From: Pirellulales bacterium
Lineage (GTDB): Bacteria > Planctomycetota > Planctomycetia > Pirellulales > Thermoguttaceae
Direction of reading: 5' to 3'
DNA length: 46,466 bases
NCBI GenBank assembly: GCA_016931995.1
Contig: JAFGDS010000035.1
Coordinates: 1-46,466, forward strand
The notes under the pieces are model-generated. The model ran no database searches. It saw only the letters and a program-made list of their open reading frames with translations, and had not been told where the DNA came from. The number at the start of each line of letters is the position of its first letter. Within the stretch, counting starts at the first letter, position 1. Below, one piece after another: positions 1 to 46,466 of the stretch. Position numbers and translations under genes: made by a program.

Positions 1-184
1 GTCCGCCGGGGTGGTTGTTGGGGTTGCCGAGGTGCGCGGGTCCGCCGGGCAGATGTCCGGGTTGCGCGAAGCCGGCCGGTCCGCCGGCGGGACCGTGGCC
101 TTGTGGACCACGAGCCCACGCCTCGTGCGCGGCCAACGCGACAATCAAACCCACGGCGACCACTAGTTTTCCAGACGCTCTCAT
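1..184 (-). CDS. Small secreted Gly/Pro/His-rich protein, 5' part only
   Basis: The reading frame starts at an ATG at 184-182 and leaves the window still open at base 1, so only the first 61 residues are visible. The start is supported by a strong Shine-Dalgarno (AGGAGAGG on the minus strand, 191-198) six bases upstream. Residues 1-24 look like a Sec signal peptide: a short basic start (MRASGK), a hydrophobic core (LVVAVGLIVALAA) and a small-residue cleavage site near AWA. The mature part is low-complexity and rich in Gly, Pro, His and Asn (GPQGHGPAGG, HLGNPNNHPGG). No domain is recognised. It is probably an exported hypothetical protein; the signal peptide and ribosome-binding site are directly visible, the function is unknown. 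Confidence 0.72.
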   Translation of the reverse strand, partial: MRASGKLVVAVGLIVALAAHEAWARGPQGHGPAGGPAGFAQPGHLPGGPAHLGNPNNHPGG

Positions 185-321
185 GACAAGCCTCTCCTAA
201 GCGGAACAAGGGATGCTGGCGATCGCATCGTAATGGCGCGCTCCCGTTTGGCGCGGCGAAGGGTCCGAACGGACCCGGCAGTCCGCCGCGGCTGGGACAT
301 CCGCCGCGATCGCTCATGCGT

Positions 322-352
322 CGAACGTTCCGGCCGCGAGCCGGGGCGTTCG
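322..352. repeat. 13-bp stem hairpin with 5-nt loop
   Basis: CGAACGTTCCGGC (322-334) can pair with GCCGGGGCGTTCG (340-352) around the loop CGCGA, with two G-T wobbles. It lies between the divergent starts of the small secreted protein (minus) and the promoter at 397-425 (plus). It could be an operator-like palindrome or a transcript hairpin. A second short perfect inverted repeat (GGGTCCG-AA-CGGACCC) lies at 261-276. No gene was found in 185-643; this stretch holds these hairpins, the promoter and the structured RNA. Confidence 0.4.
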
Positions 353-396
353 GCAACACCCCAACCCTAGCATCCCGTTGGCTCCCGCGCCGCCGG

Positions 397-425
397 TTGA
401 CAATCGCCCGACCTGTCGATAACAT
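397..425 (+). promoter_or_regulatory. Canonical sigma-70 promoter
   Basis: TTGACA (397-402), a 17-bp spacer and TAACAT (420-425) give a perfect -35 box and a good -10 box at the ideal spacing. Predicted transcription start is about 431-433. It drives the structured RNA at 432-640 and the small ORF that follows. It is one of the best promoter matches in the window. Confidence 0.7.
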
Positions 426-431
426 TCACCA

Positions 432-640
432 TGCATTCCACCCGTCGTGGGGGGGTATTGCGCGTTGGGCGGTCTATCCGACCGCGGGGCGCGAAGGTGA
501 TCCTGCTGGGAGAGAACGGCCAAGAAAGGCATCGCGGCCGGTGCGGGCCTAGTGGCCTATTGCGGGCCGTACCGCAGCGCGAGCGGGGCTTACCTCAAGA
601 ACCGATGTCCCGGGCTGTCGCACGAATGACGAAGGAGCAA
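432..640 (+). ncRNA. Candidate structured leader RNA or small RNA
   Basis: The transcript predicted from the promoter at 397-425 folds by eye into a closed multi-helix structure. A basal helix pairs 443-449 with 621-631 (one bulge). A 9-bp helix pairs GGGGUAUUG (452-460) with CGAUGUCCC (603-611). A self-contained hairpin occupies 461-493 (GCGGUC-UAUCC-GACCGC, extended by CGCG/CGCG). A third arm pairs 495-498 with 592-595 and 501-507 with 582-588, with a GC-rich apical part. The basal helix ends at the GAAGGAG ribosome-binding site of a 28-codon ORF, the geometry of a regulatory leader. Length (about 210 nt) also suits a 6S-like RNA, and a folate gene lies next to it, as ygfA does next to 6S in gammaproteobacteria, but here the gene is convergent. 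I found no diagnostic motifs of RNase P, tmRNA, SRP RNA or the common riboswitches. Confidence 0.4.
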
Positions 641-643
641 AAC

Positions 644-730
644 ATGCCACCCTACCCACGGCTTTCCGGGCTTCTGGCGGGCGTGTCGGCGGCGTCGGCC
701 GAGGCCGTCTTCCGCCTGTTTCCAAACTGA
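644..730 (+). CDS. Candidate 28-residue small ORF
   Basis: ATG at 644 is preceded by GAAGGAG (631-637) at normal spacing and the frame closes with TGA at 728-730. The peptide is mildly hydrophobic with a central small-residue stretch (LSGLLAGVSAASAEAV). It sits directly after the structured RNA and ends four bases before the stop of the convergent 5-FCL gene. It could be a small protein under leader control, a leader peptide, or a chance ORF on the 3' part of a small RNA. The same frame is open back to an ATG at 431, exactly at the predicted transcription start, but that longer 99-residue product is Arg/Gly-rich and unconvincing. Confidence 0.3.
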   Translation: MPPYPRLSGLLAGVSAASAEAVFRLFPN

Positions 731-734
731 ACGC

Positions 735-1340
735 TCACTCGGCGTCCCTTGGTCGCGTGAAGACGTCGGTTTCGGTGACGATCCGATCCACGGGCACGTC
801 GTGGGCGTCGGCCGGGATTTCGGCGAACATCTGGCAGGCGAACGCCATCGCGATCTTCGGGGCGTCGTGGCGGACTTGGCGCAGGAAGCGGTCGTAGTAT
901 CCCGCTCCGTGCCCCAGCCGGTTGCCGCGCGCGTCGAACGCCACGACCGGCACGACGACCAGGTCGATTTCGCGGGCCTCCACGCGCCGCGCGGGCAGGT
1001 CGCGCAGCTCCCGCCGGGGTTCGAGAATTCCGAACGTGCCCTCGGCCAACTCGGCCAGATCCGCCAGGCGGAACAGGCCCAGCTGGTCGCCGACGCAGTA
1101 AGGCACTATCACGGTCTTATCGCCGGCCAGGGCTTCGGCGAGGAGGGGTCGGGTGCGGACCTCGTCGCGGGCGTCGACGTAGAAGAGGATCGTGCTGGCG
1201 GCCGCGTACTCGGGCAGGCCCGCGAGACGCTGGGCAATCCGACGGCTGAGTTCGTCCTTGTCGGGCTGCGCGGCGCGCCGCCGGTGGGCTTCGGTCCGAA
1301 TCGCCTTCTTCCGCGGCGCCGATCCAGCGGCATCGTTCAC
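735..1340 (-). CDS. 5-formyltetrahydrofolate cyclo-ligase
   Basis: The enzyme converts 5-formyl-tetrahydrofolate to 5,10-methenyl-tetrahydrofolate using ATP, in cytoplasmic one-carbon metabolism. The 201-residue length is normal for the family. Diagnostic sequences are present: a basic N-terminal helix (RKKAIRTEAHRRR, about 10-22), FGILEP (103-108), the signature RLGHGAGYYDRFL (141-153), which is the Gly-rich substrate/phosphate loop, and DVPVDRIVTE (181-190) near the C-terminus. The start is a GTG at 1340-1338, with a purine-rich GGGGAG about ten bases upstream; no ATG in the frame suits the family alignment better. It appears to be transcribed alone from the promoter at 1398-1426 and converges on the structured-RNA locus. 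Family names in use are fthC, ygfA and fau; I leave the symbol open. Identification is firm. Confidence 0.93.
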   Translation of the reverse strand: MNDAAGSAPRKKAIRTEAHRRRAAQPDKDELSRRIAQRLAGLPEYAAASTILFYVDARDEVRTRPLLAEALAGDKTVIVPYCVGDQLGLFRLADLAELAEGTFGILEPRRELRDLPARRVEAREIDLVVVPVVAFDARGNRLGHGAGYYDRFLRQVRHDAPKIAMAFACQMFAEIPADAHDVPVDRIVTETDVFTRPRDAE

Positions 1341-1397
1341 GCGTGCGGTCTCCCCGAATCTTGGTCGTTGTCCGGCGGGAAACGCCAGCCGTGGGAC

Positions 1398-1426
1398 ATC
1401 CTACGCGCGGCGCCTCCGTGTCGCAA
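1398..1426 (-). promoter_or_regulatory. Candidate sigma-70 promoter for the cyclo-ligase gene
   Basis: On the minus strand TTGCGA (1421-1426), a 17-bp spacer and TAGGAT (1398-1403) form a plausible -35/-10 pair. Predicted start is near 1391, giving a leader of about 50 nt. Confidence 0.45.
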
Positions 1427-1459
1427 GGCAACCGGCCGCGACAGCGGCGGGCCGGACGT

Positions 1460-1483
1460 GTCAGCCCCCCCGGGGGGGCTGAC
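1460..1483. repeat. Perfect 24-bp palindrome
   Basis: GTCAG, seven C, seven G, CTGAC form a perfect palindrome in the 339-bp intergenic stretch 1341-1679 between the divergently transcribed cyclo-ligase and PEP-CTERM genes. That stretch otherwise holds only the two candidate promoters. The palindrome may be a dispersed repeat or a binding site for a dimeric regulator. Confidence 0.6.
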
Positions 1484-1593
1484 GGATGGGGCCATCGCGT
1501 GGCGCGGGAGGCGGGCAGCTCGGCTGGGGCGCCTGGCTGGGTTTTCGGTTGGACAAAACCAGGGAAAATGGGGGCTTTCCCCGGGCCATTCCA

Positions 1594-1622
1594 TGGTACC
1601 GGAAACCGGTCCTCGATAGAAT
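1594..1622 (+). promoter_or_regulatory. Weak candidate promoter for the LamG/PEP-CTERM gene
   Basis: TAGAAT (1617-1622) is a good -10 box, about 58 bp upstream of the ATG at 1680. The matching -35 at 17-bp spacing is poor (TGGTAC, 1594-1599), so this promoter may need an activator or an alternative sigma factor. Confidence 0.3.
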
Positions 1623-1679
1623 ACGAGGGTGGCCCATTCGTGGCATGTCGTAATCGACCGAGATGGCAGGAGAAACACG

Positions 1680-3521
1680 ATGACGAGAAGCTCGATTCGA
1701 TGCGCGGTCGTTCTGGCGGGGGCGTTGGCGATGGCGTTGGGTGGCGCCGCGCAGGCGACGCTCATCGGCCTATGGCAATTCAACGAGGGTGCCGGCACGC
1801 AGACGGCGGACGCGTCGGGCAACGGTTTGAACGGCGTGCTGTCAGCCCAGACCGGCAGCAGTGTGCCGGCGTGGATCACGGGCCAGAGCGGCGCGGCGGG
1901 AGACCATGCATTGCGTTTCGGCGTTGGCGGCAACAACATGAACCTCGTTCGGGCGGCCTACCAGCCGATCATGGACAACCCCTCGGCGACCCATCAGGTG
2001 ACGCTGGCCGCGTGGGTCTCCAGCGAGGAGGTTTACGAAGGGGGGATTCTGTCGATGTACAACTATGGCCGCGTGGTGCAGCGGAACATGTTTTCGTTGT
2101 ATCTCGACAGTCTCTATACGGCGGACGCGGTCAGCGGCAGTCTGAATCTCTTCGGGACCGACGCCCACTATTACGACAACCCGGCAACGGAGATTCCCGT
2201 CTCGCCCGACAGCTCGACCGCGCCCGCGTGGACCCACGTGGCCATGACCTACGACGGCACGGACATGAAGTTTTACGTGAACGGCACATTGAAAGACACG
2301 TTTAACGCGCCGGGAGTGATCGAGTCGGATTGGTATTCCTGGGTCGAGATGGGCAACCAGGCCAGCTACGACCGGCAGTTGGCCGGCGCGCTGGACGACG
2401 TGGCGATCTTCGACACCGCGCTGGATCAGGCCGACGTGGCGAGGATCATGGGGGGCGATTTCACGGGCTTTGGACCTCCGGCGCGGGAAGGGGCGCACGC
2501 CTACGGCGCGGCGGTGGCGGCGTTGAACCCGACGCACTACTACCATTTCGGCGAGGCGGGCGTCGTGGCGCACGACTCCGGCGTGGGCACGCCGATCCAC
2601 GGCGTGCTGCAGCAGGGCAATCCGGGCGGCGCCGACCTCGTGACGTTTGGCCCCGAGCCGGCCGGCGGCGAGTACGGCGACTTTCCGGGCTTTGGCGCCA
2701 CGCCGGGCAACCAATCGTTCGGGGCGAAAGACGTCGGCATGGTCTATCTTGGACCCGGCGGCGCGCTGGCGGCCGAACAGATGACCTTTTCCACGTGGTT
2801 CGGCGCGCCCTCGGGCACGGGTACGATCCAATGGGACCGCATCTTCAGCAACGGGCAGAGCGACAACAACTTCCAGATCGCCATCCACGAAAGCGAGAGC
2901 GTCTCGGAAGCCGGACTGTACATCATGAGCGACGACGACAATCAGAGCCAGACGCGGCTGCTCCGGGCCGAGACTCTCAATCTCTTGGACTCGAAGTGGC
3001 ACCATCTCGTCGTCACGCGCGACGGCGACAACGCGGCCGACATGAAGCTCGTCATCGACGGCGTCGATTGGACCGCCAGCCTGATCGGCGCGCCCTACGG
3101 CTTCCTCAAGGGCGACGACGCCGGCGGGGCTTTTCTGGCGGGCATGGGGATGGGCGTCCTGCAACGATTCTCCGGCCTGATGGACGAGACGGCCATCTGG
3201 GTTGGCTCGGCCCTGTCGGTCCAGGACGCCATCGCGCTGTACGCCGCCGCCTTCGCGCCGCCTCCGCCGGGCGACGCCAACCGCGACGGCGTGGTCGATA
3301 AGAAGGACGCCGCCCTGTTGGCCGCGCACTGGCTTTCGGACCAGGGCGTGAGCTGGGACACCGGCGACTTCAACGACGACGGCGTGGTGGACGATCTGGA
3401 CCTGGCGATCCTGGCGGCCAACTGGACCGCGCAGGGCGGCGCCGCCGTGCCCGAACCGTCGATGCTGGCCGGACTGGCGGCCCTCGTCTTGGCCCTGCTG
3501 GTCGCTCGCCGGCGGCGGTAG
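1680..3521 (+). CDS. LamG-LamG-dockerin PEP-CTERM surface protein
   Basis: A 613-residue exported protein. ATG 1680 is chosen because AGGAG (1668-1672) precedes it and it opens a clear signal peptide (hydrophobic VVLAGALAMALGGAAQA, cleavage near residue 27). Two concanavalin/LamG-type folds follow: about 28-255 (LIGLWQFNEGAG, WTHVAMTYDGTDMKFYVNG, LDDVAIFDTAL) and about 290-520 (THYYHFGEAG, WHHLVVTRDGD, SGLMDETAIWVG). A dockerin-type calcium module lies at about 530-583 (GDANRDGVVDKKDAALLAAHW, then DFNDDGVVDDLDLAILAANW). The C-terminus is a textbook PEP-CTERM tag: VPEPS, a hydrophobic helix (LAGLAALVLALLVA) and RRRR. In this family the tag is known to be processed by an exosortase. A role in binding carbohydrate or matrix at the cell surface is inferred; no catalytic domain is visible. 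Confidence 0.9.
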   Translation: MTRSSIRCAVVLAGALAMALGGAAQATLIGLWQFNEGAGTQTADASGNGLNGVLSAQTGSSVPAWITGQSGAAGDHALRFGVGGNNMNLVRAAYQPIMDNPSATHQVTLAAWVSSEEVYEGGILSMYNYGRVVQRNMFSLYLDSLYTADAVSGSLNLFGTDAHYYDNPATEIPVSPDSSTAPAWTHVAMTYDGTDMKFYVNGTLKDTFNAPGVIESDWYSWVEMGNQASYDRQLAGALDDVAIFDTALDQADVARIMGGDFTGFGPPAREGAHAYGAAVAALNPTHYYHFGEAGVVAHDSGVGTPIHGVLQQGNPGGADLVTFGPEPAGGEYGDFPGFGATPGNQSFGAKDVGMVYLGPGGALAAEQMTFSTWFGAPSGTGTIQWDRIFSNGQSDNNFQIAIHESESVSEAGLYIMSDDDNQSQTRLLRAETLNLLDSKWHHLVVTRDGDNAADMKLVIDGVDWTASLIGAPYGFLKGDDAGGAFLAGMGMGVLQRFSGLMDETAIWVGSALSVQDAIALYAAAFAPPPPGDANRDGVVDKKDAALLAAHWLSDQGVSWDTGDFNDDGVVDDLDLAILAANWTAQGGAAVPEPSMLAGLAALVLALLVARRRR

Positions 3522-3539
3522 CGACACGGAATAGGAACC

Positions 3540-3735
3540 GCGGATGAACGCGGATGGACGCGGATGATGGGAAGTCCATCCAAGCATCGTCCCGCGCGCC
3601 GCGGGTCATCCTGAACGACGTGCGGGTCATCCTGAGCGACGTGCGGGTCATCCTGAGCGAAGCGAAGGATCTCGGTGGCAAGGGGGTCCTTCGCTTCGCT
3701 CAGGATGACTTGTGGGGGCAAATTTGGTGCTGCTG
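3540..3735. repeat. Composite intergenic repeat cluster
   Basis: This fills most of the gap 3522-3819. First come three 10-bp tandem units of GCGGATGAAC type (3540-3569). Then come three 21-bp tandem units GCGGGTCATCCTGA(A/G)CGA (3601-3663). The last unit becomes the left arm of a long hairpin (3648-3671) whose right arm, GTCCTTCGCTTCGCTCAGG and onwards, lies at 3686-3708. The 3' flank GACTTG(T/C)GGGGGCAAATT is shared with the element at 23083-23219. No gene is supported here. The hairpin could end transcripts of the upstream gene but lacks a T-tract. Confidence 0.75.
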
Positions 3736-3819
3736 CAATTTAGATGATTCGCTGTTCATCCGTGGCTGCTTCCCATGACCGTCCCTTGAACTCTTGGCCG
3801 ATCGTTGCGTGAACGTGCC

Positions 3820-5148
3820 ATGAAGAGGTCCTCTCCGGCAAAGCCCTTCCGCGGCCGCGGCATGTTGGGTTTGCTTGCCGTGCTTGTCCTGTCGGGCCGA
3901 CTGCCCGCCGGCGAGCCGGCGCCGCTTGGGGTGACGGCGTCGAGCACGGCGGAGCGATCCGCGCCCGCCGGGGCAGCCGATGGCCGGCGGTTCGACCTCT
4001 CCGCGTCAACGTACTGGCAGGGCGAGCCGGGCGAGACGTCGTGGTGGTGGGAGATCCGCTTCGCCGCGCCGCGGCGGGTCGGGGCCATCCTCCAGATCGT
4101 GGGCGACCACCCGCGCAACTTCCGTAACGCCCCGAGCCGCTACGCGTGGCAATGCAGCGACGACGGCCGGACGTGGCGCGATCTGGAGGAGACGCGCCAG
4201 ACGAACGACCGGCGGCTCTTCCGGCTGCACCGCTTAAGCGAGCCCGTCGCGGCGCGCTACCTGCGCCTGCGGATCGACGCGTGCCAGGGCGACCGCCCAA
4301 CCGTGCGCGAGGTTGAGTTGTTTGACGATCTCGGGGCGGACGTTGCGTTTCCCGATTGGTGCCTGTCGGTCAAAACCACGGAGGATCCGACGCTCGACGA
4401 GGGCAAGACGGACTTCGTCCGCCTGCTGGACGAGCTTCCCGACTGGCGGCATCTCGCGGTCCAAGAGATCTGGCTGGGCGACGTGAACGAGGCGTTCGCG
4501 GCGGCCGAGCCGCGTCCGCTTTGCGCCTTTCTCTCGGGCAATTTCCTGCCGTGGTGCAAGCGGACGCGCGAGCCGTGGCGGGGCCTGCAAGAGGTCTTAA
4601 GGCGGCGGAATCTGCCGACGTGGGCGGCCTGCGGCGGGGCGCAAGGGCTGCTCATCCTGGATACGGTCGGCGTCGACTCGCCCTGGGACTGCCCCTTCTG
4701 CCGCGACCTGGCCAACCCGCGGATTCCCGTCTACAACGAGATCGGCCATAAGGAGATCGGCGCGTGCGGCGAGTTCGATAAATGCATCGCCGAGCGGGGG
4801 ATCTACAAGATGCGCAAGACGGCGGACGATCCCGCCTTCGCCGGGTTGCCGGAGGTCTTCGACGCTCCCGAATCGCACGTGGGCCAGATGGCCTTCGTGC
4901 CTGACGCGTGGGTCCGCGTCGTGGAGGGAGGGCCAGGGGCACTGACGAAAAACCAGTGCCTGCGGGTGCGCGATCGGTACATCTACGCGGCGCAGTTCCA
5001 CATCGAGCTGCCCGGCGCGCCGGAGAACTCGCGGCGGATCGCGTCGAACTTCCTTCGCCTGGCCAAGCAGTACGGCGGCTACAACCCCGAGGCGCCGCCG
5101 GTCGCCCCGCCTCCGCCAGCGGCCCGCCAATCGGCCGATACCCCGTGA
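3820..5148 (+). CDS. Secreted F5/8 type C domain protein fused to class-I glutamine-amidotransferase-like domain
   Basis: A 442-residue protein. I chose ATG 3820 over the TTG at 3805 because it starts directly on a basic-plus-hydrophobic export signal (LGLLAVLVLSGRLPAG, about 16-31); no strong Shine-Dalgarno is visible for either. Residues about 35-165 look like a discoidin/F5/8C carbohydrate-binding beta-sandwich (YAWQCSDDGRTWRDL, ARYLRLRIDACQGDRPTVREVELFD). Residues about 185-420 resemble a class-I glutamine amidotransferase: the nucleophile elbow AACGGAQG places Cys at about 271, and AAQFHIE gives the His (about 394) and Glu (about 396) of the triad. A Pro/Ala tail ends the protein. An exported amidotransferase fold is unusual. 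It may act as a peptidase or amidase on cell-wall or glycan substrates; substrate unknown. Confidence 0.8.
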   Translation: MKRSSPAKPFRGRGMLGLLAVLVLSGRLPAGEPAPLGVTASSTAERSAPAGAADGRRFDLSASTYWQGEPGETSWWWEIRFAAPRRVGAILQIVGDHPRNFRNAPSRYAWQCSDDGRTWRDLEETRQTNDRRLFRLHRLSEPVAARYLRLRIDACQGDRPTVREVELFDDLGADVAFPDWCLSVKTTEDPTLDEGKTDFVRLLDELPDWRHLAVQEIWLGDVNEAFAAAEPRPLCAFLSGNFLPWCKRTREPWRGLQEVLRRRNLPTWAACGGAQGLLILDTVGVDSPWDCPFCRDLANPRIPVYNEIGHKEIGACGEFDKCIAERGIYKMRKTADDPAFAGLPEVFDAPESHVGQMAFVPDAWVRVVEGGPGALTKNQCLRVRDRYIYAAQFHIELPGAPENSRRIASNFLRLAKQYGGYNPEAPPVAPPPPAARQSADTP

Positions 5149-5155
5149 GGACCAT

Positions 5156-5283
5156 GTGGCACGGCCGCCCCCGGCTGTGTCGGCGCTATGTCGTCGGGTA
5201 TTTCACAGCCGAGGGCGGCTGTGCTACATGGCCCAAAATCCCCTCACCCCCTGCCCCTCTCCCGCACGCGCGAGAGGGGTGCT
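5156..5283. repeat. Two dispersed palindromic repeats
   Basis: GGCACGGCCGCCCCCGGCTG near 5159 is an imperfect inverted copy of CACAGCCGAGGGCGGCTGTG near 5207, forming a large hairpin. It is followed by CCCCTCACCCCCTGCCCCTC and a short hairpin CCCCTCTCCCGC...GCGAGAGGGG (5234-5281). The second type recurs at 45178-45225. Both lie between the convergent ends of the amidotransferase-like gene and the giant gene. There is no coding evidence; a transcription-terminating role is possible. Confidence 0.65.
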
Positions 5284-5311
5284 TCAGGTCATTCCTCGTC
5301 CAACATGGCAT

Positions 5312-8300
5312 TCACTCCAACAGGGCGTCGACGACGGGCGGGGCCGGACGCAGGGATTTCAGGCGTTTTGGCGAGGCCGAGGAAGCGGGCAATTGCCGCG
5401 GGCCGATGAATCCACGATCGGCCACGGCGCTGGCATCGCCCGTTGGGTCGTCGCCGGTCCAGTTGGCGGCGAGAATCGCGAGGTCCAGGTCGTCCACGCG
5501 GCGGTCGGCGTTGAAGTCGCCCTGGGCCCAGATCTTGTCGGACGCAAGCCAGTTCGAGGCGAGCGCGGCCGCGTCCGCGCGGCCCACCCGGCCGTCGAAA
5601 TTGGCGTCGCCCGGGATGGGCAGTTGCTGGCCCAACCGGCTGGCCAGGATCGCCAGGTCCAGGTCTTCCACGCGTCCGTCGCCGTTGAAGTCGGCGGCCA
5701 GGTCGGCGCCCGATTGCAGCCACAAGGAGGCGAGCACGGCCAGATCCCGTTGGTCGACCATGCGATCGCGGTTGGCGTCGCCGGTCACCACGTTCACGTG
5801 GAAGACGAACGCGCCGCCGGGATTGCCGTCGCCCGAGGGGCCAAGGCTCGCGCCGCTGCGCCATTCGCCGTCCAGCGCGTCGCCGAACGTGTCCGCCACG
5901 TCGTCGGAGAGGATGAGCCAGAGCCGATCGACGGCCACGGGCATGGCCAGCTCCCACGTGGCCGTCCAGGTTTGGGCGTCGTAGTGGAACCCGCTGGTGG
6001 CGTACTCGGGCACGACCGCGCCGCGGATCTCCAGGTCGTCCTGGGCGACGACCACGTCCTCGCTGAAGGTGATCCGCACGCGGTCGATGCGGGTCCAGGG
6101 CAGCGGGGTCGTTTGGTCGGGACCAAAGGGCACGGCGTAGCCGTCGGCGTGGGCGAAGGCCGCCGTCCAGCCGGAGGAGGCCACGGCCACGCCGGTGACC
6201 GTCGGCGGGGCGTCGTCGTCGAGGTTGGTGACGCTCACGTCGGGCGCGTCCAAGCCGGCATACCCGGGGTCGTCGCTCGCGGCCGGCGCGAGCACGATCG
6301 TGTAGCCCACGCCGCCGTCGGCCGCGTCGTCGTCCTGGCCGATCACCGTGACCGTCCGTGGTTGGTCCCAGTCGTCGGGCGTGAAGACCAGTTGCGCGAC
6401 GGAGGGAAGACCCTCGGCTGGATTCGAAGACGAGACGGCGATCGTGACCGAGGCGCTCGGGCGGCTGTGGAGCACGACGGTGAACGCGTCGGTTCCGCCG
6501 GCCTCGGTGGTGACCAAGCCGGTCTTGGGTTCGACCAGGATCCCGGCCGTCGGGTTGATCGTAGTGGTGAAGACATATGGCTCGCCCGGCGGTCCGTCGT
6601 TGTTGTTGAACGGCTCGCTCACGGCGGGACCCGCCTGGCCCAGGTAGAGCCGCACGAGCCCGTCGGCCGAGCCGACCAGCAGATCGACGATTCCGTCGTC
6701 GTTGAAATCGGCCGCGACGGGGCGCGACCGCGGCGTGCCGGGCAGGTCGAGGGGCAGCCCATCGGCCAAAACAGCCTGGACGGGCCCGAACGCCGGCTGG
6801 GCGTCGGTGCCCACGTTGGCGTGGAAGAGGATCTGCCCATCGGTGTTGCCCACCACGAGGTCTTTCCGGCCGTCGGCGTCGAAATCCACCACGGCGACGC
6901 TTGCTCGCCCGCTGGGCACGATCAAATCGGTCGATCCGTCGGTGAGCACGTCGTCCGCGTGGAAGTCCGGCGCGCCGGCAAGAGCCTGGTCGATGAGGAC
7001 GTGGACGCGGCCGTCCATGCCGCCGATGACGAGATCGAAACGGCCGTCGTTGTCCCAATCGACCACGTCGAGCGTCGCGCGGCTGCCGACGTCCAGCGCG
7101 GCCTTCGCGCCGGGCGAGCCGACCTGCACCATGCCGGCCGAGACAAATCGCGGCTGGGCGCTGGCGCCCACGTTGGTGAACAGTTCGATCATGCCGTCGG
7201 CGCGGCCCACCAGCAGGTCTTGCCGACCGTCGCGGTCCCAATCGGCCACGCGGGGGAATGCGCCCAGGCATCCGCCGCCGGGCACGGAGACCGGTTGGCC
7301 GGAATCGAGCAGGGCCACGCCGGCCGCTTCAAACACGGGCGCGGCGGCCGTGCCCACGTTCAGGTACACCCGGACCTGCCCCTGGCCCGATGCCGTCTTC
7401 TCGCCGACCAGGAGATCGGCCAGTCCGTCGGCGTTCCAATCGGCCACGGCGGGCACGGAGTATTCGTCGACGGCCAGGTCGGCGCCGTCGGCCTGGACGA
7501 ACACGGCCGGCGCGAGGGCCGGGAAGCCGAACGTGATCCGTCCGCCCGAGCCGCCGCGGAGCAGGTTGCCCGCCACGTCGGACAAAAGACTGCCGTCGAG
7601 CGTGATTTCGTAGTTTCCGCCCGGCAGCGCCCCGGCAAACGACTCGAGCGAGAGCGTCAACGTGTTGGTTGCCGCGTCGTACGAGAACTGATCGGCCGAA
7701 AGCGCGATGGGCCCCTCGGCCAGGTGTTCCAGCGACACGGCCGCGAGGATCGATCCGTTGGCCAGCATCGCCGCGATCGCCATGGGTTCGGAAAAGCGGA
7801 TCGCGATACGGTCGGTCGAAGTCGCGGTGAATTGCAGCGGCGCATCGACCTCGAGCACCATCGGGTTGGACTGATCGACGAACACGTCGAAGAAGCTATC
7901 CACCCAGTTGCCCGCCGCGTCGGTCGCCCGGGCGCGGAGGCGATGGGTCCCCGCGGCGGCAAACGCGATGGGGGCCGAGAAGGACGTGCCGTTCACCGTG
8001 GCGGGACCCAGGTCCACTCCGGTGGTCGCGTCGCGCAGGGTCACGGCAAGGCCGGTCTCGGCCAGCGTGCCGGAGAACGTCACGGCCAGGACGTTGGTCC
8101 GCCCGTCGATCGCGGATTCGCCCGTGTCGGGCGAGATGGTTAGGCCGGCGGCCGCGGCGGGCGGCTGGGTGTCCATCGTCCACGCGAGCGACGCGGCGTT
8201 CGTGCTGGGGTTGCCCGCCAGGTCGCGCACGACGCCGGGCGAGAGGACCAGCTCGTACGCGCCGTCCAGGGCCGTGAGTGCGCCCAGCGGCGTCAAGAGA

Positions 8301-11300
8301 TAGGTCGTGCCCGAGACGTGTGAAAGCGTCGCGCCCGGTCCGAGCAGATCGGCTCCGCCGTCGCGCGACAGCGCGGCTAGCGCCGGATCGAACGACGCCG
8401 GATCCACCAGTTCGGAGAGCGTAATCGACAGACTCGTCACGGGCGTGTTGACAATCGGACCGACGCCGAGCACGAGGTCCACGGTCGGGCCGGTCGTGTC
8501 CACGGTCCAGGCGAACGTCCTTTGGCCGACGCCGGGGTTGCCTTCGAGGTCCTCGACGCCCACGGCGGATACCACGAGTTGGTAGGCCCCTTCGTCGGCG
8601 GTCACGTCGGCAAAGGGTCCCACGCGGAACGTGGCGGGCCCGGTTTGCGTGAACGAGAGACCCTCGCCCAACAGATTCGCGCCGCCGTCGCGGGTGAGCA
8701 GGAAGTCCTCGACGCCCAGCGTGCCGGGCTGGATCGGCTCGGAAAAGGTGACGTCGATGAACCCGAGCGGGAGTTGGGTCGCGCCGGAGGGGATTCCCGC
8801 CACGGCGACGATGCCGGGCACGTCGCCCAGGGCGACCCACTGGATGGACGCGGCGCCCGTGCCGGCGTTGCCCAGCGGATCGGCCACGCCCGCGGCGCTG
8901 GCGGTGAACGTATACGACCCCGGTTCGGCGGTCCACGCGGCCAGGCCGGCGATCCGGTAGACCGCGCCGCCGACATGGCCGATCGAGACGCCGGCGCCCA
9001 GCAGGTTGGGCCCGCCGTCGCGCGACAGGACAAAATCGGCGGCGGTCAGCGTTGCCAGATCAATCGGTTCGCTGAAGGTGACATCGACCGCGACGACCGG
9101 CTCGACCTGGGGCTCGTCGCCGGGGCCGTCGATGGCGACCACCACGGGCCCGACCTGATCGCGGGGCGCGTAGGTGAGCGTGTACGCGTGGACGCCGGCG
9201 GTGGCCATGCGGTCGAACAGGTGCAGATTGTCTTCGTCGAGCGGCCGGCGGCCCAACTCGATGAACGTGCGGTCCGTCTGCCAGAAGTTGTCCAAGGGCA
9301 CCAGCGTGCCATCGTCGCGCCGGACCTCGACAAGCTGGAACTCGCTTCCGCCGGGATCGCTCATGCGGAGGTAGTTCCAGCCCTCGGTCGCGCTCAGGGT
9401 GAGCTGGACCACGCGATCGGCGGCCGTCACGAGGCCATCGGCCGCCGCATCCTCGGCCAGGGCCACCGGCTCCACGCGGCCGTCGGACAGATGCACGGTG
9501 TCGGGCAGATCGTGGAACCACTCGCTCGCGCCCGGCACTTGCGTGAAGTCGGCCACGTCGTTGGTGAGGAAATCGGGAAGTCCGTCCTCGTCGGCTCGGT
9601 CGGCGTGGACCACGTGGATCATTTCGTGGATCTCGACGCTCTTGACCAGCGACAGCCGCGGGTCGCCCAGGCCGTCGAGGTGCTCGAAGGTGGCCGCGTA
9701 GTCGATGAACTGGCCCTGCAGCGTCGAGGCAAGCCACCACGTGGCAATCTCGATGCTGCCCGGGGCGACGTCGCCGAAGTCGGCCGTAAGCGACGGCGTC
9801 ATGTTCTGGCCGGCCACCTCCGTGGCGAGGATATCGAAGTCGATCAGGAGGCCCTTCTCGTTCTCGAGGATCTCGGGCTGGGCCGAGGTGATCGTGAGAT
9901 TGCGCGCCGCGCCGGCTCCGTGGTTTTGCACCATCACCGCCAGGGCGAACGGCTGCGAGGGCTCCACCTCGTCCGTCCAGGGATCGTCGGCATAGACGTC
10001 CCGCTGGTGGAAGTACTTCACGTCGAGCGCCGCGTCGGGATGCACGGTCATCCAGACGGGCTCCAAGGGCACGATCACCCGATGTCCCTCGTGGACGTAC
10101 GAGAGCGTGCCGCCGATGCCGAAAAGCGCCGGCGCCGTGGGGGCGGCCGCGTCGGTGGGCACGATCAGCCACGAGGCATTGCCGCTCGCGCCGGGACCGA
10201 CCGTGCCCGTGCCGTCCACCGCGCCGATGTCTTCCAGCCGGGGCGCGTGGATGCCGAACCGGTCGGTCACGTCGTTGTGCTCCAGGTCGACGATCTGGAT
10301 GCTCACCAGGACGTCTTCCAACGGCATGTCCGCGTCGTTGTTGACGAGTTCCAGTCCGGCGTCGAAGGCGGACCGCGTCATCACGGCCTGCTGGTCGATC
10401 CGCAACCGGACGTGGGCGCAGACGCCCTCGCCGTCGGCCTGGTCGCCTTGGGTGTCGCCGCAGCCGCAGCCGCCGGCGTCGCCCTGTTGCGTCGGGGCAT
10501 CGCCGGCCGGCGGGTTGAAGACGAGCCCGAGCTTGGCCATCTCGTCGCGAAGCAGCTCCTGGACCTGTTCGGCGGAGAGCGACAGGATGGGCGCGCTGGC
10601 GGCATCCCCGCCGGGCGCCGCCGCGGCGCCGCTGCAACTGTGCGCCGGCGGGATGAGATACTTGCGGGTTTCGACGTCGGGCGTGGTGGGGTCGTCGAAG
10701 GGGCTGACCGTGATGCCGAACGCGCTTACGTAGATCTCGAAGTACACGCCCTCCGAGTCGAGGCGGATTTGGAGTCCGGTGTCGGTCGAGTACGTCACGA
10801 TGATGCTGACCCCGCCGAACAGTCCACCGGATACGCCCACGAGCTCGACCTCGACGGGCGTAATACCGCCTTCCTTTTTCGCCTCGACCTGGCCCTTGGC
10901 GCCGATGTCGAACCCGACGCGGACGGTTCCGTTGAGCGAGGCGCGGGGGTTGTCCATGCCGCATCCGCTGGAGACGGTTCCGCGCAGGCCGGCCGACAGC
11001 GACGCCTGCGCGCCCAGGAACGCGGAGCCGGAGAACGTGGCCTCGCTTCCGTCGGGCAGGGGCTCGCTGAGCGAGACGCCGACGTTGAAGCCCGGCCCGG
11101 CCCGCAGCACGGCGTTCACGCCGGCGGTGGCCCGAAACTCGAGCCCCGTGCTCTCGTCCTCCTTGCAGCACAGGATGAGCTGGCCCTTGGCCTCGACTTC
11201 TAGCCCGACGGAGACCAGGGTCATCGCGATGGCCGCGTTGATGGCGGCTTCGGCGGCTTCGACGGCCGGCTTGAACCAGCCCGACAGGTCCACCTCGCCG

Positions 11301-14300
11301 AGCGTCTTCTCCTCGCAGTCGCATTCGATCTCGCCGTCGAACTCGAAGGGGATGAAATCGACGCCGGGGAACGCGACCGGGTTGATCGTGACCCCGCCGG
11401 GACCCCCGGCTCCGGGTGGAACCTCGCAGCCCGGCACGTCCAGGTTCGTGATCGAGATGCCCGCGCTCTTCTTCACCTCCTCGGGACCGCAAAGATATGA
11501 GTGGTCCACTCCGGCGGGAATGCCGCAGGGCATCGACGGATCGGCCGCGTCGCCCGAGCCGGCCGCGTCGACCGACAGCCGCTCGATCAAGACGGGGATC
11601 GTGAGCGAACTCTTGGCTGGCAAGAGGCCGATGTCGCTCACCAGCGGCGTGATCCGGTACATCGGATGGTCGCCAAAGCGGAATCGCGTGTTCTCGGCGG
11701 CGATGAGGCCGTGGTTCTCGATCGTCATGTCCACCTGCATCGTCTGACCCGGCGCGGTCAGGGGAGCCAGATCGATAAGCGGCGGATCGACCGTCACCAC
11801 CGGCGCGGGCACGTTGGTCTCGAACACGGTTTGGATCGAGATCCTCGTCCGGTCCTGGATTTCGGTTTCCTCGACTTTCCAGATGTACTTGACCGTTTGC
11901 TGCGTGAGGAAGGCCAGGACGGGCGTGGTCTGACCGGCGGTGACGAAGACGGTCTTGCGGCAATCGCCGTGCGCCTCCGCGCGGACGTCGAGCGTGTAGT
12001 AGCCCTCGGGCACGTCGGAGAAAACCGCGTCGCCCTGCGCGTCGGTCGTCGCCCGGGCAATCTCGGCGCCGGTGACCGCGTCCAGAAGCGCGACCGTCGC
12101 GCCGGCCAGCGAGGGCGCTTCGGCGGTGAAGTAGTACAGCTCGTCGATGGCGGTGACCGCAAGGTCGCCCTTGGCCTCGGAGACCACGCGGAACGTAAAG
12201 GGCATCGACAGGGCGCTGTCCGACGCGGTCAGGGCAAGGTTGCCCTGGTAGGCCGTCAACGGCAAGTCCGCCGGGGGCGTGAGCGTGAGGGTCACGGAGG
12301 CCGACTCGCCCGGCGCGAGCGACGGCATAACGGCGGGCGTGGCCAGCGCGAGCCAGGAGACCGCCGGCAGCGTCACGTCGATCGGTCCGGTGGCCGCGCC
12401 GCCCCGGTTGGTCACGGTGAACTCGACCGTCCGCTGACCGCCCCGCAATACGGCCGCCACCAGCTCGGCCGCGTCGGCGACTAGCTCGGAATGAAACGCC
12501 GTGACGCTCACGGCCAATGGCACGTCGATCGACGCGCCCTCGGACGAGGTGAGCCGAAGCGTCACCATGGCCGATGGGACCGACGCGTCCGCGGCGTGGA
12601 CCTCGAAGTCGATCGGCAGCGCGGCCATGCCGCCCAGCAGGTTGCCCTGCGGCAGCGAGATCGTCACGTCGAGATTGGCCGGCACGTCCAGCAGCTCGAA
12701 CTCAATATCCGTAAGCGGAACGTCGGCAAGATTGTGGAGCGTCAACTGTCCTTGGACCGTTTGGCCCTGGATCACCGCGACAGCGGCGCCGGGTGGCTGG
12801 GCGCGCATGCCCAGCAGGGTGAACGCGTCCTGCACGGGGGCGGACGCCTCGCCGGGATGGGCCGCGCCGACGGTGTAGTAGCCCGCCTCGCCGGGCAGGG
12901 GCGTGAAGTTGACGCTGAACTGTCCCTGGGCATTGGTCAATGCCGAGATGATCCGGCGCGTGCCGCGGACCTCGAGATGGATATTGACCAGGACGAACGC
13001 GGCGGGCAGGTGCGTGTCGGTCGCGGTGGCCGTGCCCGAGAGCGCGACGGTCGTGCCCGCCAGGGCGGTTTCCGTCTGCGTGGCGACCGTGGCGGTGTAG
13101 GCCGCCTCGACCTGGATGGGGCCGAACACGCGCGTGTTGTTCGTCTCGATGCCTTCGGCCACCGTGCCGGCTAGGTCCGTCACGACGACAACCCAGTACT
13201 CGCCCGACTCCCGCGGGGCGCGAAACGGCAGCGTCCGGCTGTAGGAATTCAGTCCGGCCGTGAGGGGCAGCGCGCCGACAAACTCGTACGTGCCCAGGAG
13301 CACGTCGTTTCCGACGAACGGGTCACTCGACAAAAACACGCGATCTTGCCACGAGCCGGGGAACTCGTCCTGGGCGTTGGACCCGACCGCCGCGGCGAGG
13401 CCCTCGTTGGCGACCCGGTAGGCGAGGTCGAAGTACGTCTCGGAGAGCACCGTGCCCGGCGCGGTCAACTGGGTGATGACCAGGTCCGGCAAGTCGACGT
13501 CCGAGACGACCACCACGTCCGTGCCCGACGTGAATCCATCCGCCGAGGCGGTAAGCGCGACCGTCTGGTTGCCATCCGATTCGCCGTCTTCGATCGTGTC
13601 GACCGAGAACGTGTAGGACGCCTGACCGGCGGGGATGACCACGCTTCCAGGCGCGGCAAGCTCTCCGGGGTCGCTGGAGACGAGCGTCACCGAAAGCGGC
13701 CCGGCGGTGTCCGTGTTGCGCGAGACGGTGACCGACGCGGCGGGCGAGAGCCCTTCGGCCACGAGGTCCTTCTGGATGACCACGGTAAGCGCTGGGCCGT
13801 CGTCGTCCGCGATCGTGATGGGGGCTTGCACCGCGCCGGTGGCCAGCGGGAAGCCGAGGTAGCAGGTCGGCGTGGCCGTAAGTGCGACGGATTGCGGCCC
13901 ATCCACGAGGGCGTCGTCCACGGCGTCCAGCCACACGTCAACCGACGTTGCCCCCGCCGGAATGACGACCGATTGGGGCGCGACCAACTCGGTCGTGTCG
14001 CTTGACGAAAGGAGCACGGTCATGGCGGCCGTACCCGCCGGGCTGCGCGTGATCGTGGCCAGGATCGCATGTTGGCCGGCGCCCTCGCTGGCGGTCGAAC
14101 GATCCAGCGCGAGCCCCATCCGCGGCGCGTCGTTGTCCAGGATGTCCACCGCGTCCGTGCCGGAGATGAAACCGGGGGCACGCGCCTCGACGGTGATCTC
14201 GCGGGTGAGCTTCACCAGGTCGTCATCCACGGCCGTGATCTCGAACGCGATCGTGGCCTCGTTGGCGGGGATCACCACGTCGTCGGGCAGCTCGAGCACG

Positions 14301-17300
14301 TCCAAAAGCGACGCCGAGAAGAGCACGGTGAGCGGATCGGCCGAGACGGTGTCGCGCGTGACCGAGACCGTCCACGTGTCGCCTTCGGTCGCCTCGTCGA
14401 ACGCGAGGTCGATAAACAACCGCGGCACGTCCACGTCCACCACAACCACGCCGGCCACGCCGACGACCATGTCCGGGGCCTGGGCCTCGATTGCCACGGC
14501 CTGGTCGCCGTCGACCACGCCGTCGGAGAGCACGCCGATATCGAACGAGACCGACTTCTGGCCGGCGGGAATGGTGACTGTCGCCGGCGCGCTCAGCTCC
14601 GTCGGGTCGCTGGGCGTGAGCATCACCACCAGCGGCGCGGCCGTCGGGCCGCTCCGCGTGACCGTGCCGCGCAGGGCCACCGCGCCGGCGTCCTCGGCGA
14701 CGTGGGTCTTCGACAGGGCCAGCGAGAGCGCCCCGGGCACCTTGGTGACCTGACCAGCCACCGCGGCGTTGTTGCCCTCGCTGAGCTCGATCACGTTGTG
14801 GTCTTGGTCCACCACGACCACGAATCGCAGCTCGCCGATGGGCACCGTGCCGGGTACCATTACCGCTTCCGTTCGCACGATCGGCGGATCGCCGGCCGCA
14901 AACGGCCCGGAACGGATGAATCGGCCCAAGAGCAGATCGCCGCCGGGCGCCGCGTCGGTGGAGAGATACACGGCCTCGACCCACGTACCCTCGGCCGGCT
15001 GCGTGCCCTGGTTGGCCACGGACCAGCTTACCGACACCTCCGTGCCCGGCGTGGCCACGGCCGGCGCGACCACGTCGCCCACGACCAGGTCGGGAAGCGG
15101 CGGCAGCGTCAGCGAGATCGGCCGGGCCAGGACGTTGTTCGCCTCCGAGGCTTCGACCACGCCGCCCTGGGCGTCGGTCTGGACGATTACGTAATACCCG
15201 CCCTCGACCGACGACTCGGAGAGCGGAATGGCAACCAGTTCGTTCCGGACGTACTCGCCCGCCGCGTCCAGGACCGCGGGCCCCGCCGTCGTTGTCAGGA
15301 GCGTGTCGCCCGCGTCGAGCACCGCGTCGGTGGAGAGCCAGACGCGATCGGTCCACGGCGCTTGGGCCGGCGCCGTGCCGAGGTTGTCCACGATCCAGCC
15401 CACCTCGATCGTTTGGCCGAACAGGGCCGCGCCGGGCGCGACCAGACTCGCCGGATCGGTCGGGTCAAGCGTCAAATCGGGCAGCGACACGGTGAACTGG
15501 CCGGCGAAGGCCGCGGCCATGGCGTTGCCGGCTTGATCCAGCACGTCCGGGCCAATCAACAGCGAGTAGGTGCCGTTGGCCGATTGCGTGTTGAATCGCA
15601 TCCGGTACGCGTTTCCTCCGAGCGGTTGGATGGCCGTAATGGCCAGGGGCGATCCACCGGGCGACAGAAGCGTCACGTCGCCGGCGGTCAGCGTCGCCGA
15701 TTGGATCGTCTCGGTGAACATCACGTCCACGAAGCTCACCGCTTGGCCCACCGTGCCCGAGGGAACCACGCCGGCGACGGACGGGGCCGTCTTGTCGATG
15801 GAAAACACCGCCTGATGCGCGACGAGCATCGCGTTGCCCGACAGGTCGCTCACCGCAGGTCCCAGGCTCACCGTGTAGTCGCCCTCGGCCGATTGCTCGG
15901 CGAGGTCGATCTGGAACGTCCGCTCGTCGAGCGTCGAGACCGTGAACTGTTGCGGGTCCAGCGGGCCCGACGGGCCGGCGATCGCCACGTCGTCCGTCGT
16001 GAAGCTACCGGCGAGCATCGGCTCGTTGAATTGGACGGTCAGTCGCGAGACGTTCTGCTTGGTTTTTCCGACGGGCGAGAGACTCGCGACATAGGGCCGG
16101 GTCGCGTCGGGCAGGAGGGTAATGCTGAAATCGCGAGGCGAATTCATCTGGTTGCCGGCGACGTCCTTCACGTCTGGACCGACGACGAAGCTGTACGCGC
16201 CCGGGGTGACCTGATACGCGAAGTCGATGCGGTATCCGCCGGCGACAGGCACGATTGCCAGCGGGAGGACCGGCACGCCGCCCTGGCGGGTGATTCTGAC
16301 GTCGTCGACGCTCAGCGTGCCCGGGTCGATTGACTCATTAAAGGCAATGGTCTGGCTTCGCCACGGCGCCTGGGCCGTGCCGTGACCGGTCGTGACATAC
16401 GGGACATGCGTGTCGATCGTCACGGTGAGAACGTGCTGAACCACCGCGCCGGCCGCCGGCGTAAAGCGGGCGGTGACGGGATACACGTTGTCGGCGAGCG
16501 CCGGCACGGCAAAGGCGTGGACGCCGCCCGCGGCCACGAGCCGGGTGAATTCCGGCGTCCCATCGCCGTTCAAATCCAGATCGATTCGCCCGGCCTCGTT
16601 GACGGTGACGTGGAACGTCGGCGCCGGAACGAACGTGATATTGTCGGACTCGGACATGCCGGTGTCCCACGATCCGGGCAGATCGACCGCGACGGTGGCC
16701 GGCCGCGCGTCGAGGTCGAGCATGGCGTCGTAGTCCGCGCCGCCCAGGAGCGGATTACCCGACAGATCGCTCACCGCGCCGGCGAGCGTGCCGTTGATGC
16801 CCAGCCGGTAGCGTTCGTCGGGCAGGGGGCTGGCGGTCAAGAGCGTCGCCGTGCCGGAAAGCGGATCGAACGCGATCGAACCGATCAAACCCGACACGTC
16901 CACGTCGTTGGCGTCGCCCAACGCGCCGTCGCCGCCGCTGGCCGCGAGGGTGTAGTTGTCCAGGTCGGTGACCGTCGCGGGGTCCAGCCCGCCCAGATCA
17001 AAGAACACGACCGAGACGCCCACCGGCGCGATCGTCGCGCCGAGCACGACCGGCCCGAGCTCGTCGGGATTGAGGCCGACGATCCGCTGGGCCGCGGCGG
17101 TCATGGGGTTGCCCGCCAGATCGGTCACGTTCGGTCCCACGGTAAAGACGTAGTTGCCCTGGGCCAGCAGCATCGGGAAGTGGACCGTGTACTGGTCGGC
17201 CTCGCCCGAAAGCGACGCAATCGCGATGGGATCGCCGGGCAGCTCGGCCAGCGCGACGTCGGCGAGCGTGAAGGTCGCGGCGTCCAGCGGCTCGTCGAAC

Positions 17301-18766
17301 GTGAAGGTGTATTGCGTCCAGGGCGCTTCGGCCTCGCTTGGGCCGGGCAGAAGCGACGGCGCCTGGCGATCGAGTGTCACCCGCATCGAGTCCTGCACCG
17401 TATCGCCCGAGGCCGGCTCGAAAACGACCACGGCCGTGTACGCGTCGTCCGCCGAATAGGAGCCCACCAGCACGTACGTGCCCGGGCCCGGCACGATCTG
17501 CGAGGCGTCCGTCGTGCCGTCGCCGTCGAAATCGAGCGCGATCCGGCCGATCTTGTTGACGGTCACTTCGAAGGTGGGCGAGGCGACGTTGGTGATTCCG
17601 TCGGTTGGAGACGCCCCCGAGTCGCTCGCCGCGGCCAGGGCCAGAGAGACCGCCGGCGCGTAGGTGTCGAGTCCGAACGTGGCCACGAAGTCGTCGCCGC
17701 CCGTGCCGTCGCCGTCGCCGTCGAGCGGATTGCCTTCCAGGTCGTGCAAGCCGGACTCGCCGGAGCGAACGGTAAGCTGGTAGTAGCCATCGACCAGTCC
17801 GCCGGTCGGGCCGAGATTCGTGTAGCGGACGCCCGGTTGGCTATAGTTGTAGAAGCCGATCCGCCCATCGCCCAGCGGGCTGGCGTCCACCACGCCCGCG
17901 TCCCATACGACCGCGCCGTCGACGGATCGCGTGACCAATACGTCGATCGTGCCGTTGGATTGATAATCGACCTGGAAGTCGTAATCCGTTTGGGCCTGCC
18001 AACCAACGGCCGGGCCGGCGGCGAGGATCTCGACGTGCGGATCGGCCGGATCGAGCGTCCACAGGTCGGCGCGGTTGCCGATGGTGCCGGTGGCGGTCAC
18101 TTTGGCCAGCGTGAGGCCCGCGTGGGCGGCGCCCTGGGCGGCTTGCTTCCAGGCCAAGAGGTAGAAATCATCCGGTAATCCGGTTTCCGGATGGAGCTGC
18201 GCGCCGAAGACGACGCCGACGTAGTCGTCGTCGCCGGCATCGACCACCGTGATCCGGCTGGTGAACCGGTTGCCGATCACGTCGTCCGGTCCGAGGAAGA
18301 ACGTCGAGCCGCCGTTGATCTGCTGCACGACGCTTGCGCCGCCCTCCTCGAGCTGCCAGTCGCCGTAAATACCCCGCGGAAACCCGTAGTCCGTCTCGGC
18401 CCAGTCGGAGAGGTCGTCCACGGTGGAGAGCTCGATCCGGGTGGTTCCATCGGCGTAACGCGGCAGGACGCGCACGGCCAGATCGTCGCCTCCGCCGGGC
18501 AGGCGGTCGACGCCGAGATGGACTAGTTCATACCGCGCGGCGTCGCGGGCTTCGGCGCCCAGCACGGGCTCGGAGAGGTTCAAGAGGACCGACGCGGTCG
18601 GCTCGGTCGCCAGCCCGGCGGGATCGATGGCCGTGATGGTCGGATTGCCGGAGAGCAGATGCCGCGGCTCGAGCGCCTCGAGCCAGGGCGCGGCCCGGCG
18701 GACCGATCGGCACGCCGCGCAGCCGCGCCGTCGCGATCGATGGGGCAAATGGCGGAATAGGCTCAT
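5312..18766 (-). CDS. Giant LEPR-XLL surface protein (4484 aa) with TSP-C-like, CARDB, Calx-beta-like, Ig-like, FG-GAP and dockerin modules
   Basis: One uninterrupted 13.5-kb frame. ATG 18766 overlaps the stop of the upstream gene (ATGA), with GGAG at 18776-18779. There is no classical signal peptide; the Arg-rich N-terminus carries ALEPRHLLS (31-39), the planctomycete LEPR-XLL motif. Approximate order: thrombospondin-C-like sandwich (145-320; DDDYVGVVFGAQ, LLAWKQ, GRIGFYNYSQPGVRYTNL); SbsA-type Ig repeats (440-1100); two CARDB (1105-1345); about four Calx-beta-like (1345-1750); a third CARDB (1755-1880); transthyretin/carboxypeptidase-regulatory-like domains (1890-2000, 2250-2340); a Cys-rich stretch (2430-2800); three Ig-like repeats with the LSRDGG signature (3080-3450); five FG-GAP/VCBS repeats (3740-4050); two dockerin modules (about 4327-4440); and a tail with VADRGFIGPRQL. 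A secreted adhesin or scaffold is inferred; no enzyme domain is clear. Confidence 0.9.
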   Translation of the reverse strand: MSLFRHLPHRSRRRGCAACRSVRRAAPWLEALEPRHLLSGNPTITAIDPAGLATEPTASVLLNLSEPVLGAEARDAARYELVHLGVDRLPGGGDDLAVRVLPRYADGTTRIELSTVDDLSDWAETDYGFPRGIYGDWQLEEGGASVVQQINGGSTFFLGPDDVIGNRFTSRITVVDAGDDDYVGVVFGAQLHPETGLPDDFYLLAWKQAAQGAAHAGLTLAKVTATGTIGNRADLWTLDPADPHVEILAAGPAVGWQAQTDYDFQVDYQSNGTIDVLVTRSVDGAVVWDAGVVDASPLGDGRIGFYNYSQPGVRYTNLGPTGGLVDGYYQLTVRSGESGLHDLEGNPLDGDGDGTGGDDFVATFGLDTYAPAVSLALAAASDSGASPTDGITNVASPTFEVTVNKIGRIALDFDGDGTTDASQIVPGPGTYVLVGSYSADDAYTAVVVFEPASGDTVQDSMRVTLDRQAPSLLPGPSEAEAPWTQYTFTFDEPLDAATFTLADVALAELPGDPIAIASLSGEADQYTVHFPMLLAQGNYVFTVGPNVTDLAGNPMTAAAQRIVGLNPDELGPVVLGATIAPVGVSVVFFDLGGLDPATVTDLDNYTLAASGGDGALGDANDVDVSGLIGSIAFDPLSGTATLLTASPLPDERYRLGINGTLAGAVSDLSGNPLLGGADYDAMLDLDARPATVAVDLPGSWDTGMSESDNITFVPAPTFHVTVNEAGRIDLDLNGDGTPEFTRLVAAGGVHAFAVPALADNVYPVTARFTPAAGAVVQHVLTVTIDTHVPYVTTGHGTAQAPWRSQTIAFNESIDPGTLSVDDVRITRQGGVPVLPLAIVPVAGGYRIDFAYQVTPGAYSFVVGPDVKDVAGNQMNSPRDFSITLLPDATRPYVASLSPVGKTKQNVSRLTVQFNEPMLAGSFTTDDVAIAGPSGPLDPQQFTVSTLDERTFQIDLAEQSAEGDYTVSLGPAVSDLSGNAMLVAHQAVFSIDKTAPSVAGVVPSGTVGQAVSFVDVMFTETIQSATLTAGDVTLLSPGGSPLAITAIQPLGGNAYRMRFNTQSANGTYSLLIGPDVLDQAGNAMAAAFAGQFTVSLPDLTLDPTDPASLVAPGAALFGQTIEVGWIVDNLGTAPAQAPWTDRVWLSTDAVLDAGDTLLTTTAGPAVLDAAGEYVRNELVAIPLSESSVEGGYYVIVQTDAQGGVVEASEANNVLARPISLTLPPLPDLVVGDVVAPAVATPGTEVSVSWSVANQGTQPAEGTWVEAVYLSTDAAPGGDLLLGRFIRSGPFAAGDPPIVRTEAVMVPGTVPIGELRFVVVVDQDHNVIELSEGNNAAVAGQVTKVPGALSLALSKTHVAEDAGAVALRGTVTRSGPTAAPLVVMLTPSDPTELSAPATVTIPAGQKSVSFDIGVLSDGVVDGDQAVAIEAQAPDMVVGVAGVVVVDVDVPRLFIDLAFDEATEGDTWTVSVTRDTVSADPLTVLFSASLLDVLELPDDVVIPANEATIAFEITAVDDDLVKLTREITVEARAPGFISGTDAVDILDNDAPRMGLALDRSTASEGAGQHAILATITRSPAGTAAMTVLLSSSDTTELVAPQSVVIPAGATSVDVWLDAVDDALVDGPQSVALTATPTCYLGFPLATGAVQAPITIADDDGPALTVVIQKDLVAEGLSPAASVTVSRNTDTAGPLSVTLVSSDPGELAAPGSVVIPAGQASYTFSVDTIEDGESDGNQTVALTASADGFTSGTDVVVVSDVDLPDLVITQLTAPGTVLSETYFDLAYRVANEGLAAAVGSNAQDEFPGSWQDRVFLSSDPFVGNDVLLGTYEFVGALPLTAGLNSYSRTLPFRAPRESGEYWVVVVTDLAGTVAEGIETNNTRVFGPIQVEAAYTATVATQTETALAGTTVALSGTATATDTHLPAAFVLVNIHLEVRGTRRIISALTNAQGQFSVNFTPLPGEAGYYTVGAAHPGEASAPVQDAFTLLGMRAQPPGAAVAVIQGQTVQGQLTLHNLADVPLTDIEFELLDVPANLDVTISLPQGNLLGGMAALPIDFEVHAADASVPSAMVTLRLTSSEGASIDVPLAVSVTAFHSELVADAAELVAAVLRGGQRTVEFTVTNRGGAATGPIDVTLPAVSWLALATPAVMPSLAPGESASVTLTLTPPADLPLTAYQGNLALTASDSALSMPFTFRVVSEAKGDLAVTAIDELYYFTAEAPSLAGATVALLDAVTGAEIARATTDAQGDAVFSDVPEGYYTLDVRAEAHGDCRKTVFVTAGQTTPVLAFLTQQTVKYIWKVEETEIQDRTRISIQTVFETNVPAPVVTVDPPLIDLAPLTAPGQTMQVDMTIENHGLIAAENTRFRFGDHPMYRITPLVSDIGLLPAKSSLTIPVLIERLSVDAAGSGDAADPSMPCGIPAGVDHSYLCGPEEVKKSAGISITNLDVPGCEVPPGAGGPGGVTINPVAFPGVDFIPFEFDGEIECDCEEKTLGEVDLSGWFKPAVEAAEAAINAAIAMTLVSVGLEVEAKGQLILCCKEDESTGLEFRATAGVNAVLRAGPGFNVGVSLSEPLPDGSEATFSGSAFLGAQASLSAGLRGTVSSGCGMDNPRASLNGTVRVGFDIGAKGQVEAKKEGGITPVEVELVGVSGGLFGGVSIIVTYSTDTGLQIRLDSEGVYFEIYVSAFGITVSPFDDPTTPDVETRKYLIPPAHSCSGAAAAPGGDAASAPILSLSAEQVQELLRDEMAKLGLVFNPPAGDAPTQQGDAGGCGCGDTQGDQADGEGVCAHVRLRIDQQAVMTRSAFDAGLELVNNDADMPLEDVLVSIQIVDLEHNDVTDRFGIHAPRLEDIGAVDGTGTVGPGASGNASWLIVPTDAAAPTAPALFGIGGTLSYVHEGHRVIVPLEPVWMTVHPDAALDVKYFHQRDVYADDPWTDEVEPSQPFALAVMVQNHGAGAARNLTITSAQPEILENEKGLLIDFDILATEVAGQNMTPSLTADFGDVAPGSIEIATWWLASTLQGQFIDYAATFEHLDGLGDPRLSLVKSVEIHEMIHVVHADRADEDGLPDFLTNDVADFTQVPGASEWFHDLPDTVHLSDGRVEPVALAEDAAADGLVTAADRVVQLTLSATEGWNYLRMSDPGGSEFQLVEVRRDDGTLVPLDNFWQTDRTFIELGRRPLDEDNLHLFDRMATAGVHAYTLTYAPRDQVGPVVVAIDGPGDEPQVEPVVAVDVTFSEPIDLATLTAADFVLSRDGGPNLLGAGVSIGHVGGAVYRIAGLAAWTAEPGSYTFTASAAGVADPLGNAGTGAASIQWVALGDVPGIVAVAGIPSGATQLPLGFIDVTFSEPIQPGTLGVEDFLLTRDGGANLLGEGLSFTQTGPATFRVGPFADVTADEGAYQLVVSAVGVEDLEGNPGVGQRTFAWTVDTTGPTVDLVLGVGPIVNTPVTSLSITLSELVDPASFDPALAALSRDGGADLLGPGATLSHVSGTTYLLTPLGALTALDGAYELVLSPGVVRDLAGNPSTNAASLAWTMDTQPPAAAAGLTISPDTGESAIDGRTNVLAVTFSGTLAETGLAVTLRDATTGVDLGPATVNGTSFSAPIAFAAAGTHRLRARATDAAGNWVDSFFDVFVDQSNPMVLEVDAPLQFTATSTDRIAIRFSEPMAIAAMLANGSILAAVSLEHLAEGPIALSADQFSYDAATNTLTLSLESFAGALPGGNYEITLDGSLLSDVAGNLLRGGSGGRITFGFPALAPAVFVQADGADLAVDEYSVPAVADWNADGLADLLVGEKTASGQGQVRVYLNVGTAAAPVFEAAGVALLDSGQPVSVPGGGCLGAFPRVADWDRDGRQDLLVGRADGMIELFTNVGASAQPRFVSAGMVQVGSPGAKAALDVGSRATLDVVDWDNDGRFDLVIGGMDGRVHVLIDQALAGAPDFHADDVLTDGSTDLIVPSGRASVAVVDFDADGRKDLVVGNTDGQILFHANVGTDAQPAFGPVQAVLADGLPLDLPGTPRSRPVAADFNDDGIVDLLVGSADGLVRLYLGQAGPAVSEPFNNNDGPPGEPYVFTTTINPTAGILVEPKTGLVTTEAGGTDAFTVVLHSRPSASVTIAVSSSNPAEGLPSVAQLVFTPDDWDQPRTVTVIGQDDDAADGGVGYTIVLAPAASDDPGYAGLDAPDVSVTNLDDDAPPTVTGVAVASSGWTAAFAHADGYAVPFGPDQTTPLPWTRIDRVRITFSEDVVVAQDDLEIRGAVVPEYATSGFHYDAQTWTATWELAMPVAVDRLWLILSDDVADTFGDALDGEWRSGASLGPSGDGNPGGAFVFHVNVVTGDANRDRMVDQRDLAVLASLWLQSGADLAADFNGDGRVEDLDLAILASRLGQQLPIPGDANFDGRVGRADAAALASNWLASDKIWAQGDFNADRRVDDLDLAILAANWTGDDPTGDASAVADRGFIGPRQLPASSASPKRLKSLRPAPPVVDALLE

Positions 18767-21700
18767 CGTATCGATCTCCGCAAGGCGCTTTTATCGTTCA
18801 GTCGCCGTCTCACAACAAGACACGCAAAGACAACGACGGTCACCAGCGCGACGCCGGCCGGCTCGGGCACGGCCACCGTGCCGCCGGCGAAGGGTATCTC
18901 GCTCACGCCGGGGCCGAAGAGGCTGTTGAGATGGACCCACTCGAACACGCCCGACGTGTTCTTCTGATAGGTGTAGACGTTCAGGCCGTCGAGCACGAGT
19001 CGCGAGCCCGCGGCCATTTCGAGGCCGTCCAGCCCGCCCATGCCGTACAGGTAGAGGGCCTCGGCCGCGCCACCGGCGCGGTTGCCGTTGTCCAGAATGT
19101 TCAAGAGCATCACGGTGGTGGGCTGGTCTTCCCGGCCGATCAGGAGTCGGCCGAGGCCGAAGTTGCCGGTCGTGCCGCCGCCGGAGCCGAGGTCTTGCCC
19201 GCCGGCTTCGAGGTACTGCACGCCGGCGCCGGCCATGTGCAAACTGCCGGCGCTGGTGGCCAGCTTGGCTTCGTCGGTCAGGGCGAAGAGGAAGTCGCCC
19301 TCGATGGTGATTCCCGCGCCGCTGGCCAGGGTGAGCTGCCCGGTCTGCTCGAGATACAGGCTGCCGTGGACGTTGACGTGGGCGTCGGGGTGGTTGACGC
19401 TCAGGTAGGTCGTGCCCGAGATGGGCAGGTCGCCCAGCTCCAGCGTGCCCTCGCCGCCGACCTCGAATCGCGTTCGACCGGCGAGCGACCGAAGTCCGCC
19501 AAGGTCGATCGAGCCGCCGCTTTCGACGCGGAAGCGGAGCCAGTCGTCGTTGCCGGTCGAGGCGCCCGTGGCGGATTGCAGGCCAGAAAGGTCGATTGTG
19601 CCGCCGTTGGTGGCCGAGACGTCGTAATTGAATACGGCATTGTGCCCGTAGGCGCCGGCGATGGACAGGCTCTGCATCCCCGAAAGATCGAGCAGGCTGC
19701 CGGCGCCGTCGGCCGAGAAGAGCGTCAGATGGGCGCGGTAATCGACCAGCGTGTCGTTCGCGTAACCGGTCACGCCGCTCAAGTCCCACGCGGCGCCGTC
19801 CGCCACGAAAAGCCTCGACCGGTTGACGTCGGTGATGGCGCCGTGGACGAACGTCTGATTGGGCCGGGCGGTGTAGGTGCTGGCCGTAAGCGAGATGAGC
19901 TTGGGCGCGTTGAATGCCCCGCTGGCCCCGATTGCGATGGTCGCGCTGTCGATGCTCAGGAGTTCGGCCGCGTCAAGAGTTGCCCCCGCCGCAAGGCTGA
20001 CACCGGTCCCGGCCCCAGACATGGCGTGCAACTGGGGCAGGTTCACTGTTCGGCCGGCGGCGATGGAGAAGAATGTGTTGCCTGCCTGTTGGAGCGCCGG
20101 CAGGGAGTAGTCGTCGCGGTCGATCTGGAAGTACGTCCGGCCGGTGGTTTGCGCCAGCGCCGCGAGCGGGATATCGCCGCCGGTTTCGATCCGGAAGCGG
20201 AGCCAGTCGTCGTTGTTCGTCGCGGCGCCCGTCACGGACTGAACGCTCGACAGGTCGATCACCGCGCCGTTGGTTGCCGAAACGTCGTAGTTGAACACGG
20301 CATTGTGGCCGTAGGAATTGGCGATGGAGAAGCTTTGCATTCCGGACAGGTCGAGCAGGCTTCCTGCCCCGTCGGCGGAGAGAAGGGTCAAATGCCCGCG
20401 GTAATCGACCAGCGTGTCGTTGGCGTAGCCGGTCGCGCCGCTTACGTCCCAGGTCGCGCCGCGCTCGACAAAGAGTCTCGACCGGTCGACGTCGGTGATG
20501 ACGCCGTGGACGAACGTCTGAACGGGCCGCGCGGTGTACGTGCTGCCGGTCAGAGAGACCAGGTTCGGGGCGTTGAACGTCCCGCTGGTCCCAATCGTGA
20601 TGGCGGTGCTGTCGAGACTCGTGAGTTCCCCGGCGTCGAGCGTCGCGCCCGCGGCAAGACTGATGGCCGAGCCGGATCCCGACATCGCGTGCAGTTCGGG
20701 CAGGCTCGCGGCCCGGCCCGGCGCGATGGAGAAGGCGGTGTTGGCCGTTTGTTCCAGCGCGGGCAAGGAGTAGCCGTCGCGGTCGATCTGGAAGTACGTT
20801 CGTCCGGCGGTTTGCGCGAGCGCGGTCAGCGGGATATCGCCGCCCGTTTCGATGCGGAAGCGGAGCCAGTCGTCGTTGTTCGTGGCGGCGCCCGTGACGG
20901 ATTGCAGGCTGGAGAGGTCCACGACGCCGCCGTTGGTCGCGGAGACGTCGTAGTACCACACGCCGTTGTTGCCGTAGGAGTTGGCGACGGAGAGACTCTG
21001 CATGCCTGAGAGATCGAGCTGGCTGCCCGCCCCGTCGGCTCCCAACAGCACGAGACTGCTTCGCTGCTCGGACATCGTGTTTGCGTACGCGGCCACGCCG
21101 CCCAGGTCCCACGTTGCTCCACCCTCGACCGCCAGCCGCGACCGATTCACGTCGGTTATCGCGCCGTGCGCGAACGTCCGGCCGGGCCGGGCGGTGTACG
21201 TGCTGCCGGTGAAGGAGACCAGCTTAGGGGCATGGAACGCGCCGCCATCGCCGATCGAGATGGTTGTGCCCTCCATGCTCGCGAGTTCCCCGGCGTCCAG
21301 CGTCGTGCCGGCGGCGAGGGAAAACGAGGTGCTGGTCGTTTGGACAAGCGCCGGGAGGGAGTAGTTGTCGCGACTTATCTGGAAATGCGTCCGGCCGGTG
21401 ACCTGCACGAGGGAATCGAGCGGGATGTTGCCGCCGGTCTCGATGCGGAAGCGGAGCGATTCATCGTCGCCGGTCGAGGCGCCGATGACGGACTGCAAGC
21501 CCGACAGGTCGACCACGCCGCCGTTGGTCGCGGAGACGTCGTAATTCCACGGACCGCTGTAGGACGCGGCCGAGCCGGCGATGGAGAAGCTCTGAAGACC
21601 GGAGAGGTCGAGCAGGCTGCCGGATCCGTCGGCCGACAGGAGCGTCAGGTGGGCGCGGTAGTTCGACAGGGTGTTCACGTAGCCGGTCGCGCCGCTTAAG

Positions 21701-22821
21701 TCCCACGTCGCTCCGTTTTCCACGTAGAGGTTGGAGCCGTTCACGTCCGTGATGACTCCGTGGACAAATGTCTGGTCGGGTCGGGCGGTGTAGGCGCTGT
21801 TGGTGAACGACACCAGGTTGGGGGCGTTGAACGTGCCGCTTGCCGCGATCGTGAGCGTGGCGTTGCTCATTCCCAGGAGCTTGCCCGCGTTGAGCGTCGC
21901 GCCCGCGGCTAGGTTCGCGCCCGAGCCCGCGCCGGACACGGTAAGCAGCTCGGGCGCGTTGACGGTTCGGCCGGCGGCAATGGAGAAGAACGTGTTGGTG
22001 GTCTGCTCCAGAGCCGGCAGGGCGAAGTTGTCGCGGTCGATCTGAAAGTACGTCCGGCCGGTCGTCTGGGCCAACGAGGTGAGCACCACGTTGCCGCCCG
22101 TCTCGATCCGGAAGCGGAGCCAGTCGTCGTCACCGGTCGAGGCTCCCGTGGCCGACTGCACGGCGCCCAGATCGATCACGCCGCCGTTGGTCGCCGACAC
22201 GTCGTAGTTCCACGACGAGCTGTAGGCCCCGTACGAGCCGGCGATCGAGAAGCTCTGCATCGCGGACAGGTCCAAGAGACTCCCCGCCCCGTTGGCCGAC
22301 AGGAGGGTCACGTTGTAGTCGACGTCCGTCAGCGTCGTGGTGTAGCCCAGCGCGCCCGCGGCGATGAGGCCGCCGCCGGACACGGACAGCCGCACGGAAT
22401 TGCCCAGGAATTGCGCGCCGGCGCCGGGGGCGCTGAACGTGCCGCCCGACGTCGCGATCGTGCCGGAGATCCGCGCGTCGTCCAGGACGTTGAGCCGTTC
22501 GCCCGGCGCGATGGTGAGCGTGCTGCCCGTGCCGAGCGTCAGGTCGGTCACGTCGTGGATGCCATCCACGTCGAACTCGACGCTCTTGCTCGCCGGGATG
22601 GTGACGTTGTACGTGTTCGTCGCGTCGTTGACGGGCGCCTGGGCGACGTCCCAGTTGGCCGCCGCGGCGTAGCTGGCCGTCCCGGCGCCGCCGGTCCACG
22701 TGGCCTCGACCAGGGCGGCTCGCGCCGAAATCGACGTCGTCACGAGACACGCGGCGGCAATGCCGGCAAGCAGATATTGGACGGCGCCGCGCCGCGTCGG
22801 ATCGTTTGTTGTCCGGTTCAT
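18763..22821 (-). CDS. Repeat-built PEP-CTERM surface protein (1352 aa)
   Basis: ATG 22821 has a good Shine-Dalgarno (AGGAGA, 22828-22833). A signal peptide spans about 1-35 (YLLAGIAAACLVTTSISARA). The mature start ATWTGGAGTASYAAAANW is typical of autotransporter-associated beta-strand/beta-helix proteins that list tag-like patterns. The body holds five copies of a roughly 220-residue unit, each with GSLLDLSxxQSxSIA, YDVSATNGGxxDL, DDWLRFRIETGG and GRTYFQI. The C-terminus has VPEPAG, a hydrophobic segment (VALVTVVVFACLVV) and RRRLNDK, a PEP-CTERM tag followed by a slightly longer tail than usual. Its stop overlaps the start of the 4484-aa giant, so the two should be co-transcribed and translationally coupled. 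An extracellular beta-helical structural role is inferred; no catalytic motif is visible. Confidence 0.88.
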   Translation of the reverse strand: MNRTTNDPTRRGAVQYLLAGIAAACLVTTSISARAALVEATWTGGAGTASYAAAANWDVAQAPVNDATNTYNVTIPASKSVEFDVDGIHDVTDLTLGTGSTLTIAPGERLNVLDDARISGTIATSGGTFSAPGAGAQFLGNSVRLSVSGGGLIAAGALGYTTTLTDVDYNVTLLSANGAGSLLDLSAMQSFSIAGSYGAYSSSWNYDVSATNGGVIDLGAVQSATGASTGDDDWLRFRIETGGNVVLTSLAQTTGRTYFQIDRDNFALPALEQTTNTFFSIAAGRTVNAPELLTVSGAGSGANLAAGATLNAGKLLGMSNATLTIAASGTFNAPNLVSFTNSAYTARPDQTFVHGVITDVNGSNLYVENGATWDLSGATGYVNTLSNYRAHLTLLSADGSGSLLDLSGLQSFSIAGSAASYSGPWNYDVSATNGGVVDLSGLQSVIGASTGDDESLRFRIETGGNIPLDSLVQVTGRTHFQISRDNYSLPALVQTTSTSFSLAAGTTLDAGELASMEGTTISIGDGGAFHAPKLVSFTGSTYTARPGRTFAHGAITDVNRSRLAVEGGATWDLGGVAAYANTMSEQRSSLVLLGADGAGSQLDLSGMQSLSVANSYGNNGVWYYDVSATNGGVVDLSSLQSVTGAATNNDDWLRFRIETGGDIPLTALAQTAGRTYFQIDRDGYSLPALEQTANTAFSIAPGRAASLPELHAMSGSGSAISLAAGATLDAGELTSLDSTAITIGTSGTFNAPNLVSLTGSTYTARPVQTFVHGVITDVDRSRLFVERGATWDVSGATGYANDTLVDYRGHLTLLSADGAGSLLDLSGMQSFSIANSYGHNAVFNYDVSATNGAVIDLSSVQSVTGAATNNDDWLRFRIETGGDIPLAALAQTTGRTYFQIDRDDYSLPALQQAGNTFFSIAAGRTVNLPQLHAMSGAGTGVSLAAGATLDAAELLSIDSATIAIGASGAFNAPKLISLTASTYTARPNQTFVHGAITDVNRSRLFVADGAAWDLSGVTGYANDTLVDYRAHLTLFSADGAGSLLDLSGMQSLSIAGAYGHNAVFNYDVSATNGGTIDLSGLQSATGASTGNDDWLRFRVESGGSIDLGGLRSLAGRTRFEVGGEGTLELGDLPISGTTYLSVNHPDAHVNVHGSLYLEQTGQLTLASGAGITIEGDFLFALTDEAKLATSAGSLHMAGAGVQYLEAGGQDLGSGGGTTGNFGLGRLLIGREDQPTTVMLLNILDNGNRAGGAAEALYLYGMGGLDGLEMAAGSRLVLDGLNVYTYQKNTSGVFEWVHLNSLFGPGVSEIPFAGGTVAVPEPAGVALVTVVVFACLVVRRRLNDKSALRRSIR
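19560..22270 (-). repeat. Five tandem intragenic repeats of about 660 bp
   Basis: Units lie inside the 1352-aa PEP-CTERM gene. The marker encoding YDVSATNG occurs near 19625, 20285, 20945, 21535 and 22200, giving periods of about 660, 660, 590 and 665 bp. One unit is shorter, showing an internal deletion. Sequence is strongly conserved at DNA level, pointing to unequal recombination or gene conversion. Confidence 0.8.
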
Positions 22822-22934
22822 ATAGTGTCTCCTGTCGCGAAGAAGCGAGATTACTGGAGGGAGACCGTGGCGAGATATCCCGACGGCATGGGCCCGGGAG
22901 CTGGGCAGGCCATTCCCGCCGAAGAAGCGGTGTC

Positions 22935-22963
22935 AGGATACCCCATCCCCCCGGCGCACGCAA
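22935..22963 (-). promoter_or_regulatory. Candidate sigma-70 promoter of the PEP-CTERM/giant operon
   Basis: On the minus strand TTGCGT (22958-22963), a 17-bp spacer and TATCCT (22935-22940). Predicted start is near 22928, leaving a leader of about 105 nt before ATG 22821. The rest of the 444-bp gap 22822-23265 holds this leader and the repeat at 23083-23219; no gene was seen. Confidence 0.45.
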
Positions 22964-23082
22964 GGATTTTCGGGGGGTTGTCTTACACTTACTCGCCAGA
23001 GCGATCACATCGCGTCCTGGATGCCGCAGGGAAACCCACTCTTTCGGGGGCTCTGGCGGGGGCATTCGCCCCGGGTATATTG

Positions 23083-23219
23083 GGAGGCTCCGAAGCTCCA
23101 AATCTCAGAAGCAATCCAAGCTGTCATTCTGAGCGCAGCGAAGAATCTCCCTCGCCACCGAGATCCTCCGCTGCGCTCAGGATGACTTGCGGGGGCAAAT
23201 TCGGAGCTACTGAGGCTCC
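23083..23219. repeat. MITE-like palindromic element with 17-bp imperfect terminal inverted repeats
   Basis: Ends GGAGGCTCCGAAGCTCC (23083-23099) and GGAGCTACTGAGGCTCC (23203-23219) match as inverted repeats at 14 of 17 positions. Inside is a hairpin with arms starting TCATTCTGAGCGCAGCGAAG (23124) and ending GCTGCGCTCAGGATGA (23170-23185). The 3' flank GACTTGCGGGGGCAAATT is shared with the copy at 3648-3735. No ORF; it lies upstream of the gene at 23266. Confidence 0.65.
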
Positions 23220-23265
23220 GTTTGCCGTTCATGGCGCTGAATCATCAACCCGGGAGGCATCAGCC

Positions 23266-24939
23266 ATGGCGGACTCGCGCGGTGGCGTCCGTGGGGCGTT
23301 GGCGCTGGCTCTGTGCGGCACGGCTCTTGCCGCGTGCGGCCCGGCGGGCACGTTGATGTGGAACTTCGACCAGGGAGACCTTTCCCTCACGGCCGCGCAC
23401 GACGCCTCGGCGACGATGACGTTCTTTGAGTTCGAAGCCGACGACGACACATTCGGAGTGACGGGCGTCTCGGACATTCCGCCGAACATGGCCGACGGCC
23501 AGGCTCACTACCTTTATCACGGCCCGCTTCCGAACCACGGCCACGGCGGATTCCAAATCGACCACGCCGGCCTGGCGCCGACGCCAGGCCAGGAGGGGAT
23601 CACAAGCTGGACCATGGTCTTCGACGTCTTCGTGCCCGAGCCGCCCGAAGGCGAAGAGAACAAGGCATGGAACGGCATGTTCAATTCCTCTCCCACGCAC
23701 GCCAACGCCGCGGAGTGGTATTTGCGGCCCGGCGGAGCGCTGGGCTCCAGCGCGCTGTACGTGACCCCGCTGGGCACGGTGTCGTCCGGCGCGTGGCATC
23801 GCATCGGCCTGGTTTACGACGGCCTGCGGAGCAAGGTCGAGTATTGGGTCGATGGCCAAGAGGTGTTCGACGGCCCGATCGTCGCCGATCCGGCATACGC
23901 ACTGTTGCCATCGAGTCACGCGGGGGCGGATCTCGTGCTGCAGGGCGATCACGCCAACAATTCGCCGCCGAAGAACTACACGAGCGACCTGTACCTGGCG
24001 AGCTTTGCCATGGCGGATTTCGCCTGCGCGGACTACCAGATGAAGATGTTGGGCGGCGCCAAGGCGGCGGGCATTTTCCTGCCGACCAGCCCGCTGGAAT
24101 TGGGCACGGAATCGTTCGCCCTGGGACCCGACGAGCTGGACCTGGACGGTCCGATGGCCTACGCGGTCAACGTGGGCGGAGACCGCGACGTGATGCTCGG
24201 CGGCGTCACGTTTCGGGCGGAACAGTCGGGCGTGGCCGGCTTCACGAGCACGATGCAGTGGGCTCCGCCCGCCGATGGCGACTGGTTCGCGGGGTTCGCG
24301 CCGGGGCCGGGCGTCGATGAGTTGGTGGACCTGCTTTCGTCCTCCGCGTGGCGCGACGTCGAGACCAACCCGCCGGCCGAGGCCACGATCACGCTGGACG
24401 TCGCGCCCGGGGTGGACTACAAGTTGCAGCTTCTCTTTTGGGCGCCCAACGGGGTCAGGTCGTTCGACGTGTACGTGGACGACGTCGAGGTGCTCGACGA
24501 ATTCCGTCTGGCCGGCGGCGCCGGCGCGGCGCGCCTGTTCACGTATCTGATCACCGCCGAGAGCGACTCGTTGGAGATCCGGTTTGAAGCGGGCACCGAT
24601 CCCTCGGCGACGAGCTACAATCCCGTGCTCAACGCCCTTTCGCTAGAGGTCGTCGAGGCGCTGCCCGACGCGCCGCCCGGCGACGCCAACCGCGACGGCC
24701 GCGTGGACGCGGCGGACGCGCGGATCCTGGCCGCCCATTGGCTCCAGCCGACCGGCGCCGGCTGGTCCGACGCCGACTTCAACGCCGACGGCCTTGTGGA
24801 CGATTTGGACCTGGCCATCCTCTCGGCGAACTGGTCGGCGGTCCCGGCCGGCGCCGTGCCCGAGCCAAGCAGCGGGGCCCTCCTGCTTGCGGCCCTCGCG
24901 ATGGTCTCTCTGCGTCGTCGGCGAAGGACGTCCCGCTGA
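23266..24939 (+). CDS. LamG-like/dockerin PEP-CTERM protein with a lipobox
   Basis: A 557-residue protein. ATG 23266 is preceded by GGGAGG (23252-23257) and opens the export signal; the longer upstream frame runs through the repeat region and is rejected. The signal ends in LAAC (21-24), a good lipobox. Residues about 30-260 look like a concanavalin/LamG fold (WTMVFDVFVPEPP, WHRIGLVYDGLRSKVEYWVDGQEV). A second beta-rich domain at about 280-460 (YKLQLLFWAPNGVRSFDVYVDD, LEIRFEAGTDPS) resembles malectin/CBM-like sandwiches. A dockerin module follows (about 471-525; GDANRDGRVDAADARILAAHW, DFNADGLVDDLDLAILSANW), then VPEPS, a hydrophobic helix and RRRRR. It ends 38 bp from the convergent stop of the 3928-aa giant. 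A surface carbohydrate-binding role is inferred. The combination of lipobox and PEP-CTERM is odd: one of the two may not be used. Confidence 0.86.
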   Translation: MADSRGGVRGALALALCGTALAACGPAGTLMWNFDQGDLSLTAAHDASATMTFFEFEADDDTFGVTGVSDIPPNMADGQAHYLYHGPLPNHGHGGFQIDHAGLAPTPGQEGITSWTMVFDVFVPEPPEGEENKAWNGMFNSSPTHANAAEWYLRPGGALGSSALYVTPLGTVSSGAWHRIGLVYDGLRSKVEYWVDGQEVFDGPIVADPAYALLPSSHAGADLVLQGDHANNSPPKNYTSDLYLASFAMADFACADYQMKMLGGAKAAGIFLPTSPLELGTESFALGPDELDLDGPMAYAVNVGGDRDVMLGGVTFRAEQSGVAGFTSTMQWAPPADGDWFAGFAPGPGVDELVDLLSSSAWRDVETNPPAEATITLDVAPGVDYKLQLLFWAPNGVRSFDVYVDDVEVLDEFRLAGGAGAARLFTYLITAESDSLEIRFEAGTDPSATSYNPVLNALSLEVVEALPDAPPGDANRDGRVDAADARILAAHWLQPTGAGWSDADFNADGLVDDLDLAILSANWSAVPAGAVPEPSSGALLLAALAMVSLRRRRRTSR

Positions 24940-24977
24940 ACGAGGCGCTGCCGGCGCTCCGGCGCTGCCGACAGGCT

Positions 24978-27900
24978 TCACCAAGGCAGAACGACGGTAA
25001 TCGGCTCCGGGCCGATCCGCTTCGACTTCGCCCGCGTCGACCGGCGCGAGGCCATTGCCCAGGCGAAGTTGTCGTCGAGCGAGGGGCGGTAGTCCTCCGT
25101 CTCGGCCAGCGCCCGATCGTGCAATTGGAGCCGCAACGGCTTGCGCGTCGTAGCGGCGGGCGCCGGCGCGACGGCATGCGAGGACGCATTGGCCTCGGGC
25201 ACGGTCCCGCTTGTCTCGCTAGCGAGAAGGGGACTATTCCAGTCAAAGCCGCCAGTCAGTAACCGACCGTCTCCCACGATGCCAGTGGCGGACGCGTCGA
25301 TCCGCGCGGGCGCGAGCCGCCGCGGCGCGACGGGCGCGGCGGCCAACCGCCGCGGGCCGATGAACCGCATATCGGCCACCGGCGCCGGCTCGCCCGTGGG
25401 CTCGAGGGCTTGACCATCGTCCGCCGTCCAGTTCGCCGCCAGGATCGCCAGGTCCAGATCGTCCACCCGGCCGTCGCCGTTGAAATCGCCTTCCGTCCAG
25501 CTCACGCCGCCCTGCGTCAGCCAATGCGCGGCCAGGATCGCCGCGTCCTCCCGGCCGACGGCGCCGTCCCCGTCCGCGTCGCCGGGTCGGCGGGCGCCAA
25601 CTTCGAGCAGATAGATGCCCTCGCTATCATCAACCAGCCGGACGGTATACTCCCCACTCTGCGCGACCCGGTAGAGCAGTTGCGCCGTCTCGCCCTCCGC
25701 GCTGGCCACGAGCTCGCCGGCCGCGTTGTAGAGTTCCACCTGCCCCTGCCACACCGGCGTGGCCACCGGCCCGAGCTCCGGCGCGGACACCCGGACGTCG
25801 ATCACGCTGCCCGCGGCAAGGGTGAGGCGGTAGGCGTCGACCGACGAACCGAGTTCGACTGCCAGCGCGGAGCCCGAATTGGAGCCTTTGTCGTCGTCAC
25901 CATACGCTCCGATGAGAACGACCTGACCGCTGACCGCAACGCTCGCGCCGAAGAAGTCGGAGGCGGCTTCGTCGGGCCCCGTGAGTTTCCGCAGGAGCGT
26001 CCATTCGGCGCCGTCGTATTGGAACGCGTGGGCGGAGCCGGAATCCGCGCCGGCGCCGTCGTCGCCGTACGCCCCGACGACGATCGTCGCGCCGTTCACC
26101 GCGACGCTCGCGCCAAAGTAGTCGTTGGCGGCGCCGTCGGCCGCAACGAGCTTCTGCTGCGCGGCCCACTGGGCTCCGTTGAAGCGGTACACGTAGGCCG
26201 AACCAGAATCGCTTCCATTGTCGTCGTCCTGATAGGCCCCGACGACGATCGTCGCGCCGTCGACGGCGACGCTCGCGCCGAAGTAGTCATCGGCGGCACC
26301 GTCGGCCGCCACGAGCTTCTGCTGTTGGAGCCACTGTGTGCCGTCGTGTTGGAAGACGTAAACCGCACCAGCGTAACCACCCGCGTCGCCATCCTGACGC
26401 GCACCGACGACGATCGTCGCGCCGTCGATCGCCACGCTGCAACCGAAGTCGTCATAACGTCCTGTCACGATGAGCTTCTGCCATTGGACCCACTGGACGC
26501 CGTCGAAATGAAAGACGTAGGCCGATCCGTTGGTGTTGTCATCCCCGTAGGCCCCAACCACCGCCCAATCACCATCGACGTCTACACTGTAGCCGAAGAA
26601 GTCGTTGGCCGCGCCGTCGCTGGCGGTGAGCTTCTGTTGTTGCACCCACCGGCCGCCGGCAAATCGAAACACGTAAGCAGAGCCCGAATCAGAGCCTTTG
26701 TCGTTGTCGCAATACGCGCCAACGAGAATAGTTGACCCGTCCGTCGCCACACTATGGCCGAATCTGTCGCGTTCACCGCGGTCGGATGCCACGAGTTTCT
26801 GTTCCGCACTTTGCGCGGCACCGTCGAAGCGGAACACGTAGACGGAGCCGTAAAGGTGTCGGATCACACCGACTTGCTCGCACTCCCATTCGGCGCCGGT
26901 CACGAACCAGTTCCCGTCGATGGCGACGCTGCAGCCGAGACAGTCGTCATGAGCTCCGTCACCGGCCAGGAGCGTCTGGGACGACGCCCCGGATTGGCCC
27001 AGGGTGGCTGTGCCCAAGGAAATCCGTTGCGCGGGTCCAAGCGGCGGGTTGTTCGGCTCTAGGTCGAACGTGCCGTCGCGAAGGGCCACGAGGTTGTACT
27101 CGCCAACCGCCGTCACGCGGAGATAGTAAACGTCGGCAACCCCGTTGGTTGTGGCGTCAACGTATTGGTCGATTGCCCGATCGACGTTGGTGGACGCCGC
27201 GCCGGTGGCCAGGAGCGTGCCCAGGGCGTCGTACAGATCAAGCGTCGCCGTGCCCGATCCGTCCGCCGCGTCCAGAACCGCGCTGAACCGCTGGCCGTCG
27301 GCCAGCGTGAGGCAATACCAATCGGCGGTGTCCGCGACGTCGGTCATTTGACCCAACACGGCCCCCCGCTGGTTCCCGCCGGTCCCCAGGGCCACGAAGC
27401 TCTCCGAAATGTCCTCGGCGGTGGCCAGCGTGTTGTTGCTCGTGCCCGTGGGCGGCTCGGCCTCGATCGACGCGCCCAGCACGCACTCGACGGTGTAGTC
27501 GCCCGTCGAGCCCTCGCGACCCGTGACGGCCAGGACGAACTGGCCGCCGTCGGGAATGGCGACGTTGCGCACCGTCGCCGCGCCACCGGCGGTCGTCGCC
27601 TCGACGATGGCGAGCACCGTGCCGTCCAGGCGGCGCAGCGTCAGGATGGGAATGAGAGTCGCGTCGCCGGTGACGGTCACGCTCACCTTCTGCCCGGCGG
27701 GCAAGTCCAGCCTCCATGCGTCGATCTCCGAGAGCCACCGGATGTTGCCCGTCGCTTGCGACCGGGCACCCAAGCCCGCCAGCGGCGCAACAGCCGTCCA
27801 CGGCTGCGTCCAGGCATGCGGCTCGGCGTCGTCGCGGGAGAAATGCACGACGAAATCCCCGCCGGGCGCCCCATCGCCCGAGGGCACGGTGGTCGTGGCA

Positions 27901-30900
27901 TGCGGCTCGCCGTCCAGGTCGTTGCCCAGCATGTCCTCGAAACGGCCGTTCCCGCTCGTCAACCGCAACGTGTACTCGTCTTCCGGCAGGTCGGTGAAGC
28001 CGAGCGTCAACGTGTACGTGGCCGGATCGTAGCTGAATTGGCTGGGCGCGCGGCTGCCCGTCACGGCGCCGACGAGCGACACGTCCGATGCGCCCAACCC
28101 GGCGGTCTTGAGCGGCTCATCGAATCGAACCGTCCACGTGAGTGTCGGATCGAAGAGCGTCGCGCCCTCGAGGAGTGACGAGGCCACGACCCGCGGGCCG
28201 GTCGCGTCGATCGAGAACTGCAGGGTGAACGGCTCAACGGGCGCGCCTTGGAGATCGCCAAACGCCCCGGCGGCCACCGCGACCGCGTGCGGGCCGTCGG
28301 ACAGCGGGGGCAGGGTGAAGACGACCGTCCGCCCGTCCGCGACCGTTACGGCCACCGCGGGCAGGCCGTCCACGGTCAGGTCCGACGCGTCGAGCGTGTC
28401 GACCCGCACGCCATCGTCGAGCGTCAGCGCGATCTGGCCGGGATCGGCGGTGAGCCACGCCCCGTCGGCGATGCTCGCCTGGGCGACGTGGAAGGCCGGC
28501 GCGGCGCCGGTCGCGCCCTGGACGGCCAGGACGTAGGCCGCGGCGTCGTCCATCGCCGCGCCGGCCCAGAACGTGACGCGGTACGTGCCCGCGAGCGCGG
28601 CCACGTGCGATAGCGCGGGCGCTTCGCCCGTCGCCCGGGCGACGATGACGCCGGTCGGATCGACGAGCGTTAGGTATCCCTCGCCGGCCGCGCCCGGCTC
28701 GACCACCGGCAGCAACCCGGCGGTGACCTCGATCGCGTCGCCCTCGTTGGCCGCCAGCGCGTAGGTGTCGCTGGGAAGGGTGTAGGCGCGCACTCCGTCG
28801 TAATTGAGCGAGCTAACGAGAATCGCGTTGCCGCTGACGGCGGTGCTCCAACCGAATAACGTATTGGTTGGAGGGGAGGAGGGACCGGCAAGGATCTGAT
28901 CCTCGCTCCATTCGCCGGTGCTTCGACGGAGAAGATAGGCGGCGCTTTCTCCAAACGTGCTTGAATTGGGCGCTCCGACGACCACCCAGGGTCCCTCGAC
29001 GGCGACGCTGTAGCCAAAGCGATCGTTCGAGACGCCATCCGACGCGGTGAGTTTTTGCGTTTGCGTCCAGTCACCGTCGTCTAGTCCGAAGACATAGGCC
29101 GCGCCTTGGGTGCGATCCAGGCACGCCCCGACCACGATGGTTGTTTCGTCGATTGCCACGCTATAGCCGAAGTATCCAGCCGTCATTCCGTCGGCCGCGG
29201 TGAGTTTCTGGTGCTCGATCCACTGCGTGCCGTCGAATGCGTACACGTAGGCGGAGCCGGAGTTCCCGCCCTTGTCGTCGTCGTAGTAGGCCCCGACAAC
29301 GATCGTATCGCCATCGAGCGCGACGCTCGCGCCGAAGTAGTCGATGCTGGCCCCATCGGATGGGACGAGCTCCTGCCGCTGGACCCATTCGGTACCGTCG
29401 TGTTGGAATACGTAGGCGGAGCCAGATTGGACGCTGTCGTGGTTCATGTAGGCGCCCGCCACGATCGTGTCGCCGTCGATCGCCACGTCGTAGCCGAATG
29501 CATCGCCGGCGGTCGCGTCGGCGGCCGTGAGTTTCTGCTGTTGGACCCATTCGGCGCCGTTGAAACCAAAGACGTAGGCCGAGCCCGACGAGGTGCCGGC
29601 GTCGTGATCCCGGTAGGCCCCGACGACAATCGTCGTCCCCTGGATGGCAACGCTGTAGCCGAAGTAGTCACTGGCCTCGCCATCGGCGGCGAAGATCCGC
29701 TGTCGTTCGACCCACGCTGCGCCGTCGTACTGGAAGACGAAGGCCGCGCCGGAGTTGGCCACGGCGCCAGTGGCGTAGTACGCCCCCACGACGGCCCAGT
29801 TGCCGGAAACCGCCACGTCCTGGCCAAAACCGCTCGCGCCGCTGCCGGTGGGGATGAGACGCTGCGACGCCAGCGCCTCGGGCGTTCGGTAGAGCGAGCC
29901 GAGGACGATGCCGCTGGGGCCGAGGTCCTGTGGCGTCGGGCTGCCCGACGCCGGGGGAAGCTCGAACGCAGTCCCGCGGGCGACGACCAACTGGTACCCG
30001 GCCGACTGCCCGGCGACGCGGACGTAGTACGTGTCGCTTGTCCCATCCGTCGAGAGATCGACGAAGTCCTGGATCGCCGCGACGGCCTCGCCGCCCGTGC
30101 CCCGGGGCTCGCCGACGGCCACGAGGACGCCGGCCTCGTCGTACAACTCAAGCGAAGCGCTGCCGGTGGTGAGCGTGGCCAGGGCGAGCGTGGCCGACTG
30201 CCCATCGGCCAGCGTGAACCGATACCAATCCTCGCCCGGCGCGTCGGCCGGCAGGTTGCCCACAACCGCCCCCCGCTGGGCCCCGCCCGCGCCCAAGTCG
30301 AGGAAGCTGCCCGAGAGGTCCTCGGCCCCGGCCGGCGTGTCGTTCGTGGTGGCGGCAAGTCCTTCCTCTTCAATCGTCCCGTTGGCGAGCAAGCGAATGG
30401 AATACGCGCCGGCCGTGTCGTCCAGGCCGGTGGCCCAGAGCGTGTACGTGCCGGGCTCGGGGATCGCGAGGTTCTGCAAGACGGCCTTCTGGCCCGGCGC
30501 GGCGGCTTCGAGCGTGGCGAGCGTCGTCCCGTCGGGCCGTTTCACCACAAGCTGCGGCGCGAGCGTCTCCGCCGGTTCCATGGCCACGGCCAACCACGCC
30601 GGACCGTCCAGCTCGATGGCCCAAACGTCCGTCTCGCCCGGCCATTTGACCGTCTCCGAAACCTGGGTGCCCAAGACCATCGAGCCGTGAGGGGCCAGGG
30701 GTTGCCAGGGTTGCGACCACGGCTCGACGTCGAGGTGGTCCCACGTGTGGTGTTGCACGACGAAATCGCCGCCGGGCTGACCATCGCCCGAGGGCACGGT
30801 CGTCGCGGGGTCCGTCTCGCCGTCCAGATCGTGGCCGGCCAGGTCCTCGAAGCGACCGTCGCCGCTGGCCAGGCGCAGCGTGTACAGGTCTTCGGGCAAG

Positions 30901-33900
30901 CCCGTATAGCGCAGCGTCAGCGTGGACGTTTCGGCATCGTACGCGAACTCGCTGGGCGTGCGATCGCCCGTCACGAGCCCGGTGAGCGTCACGTCGGATG
31001 CGTCAAGGCCCGCGGCCGCCAGGGGTTCGTCGAACTGGATCGTGTACACGAACGTGGAATCGGTCGGCGTCTCTTCCTCGGCAAGCGACAACGCCGCTAC
31101 CCGCGGCCCGGTGGTATCGAGGACGAACGGCAACGAAAACGACTCGACCGCCGTGCCCTGCAGGTCGCAAAACGCCCCGTCGGCGACGGCGATCGTGTGC
31201 GGCCCGTCGGCCAGCGGGGGCAGGGTGAAAACAAGGGTACGCAGGTCGACCGCCGTCACAGCTACCACGGGCACGCCATCCACGGTGAGATCCGACGCAT
31301 CGAACGTGCCGAGTCGGACCACGTCATTGAGCGTCACCGTAAATTGGCTGGGCGCCGTTGGCAGAAGGGCCCCGTCGGCGATGTCGGTTTCCGAGACAGC
31401 AAAGGCCGCCGTGCCGGTTGCGCCGACCGCCCGCAAGAGATAAGGCCGGTCCCTGCCGGCCCAGGTTGTGGCATGCACGCGGATCTGGTACGCGCCGGAG
31501 GCCAGGACGTTGTACTGGAGGCTCGGCTCCGCGCCGGTTGCCTCGGCCACGACCTCGCCGGCCGCGTCCACGAGTTGGAGCAAGTAGGGGACGGGCTCAA
31601 CGGGCGCATTCCAGACGTGTGCCCGTGAGCTGAGTGAGATATCAAGTATGTCTCCCTCGATGCCCTCCACGTCATAGACGTCGATCGGCGCCGAATTGAT
31701 GCAAGCCCTCCCGCCACCCGAGGTCCCTGCTGCCCCAACGAGGATCTCGTGGCCATCGATTGCGACCGCGTCGCCAAAGTGATCTCCGGCGATGGACGAT
31801 CCAAGCAGTTTCCTTGCATAGCGCCATTCGGCCCCGTCGGACTTGAAGACGTAGGCAGAGCCAGAACTGCTGGCTCTGTCATCATCTCCGTTGGCCCCGA
31901 CGACGATGGTGACGCCGCTAATCGCCACACTGTAGCCGAAGGAGTCATATTTCGCGCCATCCTGGGCAACGAGCTTCTGTTGTTGGACCCATTGGGCGCC
32001 GCCGTACTCGTAAACATAGGCAGAGCCGGAACCCTCGCCTTTTTCGTCATCATTATAGGCCCCGACCACGACCGTCGTGCCGTCAATCGCAACACAATAT
32101 CCGTACAAGTCTCCGCCGGCGCCGTCCTCGGCCACGAGCTTCTGTTGCTGGACCCATTGGGCGCCGTTGTGCTGGAAGACATACGCTGATCCGGAGTTCG
32201 GGCCCTTGTCGTCGTCATGGTAGCTGCCGACGATGATCGTGGCGCCATCGACCGCGACGCTGTAGCCGAAGTAGTCGCTAGAATTCCCGTCCGCGGCGAC
32301 GAGCTTCTGCTGTTGGACCCACTGAGCGCCGTCGTATTGGAAGACGTAGGCCGATCCGGACTCGTAGCCCTTGTCGTCATCATGAGCACTGCCAATGACG
32401 ATCGTTGTACCGTCAATCGCAACATTGACGCCGAAATAGTCGTCGGCATCGCCATCCTCGGCGACAAGCTTCTGCTGTTGAACCCATTGGGCGCCATTGA
32501 ATTGAAAGACGTAGGCCGAACCCGATTCATTTCCCTTGTCGTCATCCAGGTGGCTGCCGACAACGATCGTCGCGCCGTCGATCGCGACGCTGAAACCGAA
32601 ATAATCAAACGAATGCCTGTCCGCCGCGACGAGCTTTTGCTGTTCGACCCACTGACCGCCGTCGAAATGAAAAACGTAGACGGATCCGGACATCTCCGCG
32701 ACGACTCCTGGAGCGTCCGGCCTTGGGGTATCGTCCAGGTACGCCCCGGCCACTGCCCAGTCGCCGTCTATCGCCACACTTATGCCGAACCTGTCGCCGT
32801 TCTCTCTGTCTGAGGCCGAGAGCGTTTTCTCAAGGAGCCCCGCGACCCAATCCTCTCCAGCCTGACTTCCCAGAACCACGTTGGACGGATCAAGCGGCTG
32901 CGGCGCGGTTGTGGCCTGCTGGCAAACAAGACCCAACGTCGCGTCCCGCGTCACCACCAGATGGTAATCCCCCGACTGCCCGACGAGGCGAACGAAGTAG
33001 TCGTCGGGCAGGCCGTCGGCGGTCAAATCGACGAAATCCCGGATTGCCTGCTGGGTCGGGTCGCGCGTCTCGGCCAAGGTCAAAAGAGTGCCGTTGGCGT
33101 CGTGGAGTTCCATCGCCGCGTTGCCCGCCGCAAGGCTCCCCAGCACGATCGTGGCCGATTGGCCGTCGGCCAGCGCGAAGCGGTACCAATCCTCGCCGGG
33201 CGCGTCGGCCGGCAGCCCGCCGAGCACGCTGCCGCGGGCGGCCGTGCCGACGCCGAGGTCGACGAAGCTGCCGGAAATGTCCTGGGCGTCAACGAGCGTA
33301 TCGTTGCCCGATCCGCCGAAACGCTCTTCCTCCAGGGCCGTCCGGGCGAACATCCGCACCGTGTACGCCCCCACGGTCCCGTCCAGGCCAATCACCTCGA
33401 GCGTGCAACCGCCGGGCTCGGCGACCGCCACGTTTATGAACATCACCGGCTGGCCGGGGACCGCGCCTTGGACCGTCGCCAGGACCGCGCCACCGGAGTC
33501 TCGGAGAGTCACCTCGGGCCGGAGCGATTCGGACGGTTCGACAAAGACGCTCAGGCAGGTAATGCCCTCCCGATCGATCGACCAGGCGTCGATTTCGCCC
33601 GCCCAGCGGACCAACGCGGCAGTCTCCGACTGGTAGGCCATGGCCGCGACGGGCAAGATCTCGACCCAGGGTTCGGACCACGGATGAGCCTCCGCGTCGT
33701 CCCGTTGGAAATGCAAGAGAAAATCGCCACCGGCGAGCCCATCACCCGAGGGAACCGTGGTGGAGGGGTTTGTCTCGCCGTCCAGGTCGTGACCCACAAG
33801 GTCCTCGAAGCGACCGTCGCCACTGAGCAGTTCGAGCACGTATTGATCTTCGGCCAATCCATTGAAACGCAATGTGAGCGTGAATGTCTCGGGATCGTAA

Positions 33901-36764
33901 ATGAACTCGGCCGGCGCGTAGCTCCCCGTTGCCAGTCCCGTCAATGCCACGTCGGACGGATCGAGACCGGACGTCAGGAGCGGCTCGTCGAACTCGACCG
34001 CGTACACGAGCGTCGAATTGTAGACGTTTTCGTGTCCGACAACCGACGAGGCAATCACCCGCGGGGCGGTGAGGTCGATCTCGAACGACGACCCGAAGGG
34101 CTCGACCGGCGTGCCCTGAAGATCGCAAAAGGCCCCGGCGGCCACCGCGATGGCGTGGGGTCCTTCGGCCAACCCCTGTAGCGTGAATCGCAGCGTGCGC
34201 TGGTCGATTACCGTCACATCCGTGGCCGGCACGCCGTCCACCGTCAGATCCGACGCCTGGAGCGTGTCGAGCCGAACCGCGTCGTCGAGCGTTATGGTGA
34301 ACTCGGAGGGAATCGCCGGCAGTCGGGCCCCGTTGGCGATACTTGTCTCCACGAAACCAAAAGGATCGGTTCCTGTTGCACCGATGGCGCGCACAACGTA
34401 CGGCCCGCCAAGACCCATCGGCGTGACAGCAACTTGGTAGAGGCCCGAAAACAGCGCCTCGTGCTGGATGTTGGGCTCCGTGACGGCGGCTCCCGCCACG
34501 ACCGCGCCGTTCGGGTCGATCAATTGTACTCGACACAGAGTCGACTCGCCACGCACGTCCCAGATCCCGCTCGGCATCTGCACCGAGACCTCAAGCGTAT
34601 CGCCTGCATTCACCGCGAACTGGAAGAGATAAGGGCTCATCGACACCGCATACGCAGCGCCGCGGTATCCGTCTTGTCCTCTCGCCCCCACCAGGATCAC
34701 ACCGTCGCCGATCGCCACGCTGTGGCCATAGTAATCGTTCGCGGCGCCATCGTCCGCGGTGAGCTTCCGTTGTTGGACCCACTGAGCGCCCTCGTGGCTA
34801 TAAACATAGGCCGAACCGGAGGCGTTGGCCTCGTCGTCGTCGGAGTGAGCGCCCAACACGATCGTGTTAGCGCCGATTGCCACGCTGCAACCGAAGTAGT
34901 CGTTGGTGGCCCCGTCCGCGGCGACGAGCTTTTGCTGTTGGGTCCATTGCGTGCCGTCGTACTGGAAGATGTAAGCTGAGCCGGAATTCGAATCAGATCG
35001 AGGGCTCGCGATGACGACGGTAGCCCCATCGAGTGCCACGGCCTCGCCGAAACCGTCGCCTAGGGCCCCGTCCGTTGCCGTAAGCTTCTGCTGTTGGGTC
35101 CATTGATCGCCGTTGTATTGGAATACGTAAGCCGATCCGGAGTTCGCGCCCTTGTCGTCGTCGAAGCGGGCGCCAACCACGATCGTCGTGTCGTCAATGG
35201 CCACGCTATAACCGAATTCGTCGCGGTCGGAGCCGTCCGCGGCGACGAGCTTCTGCTGTTGGAGCCATTGGGCGCCGTTGTGCTGGAAGACATACGCCGA
35301 TCCGGAGTACGAGCCCTTGTCGTCGTCATAATGACTCCCGACCACGACCGTCGTGCCGTCAATCGCAACACAATATCCGAACAGGTCTCCACTGGCGCCG
35401 TCCTCGGCGACGAGCTTCTGTTGCTGGACCCATTGGGCGCCGTTGTGCTGGAAGACATACGCCGATCCGGAGTACGAGCCCTTGTCGTCGTCATAATGAC
35501 TCCCGACGATGATGGTGGTGCCGCTGATCGCCACGCTGTAGCCGAACCGGTCATCGGCGGCTCCGTCGGCGGCAACGAGTTTCTGCTGTTCGACCCATTG
35601 GAAACCGTTGAAGTGAAAGACGTAGGCCGATCCGGAGTTCGAGCCCTTGTCGTCGTCATACGGGGCCCCCACGACGGCCCAGTCGCCGTCAATCGACACA
35701 CTTTGGCCAAAGTAATCCAGAGCGGCTCTGTCCGCGGCGGTGAGCTTCTGTTGAATGGGATTCGAAACCCAGCCCAACACGACGTTGCTCGGGTCCAACG
35801 GCTGCGGCTTCGCGGTTCCCTCCGATACGAGATCCAACGTCGCATCCCGCTCGACCACCAGATGGTAATCCCCCGGCTGCCCGGATACGCGGATGTAGTA
35901 GTCGTCGGGCAGGGCGTCGGTCGTGAGGTCGACGAAGTTCTCGATGGCCTGCTGGGTCGGCCCGTGTGCCTCGCCGAGGGTGAGGAGAACGCCGGAGGAG
36001 GTGTAGAGCTCGAAGGCAGGGGTGGCGGCGCCGGGCGCGAGGGTTTCCAGGGCGAGGGTGGCCGATTGGCCGTCGGCCAGGGCGAAGTGGTACCAGTCTT
36101 CGCTGACCGCGTCGGCCGGCAGGCTGCCCAGCACCGCGCCGCGGGCGGCCGTGCCGACGCCGAGGGAGAGGAAGCTGCCGGAGATGTCTTCGGCCGTGGC
36201 CGGCGTGTCGTTCGTTGGGCCGGCGTGGGATTCGGATTCCAACGCGGCGTTGACCACCAGGCGGACGGAGTACGCGCCGAGCGTGCCGTCCGCGCCGGAG
36301 ATGGCCACCGTGTACGTGCCGGCCGTCGAGGTGGAGACGGTTTGAAGCAAGGCGTCCGACCCGGCCGCGCCGGCGGCGGCCGTGCCCAACGACGCCTCGC
36401 TCGGGTCCAGGAGTTCAATCGTCGGGGCGAGCGCGGCGTCCGGATCGACAACCACCGAAACGACCACGCCCGCGGGCAAATCGATCGTGTAGTGGTCGGT
36501 CGGATCGGCGGCGTCCAGCACGTCGCTGGCCAACGTATCGGCCACGAGGCTATTGAGTGGTTCGATCGGCGCGAGCGCCAGCGGGAACGGCTGGATCGAC
36601 AACACCCGGCGATCTTCCAGCGGCTCGCACCGCAGCGGACGCGGCAGCGTCGCACAACGAGTGCGGTTGGGTTGCATCGATCCGCCCGGGCCGCGGCGTC
36701 CATCACGCCCCGCCAGGTTTTGCCAGAACCGTCCCCATCCACCGGTGCGAGCAGAACGCGACAT
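24978..36764 (-). CDS. Giant surface protein (3928 aa) with four seven-bladed FG-GAP propellers and a dockerin
   Basis: ATG 36764 is chosen because a perfect AGGAGGT (36773-36779) precedes it; the TTG 24 bases further out would place that ribosome site inside the gene. PLEDRRVLS (48-56) is the planctomycete LEPR/LEDR N-terminal motif. The body repeats a module of about 970 residues: pre-peptidase-C-like beta-sandwiches (EDWYRFALADGQSATL, DYYIRVSGQPGDYHLVV), an FG-GAP propeller, and an SbsA/Big_5-type Ig domain (TLQASDLTVDGVP, FDEPL). Propellers lie at about 345-705, 1315-1690, 2300-2665 and 3265-3640, each with seven blades of the form DxFGxSVAIDGxTIVVGAxxDDDKGxxSGSAYVF-like design. A dockerin lies at about 3725-3778, then VADMRFIGPRRL and a tail of about 118 residues, enriched in Ala and Arg. 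An integrin-like secreted adhesin or scaffold is inferred. Confidence 0.9.
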   Translation of the reverse strand: MSRSARTGGWGRFWQNLAGRDGRRGPGGSMQPNRTRCATLPRPLRCEPLEDRRVLSIQPFPLALAPIEPLNSLVADTLASDVLDAADPTDHYTIDLPAGVVVSVVVDPDAALAPTIELLDPSEASLGTAAAGAAGSDALLQTVSTSTAGTYTVAISGADGTLGAYSVRLVVNAALESESHAGPTNDTPATAEDISGSFLSLGVGTAARGAVLGSLPADAVSEDWYHFALADGQSATLALETLAPGAATPAFELYTSSGVLLTLGEAHGPTQQAIENFVDLTTDALPDDYYIRVSGQPGDYHLVVERDATLDLVSEGTAKPQPLDPSNVVLGWVSNPIQQKLTAADRAALDYFGQSVSIDGDWAVVGAPYDDDKGSNSGSAYVFHFNGFQWVEQQKLVAADGAADDRFGYSVAISGTTIIVGSHYDDDKGSYSGSAYVFQHNGAQWVQQQKLVAEDGASGDLFGYCVAIDGTTVVVGSHYDDDKGSYSGSAYVFQHNGAQWLQQQKLVAADGSDRDEFGYSVAIDDTTIVVGARFDDDKGANSGSAYVFQYNGDQWTQQQKLTATDGALGDGFGEAVALDGATVVIASPRSDSNSGSAYIFQYDGTQWTQQQKLVAADGATNDYFGCSVAIGANTIVLGAHSDDDEANASGSAYVYSHEGAQWVQQRKLTADDGAANDYYGHSVAIGDGVILVGARGQDGYRGAAYAVSMSPYLFQFAVNAGDTLEVSVQMPSGIWDVRGESTLCRVQLIDPNGAVVAGAAVTEPNIQHEALFSGLYQVAVTPMGLGGPYVVRAIGATGTDPFGFVETSIANGARLPAIPSEFTITLDDAVRLDTLQASDLTVDGVPATDVTVIDQRTLRFTLQGLAEGPHAIAVAAGAFCDLQGTPVEPFGSSFEIDLTAPRVIASSVVGHENVYNSTLVYAVEFDEPLLTSGLDPSDVALTGLATGSYAPAEFIYDPETFTLTLRFNGLAEDQYVLELLSGDGRFEDLVGHDLDGETNPSTTVPSGDGLAGGDFLLHFQRDDAEAHPWSEPWVEILPVAAMAYQSETAALVRWAGEIDAWSIDREGITCLSVFVEPSESLRPEVTLRDSGGAVLATVQGAVPGQPVMFINVAVAEPGGCTLEVIGLDGTVGAYTVRMFARTALEEERFGGSGNDTLVDAQDISGSFVDLGVGTAARGSVLGGLPADAPGEDWYRFALADGQSATIVLGSLAAGNAAMELHDANGTLLTLAETRDPTQQAIRDFVDLTADGLPDDYFVRLVGQSGDYHLVVTRDATLGLVCQQATTAPQPLDPSNVVLGSQAGEDWVAGLLEKTLSASDRENGDRFGISVAIDGDWAVAGAYLDDTPRPDAPGVVAEMSGSVYVFHFDGGQWVEQQKLVAADRHSFDYFGFSVAIDGATIVVGSHLDDDKGNESGSAYVFQFNGAQWVQQQKLVAEDGDADDYFGVNVAIDGTTIVIGSAHDDDKGYESGSAYVFQYDGAQWVQQQKLVAADGNSSDYFGYSVAVDGATIIVGSYHDDDKGPNSGSAYVFQHNGAQWVQQQKLVAEDGAGGDLYGYCVAIDGTTVVVGAYNDDEKGEGSGSAYVYEYGGAQWVQQQKLVAQDGAKYDSFGYSVAISGVTIVVGANGDDDRASSSGSAYVFKSDGAEWRYARKLLGSSIAGDHFGDAVAIDGHEILVGAAGTSGGGRACINSAPIDVYDVEGIEGDILDISLSSRAHVWNAPVEPVPYLLQLVDAAGEVVAEATGAEPSLQYNVLASGAYQIRVHATTWAGRDRPYLLRAVGATGTAAFAVSETDIADGALLPTAPSQFTVTLNDVVRLGTFDASDLTVDGVPVVAVTAVDLRTLVFTLPPLADGPHTIAVADGAFCDLQGTAVESFSLPFVLDTTGPRVAALSLAEEETPTDSTFVYTIQFDEPLAAAGLDASDVTLTGLVTGDRTPSEFAYDAETSTLTLRYTGLPEDLYTLRLASGDGRFEDLAGHDLDGETDPATTVPSGDGQPGGDFVVQHHTWDHLDVEPWSQPWQPLAPHGSMVLGTQVSETVKWPGETDVWAIELDGPAWLAVAMEPAETLAPQLVVKRPDGTTLATLEAAAPGQKAVLQNLAIPEPGTYTLWATGLDDTAGAYSIRLLANGTIEEEGLAATTNDTPAGAEDLSGSFLDLGAGGAQRGAVVGNLPADAPGEDWYRFTLADGQSATLALATLTTGSASLELYDEAGVLVAVGEPRGTGGEAVAAIQDFVDLSTDGTSDTYYVRVAGQSAGYQLVVARGTAFELPPASGSPTPQDLGPSGIVLGSLYRTPEALASQRLIPTGSGASGFGQDVAVSGNWAVVGAYYATGAVANSGAAFVFQYDGAAWVERQRIFAADGEASDYFGYSVAIQGTTIVVGAYRDHDAGTSSGSAYVFGFNGAEWVQQQKLTAADATAGDAFGYDVAIDGDTIVAGAYMNHDSVQSGSAYVFQHDGTEWVQRQELVPSDGASIDYFGASVALDGDTIVVGAYYDDDKGGNSGSAYVYAFDGTQWIEHQKLTAADGMTAGYFGYSVAIDETTIVVGACLDRTQGAAYVFGLDDGDWTQTQKLTASDGVSNDRFGYSVAVEGPWVVVGAPNSSTFGESAAYLLRRSTGEWSEDQILAGPSSPPTNTLFGWSTAVSGNAILVSSLNYDGVRAYTLPSDTYALAANEGDAIEVTAGLLPVVEPGAAGEGYLTLVDPTGVIVARATGEAPALSHVAALAGTYRVTFWAGAAMDDAAAYVLAVQGATGAAPAFHVAQASIADGAWLTADPGQIALTLDDGVRVDTLDASDLTVDGLPAVAVTVADGRTVVFTLPPLSDGPHAVAVAAGAFGDLQGAPVEPFTLQFSIDATGPRVVASSLLEGATLFDPTLTWTVRFDEPLKTAGLGASDVSLVGAVTGSRAPSQFSYDPATYTLTLGFTDLPEDEYTLRLTSGNGRFEDMLGNDLDGEPHATTTVPSGDGAPGGDFVVHFSRDDAEPHAWTQPWTAVAPLAGLGARSQATGNIRWLSEIDAWRLDLPAGQKVSVTVTGDATLIPILTLRRLDGTVLAIVEATTAGGAATVRNVAIPDGGQFVLAVTGREGSTGDYTVECVLGASIEAEPPTGTSNNTLATAEDISESFVALGTGGNQRGAVLGQMTDVADTADWYCLTLADGQRFSAVLDAADGSGTATLDLYDALGTLLATGAASTNVDRAIDQYVDATTNGVADVYYLRVTAVGEYNLVALRDGTFDLEPNNPPLGPAQRISLGTATLGQSGASSQTLLAGDGAHDDCLGCSVAIDGNWFVTGAEWECEQVGVIRHLYGSVYVFRFDGAAQSAEQKLVASDRGERDRFGHSVATDGSTILVGAYCDNDKGSDSGSAYVFRFAGGRWVQQQKLTASDGAANDFFGYSVDVDGDWAVVGAYGDDNTNGSAYVFHFDGVQWVQWQKLIVTGRYDDFGCSVAIDGATIVVGARQDGDAGGYAGAVYVFQHDGTQWLQQQKLVAADGAADDYFGASVAVDGATIVVGAYQDDDNGSDSGSAYVYRFNGAQWAAQQKLVAADGAANDYFGASVAVNGATIVVGAYGDDGAGADSGSAHAFQYDGAEWTLLRKLTGPDEAASDFFGASVAVSGQVVLIGAYGDDDKGSNSGSALAVELGSSVDAYRLTLAAGSVIDVRVSAPELGPVATPVWQGQVELYNAAGELVASAEGETAQLLYRVAQSGEYTVRLVDDSEGIYLLEVGARRPGDADGDGAVGREDAAILAAHWLTQGGVSWTEGDFNGDGRVDDLDLAILAANWTADDGQALEPTGEPAPVADMRFIGPRRLAAAPVAPRRLAPARIDASATGIVGDGRLLTGGFDWNSPLLASETSGTVPEANASSHAVAPAPAATTRKPLRLQLHDRALAETEDYRPSLDDNFAWAMASRRSTRAKSKRIGPEPITVVLPW
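25850..26980 (-). repeat. FG-GAP propeller 4 (seven blades)
   Basis: Seven blade units from DCLGCSVAIDGNWFVTGA to DFFGASVAVSGQVVLIGA. Unlike the first three it is not followed by an SbsA-type Ig domain; a short beta domain and the dockerin follow instead. Confidence 0.78.
28765..29870 (-). repeat. FG-GAP propeller 3 (seven blades)
   Basis: Seven blade units from SGFGQDVAVSGNWAVVGA to TLFGWSTAVSGNAILVSS. Some blades have shortened calcium loops (LDRTQGAAYVF, NSSTFGESAAYLL). Confidence 0.78.
31690..32830 (-). repeat. FG-GAP propeller 2 (seven blades)
   Basis: Seven blade units from DRFGISVAIDGDWAVAGA to DHFGDAVAIDGHEILVGA. One blade boundary (about 32064-32188) is almost identical in DNA to propeller 1 (about 35340-35463), with only a handful of mismatches over about 125 bp. 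Confidence 0.8.
34640..35754 (-). repeat. FG-GAP propeller 1 (seven blades)
   Basis: Seven consecutive blade units, from DYFGQSVSIDGDWAVVGA to DYYGHSVAIGDGVILVGA, each about 155-165 bp. Blades 2 and 3 share an identical 77-bp stretch (35266-35342 and 35431-35507), offset by 165 bp. Confidence 0.8.
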
Positions 36765-36846
36765 GGGCCGTGACCTCCTATGCGGCAAGCCGAAAGATCA
36801 AAGAAACCGTTGCCGTCCAAGTTCCGCGACGGCGAGCGTGTCCCCC

Positions 36847-36875
36847 AATATAGCCACGCGGCACAACCCGGTCAA
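36847..36875 (-). promoter_or_regulatory. Strong sigma-70 promoter of the 3928-aa giant gene
   Basis: On the minus strand TTGACC (36870-36875), a 17-bp spacer and TATATT (36847-36852). Predicted start is about 36840, giving a leader of about 75 nt that ends with the perfect AGGAGGT. The gene looks built for high expression. Confidence 0.65.
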
Positions 36876-36957
36876 CGACGGTGACGGGAGAATCAGGCAA
36901 ATTGGAGGGCAAGTCCCGGAATCGGCCAGGCGAGGGCCAAAACCGCAACTTCGGGAC

Positions 36958-36986
36958 TGGCAACCACGCCCCCCCGCCGGGATAAT
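36958..36986 (+). promoter_or_regulatory. Candidate promoter of the PfkB kinase operon
   Basis: GATAAT (36981-36986) is a good -10 box; the -35 at 17-bp spacing, TGGCAA (36958-36963), is weak. It is divergent from the giant-gene promoter in the same 245-bp gap. The start would lie just upstream of the GGAAAGGAG ribosome site (36994-37002). Confidence 0.35.
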
Positions 36987-37009
36987 GGCGGCCGGAAAGG
37001 AGACCGAGC

Positions 37010-37966
37010 ATGGCCGACGTGGGGTGCGCGGGGATCATCGTGGCGGACACCATCTGCGGGCCGATTCCGCGGCTGCCGCATGAAGGCGAGCTTCTGGCCG
37101 TGCCGCCCATGCCGATGAAGGTGGGCGGCTGCGCGGCCAACGTGGCCATCGACCTGGCCAAACAGGGAGTGGACGCCGAAGTGTGCGGCTGCGTGGGCAA
37201 CGACGCCGCGGCCGACGTGCTCTTGCAGGTGCTCCACGCCGCGTCGGTCGGCTGTGGGCAGGTCCGCCGGATCGAGTCGCATCCCACCAGCCAGTCGATC
37301 TTCCTCATCGTCCAAGGCCAGGACCGGCGTTTCCTGCACAGCTTCGGCGCCAACGCCGCGTTCGAGGCCGGGCAGATCCGCCGCGAGTGGATCGACGGGC
37401 TCAAGGTCTTCTACCTGGGCGGACTGTTCGCCATGCCCGCCCTGCGCGTCGACGAGCTGGCCGAGACGCTTCGCTATTGCCGCGAGCGCGGCATCGCCAC
37501 GGTGGTCGACGTCGTCGTGCCGCACGGCTACTCCGGCATGGGCGAGTTGGCCCCGCTGCTACCCCACATCGACTATTTCTTGCCGAATGACGACGAGGCT
37601 GGTCCCCTGACCGGCCGCGCCGACGTGGACGAACAAATCGACGTCTTCCTGGGCCACGGCGCACGCACGGTGATCGTCACCTGCGGGGCGGCGGGCGCGG
37701 CGGCCGCGTCCGGCCCGCGGCGCTGGCGGGCCGAGGCGTACCGGTGCGAGACGATCGACCCGTCCGGCTCGGGCGACGCCTTTGCCGCGGGCGTGGTCCT
37801 GGGTGTTCTCCGCCAATGGGACATGGCCCAAACGCTCCGCTTCGCCGCCGCCCTGGGCGCCTCGGCCACCATGGCCATCGGCACCACCGACGGCGTGTTC
37901 GATTCCACCCAAGCCCAAGCCTTCCTGACAGACCACCCACTTCGCGTGACGGAATCGACAAGATAG
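37010..37966 (+). CDS. PfkB-family carbohydrate kinase
   Basis: A 318-residue cytoplasmic kinase of the ribokinase/PfkB family, which phosphorylates a sugar or nucleoside hydroxyl with ATP. ATG 37010 follows GGAAAGGAG at ideal spacing. Family signatures are GGCAANVAIDLAKQG (39-53, substrate side), LPNDDEA (191-197) and DPSGSGDAFAAG (250-261), the second PfkB signature, with Asp256 as the expected catalytic base and the GSG anion hole. Length is normal. The substrate cannot be read from the sequence; fructose, ribose, adenosine and 2-keto-3-deoxygluconate are all possible. It is the first gene of a plus-strand run with the hydrolase at 38040 (73-bp gap) and the C45 enzyme at 39779, which suggests an operon, but no sugar-pathway partner lies beside it. 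Confidence 0.9.
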   Translation: MADVGCAGIIVADTICGPIPRLPHEGELLAVPPMPMKVGGCAANVAIDLAKQGVDAEVCGCVGNDAAADVLLQVLHAASVGCGQVRRIESHPTSQSIFLIVQGQDRRFLHSFGANAAFEAGQIRREWIDGLKVFYLGGLFAMPALRVDELAETLRYCRERGIATVVDVVVPHGYSGMGELAPLLPHIDYFLPNDDEAGPLTGRADVDEQIDVFLGHGARTVIVTCGAAGAAAASGPRRWRAEAYRCETIDPSGSGDAFAAGVVLGVLRQWDMAQTLRFAAALGASATMAIGTTDGVFDSTQAQAFLTDHPLRVTESTR

Positions 37967-38039
37967 TCACTCCCTCCGCTTGCGGCTTCGCAACGAGCCA
38001 AATCACGAAGCTTACCCGACCACGCCAAGGAGCCCTCGC

Positions 38040-39782
38040 GTGAACTCCATCACTCTGTCCGCGCGGCTTTGCATCCTGGGCGCAATCGCCGTCTGGATCG
38101 CCGGAACAGACGCCAGTCCCGCCGCCGCCGACGCCCCCTCACCCATCCCCGTTGCCCGCTCCTTCGACGGCAAGAGCTTCGAGTACCAGATGATCCAGCG
38201 GGCCGAGACGGACCGGTTCGTGGTCTACCGCCTGACGTATCCGTCGCCCGTGGCAACGCCCGTCGCGCAAAACAACGTGATTCCGGCCGACTATTATCTC
38301 CCTCGCGGAATCCGACCAGGCGATCCGCGGCGGCCGGCGGTCGTCTGCCTGCACATCCTGCACGGCAATTTCGAGTTGGTCGAGATGATGTGCTCCGCGC
38401 TGGCCTCGCGGGGCGTGCCCGCGCTCTATTTCAAGCTGCCCTACTACGGCGAGCGGAGCCTGCCCGGCGGGCGCCGCGCGCTTCTGGCCGATCCGAAGCT
38501 CTTCGTGACGGCCCTGCCGCAAGGCGTGGCCGACGTGCGCCGGACGATCGATCTTCTGGCCTCGCGCGAGGAAGTCGATCCGGATCGCATCGGCCTGAGC
38601 GGAATCAGCCTCGGCGGGCTGGTGGCGGCCACGGCCGCGGCCGAAGACCCGCGGGTTGATCGCGTCGCGCTCATCCTGGCCGGGGGCGATCTGCCGGCCA
38701 TCGTCGACCAGGCGGACGAGGCCCGGGCGCTCAAGGACTTCCTGGCCGGCCTTGCCAGCCAAGATCGCGCGGAGATGGACCAGGCCATCCGCTCGGTCGA
38801 TCCCCTGACGCACGCCGCGAAGCTCCGCCGGCGCGCCCGCGCCGGCCGCGTGCTCATGTTTAGCGGCACGGACGACCGCGTGATCCCGCCGCGCTGCGCG
38901 CGGCAGCTTGCCGAGGCGATGACGCTGCCGGCGGATCGCCTCGTGTGGCTGGAAGGGCTGGGGCACTACACCGCCATGGCCGCCCTGCCGCGGATCGTCC
39001 GGGGCACGGTCGATTTCTTCGCCCAGGACCTGCCCAAGGGCGTCGCCCCGCCCGAGCCGTCGGCCGCGCCGCTCTCGCCGGCGGGGCGCGTGGCCGCGGT
39101 GCTCGGTCAGATCCCGCCGATCCTCTCGGTCGAGCCCAAGCCCGGGCGGTGCCACCTGATCGACGTGAAGATCGACGCCCGCACTGGCGACGGTCAGCCG
39201 ATCGAGGCCACGGCCCAATTCGTCCGCGGGGCGGGCCCGCGGTTCCGGCTGGAGTTGGACCTCCGCCAACCGCTGGGCGTCCGCGCGGCCTTGGGCCACG
39301 ACGGCGCGTGCCCCTGGCTGGCCTCGGTGGGCAAGGCCGTCTTTCGCGGCTCGGTGGACCCGACCGATCCGCCCCCGCAGCCCTTTGCCCAGGCCGATCC
39401 CAAGCACTTGCTCAAGTTCCAGATGGTGTCCGGCGCGATCGCCGGCGCGGCCGCCGCGCCCACGCTCCTGGAACGCCTGGCCGATCTGGCCGAGGAGACC
39501 ACCAAGGACGGCGCCACCGCCGTGCGGGTTACGCTCAACCAGCGCGCCCAGGGCACGGCCCTGCTCGTTTTTGGCCCCGACGGCAAATCGCCCGCCCGAC
39601 TCGATTTCGACGTGGACGGCGTAGAGGGCAAGGTCACGTTCCGCGCCTGGTCGATCGACGGCCTCGCCCACGACGCGCTCTTCGCCCCACCGCCCGGCCA
39701 GCCCGTGACCCCCATCCGCCAGGCCGACGTGTATCACGTCTTCTCGGCGTTGTTTGATTTTCTGATGGAGAAGGTCTCATGA
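38040..39782 (+). CDS. Secreted alpha/beta hydrolase with an extra C-terminal domain
   Basis: A 580-residue exported protein. Start is GTG 38040, set by AGGAG (38028-38032) and by the signal peptide that follows (LSARLCILGAIAVWIAG, cleavage about residue 30). Residues about 75-335 form an alpha/beta-hydrolase of dienelactone-hydrolase/acetyl-esterase type: VVCLHILHGNF (oxyanion strand), LSGISLGG with nucleophile Ser190, GTDDRVIP with the acid at about 278-279, and GLGHY with His309, so the triad is complete. Residues about 355-580 are a separate beta-rich domain (CHLIDVKIDARTGDG, LLVFGPDGKSPARLDFDVDG) that looks like a LolA/lipoprotein-carrier-type sheet. The stop overlaps the next gene's start (ATGA). 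It is probably an esterase or peptidase acting outside the cytoplasm; the substrate is unknown. Confidence 0.82.
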   Translation: MNSITLSARLCILGAIAVWIAGTDASPAAADAPSPIPVARSFDGKSFEYQMIQRAETDRFVVYRLTYPSPVATPVAQNNVIPADYYLPRGIRPGDPRRPAVVCLHILHGNFELVEMMCSALASRGVPALYFKLPYYGERSLPGGRRALLADPKLFVTALPQGVADVRRTIDLLASREEVDPDRIGLSGISLGGLVAATAAAEDPRVDRVALILAGGDLPAIVDQADEARALKDFLAGLASQDRAEMDQAIRSVDPLTHAAKLRRRARAGRVLMFSGTDDRVIPPRCARQLAEAMTLPADRLVWLEGLGHYTAMAALPRIVRGTVDFFAQDLPKGVAPPEPSAAPLSPAGRVAAVLGQIPPILSVEPKPGRCHLIDVKIDARTGDGQPIEATAQFVRGAGPRFRLELDLRQPLGVRAALGHDGACPWLASVGKAVFRGSVDPTDPPPQPFAQADPKHLLKFQMVSGAIAGAAAAPTLLERLADLAEETTKDGATAVRVTLNQRAQGTALLVFGPDGKSPARLDFDVDGVEGKVTFRAWSIDGLAHDALFAPPPGQPVTPIRQADVYHVFSALFDFLMEKVS

Positions 39783-40960
39783 GCGCACGCCGAATAGGCG
39801 GCCATCTGTTCGCCGCTTTCGTGCTTTGGACGTGGACGTTGCTCGCACCCGCCGCGCCGCCGGAGTTGACCGTCGTCGGCCGGGCGCCGCACGGGCTTCT
39901 GGCCACGGGGCAGGGCAAACGGTTCCTCTTTGTCGAGGGAACGCCCGCCGAGATGGGCACGGCGCATGGAACATTGGCGGGCCCGTTGGCCAGGAAGCTC
40001 ACCGAGACGGTCCTGTACGTGGTCGGGGCGGGCGAGTCGTTGCACTCGGGCCGGTGGTTCATGGACACGATGGCCGAGATCGAACAACGCACGGGGCCGC
40101 ATATCCCCAAGCGATTCATCGAGGAATGCGACGCCTTGTCGGACGCCGCCGGCGTGCCGCGACGCGACGGGCGCTATGCGAACCTTTTCCCCGAGCGGTT
40201 CCATTGCAGCGGCATTGCCGTGCGCGGCAAGGCGACCCAGGACGGCCGCGTCCTGCACGCCCGGGTGCTCGACTACATGAGCGACGTCAACCTCCAGGCC
40301 GGCGCCACGGTTGTCGTCTTCATGCCCACCGGACGCCACGCCTGGATGAGCCTCGGCTATGCGGGCTTCATCGGCACGGTGACCGCGATGAACGAGAATC
40401 GCCTGGCCGTCGGCGAGATGGGAGGCCGGGGCGAAGGCCAGTGGGATGGAATGCCGATGAGCCTGCTCCTGCGCGACGTGATGGAGCGCGCGGCCACGGT
40501 GGACGAAGCCGTCGAGATCATCCGCGCGACGCCGCGGACGTGCGAATACTACTACGTGCTCTCGGACAAGTCCCGCGCGATGCTCGGCCTGCACTGCACG
40601 CCGGAGCGAGTCGAGGTCCTGCGTCCCGGACAGCAGGACCCCCGGCTGCCGTTCATCCCCGAGGACACGGTGATTGTCTCCGGACGGGACCGCGCCGAGG
40701 TGGCTTCGCAGCGTATCCAGGAGCGTTACGGCAAGATCGATCCGGCGGCGATGATCGAGATCCTCAAGCGGCCGGTCTCGATGCGGTCGAATCTGCACAA
40801 CGCCGTCTTCGCGCCGGAAACGCTGGACATGTGGTTTGCCGACGCCGGCCGCGCGACGCCCGCCTGCGACGAGCCCTACGCTCACTGCAACCTGGCCGAG
40901 CTCCTGGAGTTCTACAAGAGCCTATCCCAGGCTCCACGTCGTCTCGACAAGTCATCCTGA
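39779..40960 (+). CDS. C45-type autoproteolytic acyltransferase/hydrolase (Ntn fold)
   Basis: A 393-residue protein with an N-terminal export signal (LFAAFVLWTWTLLAPAA, about 10-26). It resembles the peptidase C45 / acyl-CoA:6-aminopenicillanate acyltransferase family, Ntn hydrolases that cut themselves so a Cys becomes the new N-terminus and then hydrolyse or transfer acyl amides. FVEGTPAEMGTAHG (51-64) is the typical family start. FHCSGIAVRG (141-150) places the candidate nucleophile at Cys143, followed by GRVLHARVLDYM and GYAGFIGTVTAMNENRLAVGEMGG. Translation is coupled to the upstream hydrolase by ATGA overlap, so the two may act on one substrate. The final codons (AAG TCA TCC TGA) lie in a dispersed repeat, so the native C-terminus may have been replaced. 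Confidence 0.82.
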   Translation: MSARRIGGHLFAAFVLWTWTLLAPAAPPELTVVGRAPHGLLATGQGKRFLFVEGTPAEMGTAHGTLAGPLARKLTETVLYVVGAGESLHSGRWFMDTMAEIEQRTGPHIPKRFIEECDALSDAAGVPRRDGRYANLFPERFHCSGIAVRGKATQDGRVLHARVLDYMSDVNLQAGATVVVFMPTGRHAWMSLGYAGFIGTVTAMNENRLAVGEMGGRGEGQWDGMPMSLLLRDVMERAATVDEAVEIIRATPRTCEYYYVLSDKSRAMLGLHCTPERVEVLRPGQQDPRLPFIPEDTVIVSGRDRAEVASQRIQERYGKIDPAAMIEILKRPVSMRSNLHNAVFAPETLDMWFADAGRATPACDEPYAHCNLAELLEFYKSLSQAPRRLDKSS

Positions 40961-41000
40961 GCGCGGCGAAGGATCTCGTGGGTGTTGCTCGGGATGACGT
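40952..41000. repeat. Dispersed palindromic repeat overlapping a stop codon
   Basis: TCATCCTGAGCGCGGCGAAG begins at 40952, with a partial inverted arm GCTCGGGATGAC ending near 40999. It belongs to the family seen at 3648-3708 and 23124-23185. It overlaps the last two codons and the stop of the C45 gene. Confidence 0.7.
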
Positions 41001-41010
41001 GTTTCGCCGT

Positions 41011-41103
41011 GTGCCGTTGGTTTTGCCAGCGCAGGAGAGTGCCACTGGCTTTGCCAGTGCTTGTGCGATGCCGCGCTTCCCGCACTGGCGGAGCCCGTGG
41101 CAC
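41011..41103. repeat. Triplicated 22-bp repeat with large hairpin
   Basis: Copies start GTGCCGTTGGTTTTGCCAGC (41011) and GTGCCACTGGCTTTGCCAGT (41039), and an inverted copy begins GCACTGGCGGAGCCCGTGGC (41082). The second and third can form a 22-bp stem with four mismatches around a 21-nt loop, between the convergent C45 and Pro-rich genes. Confidence 0.65.
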
Positions 41104-41124
41104 GCGCTTCCGTGATCCCGACGT

Positions 41125-42750
41125 CTACAAATCGCCGAACACGATCTTCGAGAGCTTTTTCGAGAGGGCGTCGAGCTTGCGGAGTTGGGCTTGACGGGCG
41201 GCGTCGCCGCCGGGGTAGTCGGGCTGCTGGGCGCGAACGCGCGCCCGGGCGATCCGGGCCCCAATCGCCGAAATCACCTCGCTGCCGGAATTCAATTGGC
41301 CCACCTGCTCGCGCTGGTCGGCGCCGAGCAGATCGTAAAACATCTTCAGATCGTCCTTGCGAGACAACAGCGGCGTCGCGCGGTCCAGGATCGACTCCAA
41401 CCCCTCCGGGCTCCACGTCGCGCGCTGCTCCAGCTCCACCACGAGCTTTTCCAGGGCCAGATTGTTGCCGGCGATCTGCGCGGCAAGCTCCCGAAGGTTC
41501 ACCTTCGCGCGGTCGCGAGGCGAGGACGGCGCGGGCGCCGCCGGGTTCGGGGAAACGTCGACCGGTCGGTCTGGCTCCGGCACGTCCGCCGGCGCCGCGA
41601 GGGCGGGCGCTGGCCGCGGTTCATTCGATCGGACCGGGGCCGCGGCGCCACCGGGCGGTTCGGGGCGGGGCGTCCGCGGCGAAGGCGTCTTCGGGTCGAT
41701 GGGCTCGGCGGCCGCCGCCGGCGGCGCCGGGGGTTGTGGAGCCCGAACGACGGGCACCGGTTGCGACTTGTGCTCGGCCGCGGTCGCCGGCGGGACCGGC
41801 AAGACGAGGACGCTTGGCGATCCCGATGGAACGCCGGGCAACGTCGGCGCGGCCGGCGCCGCGACCGGCTTGTGGCTCGTGCGGCCAATCGGGCCGGACA
41901 GGGTCGTTTGACCGGCCGGTGCGGGCGCGGCCTCCGTCCGCGCGGAGGGCGCCGGCGGCGTCAACGGCGCCGGACTCGTCACGCGCGGCGCCGGGATCGG
42001 AGTGGGTCGATCGGGAGTCTGCCCGGCGGCGGGGCTCCGAAAAACCGGATCGCTCGGCGCCGGCGGTTCGACCAACGTCGGCAGCGGCAGCGCGACCGAC
42101 GGCGCGGGCGCCGATTCTAATGTCGGCGCCGGGGTCGGCGCGGGCGGCGGCGCGGGAGCCAGCGTTGCCGCGGGCGGCGGCGGTTCGACCTGGACGATTT
42201 GCACGGCCACCGGCGGCCCGGCGGCAAACGAGGGAATCGGCGGCAACGCGCCGCCGTCCGCCCGGCGCGAGCGCACTAGCGCGGTCTGAAGCCAATCGAC
42301 CAGCTTGTGCTGCTCCCACGCGGGGCTGCCGGCGTCCGTCCACGCGGTTGTGAGCGACTGCATCGCGTCGCGGCGGCGGTCGAACTCGGGCCGATCGCGC
42401 CGGAACGTCTCGTACACCTGAATCCGCAACTGCCGCGTGAGGTGTTCGATGGCCGCCCGTTGGCTAAGGTGCAACTCGGCCTCGAACTCGGCCACGGCCT
42501 TTCCCCAGCCGGGATCGCCTTCGACCAGCGGCGCGAGCATCCGCTCGAAGCGGGCGTGCTGCTGGGCGACGGCGTCGGGTTCGAGCACGACGGCGTTGGC
42601 GCGGTCCATTTGATCCAGCGCCGCGCGGACCCATTGCTCGCGGCCCGCCCGATCCAACGGCCCCGTCGGCGCGTCATCCGCCAGGACGAATCCGGCCGGT
42701 GCAAGCGAGACCAGCAACAGTGATAGTGCAACCGCGGCAGTTCGGCACAT
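41125..42750 (-). CDS. Secreted Pro/Ala-rich linker protein with helical ends
   Basis: A 541-residue protein of unknown family. ATG 42750 is chosen over the frame start at 42924 because GGGAGGAG (42759-42766) precedes it and it opens a signal peptide (AAVALSLLLVSLAPAGFVLA, cleavage about 24). Residues 25-165 are charged and helical (QWVRAALDQMDRANAVV, LHLSQRAAIEHLTRQLRIQVYETF). Residues about 175-440 are a disordered Pro/Ala/Thr linker, often a sign of a protein spanning the envelope. Residues about 445-541 are again helical (LRELAAQIAGNNLALEKLVV, LRKLDALSKKLSKIVF). No catalytic motif is visible. An envelope-spanning structural role is a guess. It is transcribed from the promoter at 42771-42798 or read through from the ComB-like gene 115 bp upstream. 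Confidence 0.75.
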   Translation of the reverse strand: MCRTAAVALSLLLVSLAPAGFVLADDAPTGPLDRAGREQWVRAALDQMDRANAVVLEPDAVAQQHARFERMLAPLVEGDPGWGKAVAEFEAELHLSQRAAIEHLTRQLRIQVYETFRRDRPEFDRRRDAMQSLTTAWTDAGSPAWEQHKLVDWLQTALVRSRRADGGALPPIPSFAAGPPVAVQIVQVEPPPPAATLAPAPPPAPTPAPTLESAPAPSVALPLPTLVEPPAPSDPVFRSPAAGQTPDRPTPIPAPRVTSPAPLTPPAPSARTEAAPAPAGQTTLSGPIGRTSHKPVAAPAAPTLPGVPSGSPSVLVLPVPPATAAEHKSQPVPVVRAPQPPAPPAAAAEPIDPKTPSPRTPRPEPPGGAAAPVRSNEPRPAPALAAPADVPEPDRPVDVSPNPAAPAPSSPRDRAKVNLRELAAQIAGNNLALEKLVVELEQRATWSPEGLESILDRATPLLSRKDDLKMFYDLLGADQREQVGQLNSGSEVISAIGARIARARVRAQQPDYPGGDAARQAQLRKLDALSKKLSKIVFGDL

Positions 42751-42770
42751 CGTTCGAGCTCCTCCCGAAA

Positions 42771-42798
42771 AGAGTAGACCGCGCGGCGGACGAGTCAA
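42771..42798 (-). promoter_or_regulatory. Candidate sigma-70 promoter of the Pro-rich protein gene
   Basis: On the minus strand TTGACT (42793-42798), a 16-bp spacer and TACTCT (42771-42776), some 20 bp upstream of the ATG. Confidence 0.45.
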
Positions 42799-42865
42799 AC
42801 GATGCGGCGACCAGTCGTGCCGGCGTTTCGGGTTGTGCCGGTCGAGCCGGCTTGCGGGGCATCGG

Positions 42866-43651
42866 CTATCGGGCGAGCGCCGCGATCCGCATCGTCTTGG
42901 GATCCATCGCCGGCACGACCGCAAGGCTGTCGAGCCGGGCGGCGTCCAGGACGTCGTCGCCCAGGCCGATTTCGAGAAGGCTCCTCGCGCCGGCCGTCGT
43001 CCGCAATCGTTCGGCCAACCGCGCCGGCGGAAGCGGTTCGGCCCCGAGCGACAACGGCAGCGGGAAGGCGTGTTTCCACGTCTCCCACGCCGTGATCGCC
43101 TGGGCGTTGAGCCGATACGCCGCGTCGCCGCGCTGCTGAAGCCGGTGGACGACGAGCCCGCCCAACAGAATGTCGTCGTCGCTCATTTGGCCATCCGTGC
43201 CGGCGCACAGGACGTGAACGTTCGGGCAGCCGGCCAGGCGCTCGACCACGGCCGCCGCGTTGACGAACGCGGCAATCAAGACGCGCTCGGCGCGCGAGCA
43301 CCGCGCCATGGCTCGGGTGCCGTTGGTCGTGGTGAAAACGAGCGTTTTGCCGCCGACGCGCTGGGGCGTGTACTCCCGGGGCGAATTGCCCAGATCGAAG
43401 CCCGGGATCGGTCGGCCGGCGCGCTCCCCGCCCAACACAACCTCGGCGTCGCGCGCGTTGGCGGCGGCCGCCCGGGCCTCGTCCACCTCCTGGCAAGGGA
43501 GCACTTCCTTGGCTCCTGCAGCCAAGGCGTGGCAGATCGTCGTCGATGCCCGAAGCACGTCGATCACGACGGCCGTTCCACCGGCCATCCCGTGTGGATC
43601 GACCAGCTTGGGAAGGGCGTACAGGTTCAGGCAGTGCGGTGGAATGGTCAT
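42866..43651 (-). CDS. comB: 2-phosphosulfolactate phosphatase (ComB family)
   Basis: The family hydrolyses 2-phosphosulfolactate to sulfolactate and phosphate with Mg2+, a step of coenzyme M synthesis in archaea; in many bacteria its role is unclear. All family landmarks are present: VIDVLRASTTI (29-39, metal site), LGGERAG (73-79), GFDLGNSPREY (84-94) and TTTNGTRA (107-114). The 261-residue length is slightly above the usual 230-250. I prefer ATG 43651 because the alternative start at 43726 adds 25 non-family residues and would overlap the divergent UbiD start; the ribosome site is weak for both. No comA or other coenzyme M gene is nearby, so the physiological substrate may differ. Family assignment is firm, function less so. 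Confidence 0.9.
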   Translation of the reverse strand: MTIPPHCLNLYALPKLVDPHGMAGGTAVVIDVLRASTTICHALAAGAKEVLPCQEVDEARAAAANARDAEVVLGGERAGRPIPGFDLGNSPREYTPQRVGGKTLVFTTTNGTRAMARCSRAERVLIAAFVNAAAVVERLAGCPNVHVLCAGTDGQMSDDDILLGGLVVHRLQQRGDAAYRLNAQAITAWETWKHAFPLPLSLGAEPLPPARLAERLRTTAGARSLLEIGLGDDVLDAARLDSLAVVPAMDPKTMRIAALAR

Positions 43652-43711
43652 CGTCGCTTCATGTTCCGGTGGCGTCCCGCCGGCCCCTTTCCTCGATCGG
43701 TCCGCTCCCTT

Positions 43712-43717
43712 TAGAAT
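43712..43717 (+). promoter_or_regulatory. Candidate -10 box implying a leaderless UbiD-family mRNA
   Basis: TAGAAT (43712-43717) ends seven bases before ATG 43725, so transcription would start at or next to the A of ATG. No Shine-Dalgarno is seen between them. The -35 region (TTCCTC, 43689-43694) is weak. Confidence 0.35.
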
Positions 43718-43724
43718 AACGACC

Positions 43725-45158
43725 ATGTCCTTCCCCTCGCTGGCCGATTTTCTGGAAGTCCTTCACCAATCCGGCGAGTTGGCTGAAATCGACGGCGACG
43801 TGAACCCTTCCTTCGAGCTATCCGCGATCACCGCGGAGCACGCGCGGTCGGGGGGGGCGGCTTTGCTGTTTCGTCGCGTGCAGGGCTGCGCCGGGGCGGT
43901 CGTGACGAACTTGCTGGGCTCGCCCCGCCGTATCGGACTTGCCCTGGGGGTTGATTCCCTCGACGTGTGGACCGCCCGGATCGACGAGATGCTGAACAAC
44001 CGGTCTCGAGCGGGCATTCTCGCGCGGCTGGGCGTGGGCGCGCCGGCCGGTGGACAGACCGAGCCAAAGCAGGTTCGATCGGGTCCGGCGCAGCAAGTCG
44101 TGCTGTTGGACCGCGACGTCGATCTTGCCCGGCTGCCCGTGCCGCTGGCTTGGCCCGAGGAGACGCACGCGGCGATCACCGCGGGCCTGCTCGCGTCGGT
44201 CGATCCCTCGTCCGGCGCGCGATGGGCGGGCCGGTGCGACGCGGACGTGCTCGGCGCGAACCGTCTGGCGGTCCGCCTCGCGCCGCACGAACCGGCCAGC
44301 CGGCTGCTGGAAGCGTACCGGCGCCTCCGCGAGCCCATGAGCGTGGCGCTGGTGTTGGGCGGCGATCCGGCGATGCTGGCCGCGGCGATGGCGCCGTTGC
44401 CGGACTCGACCGACGCGTGGAACGTGGCGGGCTTGCTGCGCGGCAAGGCGGTCGAGTTGACGCCGGGACGCCGCGTGAAGATCGACGTGCCGGCCGACGC
44501 AGAGATCGTGATCGAAGGTTCGATCGACCCCGACGAGCCGCCGGCCGAAGTGGGCCCCCGCGCGACGCCCATGGGGTGGTACGCCCCGGCCGGGTTGGCG
44601 CCCGTCGTTCGCGTCAGCGCCGTGACGCATCGGGCCAACCCGGTCCTGCCGGCGATGATCCACGGGCCGACGCCGAACGAGTGGGTGGCGCTTGCCCGCG
44701 CGATGCTGCGGGTGTTCTTGCCGTGTCTGCGCGGAACGATTCCGGAATTGGTGGACGTGGACCTCCCGGCGTCGGGCGGCGGACGGCACGTGGCCTTCGC
44801 GTCGGTGCGCGCGACGCACGCCGGCCAGGCCCGGCGCGCGGCCCATGCCCTGTGGGGCTTGCCGGCGACGACGTTCGTCAAATGGCTCGTTGTCGTGGAC
44901 GACGACGTGGACGTGCGGGATGAAGGGCAGGTTTGGGCGGCGGTGGCGGCGCACGCGCATCCGGATCGCGACGTACTGTTGGGACAGGGTCCGCCCGACC
45001 CTTGGGGCGCCGCCCGAGAGCCCGGCCTGTTAGGCGAGAAGCTGGCGATCGACGCCACGGCGAAGCGTTTTGGCCCGCGGCCGGCGGCGCGGCCAGCGGC
45101 CATGAGCGAGGCCGTGCGGCAAGCGGTGGCCGCGCGGTGGAGCGAGCTGTTTGGATAG
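43725..45158 (+). CDS. Divergent UbiD-family protein, probably lacking the catalytic triad
   Basis: A 477-residue cytoplasmic protein. UbiD enzymes are prenylated-FMN-dependent (de)carboxylases. Family features are SLADFLEVLHQSGELAEIDGDVNP at the start, RVQGCAGAVVTNLLGSPRRIGLALG (about 50-74), ARLPVPLAWPEETHAAITAGL (about 138-158), a decarboxylase-like PAMIHGPTPNEW stretch (about 312-323), and LGLPATTFVKWLVVVDDDVDV-type ending (about 380-400). By eye alignment the usual EGPFGE segment with two catalytic Glu is AEVGPRATP (about 273-281), and the usual Asn/Arg flavin segment (NxGxYR) is AGRCDAD (about 166-172). All three catalytic residues therefore look substituted. ATG 43725 is the family-like start; upstream frame is antisense to the ComB gene. 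It may be inactive, regulatory, or a distinct planctomycete subfamily. Confidence 0.8.
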   Translation: MSFPSLADFLEVLHQSGELAEIDGDVNPSFELSAITAEHARSGGAALLFRRVQGCAGAVVTNLLGSPRRIGLALGVDSLDVWTARIDEMLNNRSRAGILARLGVGAPAGGQTEPKQVRSGPAQQVVLLDRDVDLARLPVPLAWPEETHAAITAGLLASVDPSSGARWAGRCDADVLGANRLAVRLAPHEPASRLLEAYRRLREPMSVALVLGGDPAMLAAAMAPLPDSTDAWNVAGLLRGKAVELTPGRRVKIDVPADAEIVIEGSIDPDEPPAEVGPRATPMGWYAPAGLAPVVRVSAVTHRANPVLPAMIHGPTPNEWVALARAMLRVFLPCLRGTIPELVDVDLPASGGGRHVAFASVRATHAGQARRAAHALWGLPATTFVKWLVVVDDDVDVRDEGQVWAAVAAHAHPDRDVLLGQGPPDPWGAAREPGLLGEKLAIDATAKRFGPRPAARPAAMSEAVRQAVAARWSELFG

Positions 45159-45177
45159 ACTAAAATGGGAGCATGCG

Positions 45178-45225
45178 TTATCCCCTCACCCCCGACCCCT
45201 CTCCCGCGGGCGGGAGAGGGGAGGA
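45178..45225. repeat. Dispersed CCCCTCACCCCC-type repeat
   Basis: CCCCTCACCCCCGACCCCTC followed by a hairpin CTCTCCCGC-GGGCGGGAGAG, 20 bp after the UbiD-family stop. Same family as 5234-5281. Its position just after a gene end is compatible with a terminator role. Confidence 0.65.
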
Positions 45226-45315
45226 TTGCGCGGCACGCCCTTTGCCACAATCGAAATGCGTGGCGAGGGCATCCCGATTCCTCATTGTTACTCACCGCTG
45301 ATAAGGACCCACCTA

Positions 45316-46466
45316 ATGTGCAACCGAATGATCGCCACGTTCTTGACGCTGGCAATGACGACGTTCGTGGCCGGCGCCGAGCCGAAGGACGAGAAACCCG
45401 TGGAGACGGCGCCGCGGCTTTGGCAGCGGCTCGAGCCGACGTTGCCGCCGCTGGAGTGGAAGATTGAAAAGGACGAGGTCGTCCCCTCCGATACGGACCC
45501 GCGCCGGAAGCTCCGACGCGTCGAGGTGAAGTTCCACAGCCAGGAGCTGGACGGCCGGAAGCTGGGGCATCCCTGCGTGGTCTTCATGCCGGCCGATCCA
45601 AAGGACTACAACGCGCCGTCGCGGCGAGGCAAAGTGGTCATCGTCGGTCAGCGAGGCTGGGACGGTCTGGCCACCGGTCCGTGGCGCAATTCCTTTTTGG
45701 GCAACTACGGCGAGCCCATCGCCTCGCGGACGGGCTACCCGACGATGATCTGTCCCGTGCCCGGCGAATACGACGAGGCGCCCGGCCAAGAGGCCTCGAT
45801 GGGCGGTTTCCACAATCGGTTTGGCAAAGACAGCCAAGACATGATCGACCACCCGCACGTCCGCGTGGCCGTGATCTACCTTCGCGCGATGGACGTGATG
45901 GCTGGCGTGCTGGGAATCGAGCCGGAGGAGATCCGCTCGGTGATCGGCGGGCATAGCAAGCGGGCCACGCCGGCGCACACGGCGGCTTCGATGGACCCGC
46001 GCGTTCGCGGCGTCGTGTACATGGGCAATGAATCGTACTGGACCGACGCGCATTTGGCCGGGCCCCATCGGGCGGCCTTTCCGCCGTACGCCCAGCGGTG
46101 GACCGACGCCAAGGTGCTCTACATCGGCGGCACGAACGAAGACGGATACTCCATCTACGACATCAACCGGATCGTCGAGCGGATGGACCCGCCGTGGACC
46201 GTGGAAATCATTCCCAACTACCGGCACGCCTCGCAGTCGGAGAAGCACCCGCTCGATTGGATGATGTGGATCGCGCACGTGTTTGAAGGTCGGCCCATCA
46301 CGACGATCGGCGACATGAGCCACGAGCCGGTCGGCGCCGACTTTGTCTGGGGCGGGCGCAAGTACGGGCCGGGGACGCTCTTCCGCGCGAAGATCGACTC
46401 GCCCAACAAGATCATCCAGATGAAGGTCTGGTACGTCTACAACGACGACGAGCCCTACTGGCGCGA
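45316..46466 (+). CDS. Secreted alpha/beta hydrolase, 3' end outside the window
   Basis: The frame is open from ATG 45316 to the last base (383 codons seen). AAGGA (45303-45307) is the ribosome site, and residues 1-21 look like a signal peptide (MIATFLTLAMTTFVAGA). The fold is alpha/beta hydrolase: CVVFMPADPKDY (about 76-87), KVVIVGQRGWDG (about 94-105), and SVIGGHSKRATPAHTAASMDPRV (about 209-231) with a GxSxR-like elbow placing the nucleophile at Ser214. The SKR plus downstream DPRVRG resembles PhoPQ-activated pathogenicity-related hydrolases. TDAKVLYIGGTNEDGYS (about 258-274) is the expected strand before the acid, and NYRHASQSEKH (about 297-307) is a candidate His region. A likely extracellular esterase or peptidase; exact family uncertain, and a C-terminal domain may follow. 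Confidence 0.75.
   Translation, partial: MCNRMIATFLTLAMTTFVAGAEPKDEKPVETAPRLWQRLEPTLPPLEWKIEKDEVVPSDTDPRRKLRRVEVKFHSQELDGRKLGHPCVVFMPADPKDYNAPSRRGKVVIVGQRGWDGLATGPWRNSFLGNYGEPIASRTGYPTMICPVPGEYDEAPGQEASMGGFHNRFGKDSQDMIDHPHVRVAVIYLRAMDVMAGVLGIEPEEIRSVIGGHSKRATPAHTAASMDPRVRGVVYMGNESYWTDAHLAGPHRAAFPPYAQRWTDAKVLYIGGTNEDGYSIYDINRIVERMDPPWTVEIIPNYRHASQSEKHPLDWMMWIAHVFEGRPITTIGDMSHEPVGADFVWGGRKYGPGTLFRAKIDSPNKIIQMKVWYVYNDDEPYWR

Follow-up and report, generated by a model that had tools for sequence, protein, structure and literature searches.

The window, by which we mean the whole 46,466-nucleotide stretch analysed from a Pirellulales bacterium, carries on its minus strand the genes for two giant, probably surface-bound proteins that share a short C-terminal tag, here called FIGPR (Table 1). 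Giant 1 contains Big_5, Big_13, CARDB and FG-GAP domains and two dockerin stretches. Giant 2 has a LEPR-XLL-like N-terminus, 27 FG-GAP_2 stretches, Big_5, PPC, a dockerin and a FIGPR tail; its ATG start lies 8 codons downstream of the alternative TTG. The protein looks like approximately four long FG-GAP_2 repeat cassettes, each with PPC-like and Big_5/CopC-like stretches. The dockerins of both giants are type I (PF00404, a duplicated calcium-binding helix repeat), with 43.9 bits in giant 1 and 31.1 bits in giant 2 against a cut-off of 22.9. The LEPR-XLL model NF012209 gives the N-terminal fragment of giant 1 21.3 bits (cut-off 17) and the full protein 16.4, and the N-terminal motif of giant 2 reaches 18.8 bits with Planc_extracel (PF07595), under its cut-off of 25.5. 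The other dockerin proteins found in the window, both on the plus strand, end in PEP-CTERM. The stop of a further PEP-CTERM gene, P0003, and the ATG start of giant 1 share 4 nt (ATGA, window 18763-18766, minus strand), and proteins of both classes therefore look translationally coupled.

Table 1. Positions in the window of the two giant genes, their terminal features and the PEP-CTERM genes used as contrast.
Feature	Position	Strand	Remarks
Giant protein 1 (P0001, 4484 aa)	5312..18766	-	LEPR-XLL N-terminus, FIGPR tail
Giant 1 LEPR-XLL / Planc_extracel N-terminal motif WLEALEPRHLLSG	18623..18721	-	own profile A3, E 2e-15, the motif being itself a row of A3
Giant 1 last dockerin	5459..5611	-	
Giant 1 block A, DASAVADRGFIGPRQLPASSASPKRLKSLRP...	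5339..5437	-	12-mer at 5390-5425
Giant 1 block C, PPVVDALLE at stop	5315..5341	-	
Giant protein 2 (P0002)	24978..36788	-	3936 aa from TTG or 3928 from ATG
Giant 2 LEPR-XLL-type N-terminal motif (CEPLEDRRVLS)	36567..36659	-	own profile A3, E 1.5e-12, the motif being itself a row of A3
Giant 2 dockerin	25428..25583	-	
Giant 2 block A, PAPVADMRFIGPRRLAAAPVAPRRLAPAR...	25293..25388	-	12-mer at 25344-25379
Giant 2 C-terminus PITVVLPW	24981..25004	-	block C alignable, its Asp absent
PEP-CTERM protein P0003, 1352 aa, ordinary-looking signal peptide	18763..22821	-	contrast, just upstream of giant 1
Dockerin + PEP-CTERM protein	22411..24939	+	contrast, convergent with giant 2
Laminin-G + dockerin + PEP-CTERM protein	1629..3521	+	contrast

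Translation of both frames confirmed the motif that a sequence-only reading of the DNA had placed behind the dockerin of each giant. The 12-mer is VADRGFIGPRQL in giant 1 (amino acids 4448-4459) and VADMRFIGPRRL in giant 2 (amino acids 3804-3815), and in both it follows PTG and precedes (K/R)RL, as that reading had said. The tails are also as unequal as it had claimed, although we count 25 and 121 residues after the 12-mer instead of about 24 and 118. No Pfam or NCBIfam family appeared for the tails of the two giants among the matches listed. The idea of a conserved tag common to otherwise unlike LEPR-XLL giants that carry no PEP-CTERM is supported, and the suspicion that the motif belongs to these two paralogous tails only fails because five further proteins of the same genome and one protein from another genus carry it as well.

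A degenerate DNA pattern and profiles of protein ends located seven tagged proteins in the 5.43-Mb assembly: giants 1 and 2, C121 (963-aa frame), C134 (1852 aa), C133 (2676 aa), C17:24409 (966 aa) and C17:74953 (2207 aa). The eighth member comes from a genome of another genus of the family (G013). Their common order is dockerin, 16-51 residues, block A and a variable tail, with 32 to 128 residues from the F of the tag to the stop. Block A reads RF[IV]GPR[QR], then 9-10 residues, R[LI] and a further Arg-rich stretch; its first R is G in giant 1, and an Asp stands two places ahead of the core in all own-genome tags except C133. All seven own-genome tags have the same F, G, P and R as well as one later R without variation, and G-P-R-[Q/R] is kept in 8/8. 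The net charge of block A is +3 to +5 within 28 residues in all eight, and whole tails range from -6 to +7.

The FIGPR tag family is well supported as real. The own-genome pattern search at 0 mismatches returned exactly giants 1 and 2, and the seven-tail profile recovers its own seven rows at E 1.9e-16 to 1.3e-13, and the best frame outside these rows is a Pro/Ser-rich protein at 4.3e-5. Applied to the last 200 residues of 73 LEPR-type proteins, an eight-tail profile gave a bimodal result, in which six proteins, all of them rows of the profile, scored at least 49 bits and the others at most 0.3; the best of 20 shuffled sets reached 4.4 bits and the best internal stretch 3.6. Variants of the motif (e.g., YFGPL, RRMGP and VIGPK) in own-genome C78, C103 and C106 and in L170 of G013 were dropped because the block A profile scores them at or below noise.

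The dockerin proteins of this genome differ at both ends. The dockerin profile marks 83 places, several of which are antisense frames or a further dockerin in the same protein; the two that lie at contig ends (C19 and C81) were left out, and 73 C-terminal dockerins were read, 72 from this genome and one from G013. Their endings are PEP-CTERM in 63 (PEP then 15-60 residues to the stop in 61, a longer end in two), FIGPR in 8 and something else in 2, which for this genome alone makes 63, 7 and 2 of 72. LEPR-XLL is present in 7/7 of the own-genome FIGPR proteins and was found in 0/63 PEP-CTERM proteins (Fisher p 8.3e-10, with proteins taken as independent and relatedness ignored); 38 of these 63 frames are truncated at their 5' end by the limit of the stretch retrieved, and the absence of LEPR-XLL there therefore comes solely from the genome-wide profile search. 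None of the 24 LEPR matches found genome-wide lies inside a PEP-CTERM frame, the C133 run-on aside, which is not counted among the 63. This exception is only apparent, as the C133 frame runs in frame from a signal-peptide/dockerin/PEP-CTERM gene into a LEPR gene. At that locus (L078/L230, about 29850-37880, minus strand) an esterase-like/dockerin/PEP-CTERM gene without a stop is followed by LEPR-XLL and FIGPR, an arrangement that may be a natural fusion, a lost stop or an assembly error.

All eight FIGPR proteins are thus LEPR-XLL dockerin proteins, and PEP-CTERM occurs in none. By eye, each has an RRLxxExLExRxLL-type motif near its N-terminus. Our own profile recovers the motif in the seven own-genome proteins, six of which are rows of that profile; PF07595 gave the six N-termini scanned 12.6-24.9, below its cut-off of 25.5, and NF012209 had no match in 5/6. 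Both proteins with other endings, C122 and C124, are LEPR-XLL proteins too. The C124 frame (L232/L059, 18364 to about 25485, plus strand, 2373 aa) stops right after the dockerin (ANLLAPEA) with neither FIGPR nor PEP-CTERM beyond it, and its tail is possibly truncated. FIGPR is also absent from fifteen other own-genome LEPR-XLL matches whose ends were read, so LEPR export in itself does not require the tag.

FIGPR tails show no PEP motif followed by a helix and fall outside PEP-CTERM, which is defined by a PEP-type motif, then a hydrophobic helix and then a basic cluster at the C-terminus. Their 19-residue hydropathy maxima are 0.01-1.26, whereas those of the 63 PEP tails are 1.11-2.25 (median 1.75), so that the ranges touch. 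Judged on hydropathy, the LEPR proteins also seem to lack the N-terminal signal peptide of the PEP-CTERM class, with 12-residue maxima of 0.39-1.68 in six LEPR N-termini versus 2.39 and 2.82 in two PEP proteins.

A single recent duplication of the dockerin end, raised earlier as a possible source of the similarity, was not borne out. The dockerins of the tagged proteins are not a recent duplicate set: their mean identities range over 0.60-0.69 among themselves and 0.58-0.69 against PEP-CTERM dockerins (0.63 and 0.66, respectively, for the giant 1 dockerin), and the nearest dockerin is a PEP one in six of the eight, a FIGPR one in one and a tie in one. Furthermore, the five FIGPR codons differ in 27/28 pairs, giants 1 and 2 being the identical pair and the others differing at one to all five codons with the peptide kept. 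Recent duplication does not explain the motif, since the dockerins are about as near to PEP dockerins as to one another and the codons differ in nearly every pair. The peptide has thus been conserved even though its codons and flanks have drifted, and the tail is joined to diverged dockerins. On a tree of 71 dockerins, the FIGPR label requires 5 changes (shuffled mean 7.7; 4/500 shuffles as low), and tagged dockerins are thus more clustered than chance. Few forks of the tree are well supported, four tagged dockerins stand together, and no bootstrap tree unites the FIGPR dockerins as one group; a single older origin may be compatible with the well-supported branches.

A convincing match was found in 2/61 genomes of the family, this one and G013, and no further one among 294 genomes of the phylum, for each of which at most 27 candidates were scored. 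The tag is therefore not a general feature of planctomycete LEPR-XLL proteins, and we read it, as the best interpretation, as lineage-specific, with its own genus represented by one genome in the comparison. The G013 protein is a 1117-aa frame with LEPR-XLL, a dockerin, DTRFVGPRQ...RRLSSPR and PAVDLLM near the stop, and its tail matched no NCBIfam family among the matches listed. Over its whole length, the G013 locus compared is identical to part of JAPLNP010000040.1, from a Planctomycetia MAG of Lake Pavin. A pattern scan of an 84,980-species collection returned three stretches, namely the G013 contig (the same DNA) and two frames from Acidobacteria that we attribute to chance. Because this pattern fits 3/8 known tails (giants 1 and 2 and G013), most relatives could be missed; own-genome records are possibly outside the collection. 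Weak profile matches were likewise taken as chance: six in five family genomes (E 0.0026-0.0092, frames of 41-224 aa) and others in four phylum genomes (frames of 74-260 aa), with local sequence inspected for five of the ten. Occurrence in two genomes implies either that a dedicated machine would be very narrow or that the motif arose recently as an elaboration.

Whether or not they carry FIGPR, LEPR-XLL proteins of this genome and of relatives share a wider C-terminal signature (blocks B and C), most clearly an [AV][IV]Dx[LV]L-like end (block C) for which they are enriched. A regular expression for block C, written after viewing the set, fits the last 25 residues of 19/54 LEPR C-termini, compared with 351/10,800 internal and 877/27,000 shuffled windows (3.2% each). 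The set of 54 does not include frames cut by contig ends, nor C17:24409 and the G013 protein (both with block C), which were left out because the LEPR regular expression disallowed Cys at the first place; 72 of the 80 LEPR matches taken from outside this genome were analysed. In a held-out set the fit was 7/19 versus 144/5,700 windows (2.5%). Of these 19 proteins, 12 belong to G010, which had contributed to the discovery set as well, and they account for 4 matches; the remaining 7 supply 3, one of them loose. For three of the 19 the longest frame was chosen because the LEPR expression does not fit. Block C occurs in 5/8 FIGPR tails and 0/63 PEP tails; giant 2 and the C133 protein lack it, and C17:74953 has an imperfect version. 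Within the last 60 residues, 26/32 instances end at most 12 residues from the stop, the commonest distance being 5. A W-x-[YFHL]-E motif lies 8-75 residues from the end in 12/54 and 9/19 proteins versus 0.9% of internal windows, 18 of these 21 proteins being from G010. Because LEPR proteins are related, p-values for terminal motifs are only a guide.

Many LEPR-XLL proteins in G010 (L186-L204 and L244-L255) share a dockerin-like NATDMLLARNNQTHFLNALKLITVP end, then a WxYE stretch and often an xIDxLLA terminus, and a similar tail behind a different domain in L252 makes the tail look modular. Another LEPR-XLL subset (L143, L147 and L139, from own C124, C52 and C64, and L177 from G013) has an [AE][IL]DFVLxTxGxW-like sequence near the stop, which also fits the block C motif. 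AlphaFold2 models leave block A unstructured and place low-confidence helices at blocks B and C (mean pLDDT 60 and 66); block A matched no PDB chain.

We infer the function of the tag, including the sorting, processing or anchoring role proposed for it at the outset, from its place and company. Position, modularity and mutual exclusion argue that, in the LEPR class, the FIGPR tail acts like a substitute for PEP-CTERM, and we put at about even chances that it is a C-terminal sorting or attachment tag of LEPR-XLL export. Within one cell, FIGPR would then be to the LEPR-XLL class what PEP-CTERM is to the Sec/exosortase class. The giant would leave the cell by the LEPR-XLL route before the tag is read; block A, basic and unstructured (RFIGPRQ...RRLxPLR), could serve as a short linear motif for an envelope partner that keeps the giant on the cell surface. 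The general part of the signal might lie in the C-terminal helices (blocks B and C), which other LEPR-XLL proteins have in common with the tagged ones. Several observations count against such a tag: no receptor, protease, sortase or exporter is recognised beside the genes, the LEPR dockerin protein C124 is untagged, the tag is known from two genomes, the structural models are of low confidence, the top FIGPR hydropathy (1.26) overlaps the lowest PEP tails (1.11), tagged dockerins cluster on the tree, giants 1 and 2 have identical FIGPR codons, and block C is patchy. The main rival is a proteolytic processing site, at which a surface protease would cut at or after FIGPR (the R-Q/R bond by the basic stretch) to free the variable tail and leave a mature giant ending shortly past the dockerin. 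The conservation of G-P-R-[Q/R] in every tag, unstructured in the model and upstream of very unequal tails (32-128 residues), is what such a site would predict. Yet cleavage would discard a second basic block at a fixed 9-10 spacing and a C-terminus conserved in 5/8, and no linked protease is recognised, so we consider it unlikely.

Somewhat less probable still is that the tail is a relic, functionless in itself, which paralogues acquired when the gene end was copied or through gene conversion. Its restriction to two genomes, the identical FIGPR codons of giants 1 and 2 and the partial clustering of tagged dockerins would fit, but dockerins and linkers differ, the peptide is kept despite codon differences, and another genus has kept the tag. 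Block A might alternatively be a ligand for polyanionic envelope material, or an aid in presenting the dockerin next to it, without any part in localisation; its positive charge in all eight proteins and its constant place behind a dockerin are consistent with this. Charge alone, however, needs no F-[IV]-G-P-R, and the split with PEP-CTERM tracks the N-terminal class and not the dockerin, which leaves the ligand improbable. Type I (ABC) secretion, in which a HlyB/PrtD-type exporter would read an uncleaved C-terminus with Asp then hydrophobics near the stop, was first favoured for block C, an acidic-plus-hydrophobic C-terminal motif, and the six LEPR N-termini tested indeed have no strongly hydrophobic stretch. 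We lowered it to a very small chance because searches with the HlyB model gave no type I exporter. Three draft genomes had no match above the HlyB cut-off; at E <= 1e-40, where 13/14 control genomes give a match too, the model found one own-genome ABC protein, with 291 bits against the cut-off of 725.55. This sole match, best named MsbA-like, is below the HlyB, LssB and PrtD cut-offs. Nor is an exporter recognised beside the tagged genes, and a type I signal would leave block A unexplained.

Beyond the tag itself, we tentatively consider, at a probability well short of even, a two-ended export/sorting system for LEPR-XLL giants beside the Sec/PEP-CTERM/exosortase route. An N-terminal LExRxLL would be paired with two C-terminal helices, first WxYE and then, some five residues short of the stop, [AV][IV]Dx[LV]L, and FIGPR would be an added lineage-specific docking or attachment motif on dockerin-bearing giants. 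If true, such a system would be undescribed. Some planctomycete proteins rank among the largest of any bacterium, and the literature passages searched contain no account of how the LEPR-XLL class exits the cell and is held there. A C-terminal signature paired with LEPR-XLL and unseen with PEP-CTERM in this genome is a concrete handle on the export or anchoring machinery, and the short tag peptides could be used for reporter fusion, for deletion or as bait for the missing machinery.

The passages of the literature searched (including PMC8567305 and PMC10952558) do not describe such a C-terminal tag. The Ig-like C-terminal domain of type IX secretion, which PorU recognises, is absent from the Pfam and NCBIfam matches listed for both giants. 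No protease, sortase or exporter was recognised among the family-searched neighbours of the giants in the window, or, by eye from protein ends, around six FIGPR genes, five at own loci and one in G013, where the adjacent genes look unrelated and none was seen to recur. Block C presumably resembles RTX-protease C-termini, and like type I (RTX) substrates the LEPR proteins pair an acidic and hydrophobic C-terminus with no clear N-terminal signal peptide; the genome differs in having no recognised type I exporter of the dedicated HlyB/PrtD kind. To our knowledge, block A has no counterpart in type I secretion C-terminal signals. The passages searched in one review do not show the likeness of block C to RTX-protease C-termini.

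All eight FIGPR proteins carry the N-terminal type of LEPR-XLL (NF012209) and Planc_extracel (PF07595), but these families are N-terminal and the tag is C-terminal; neither the library entries matched nor the literature passages searched describe a C-terminal partner. The LEPR N-terminus is a putative export signal described by Studholme and colleagues in 2004 (as cited in PMC8567305). According to section 19 of the same article, 20 of 52 T. immobilis proteins with a related N-terminal motif were detected, 8 of the 20 solely in the SDS fraction (PMC8567305). We count this fractionation in favour of a sorting or attachment tag; export of the LEPR-XLL proteins themselves to the cell surface is putative. 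The closest parallel is PEP-CTERM (PF07589/TIGR02595), argued to be a modular C-terminal region (Haft et al., 2006; PMC1569441), and two exosortase-family genes are present in this genome. Like PEP-CTERM, the FIGPR tail is short, modular, C-terminal and located behind a dockerin. Unlike PEP-CTERM, it has no PEP motif, clear hydrophobic helix or terminal Arg cluster, and the proteins that bear it begin with LEPR-XLL in place of a signal peptide.
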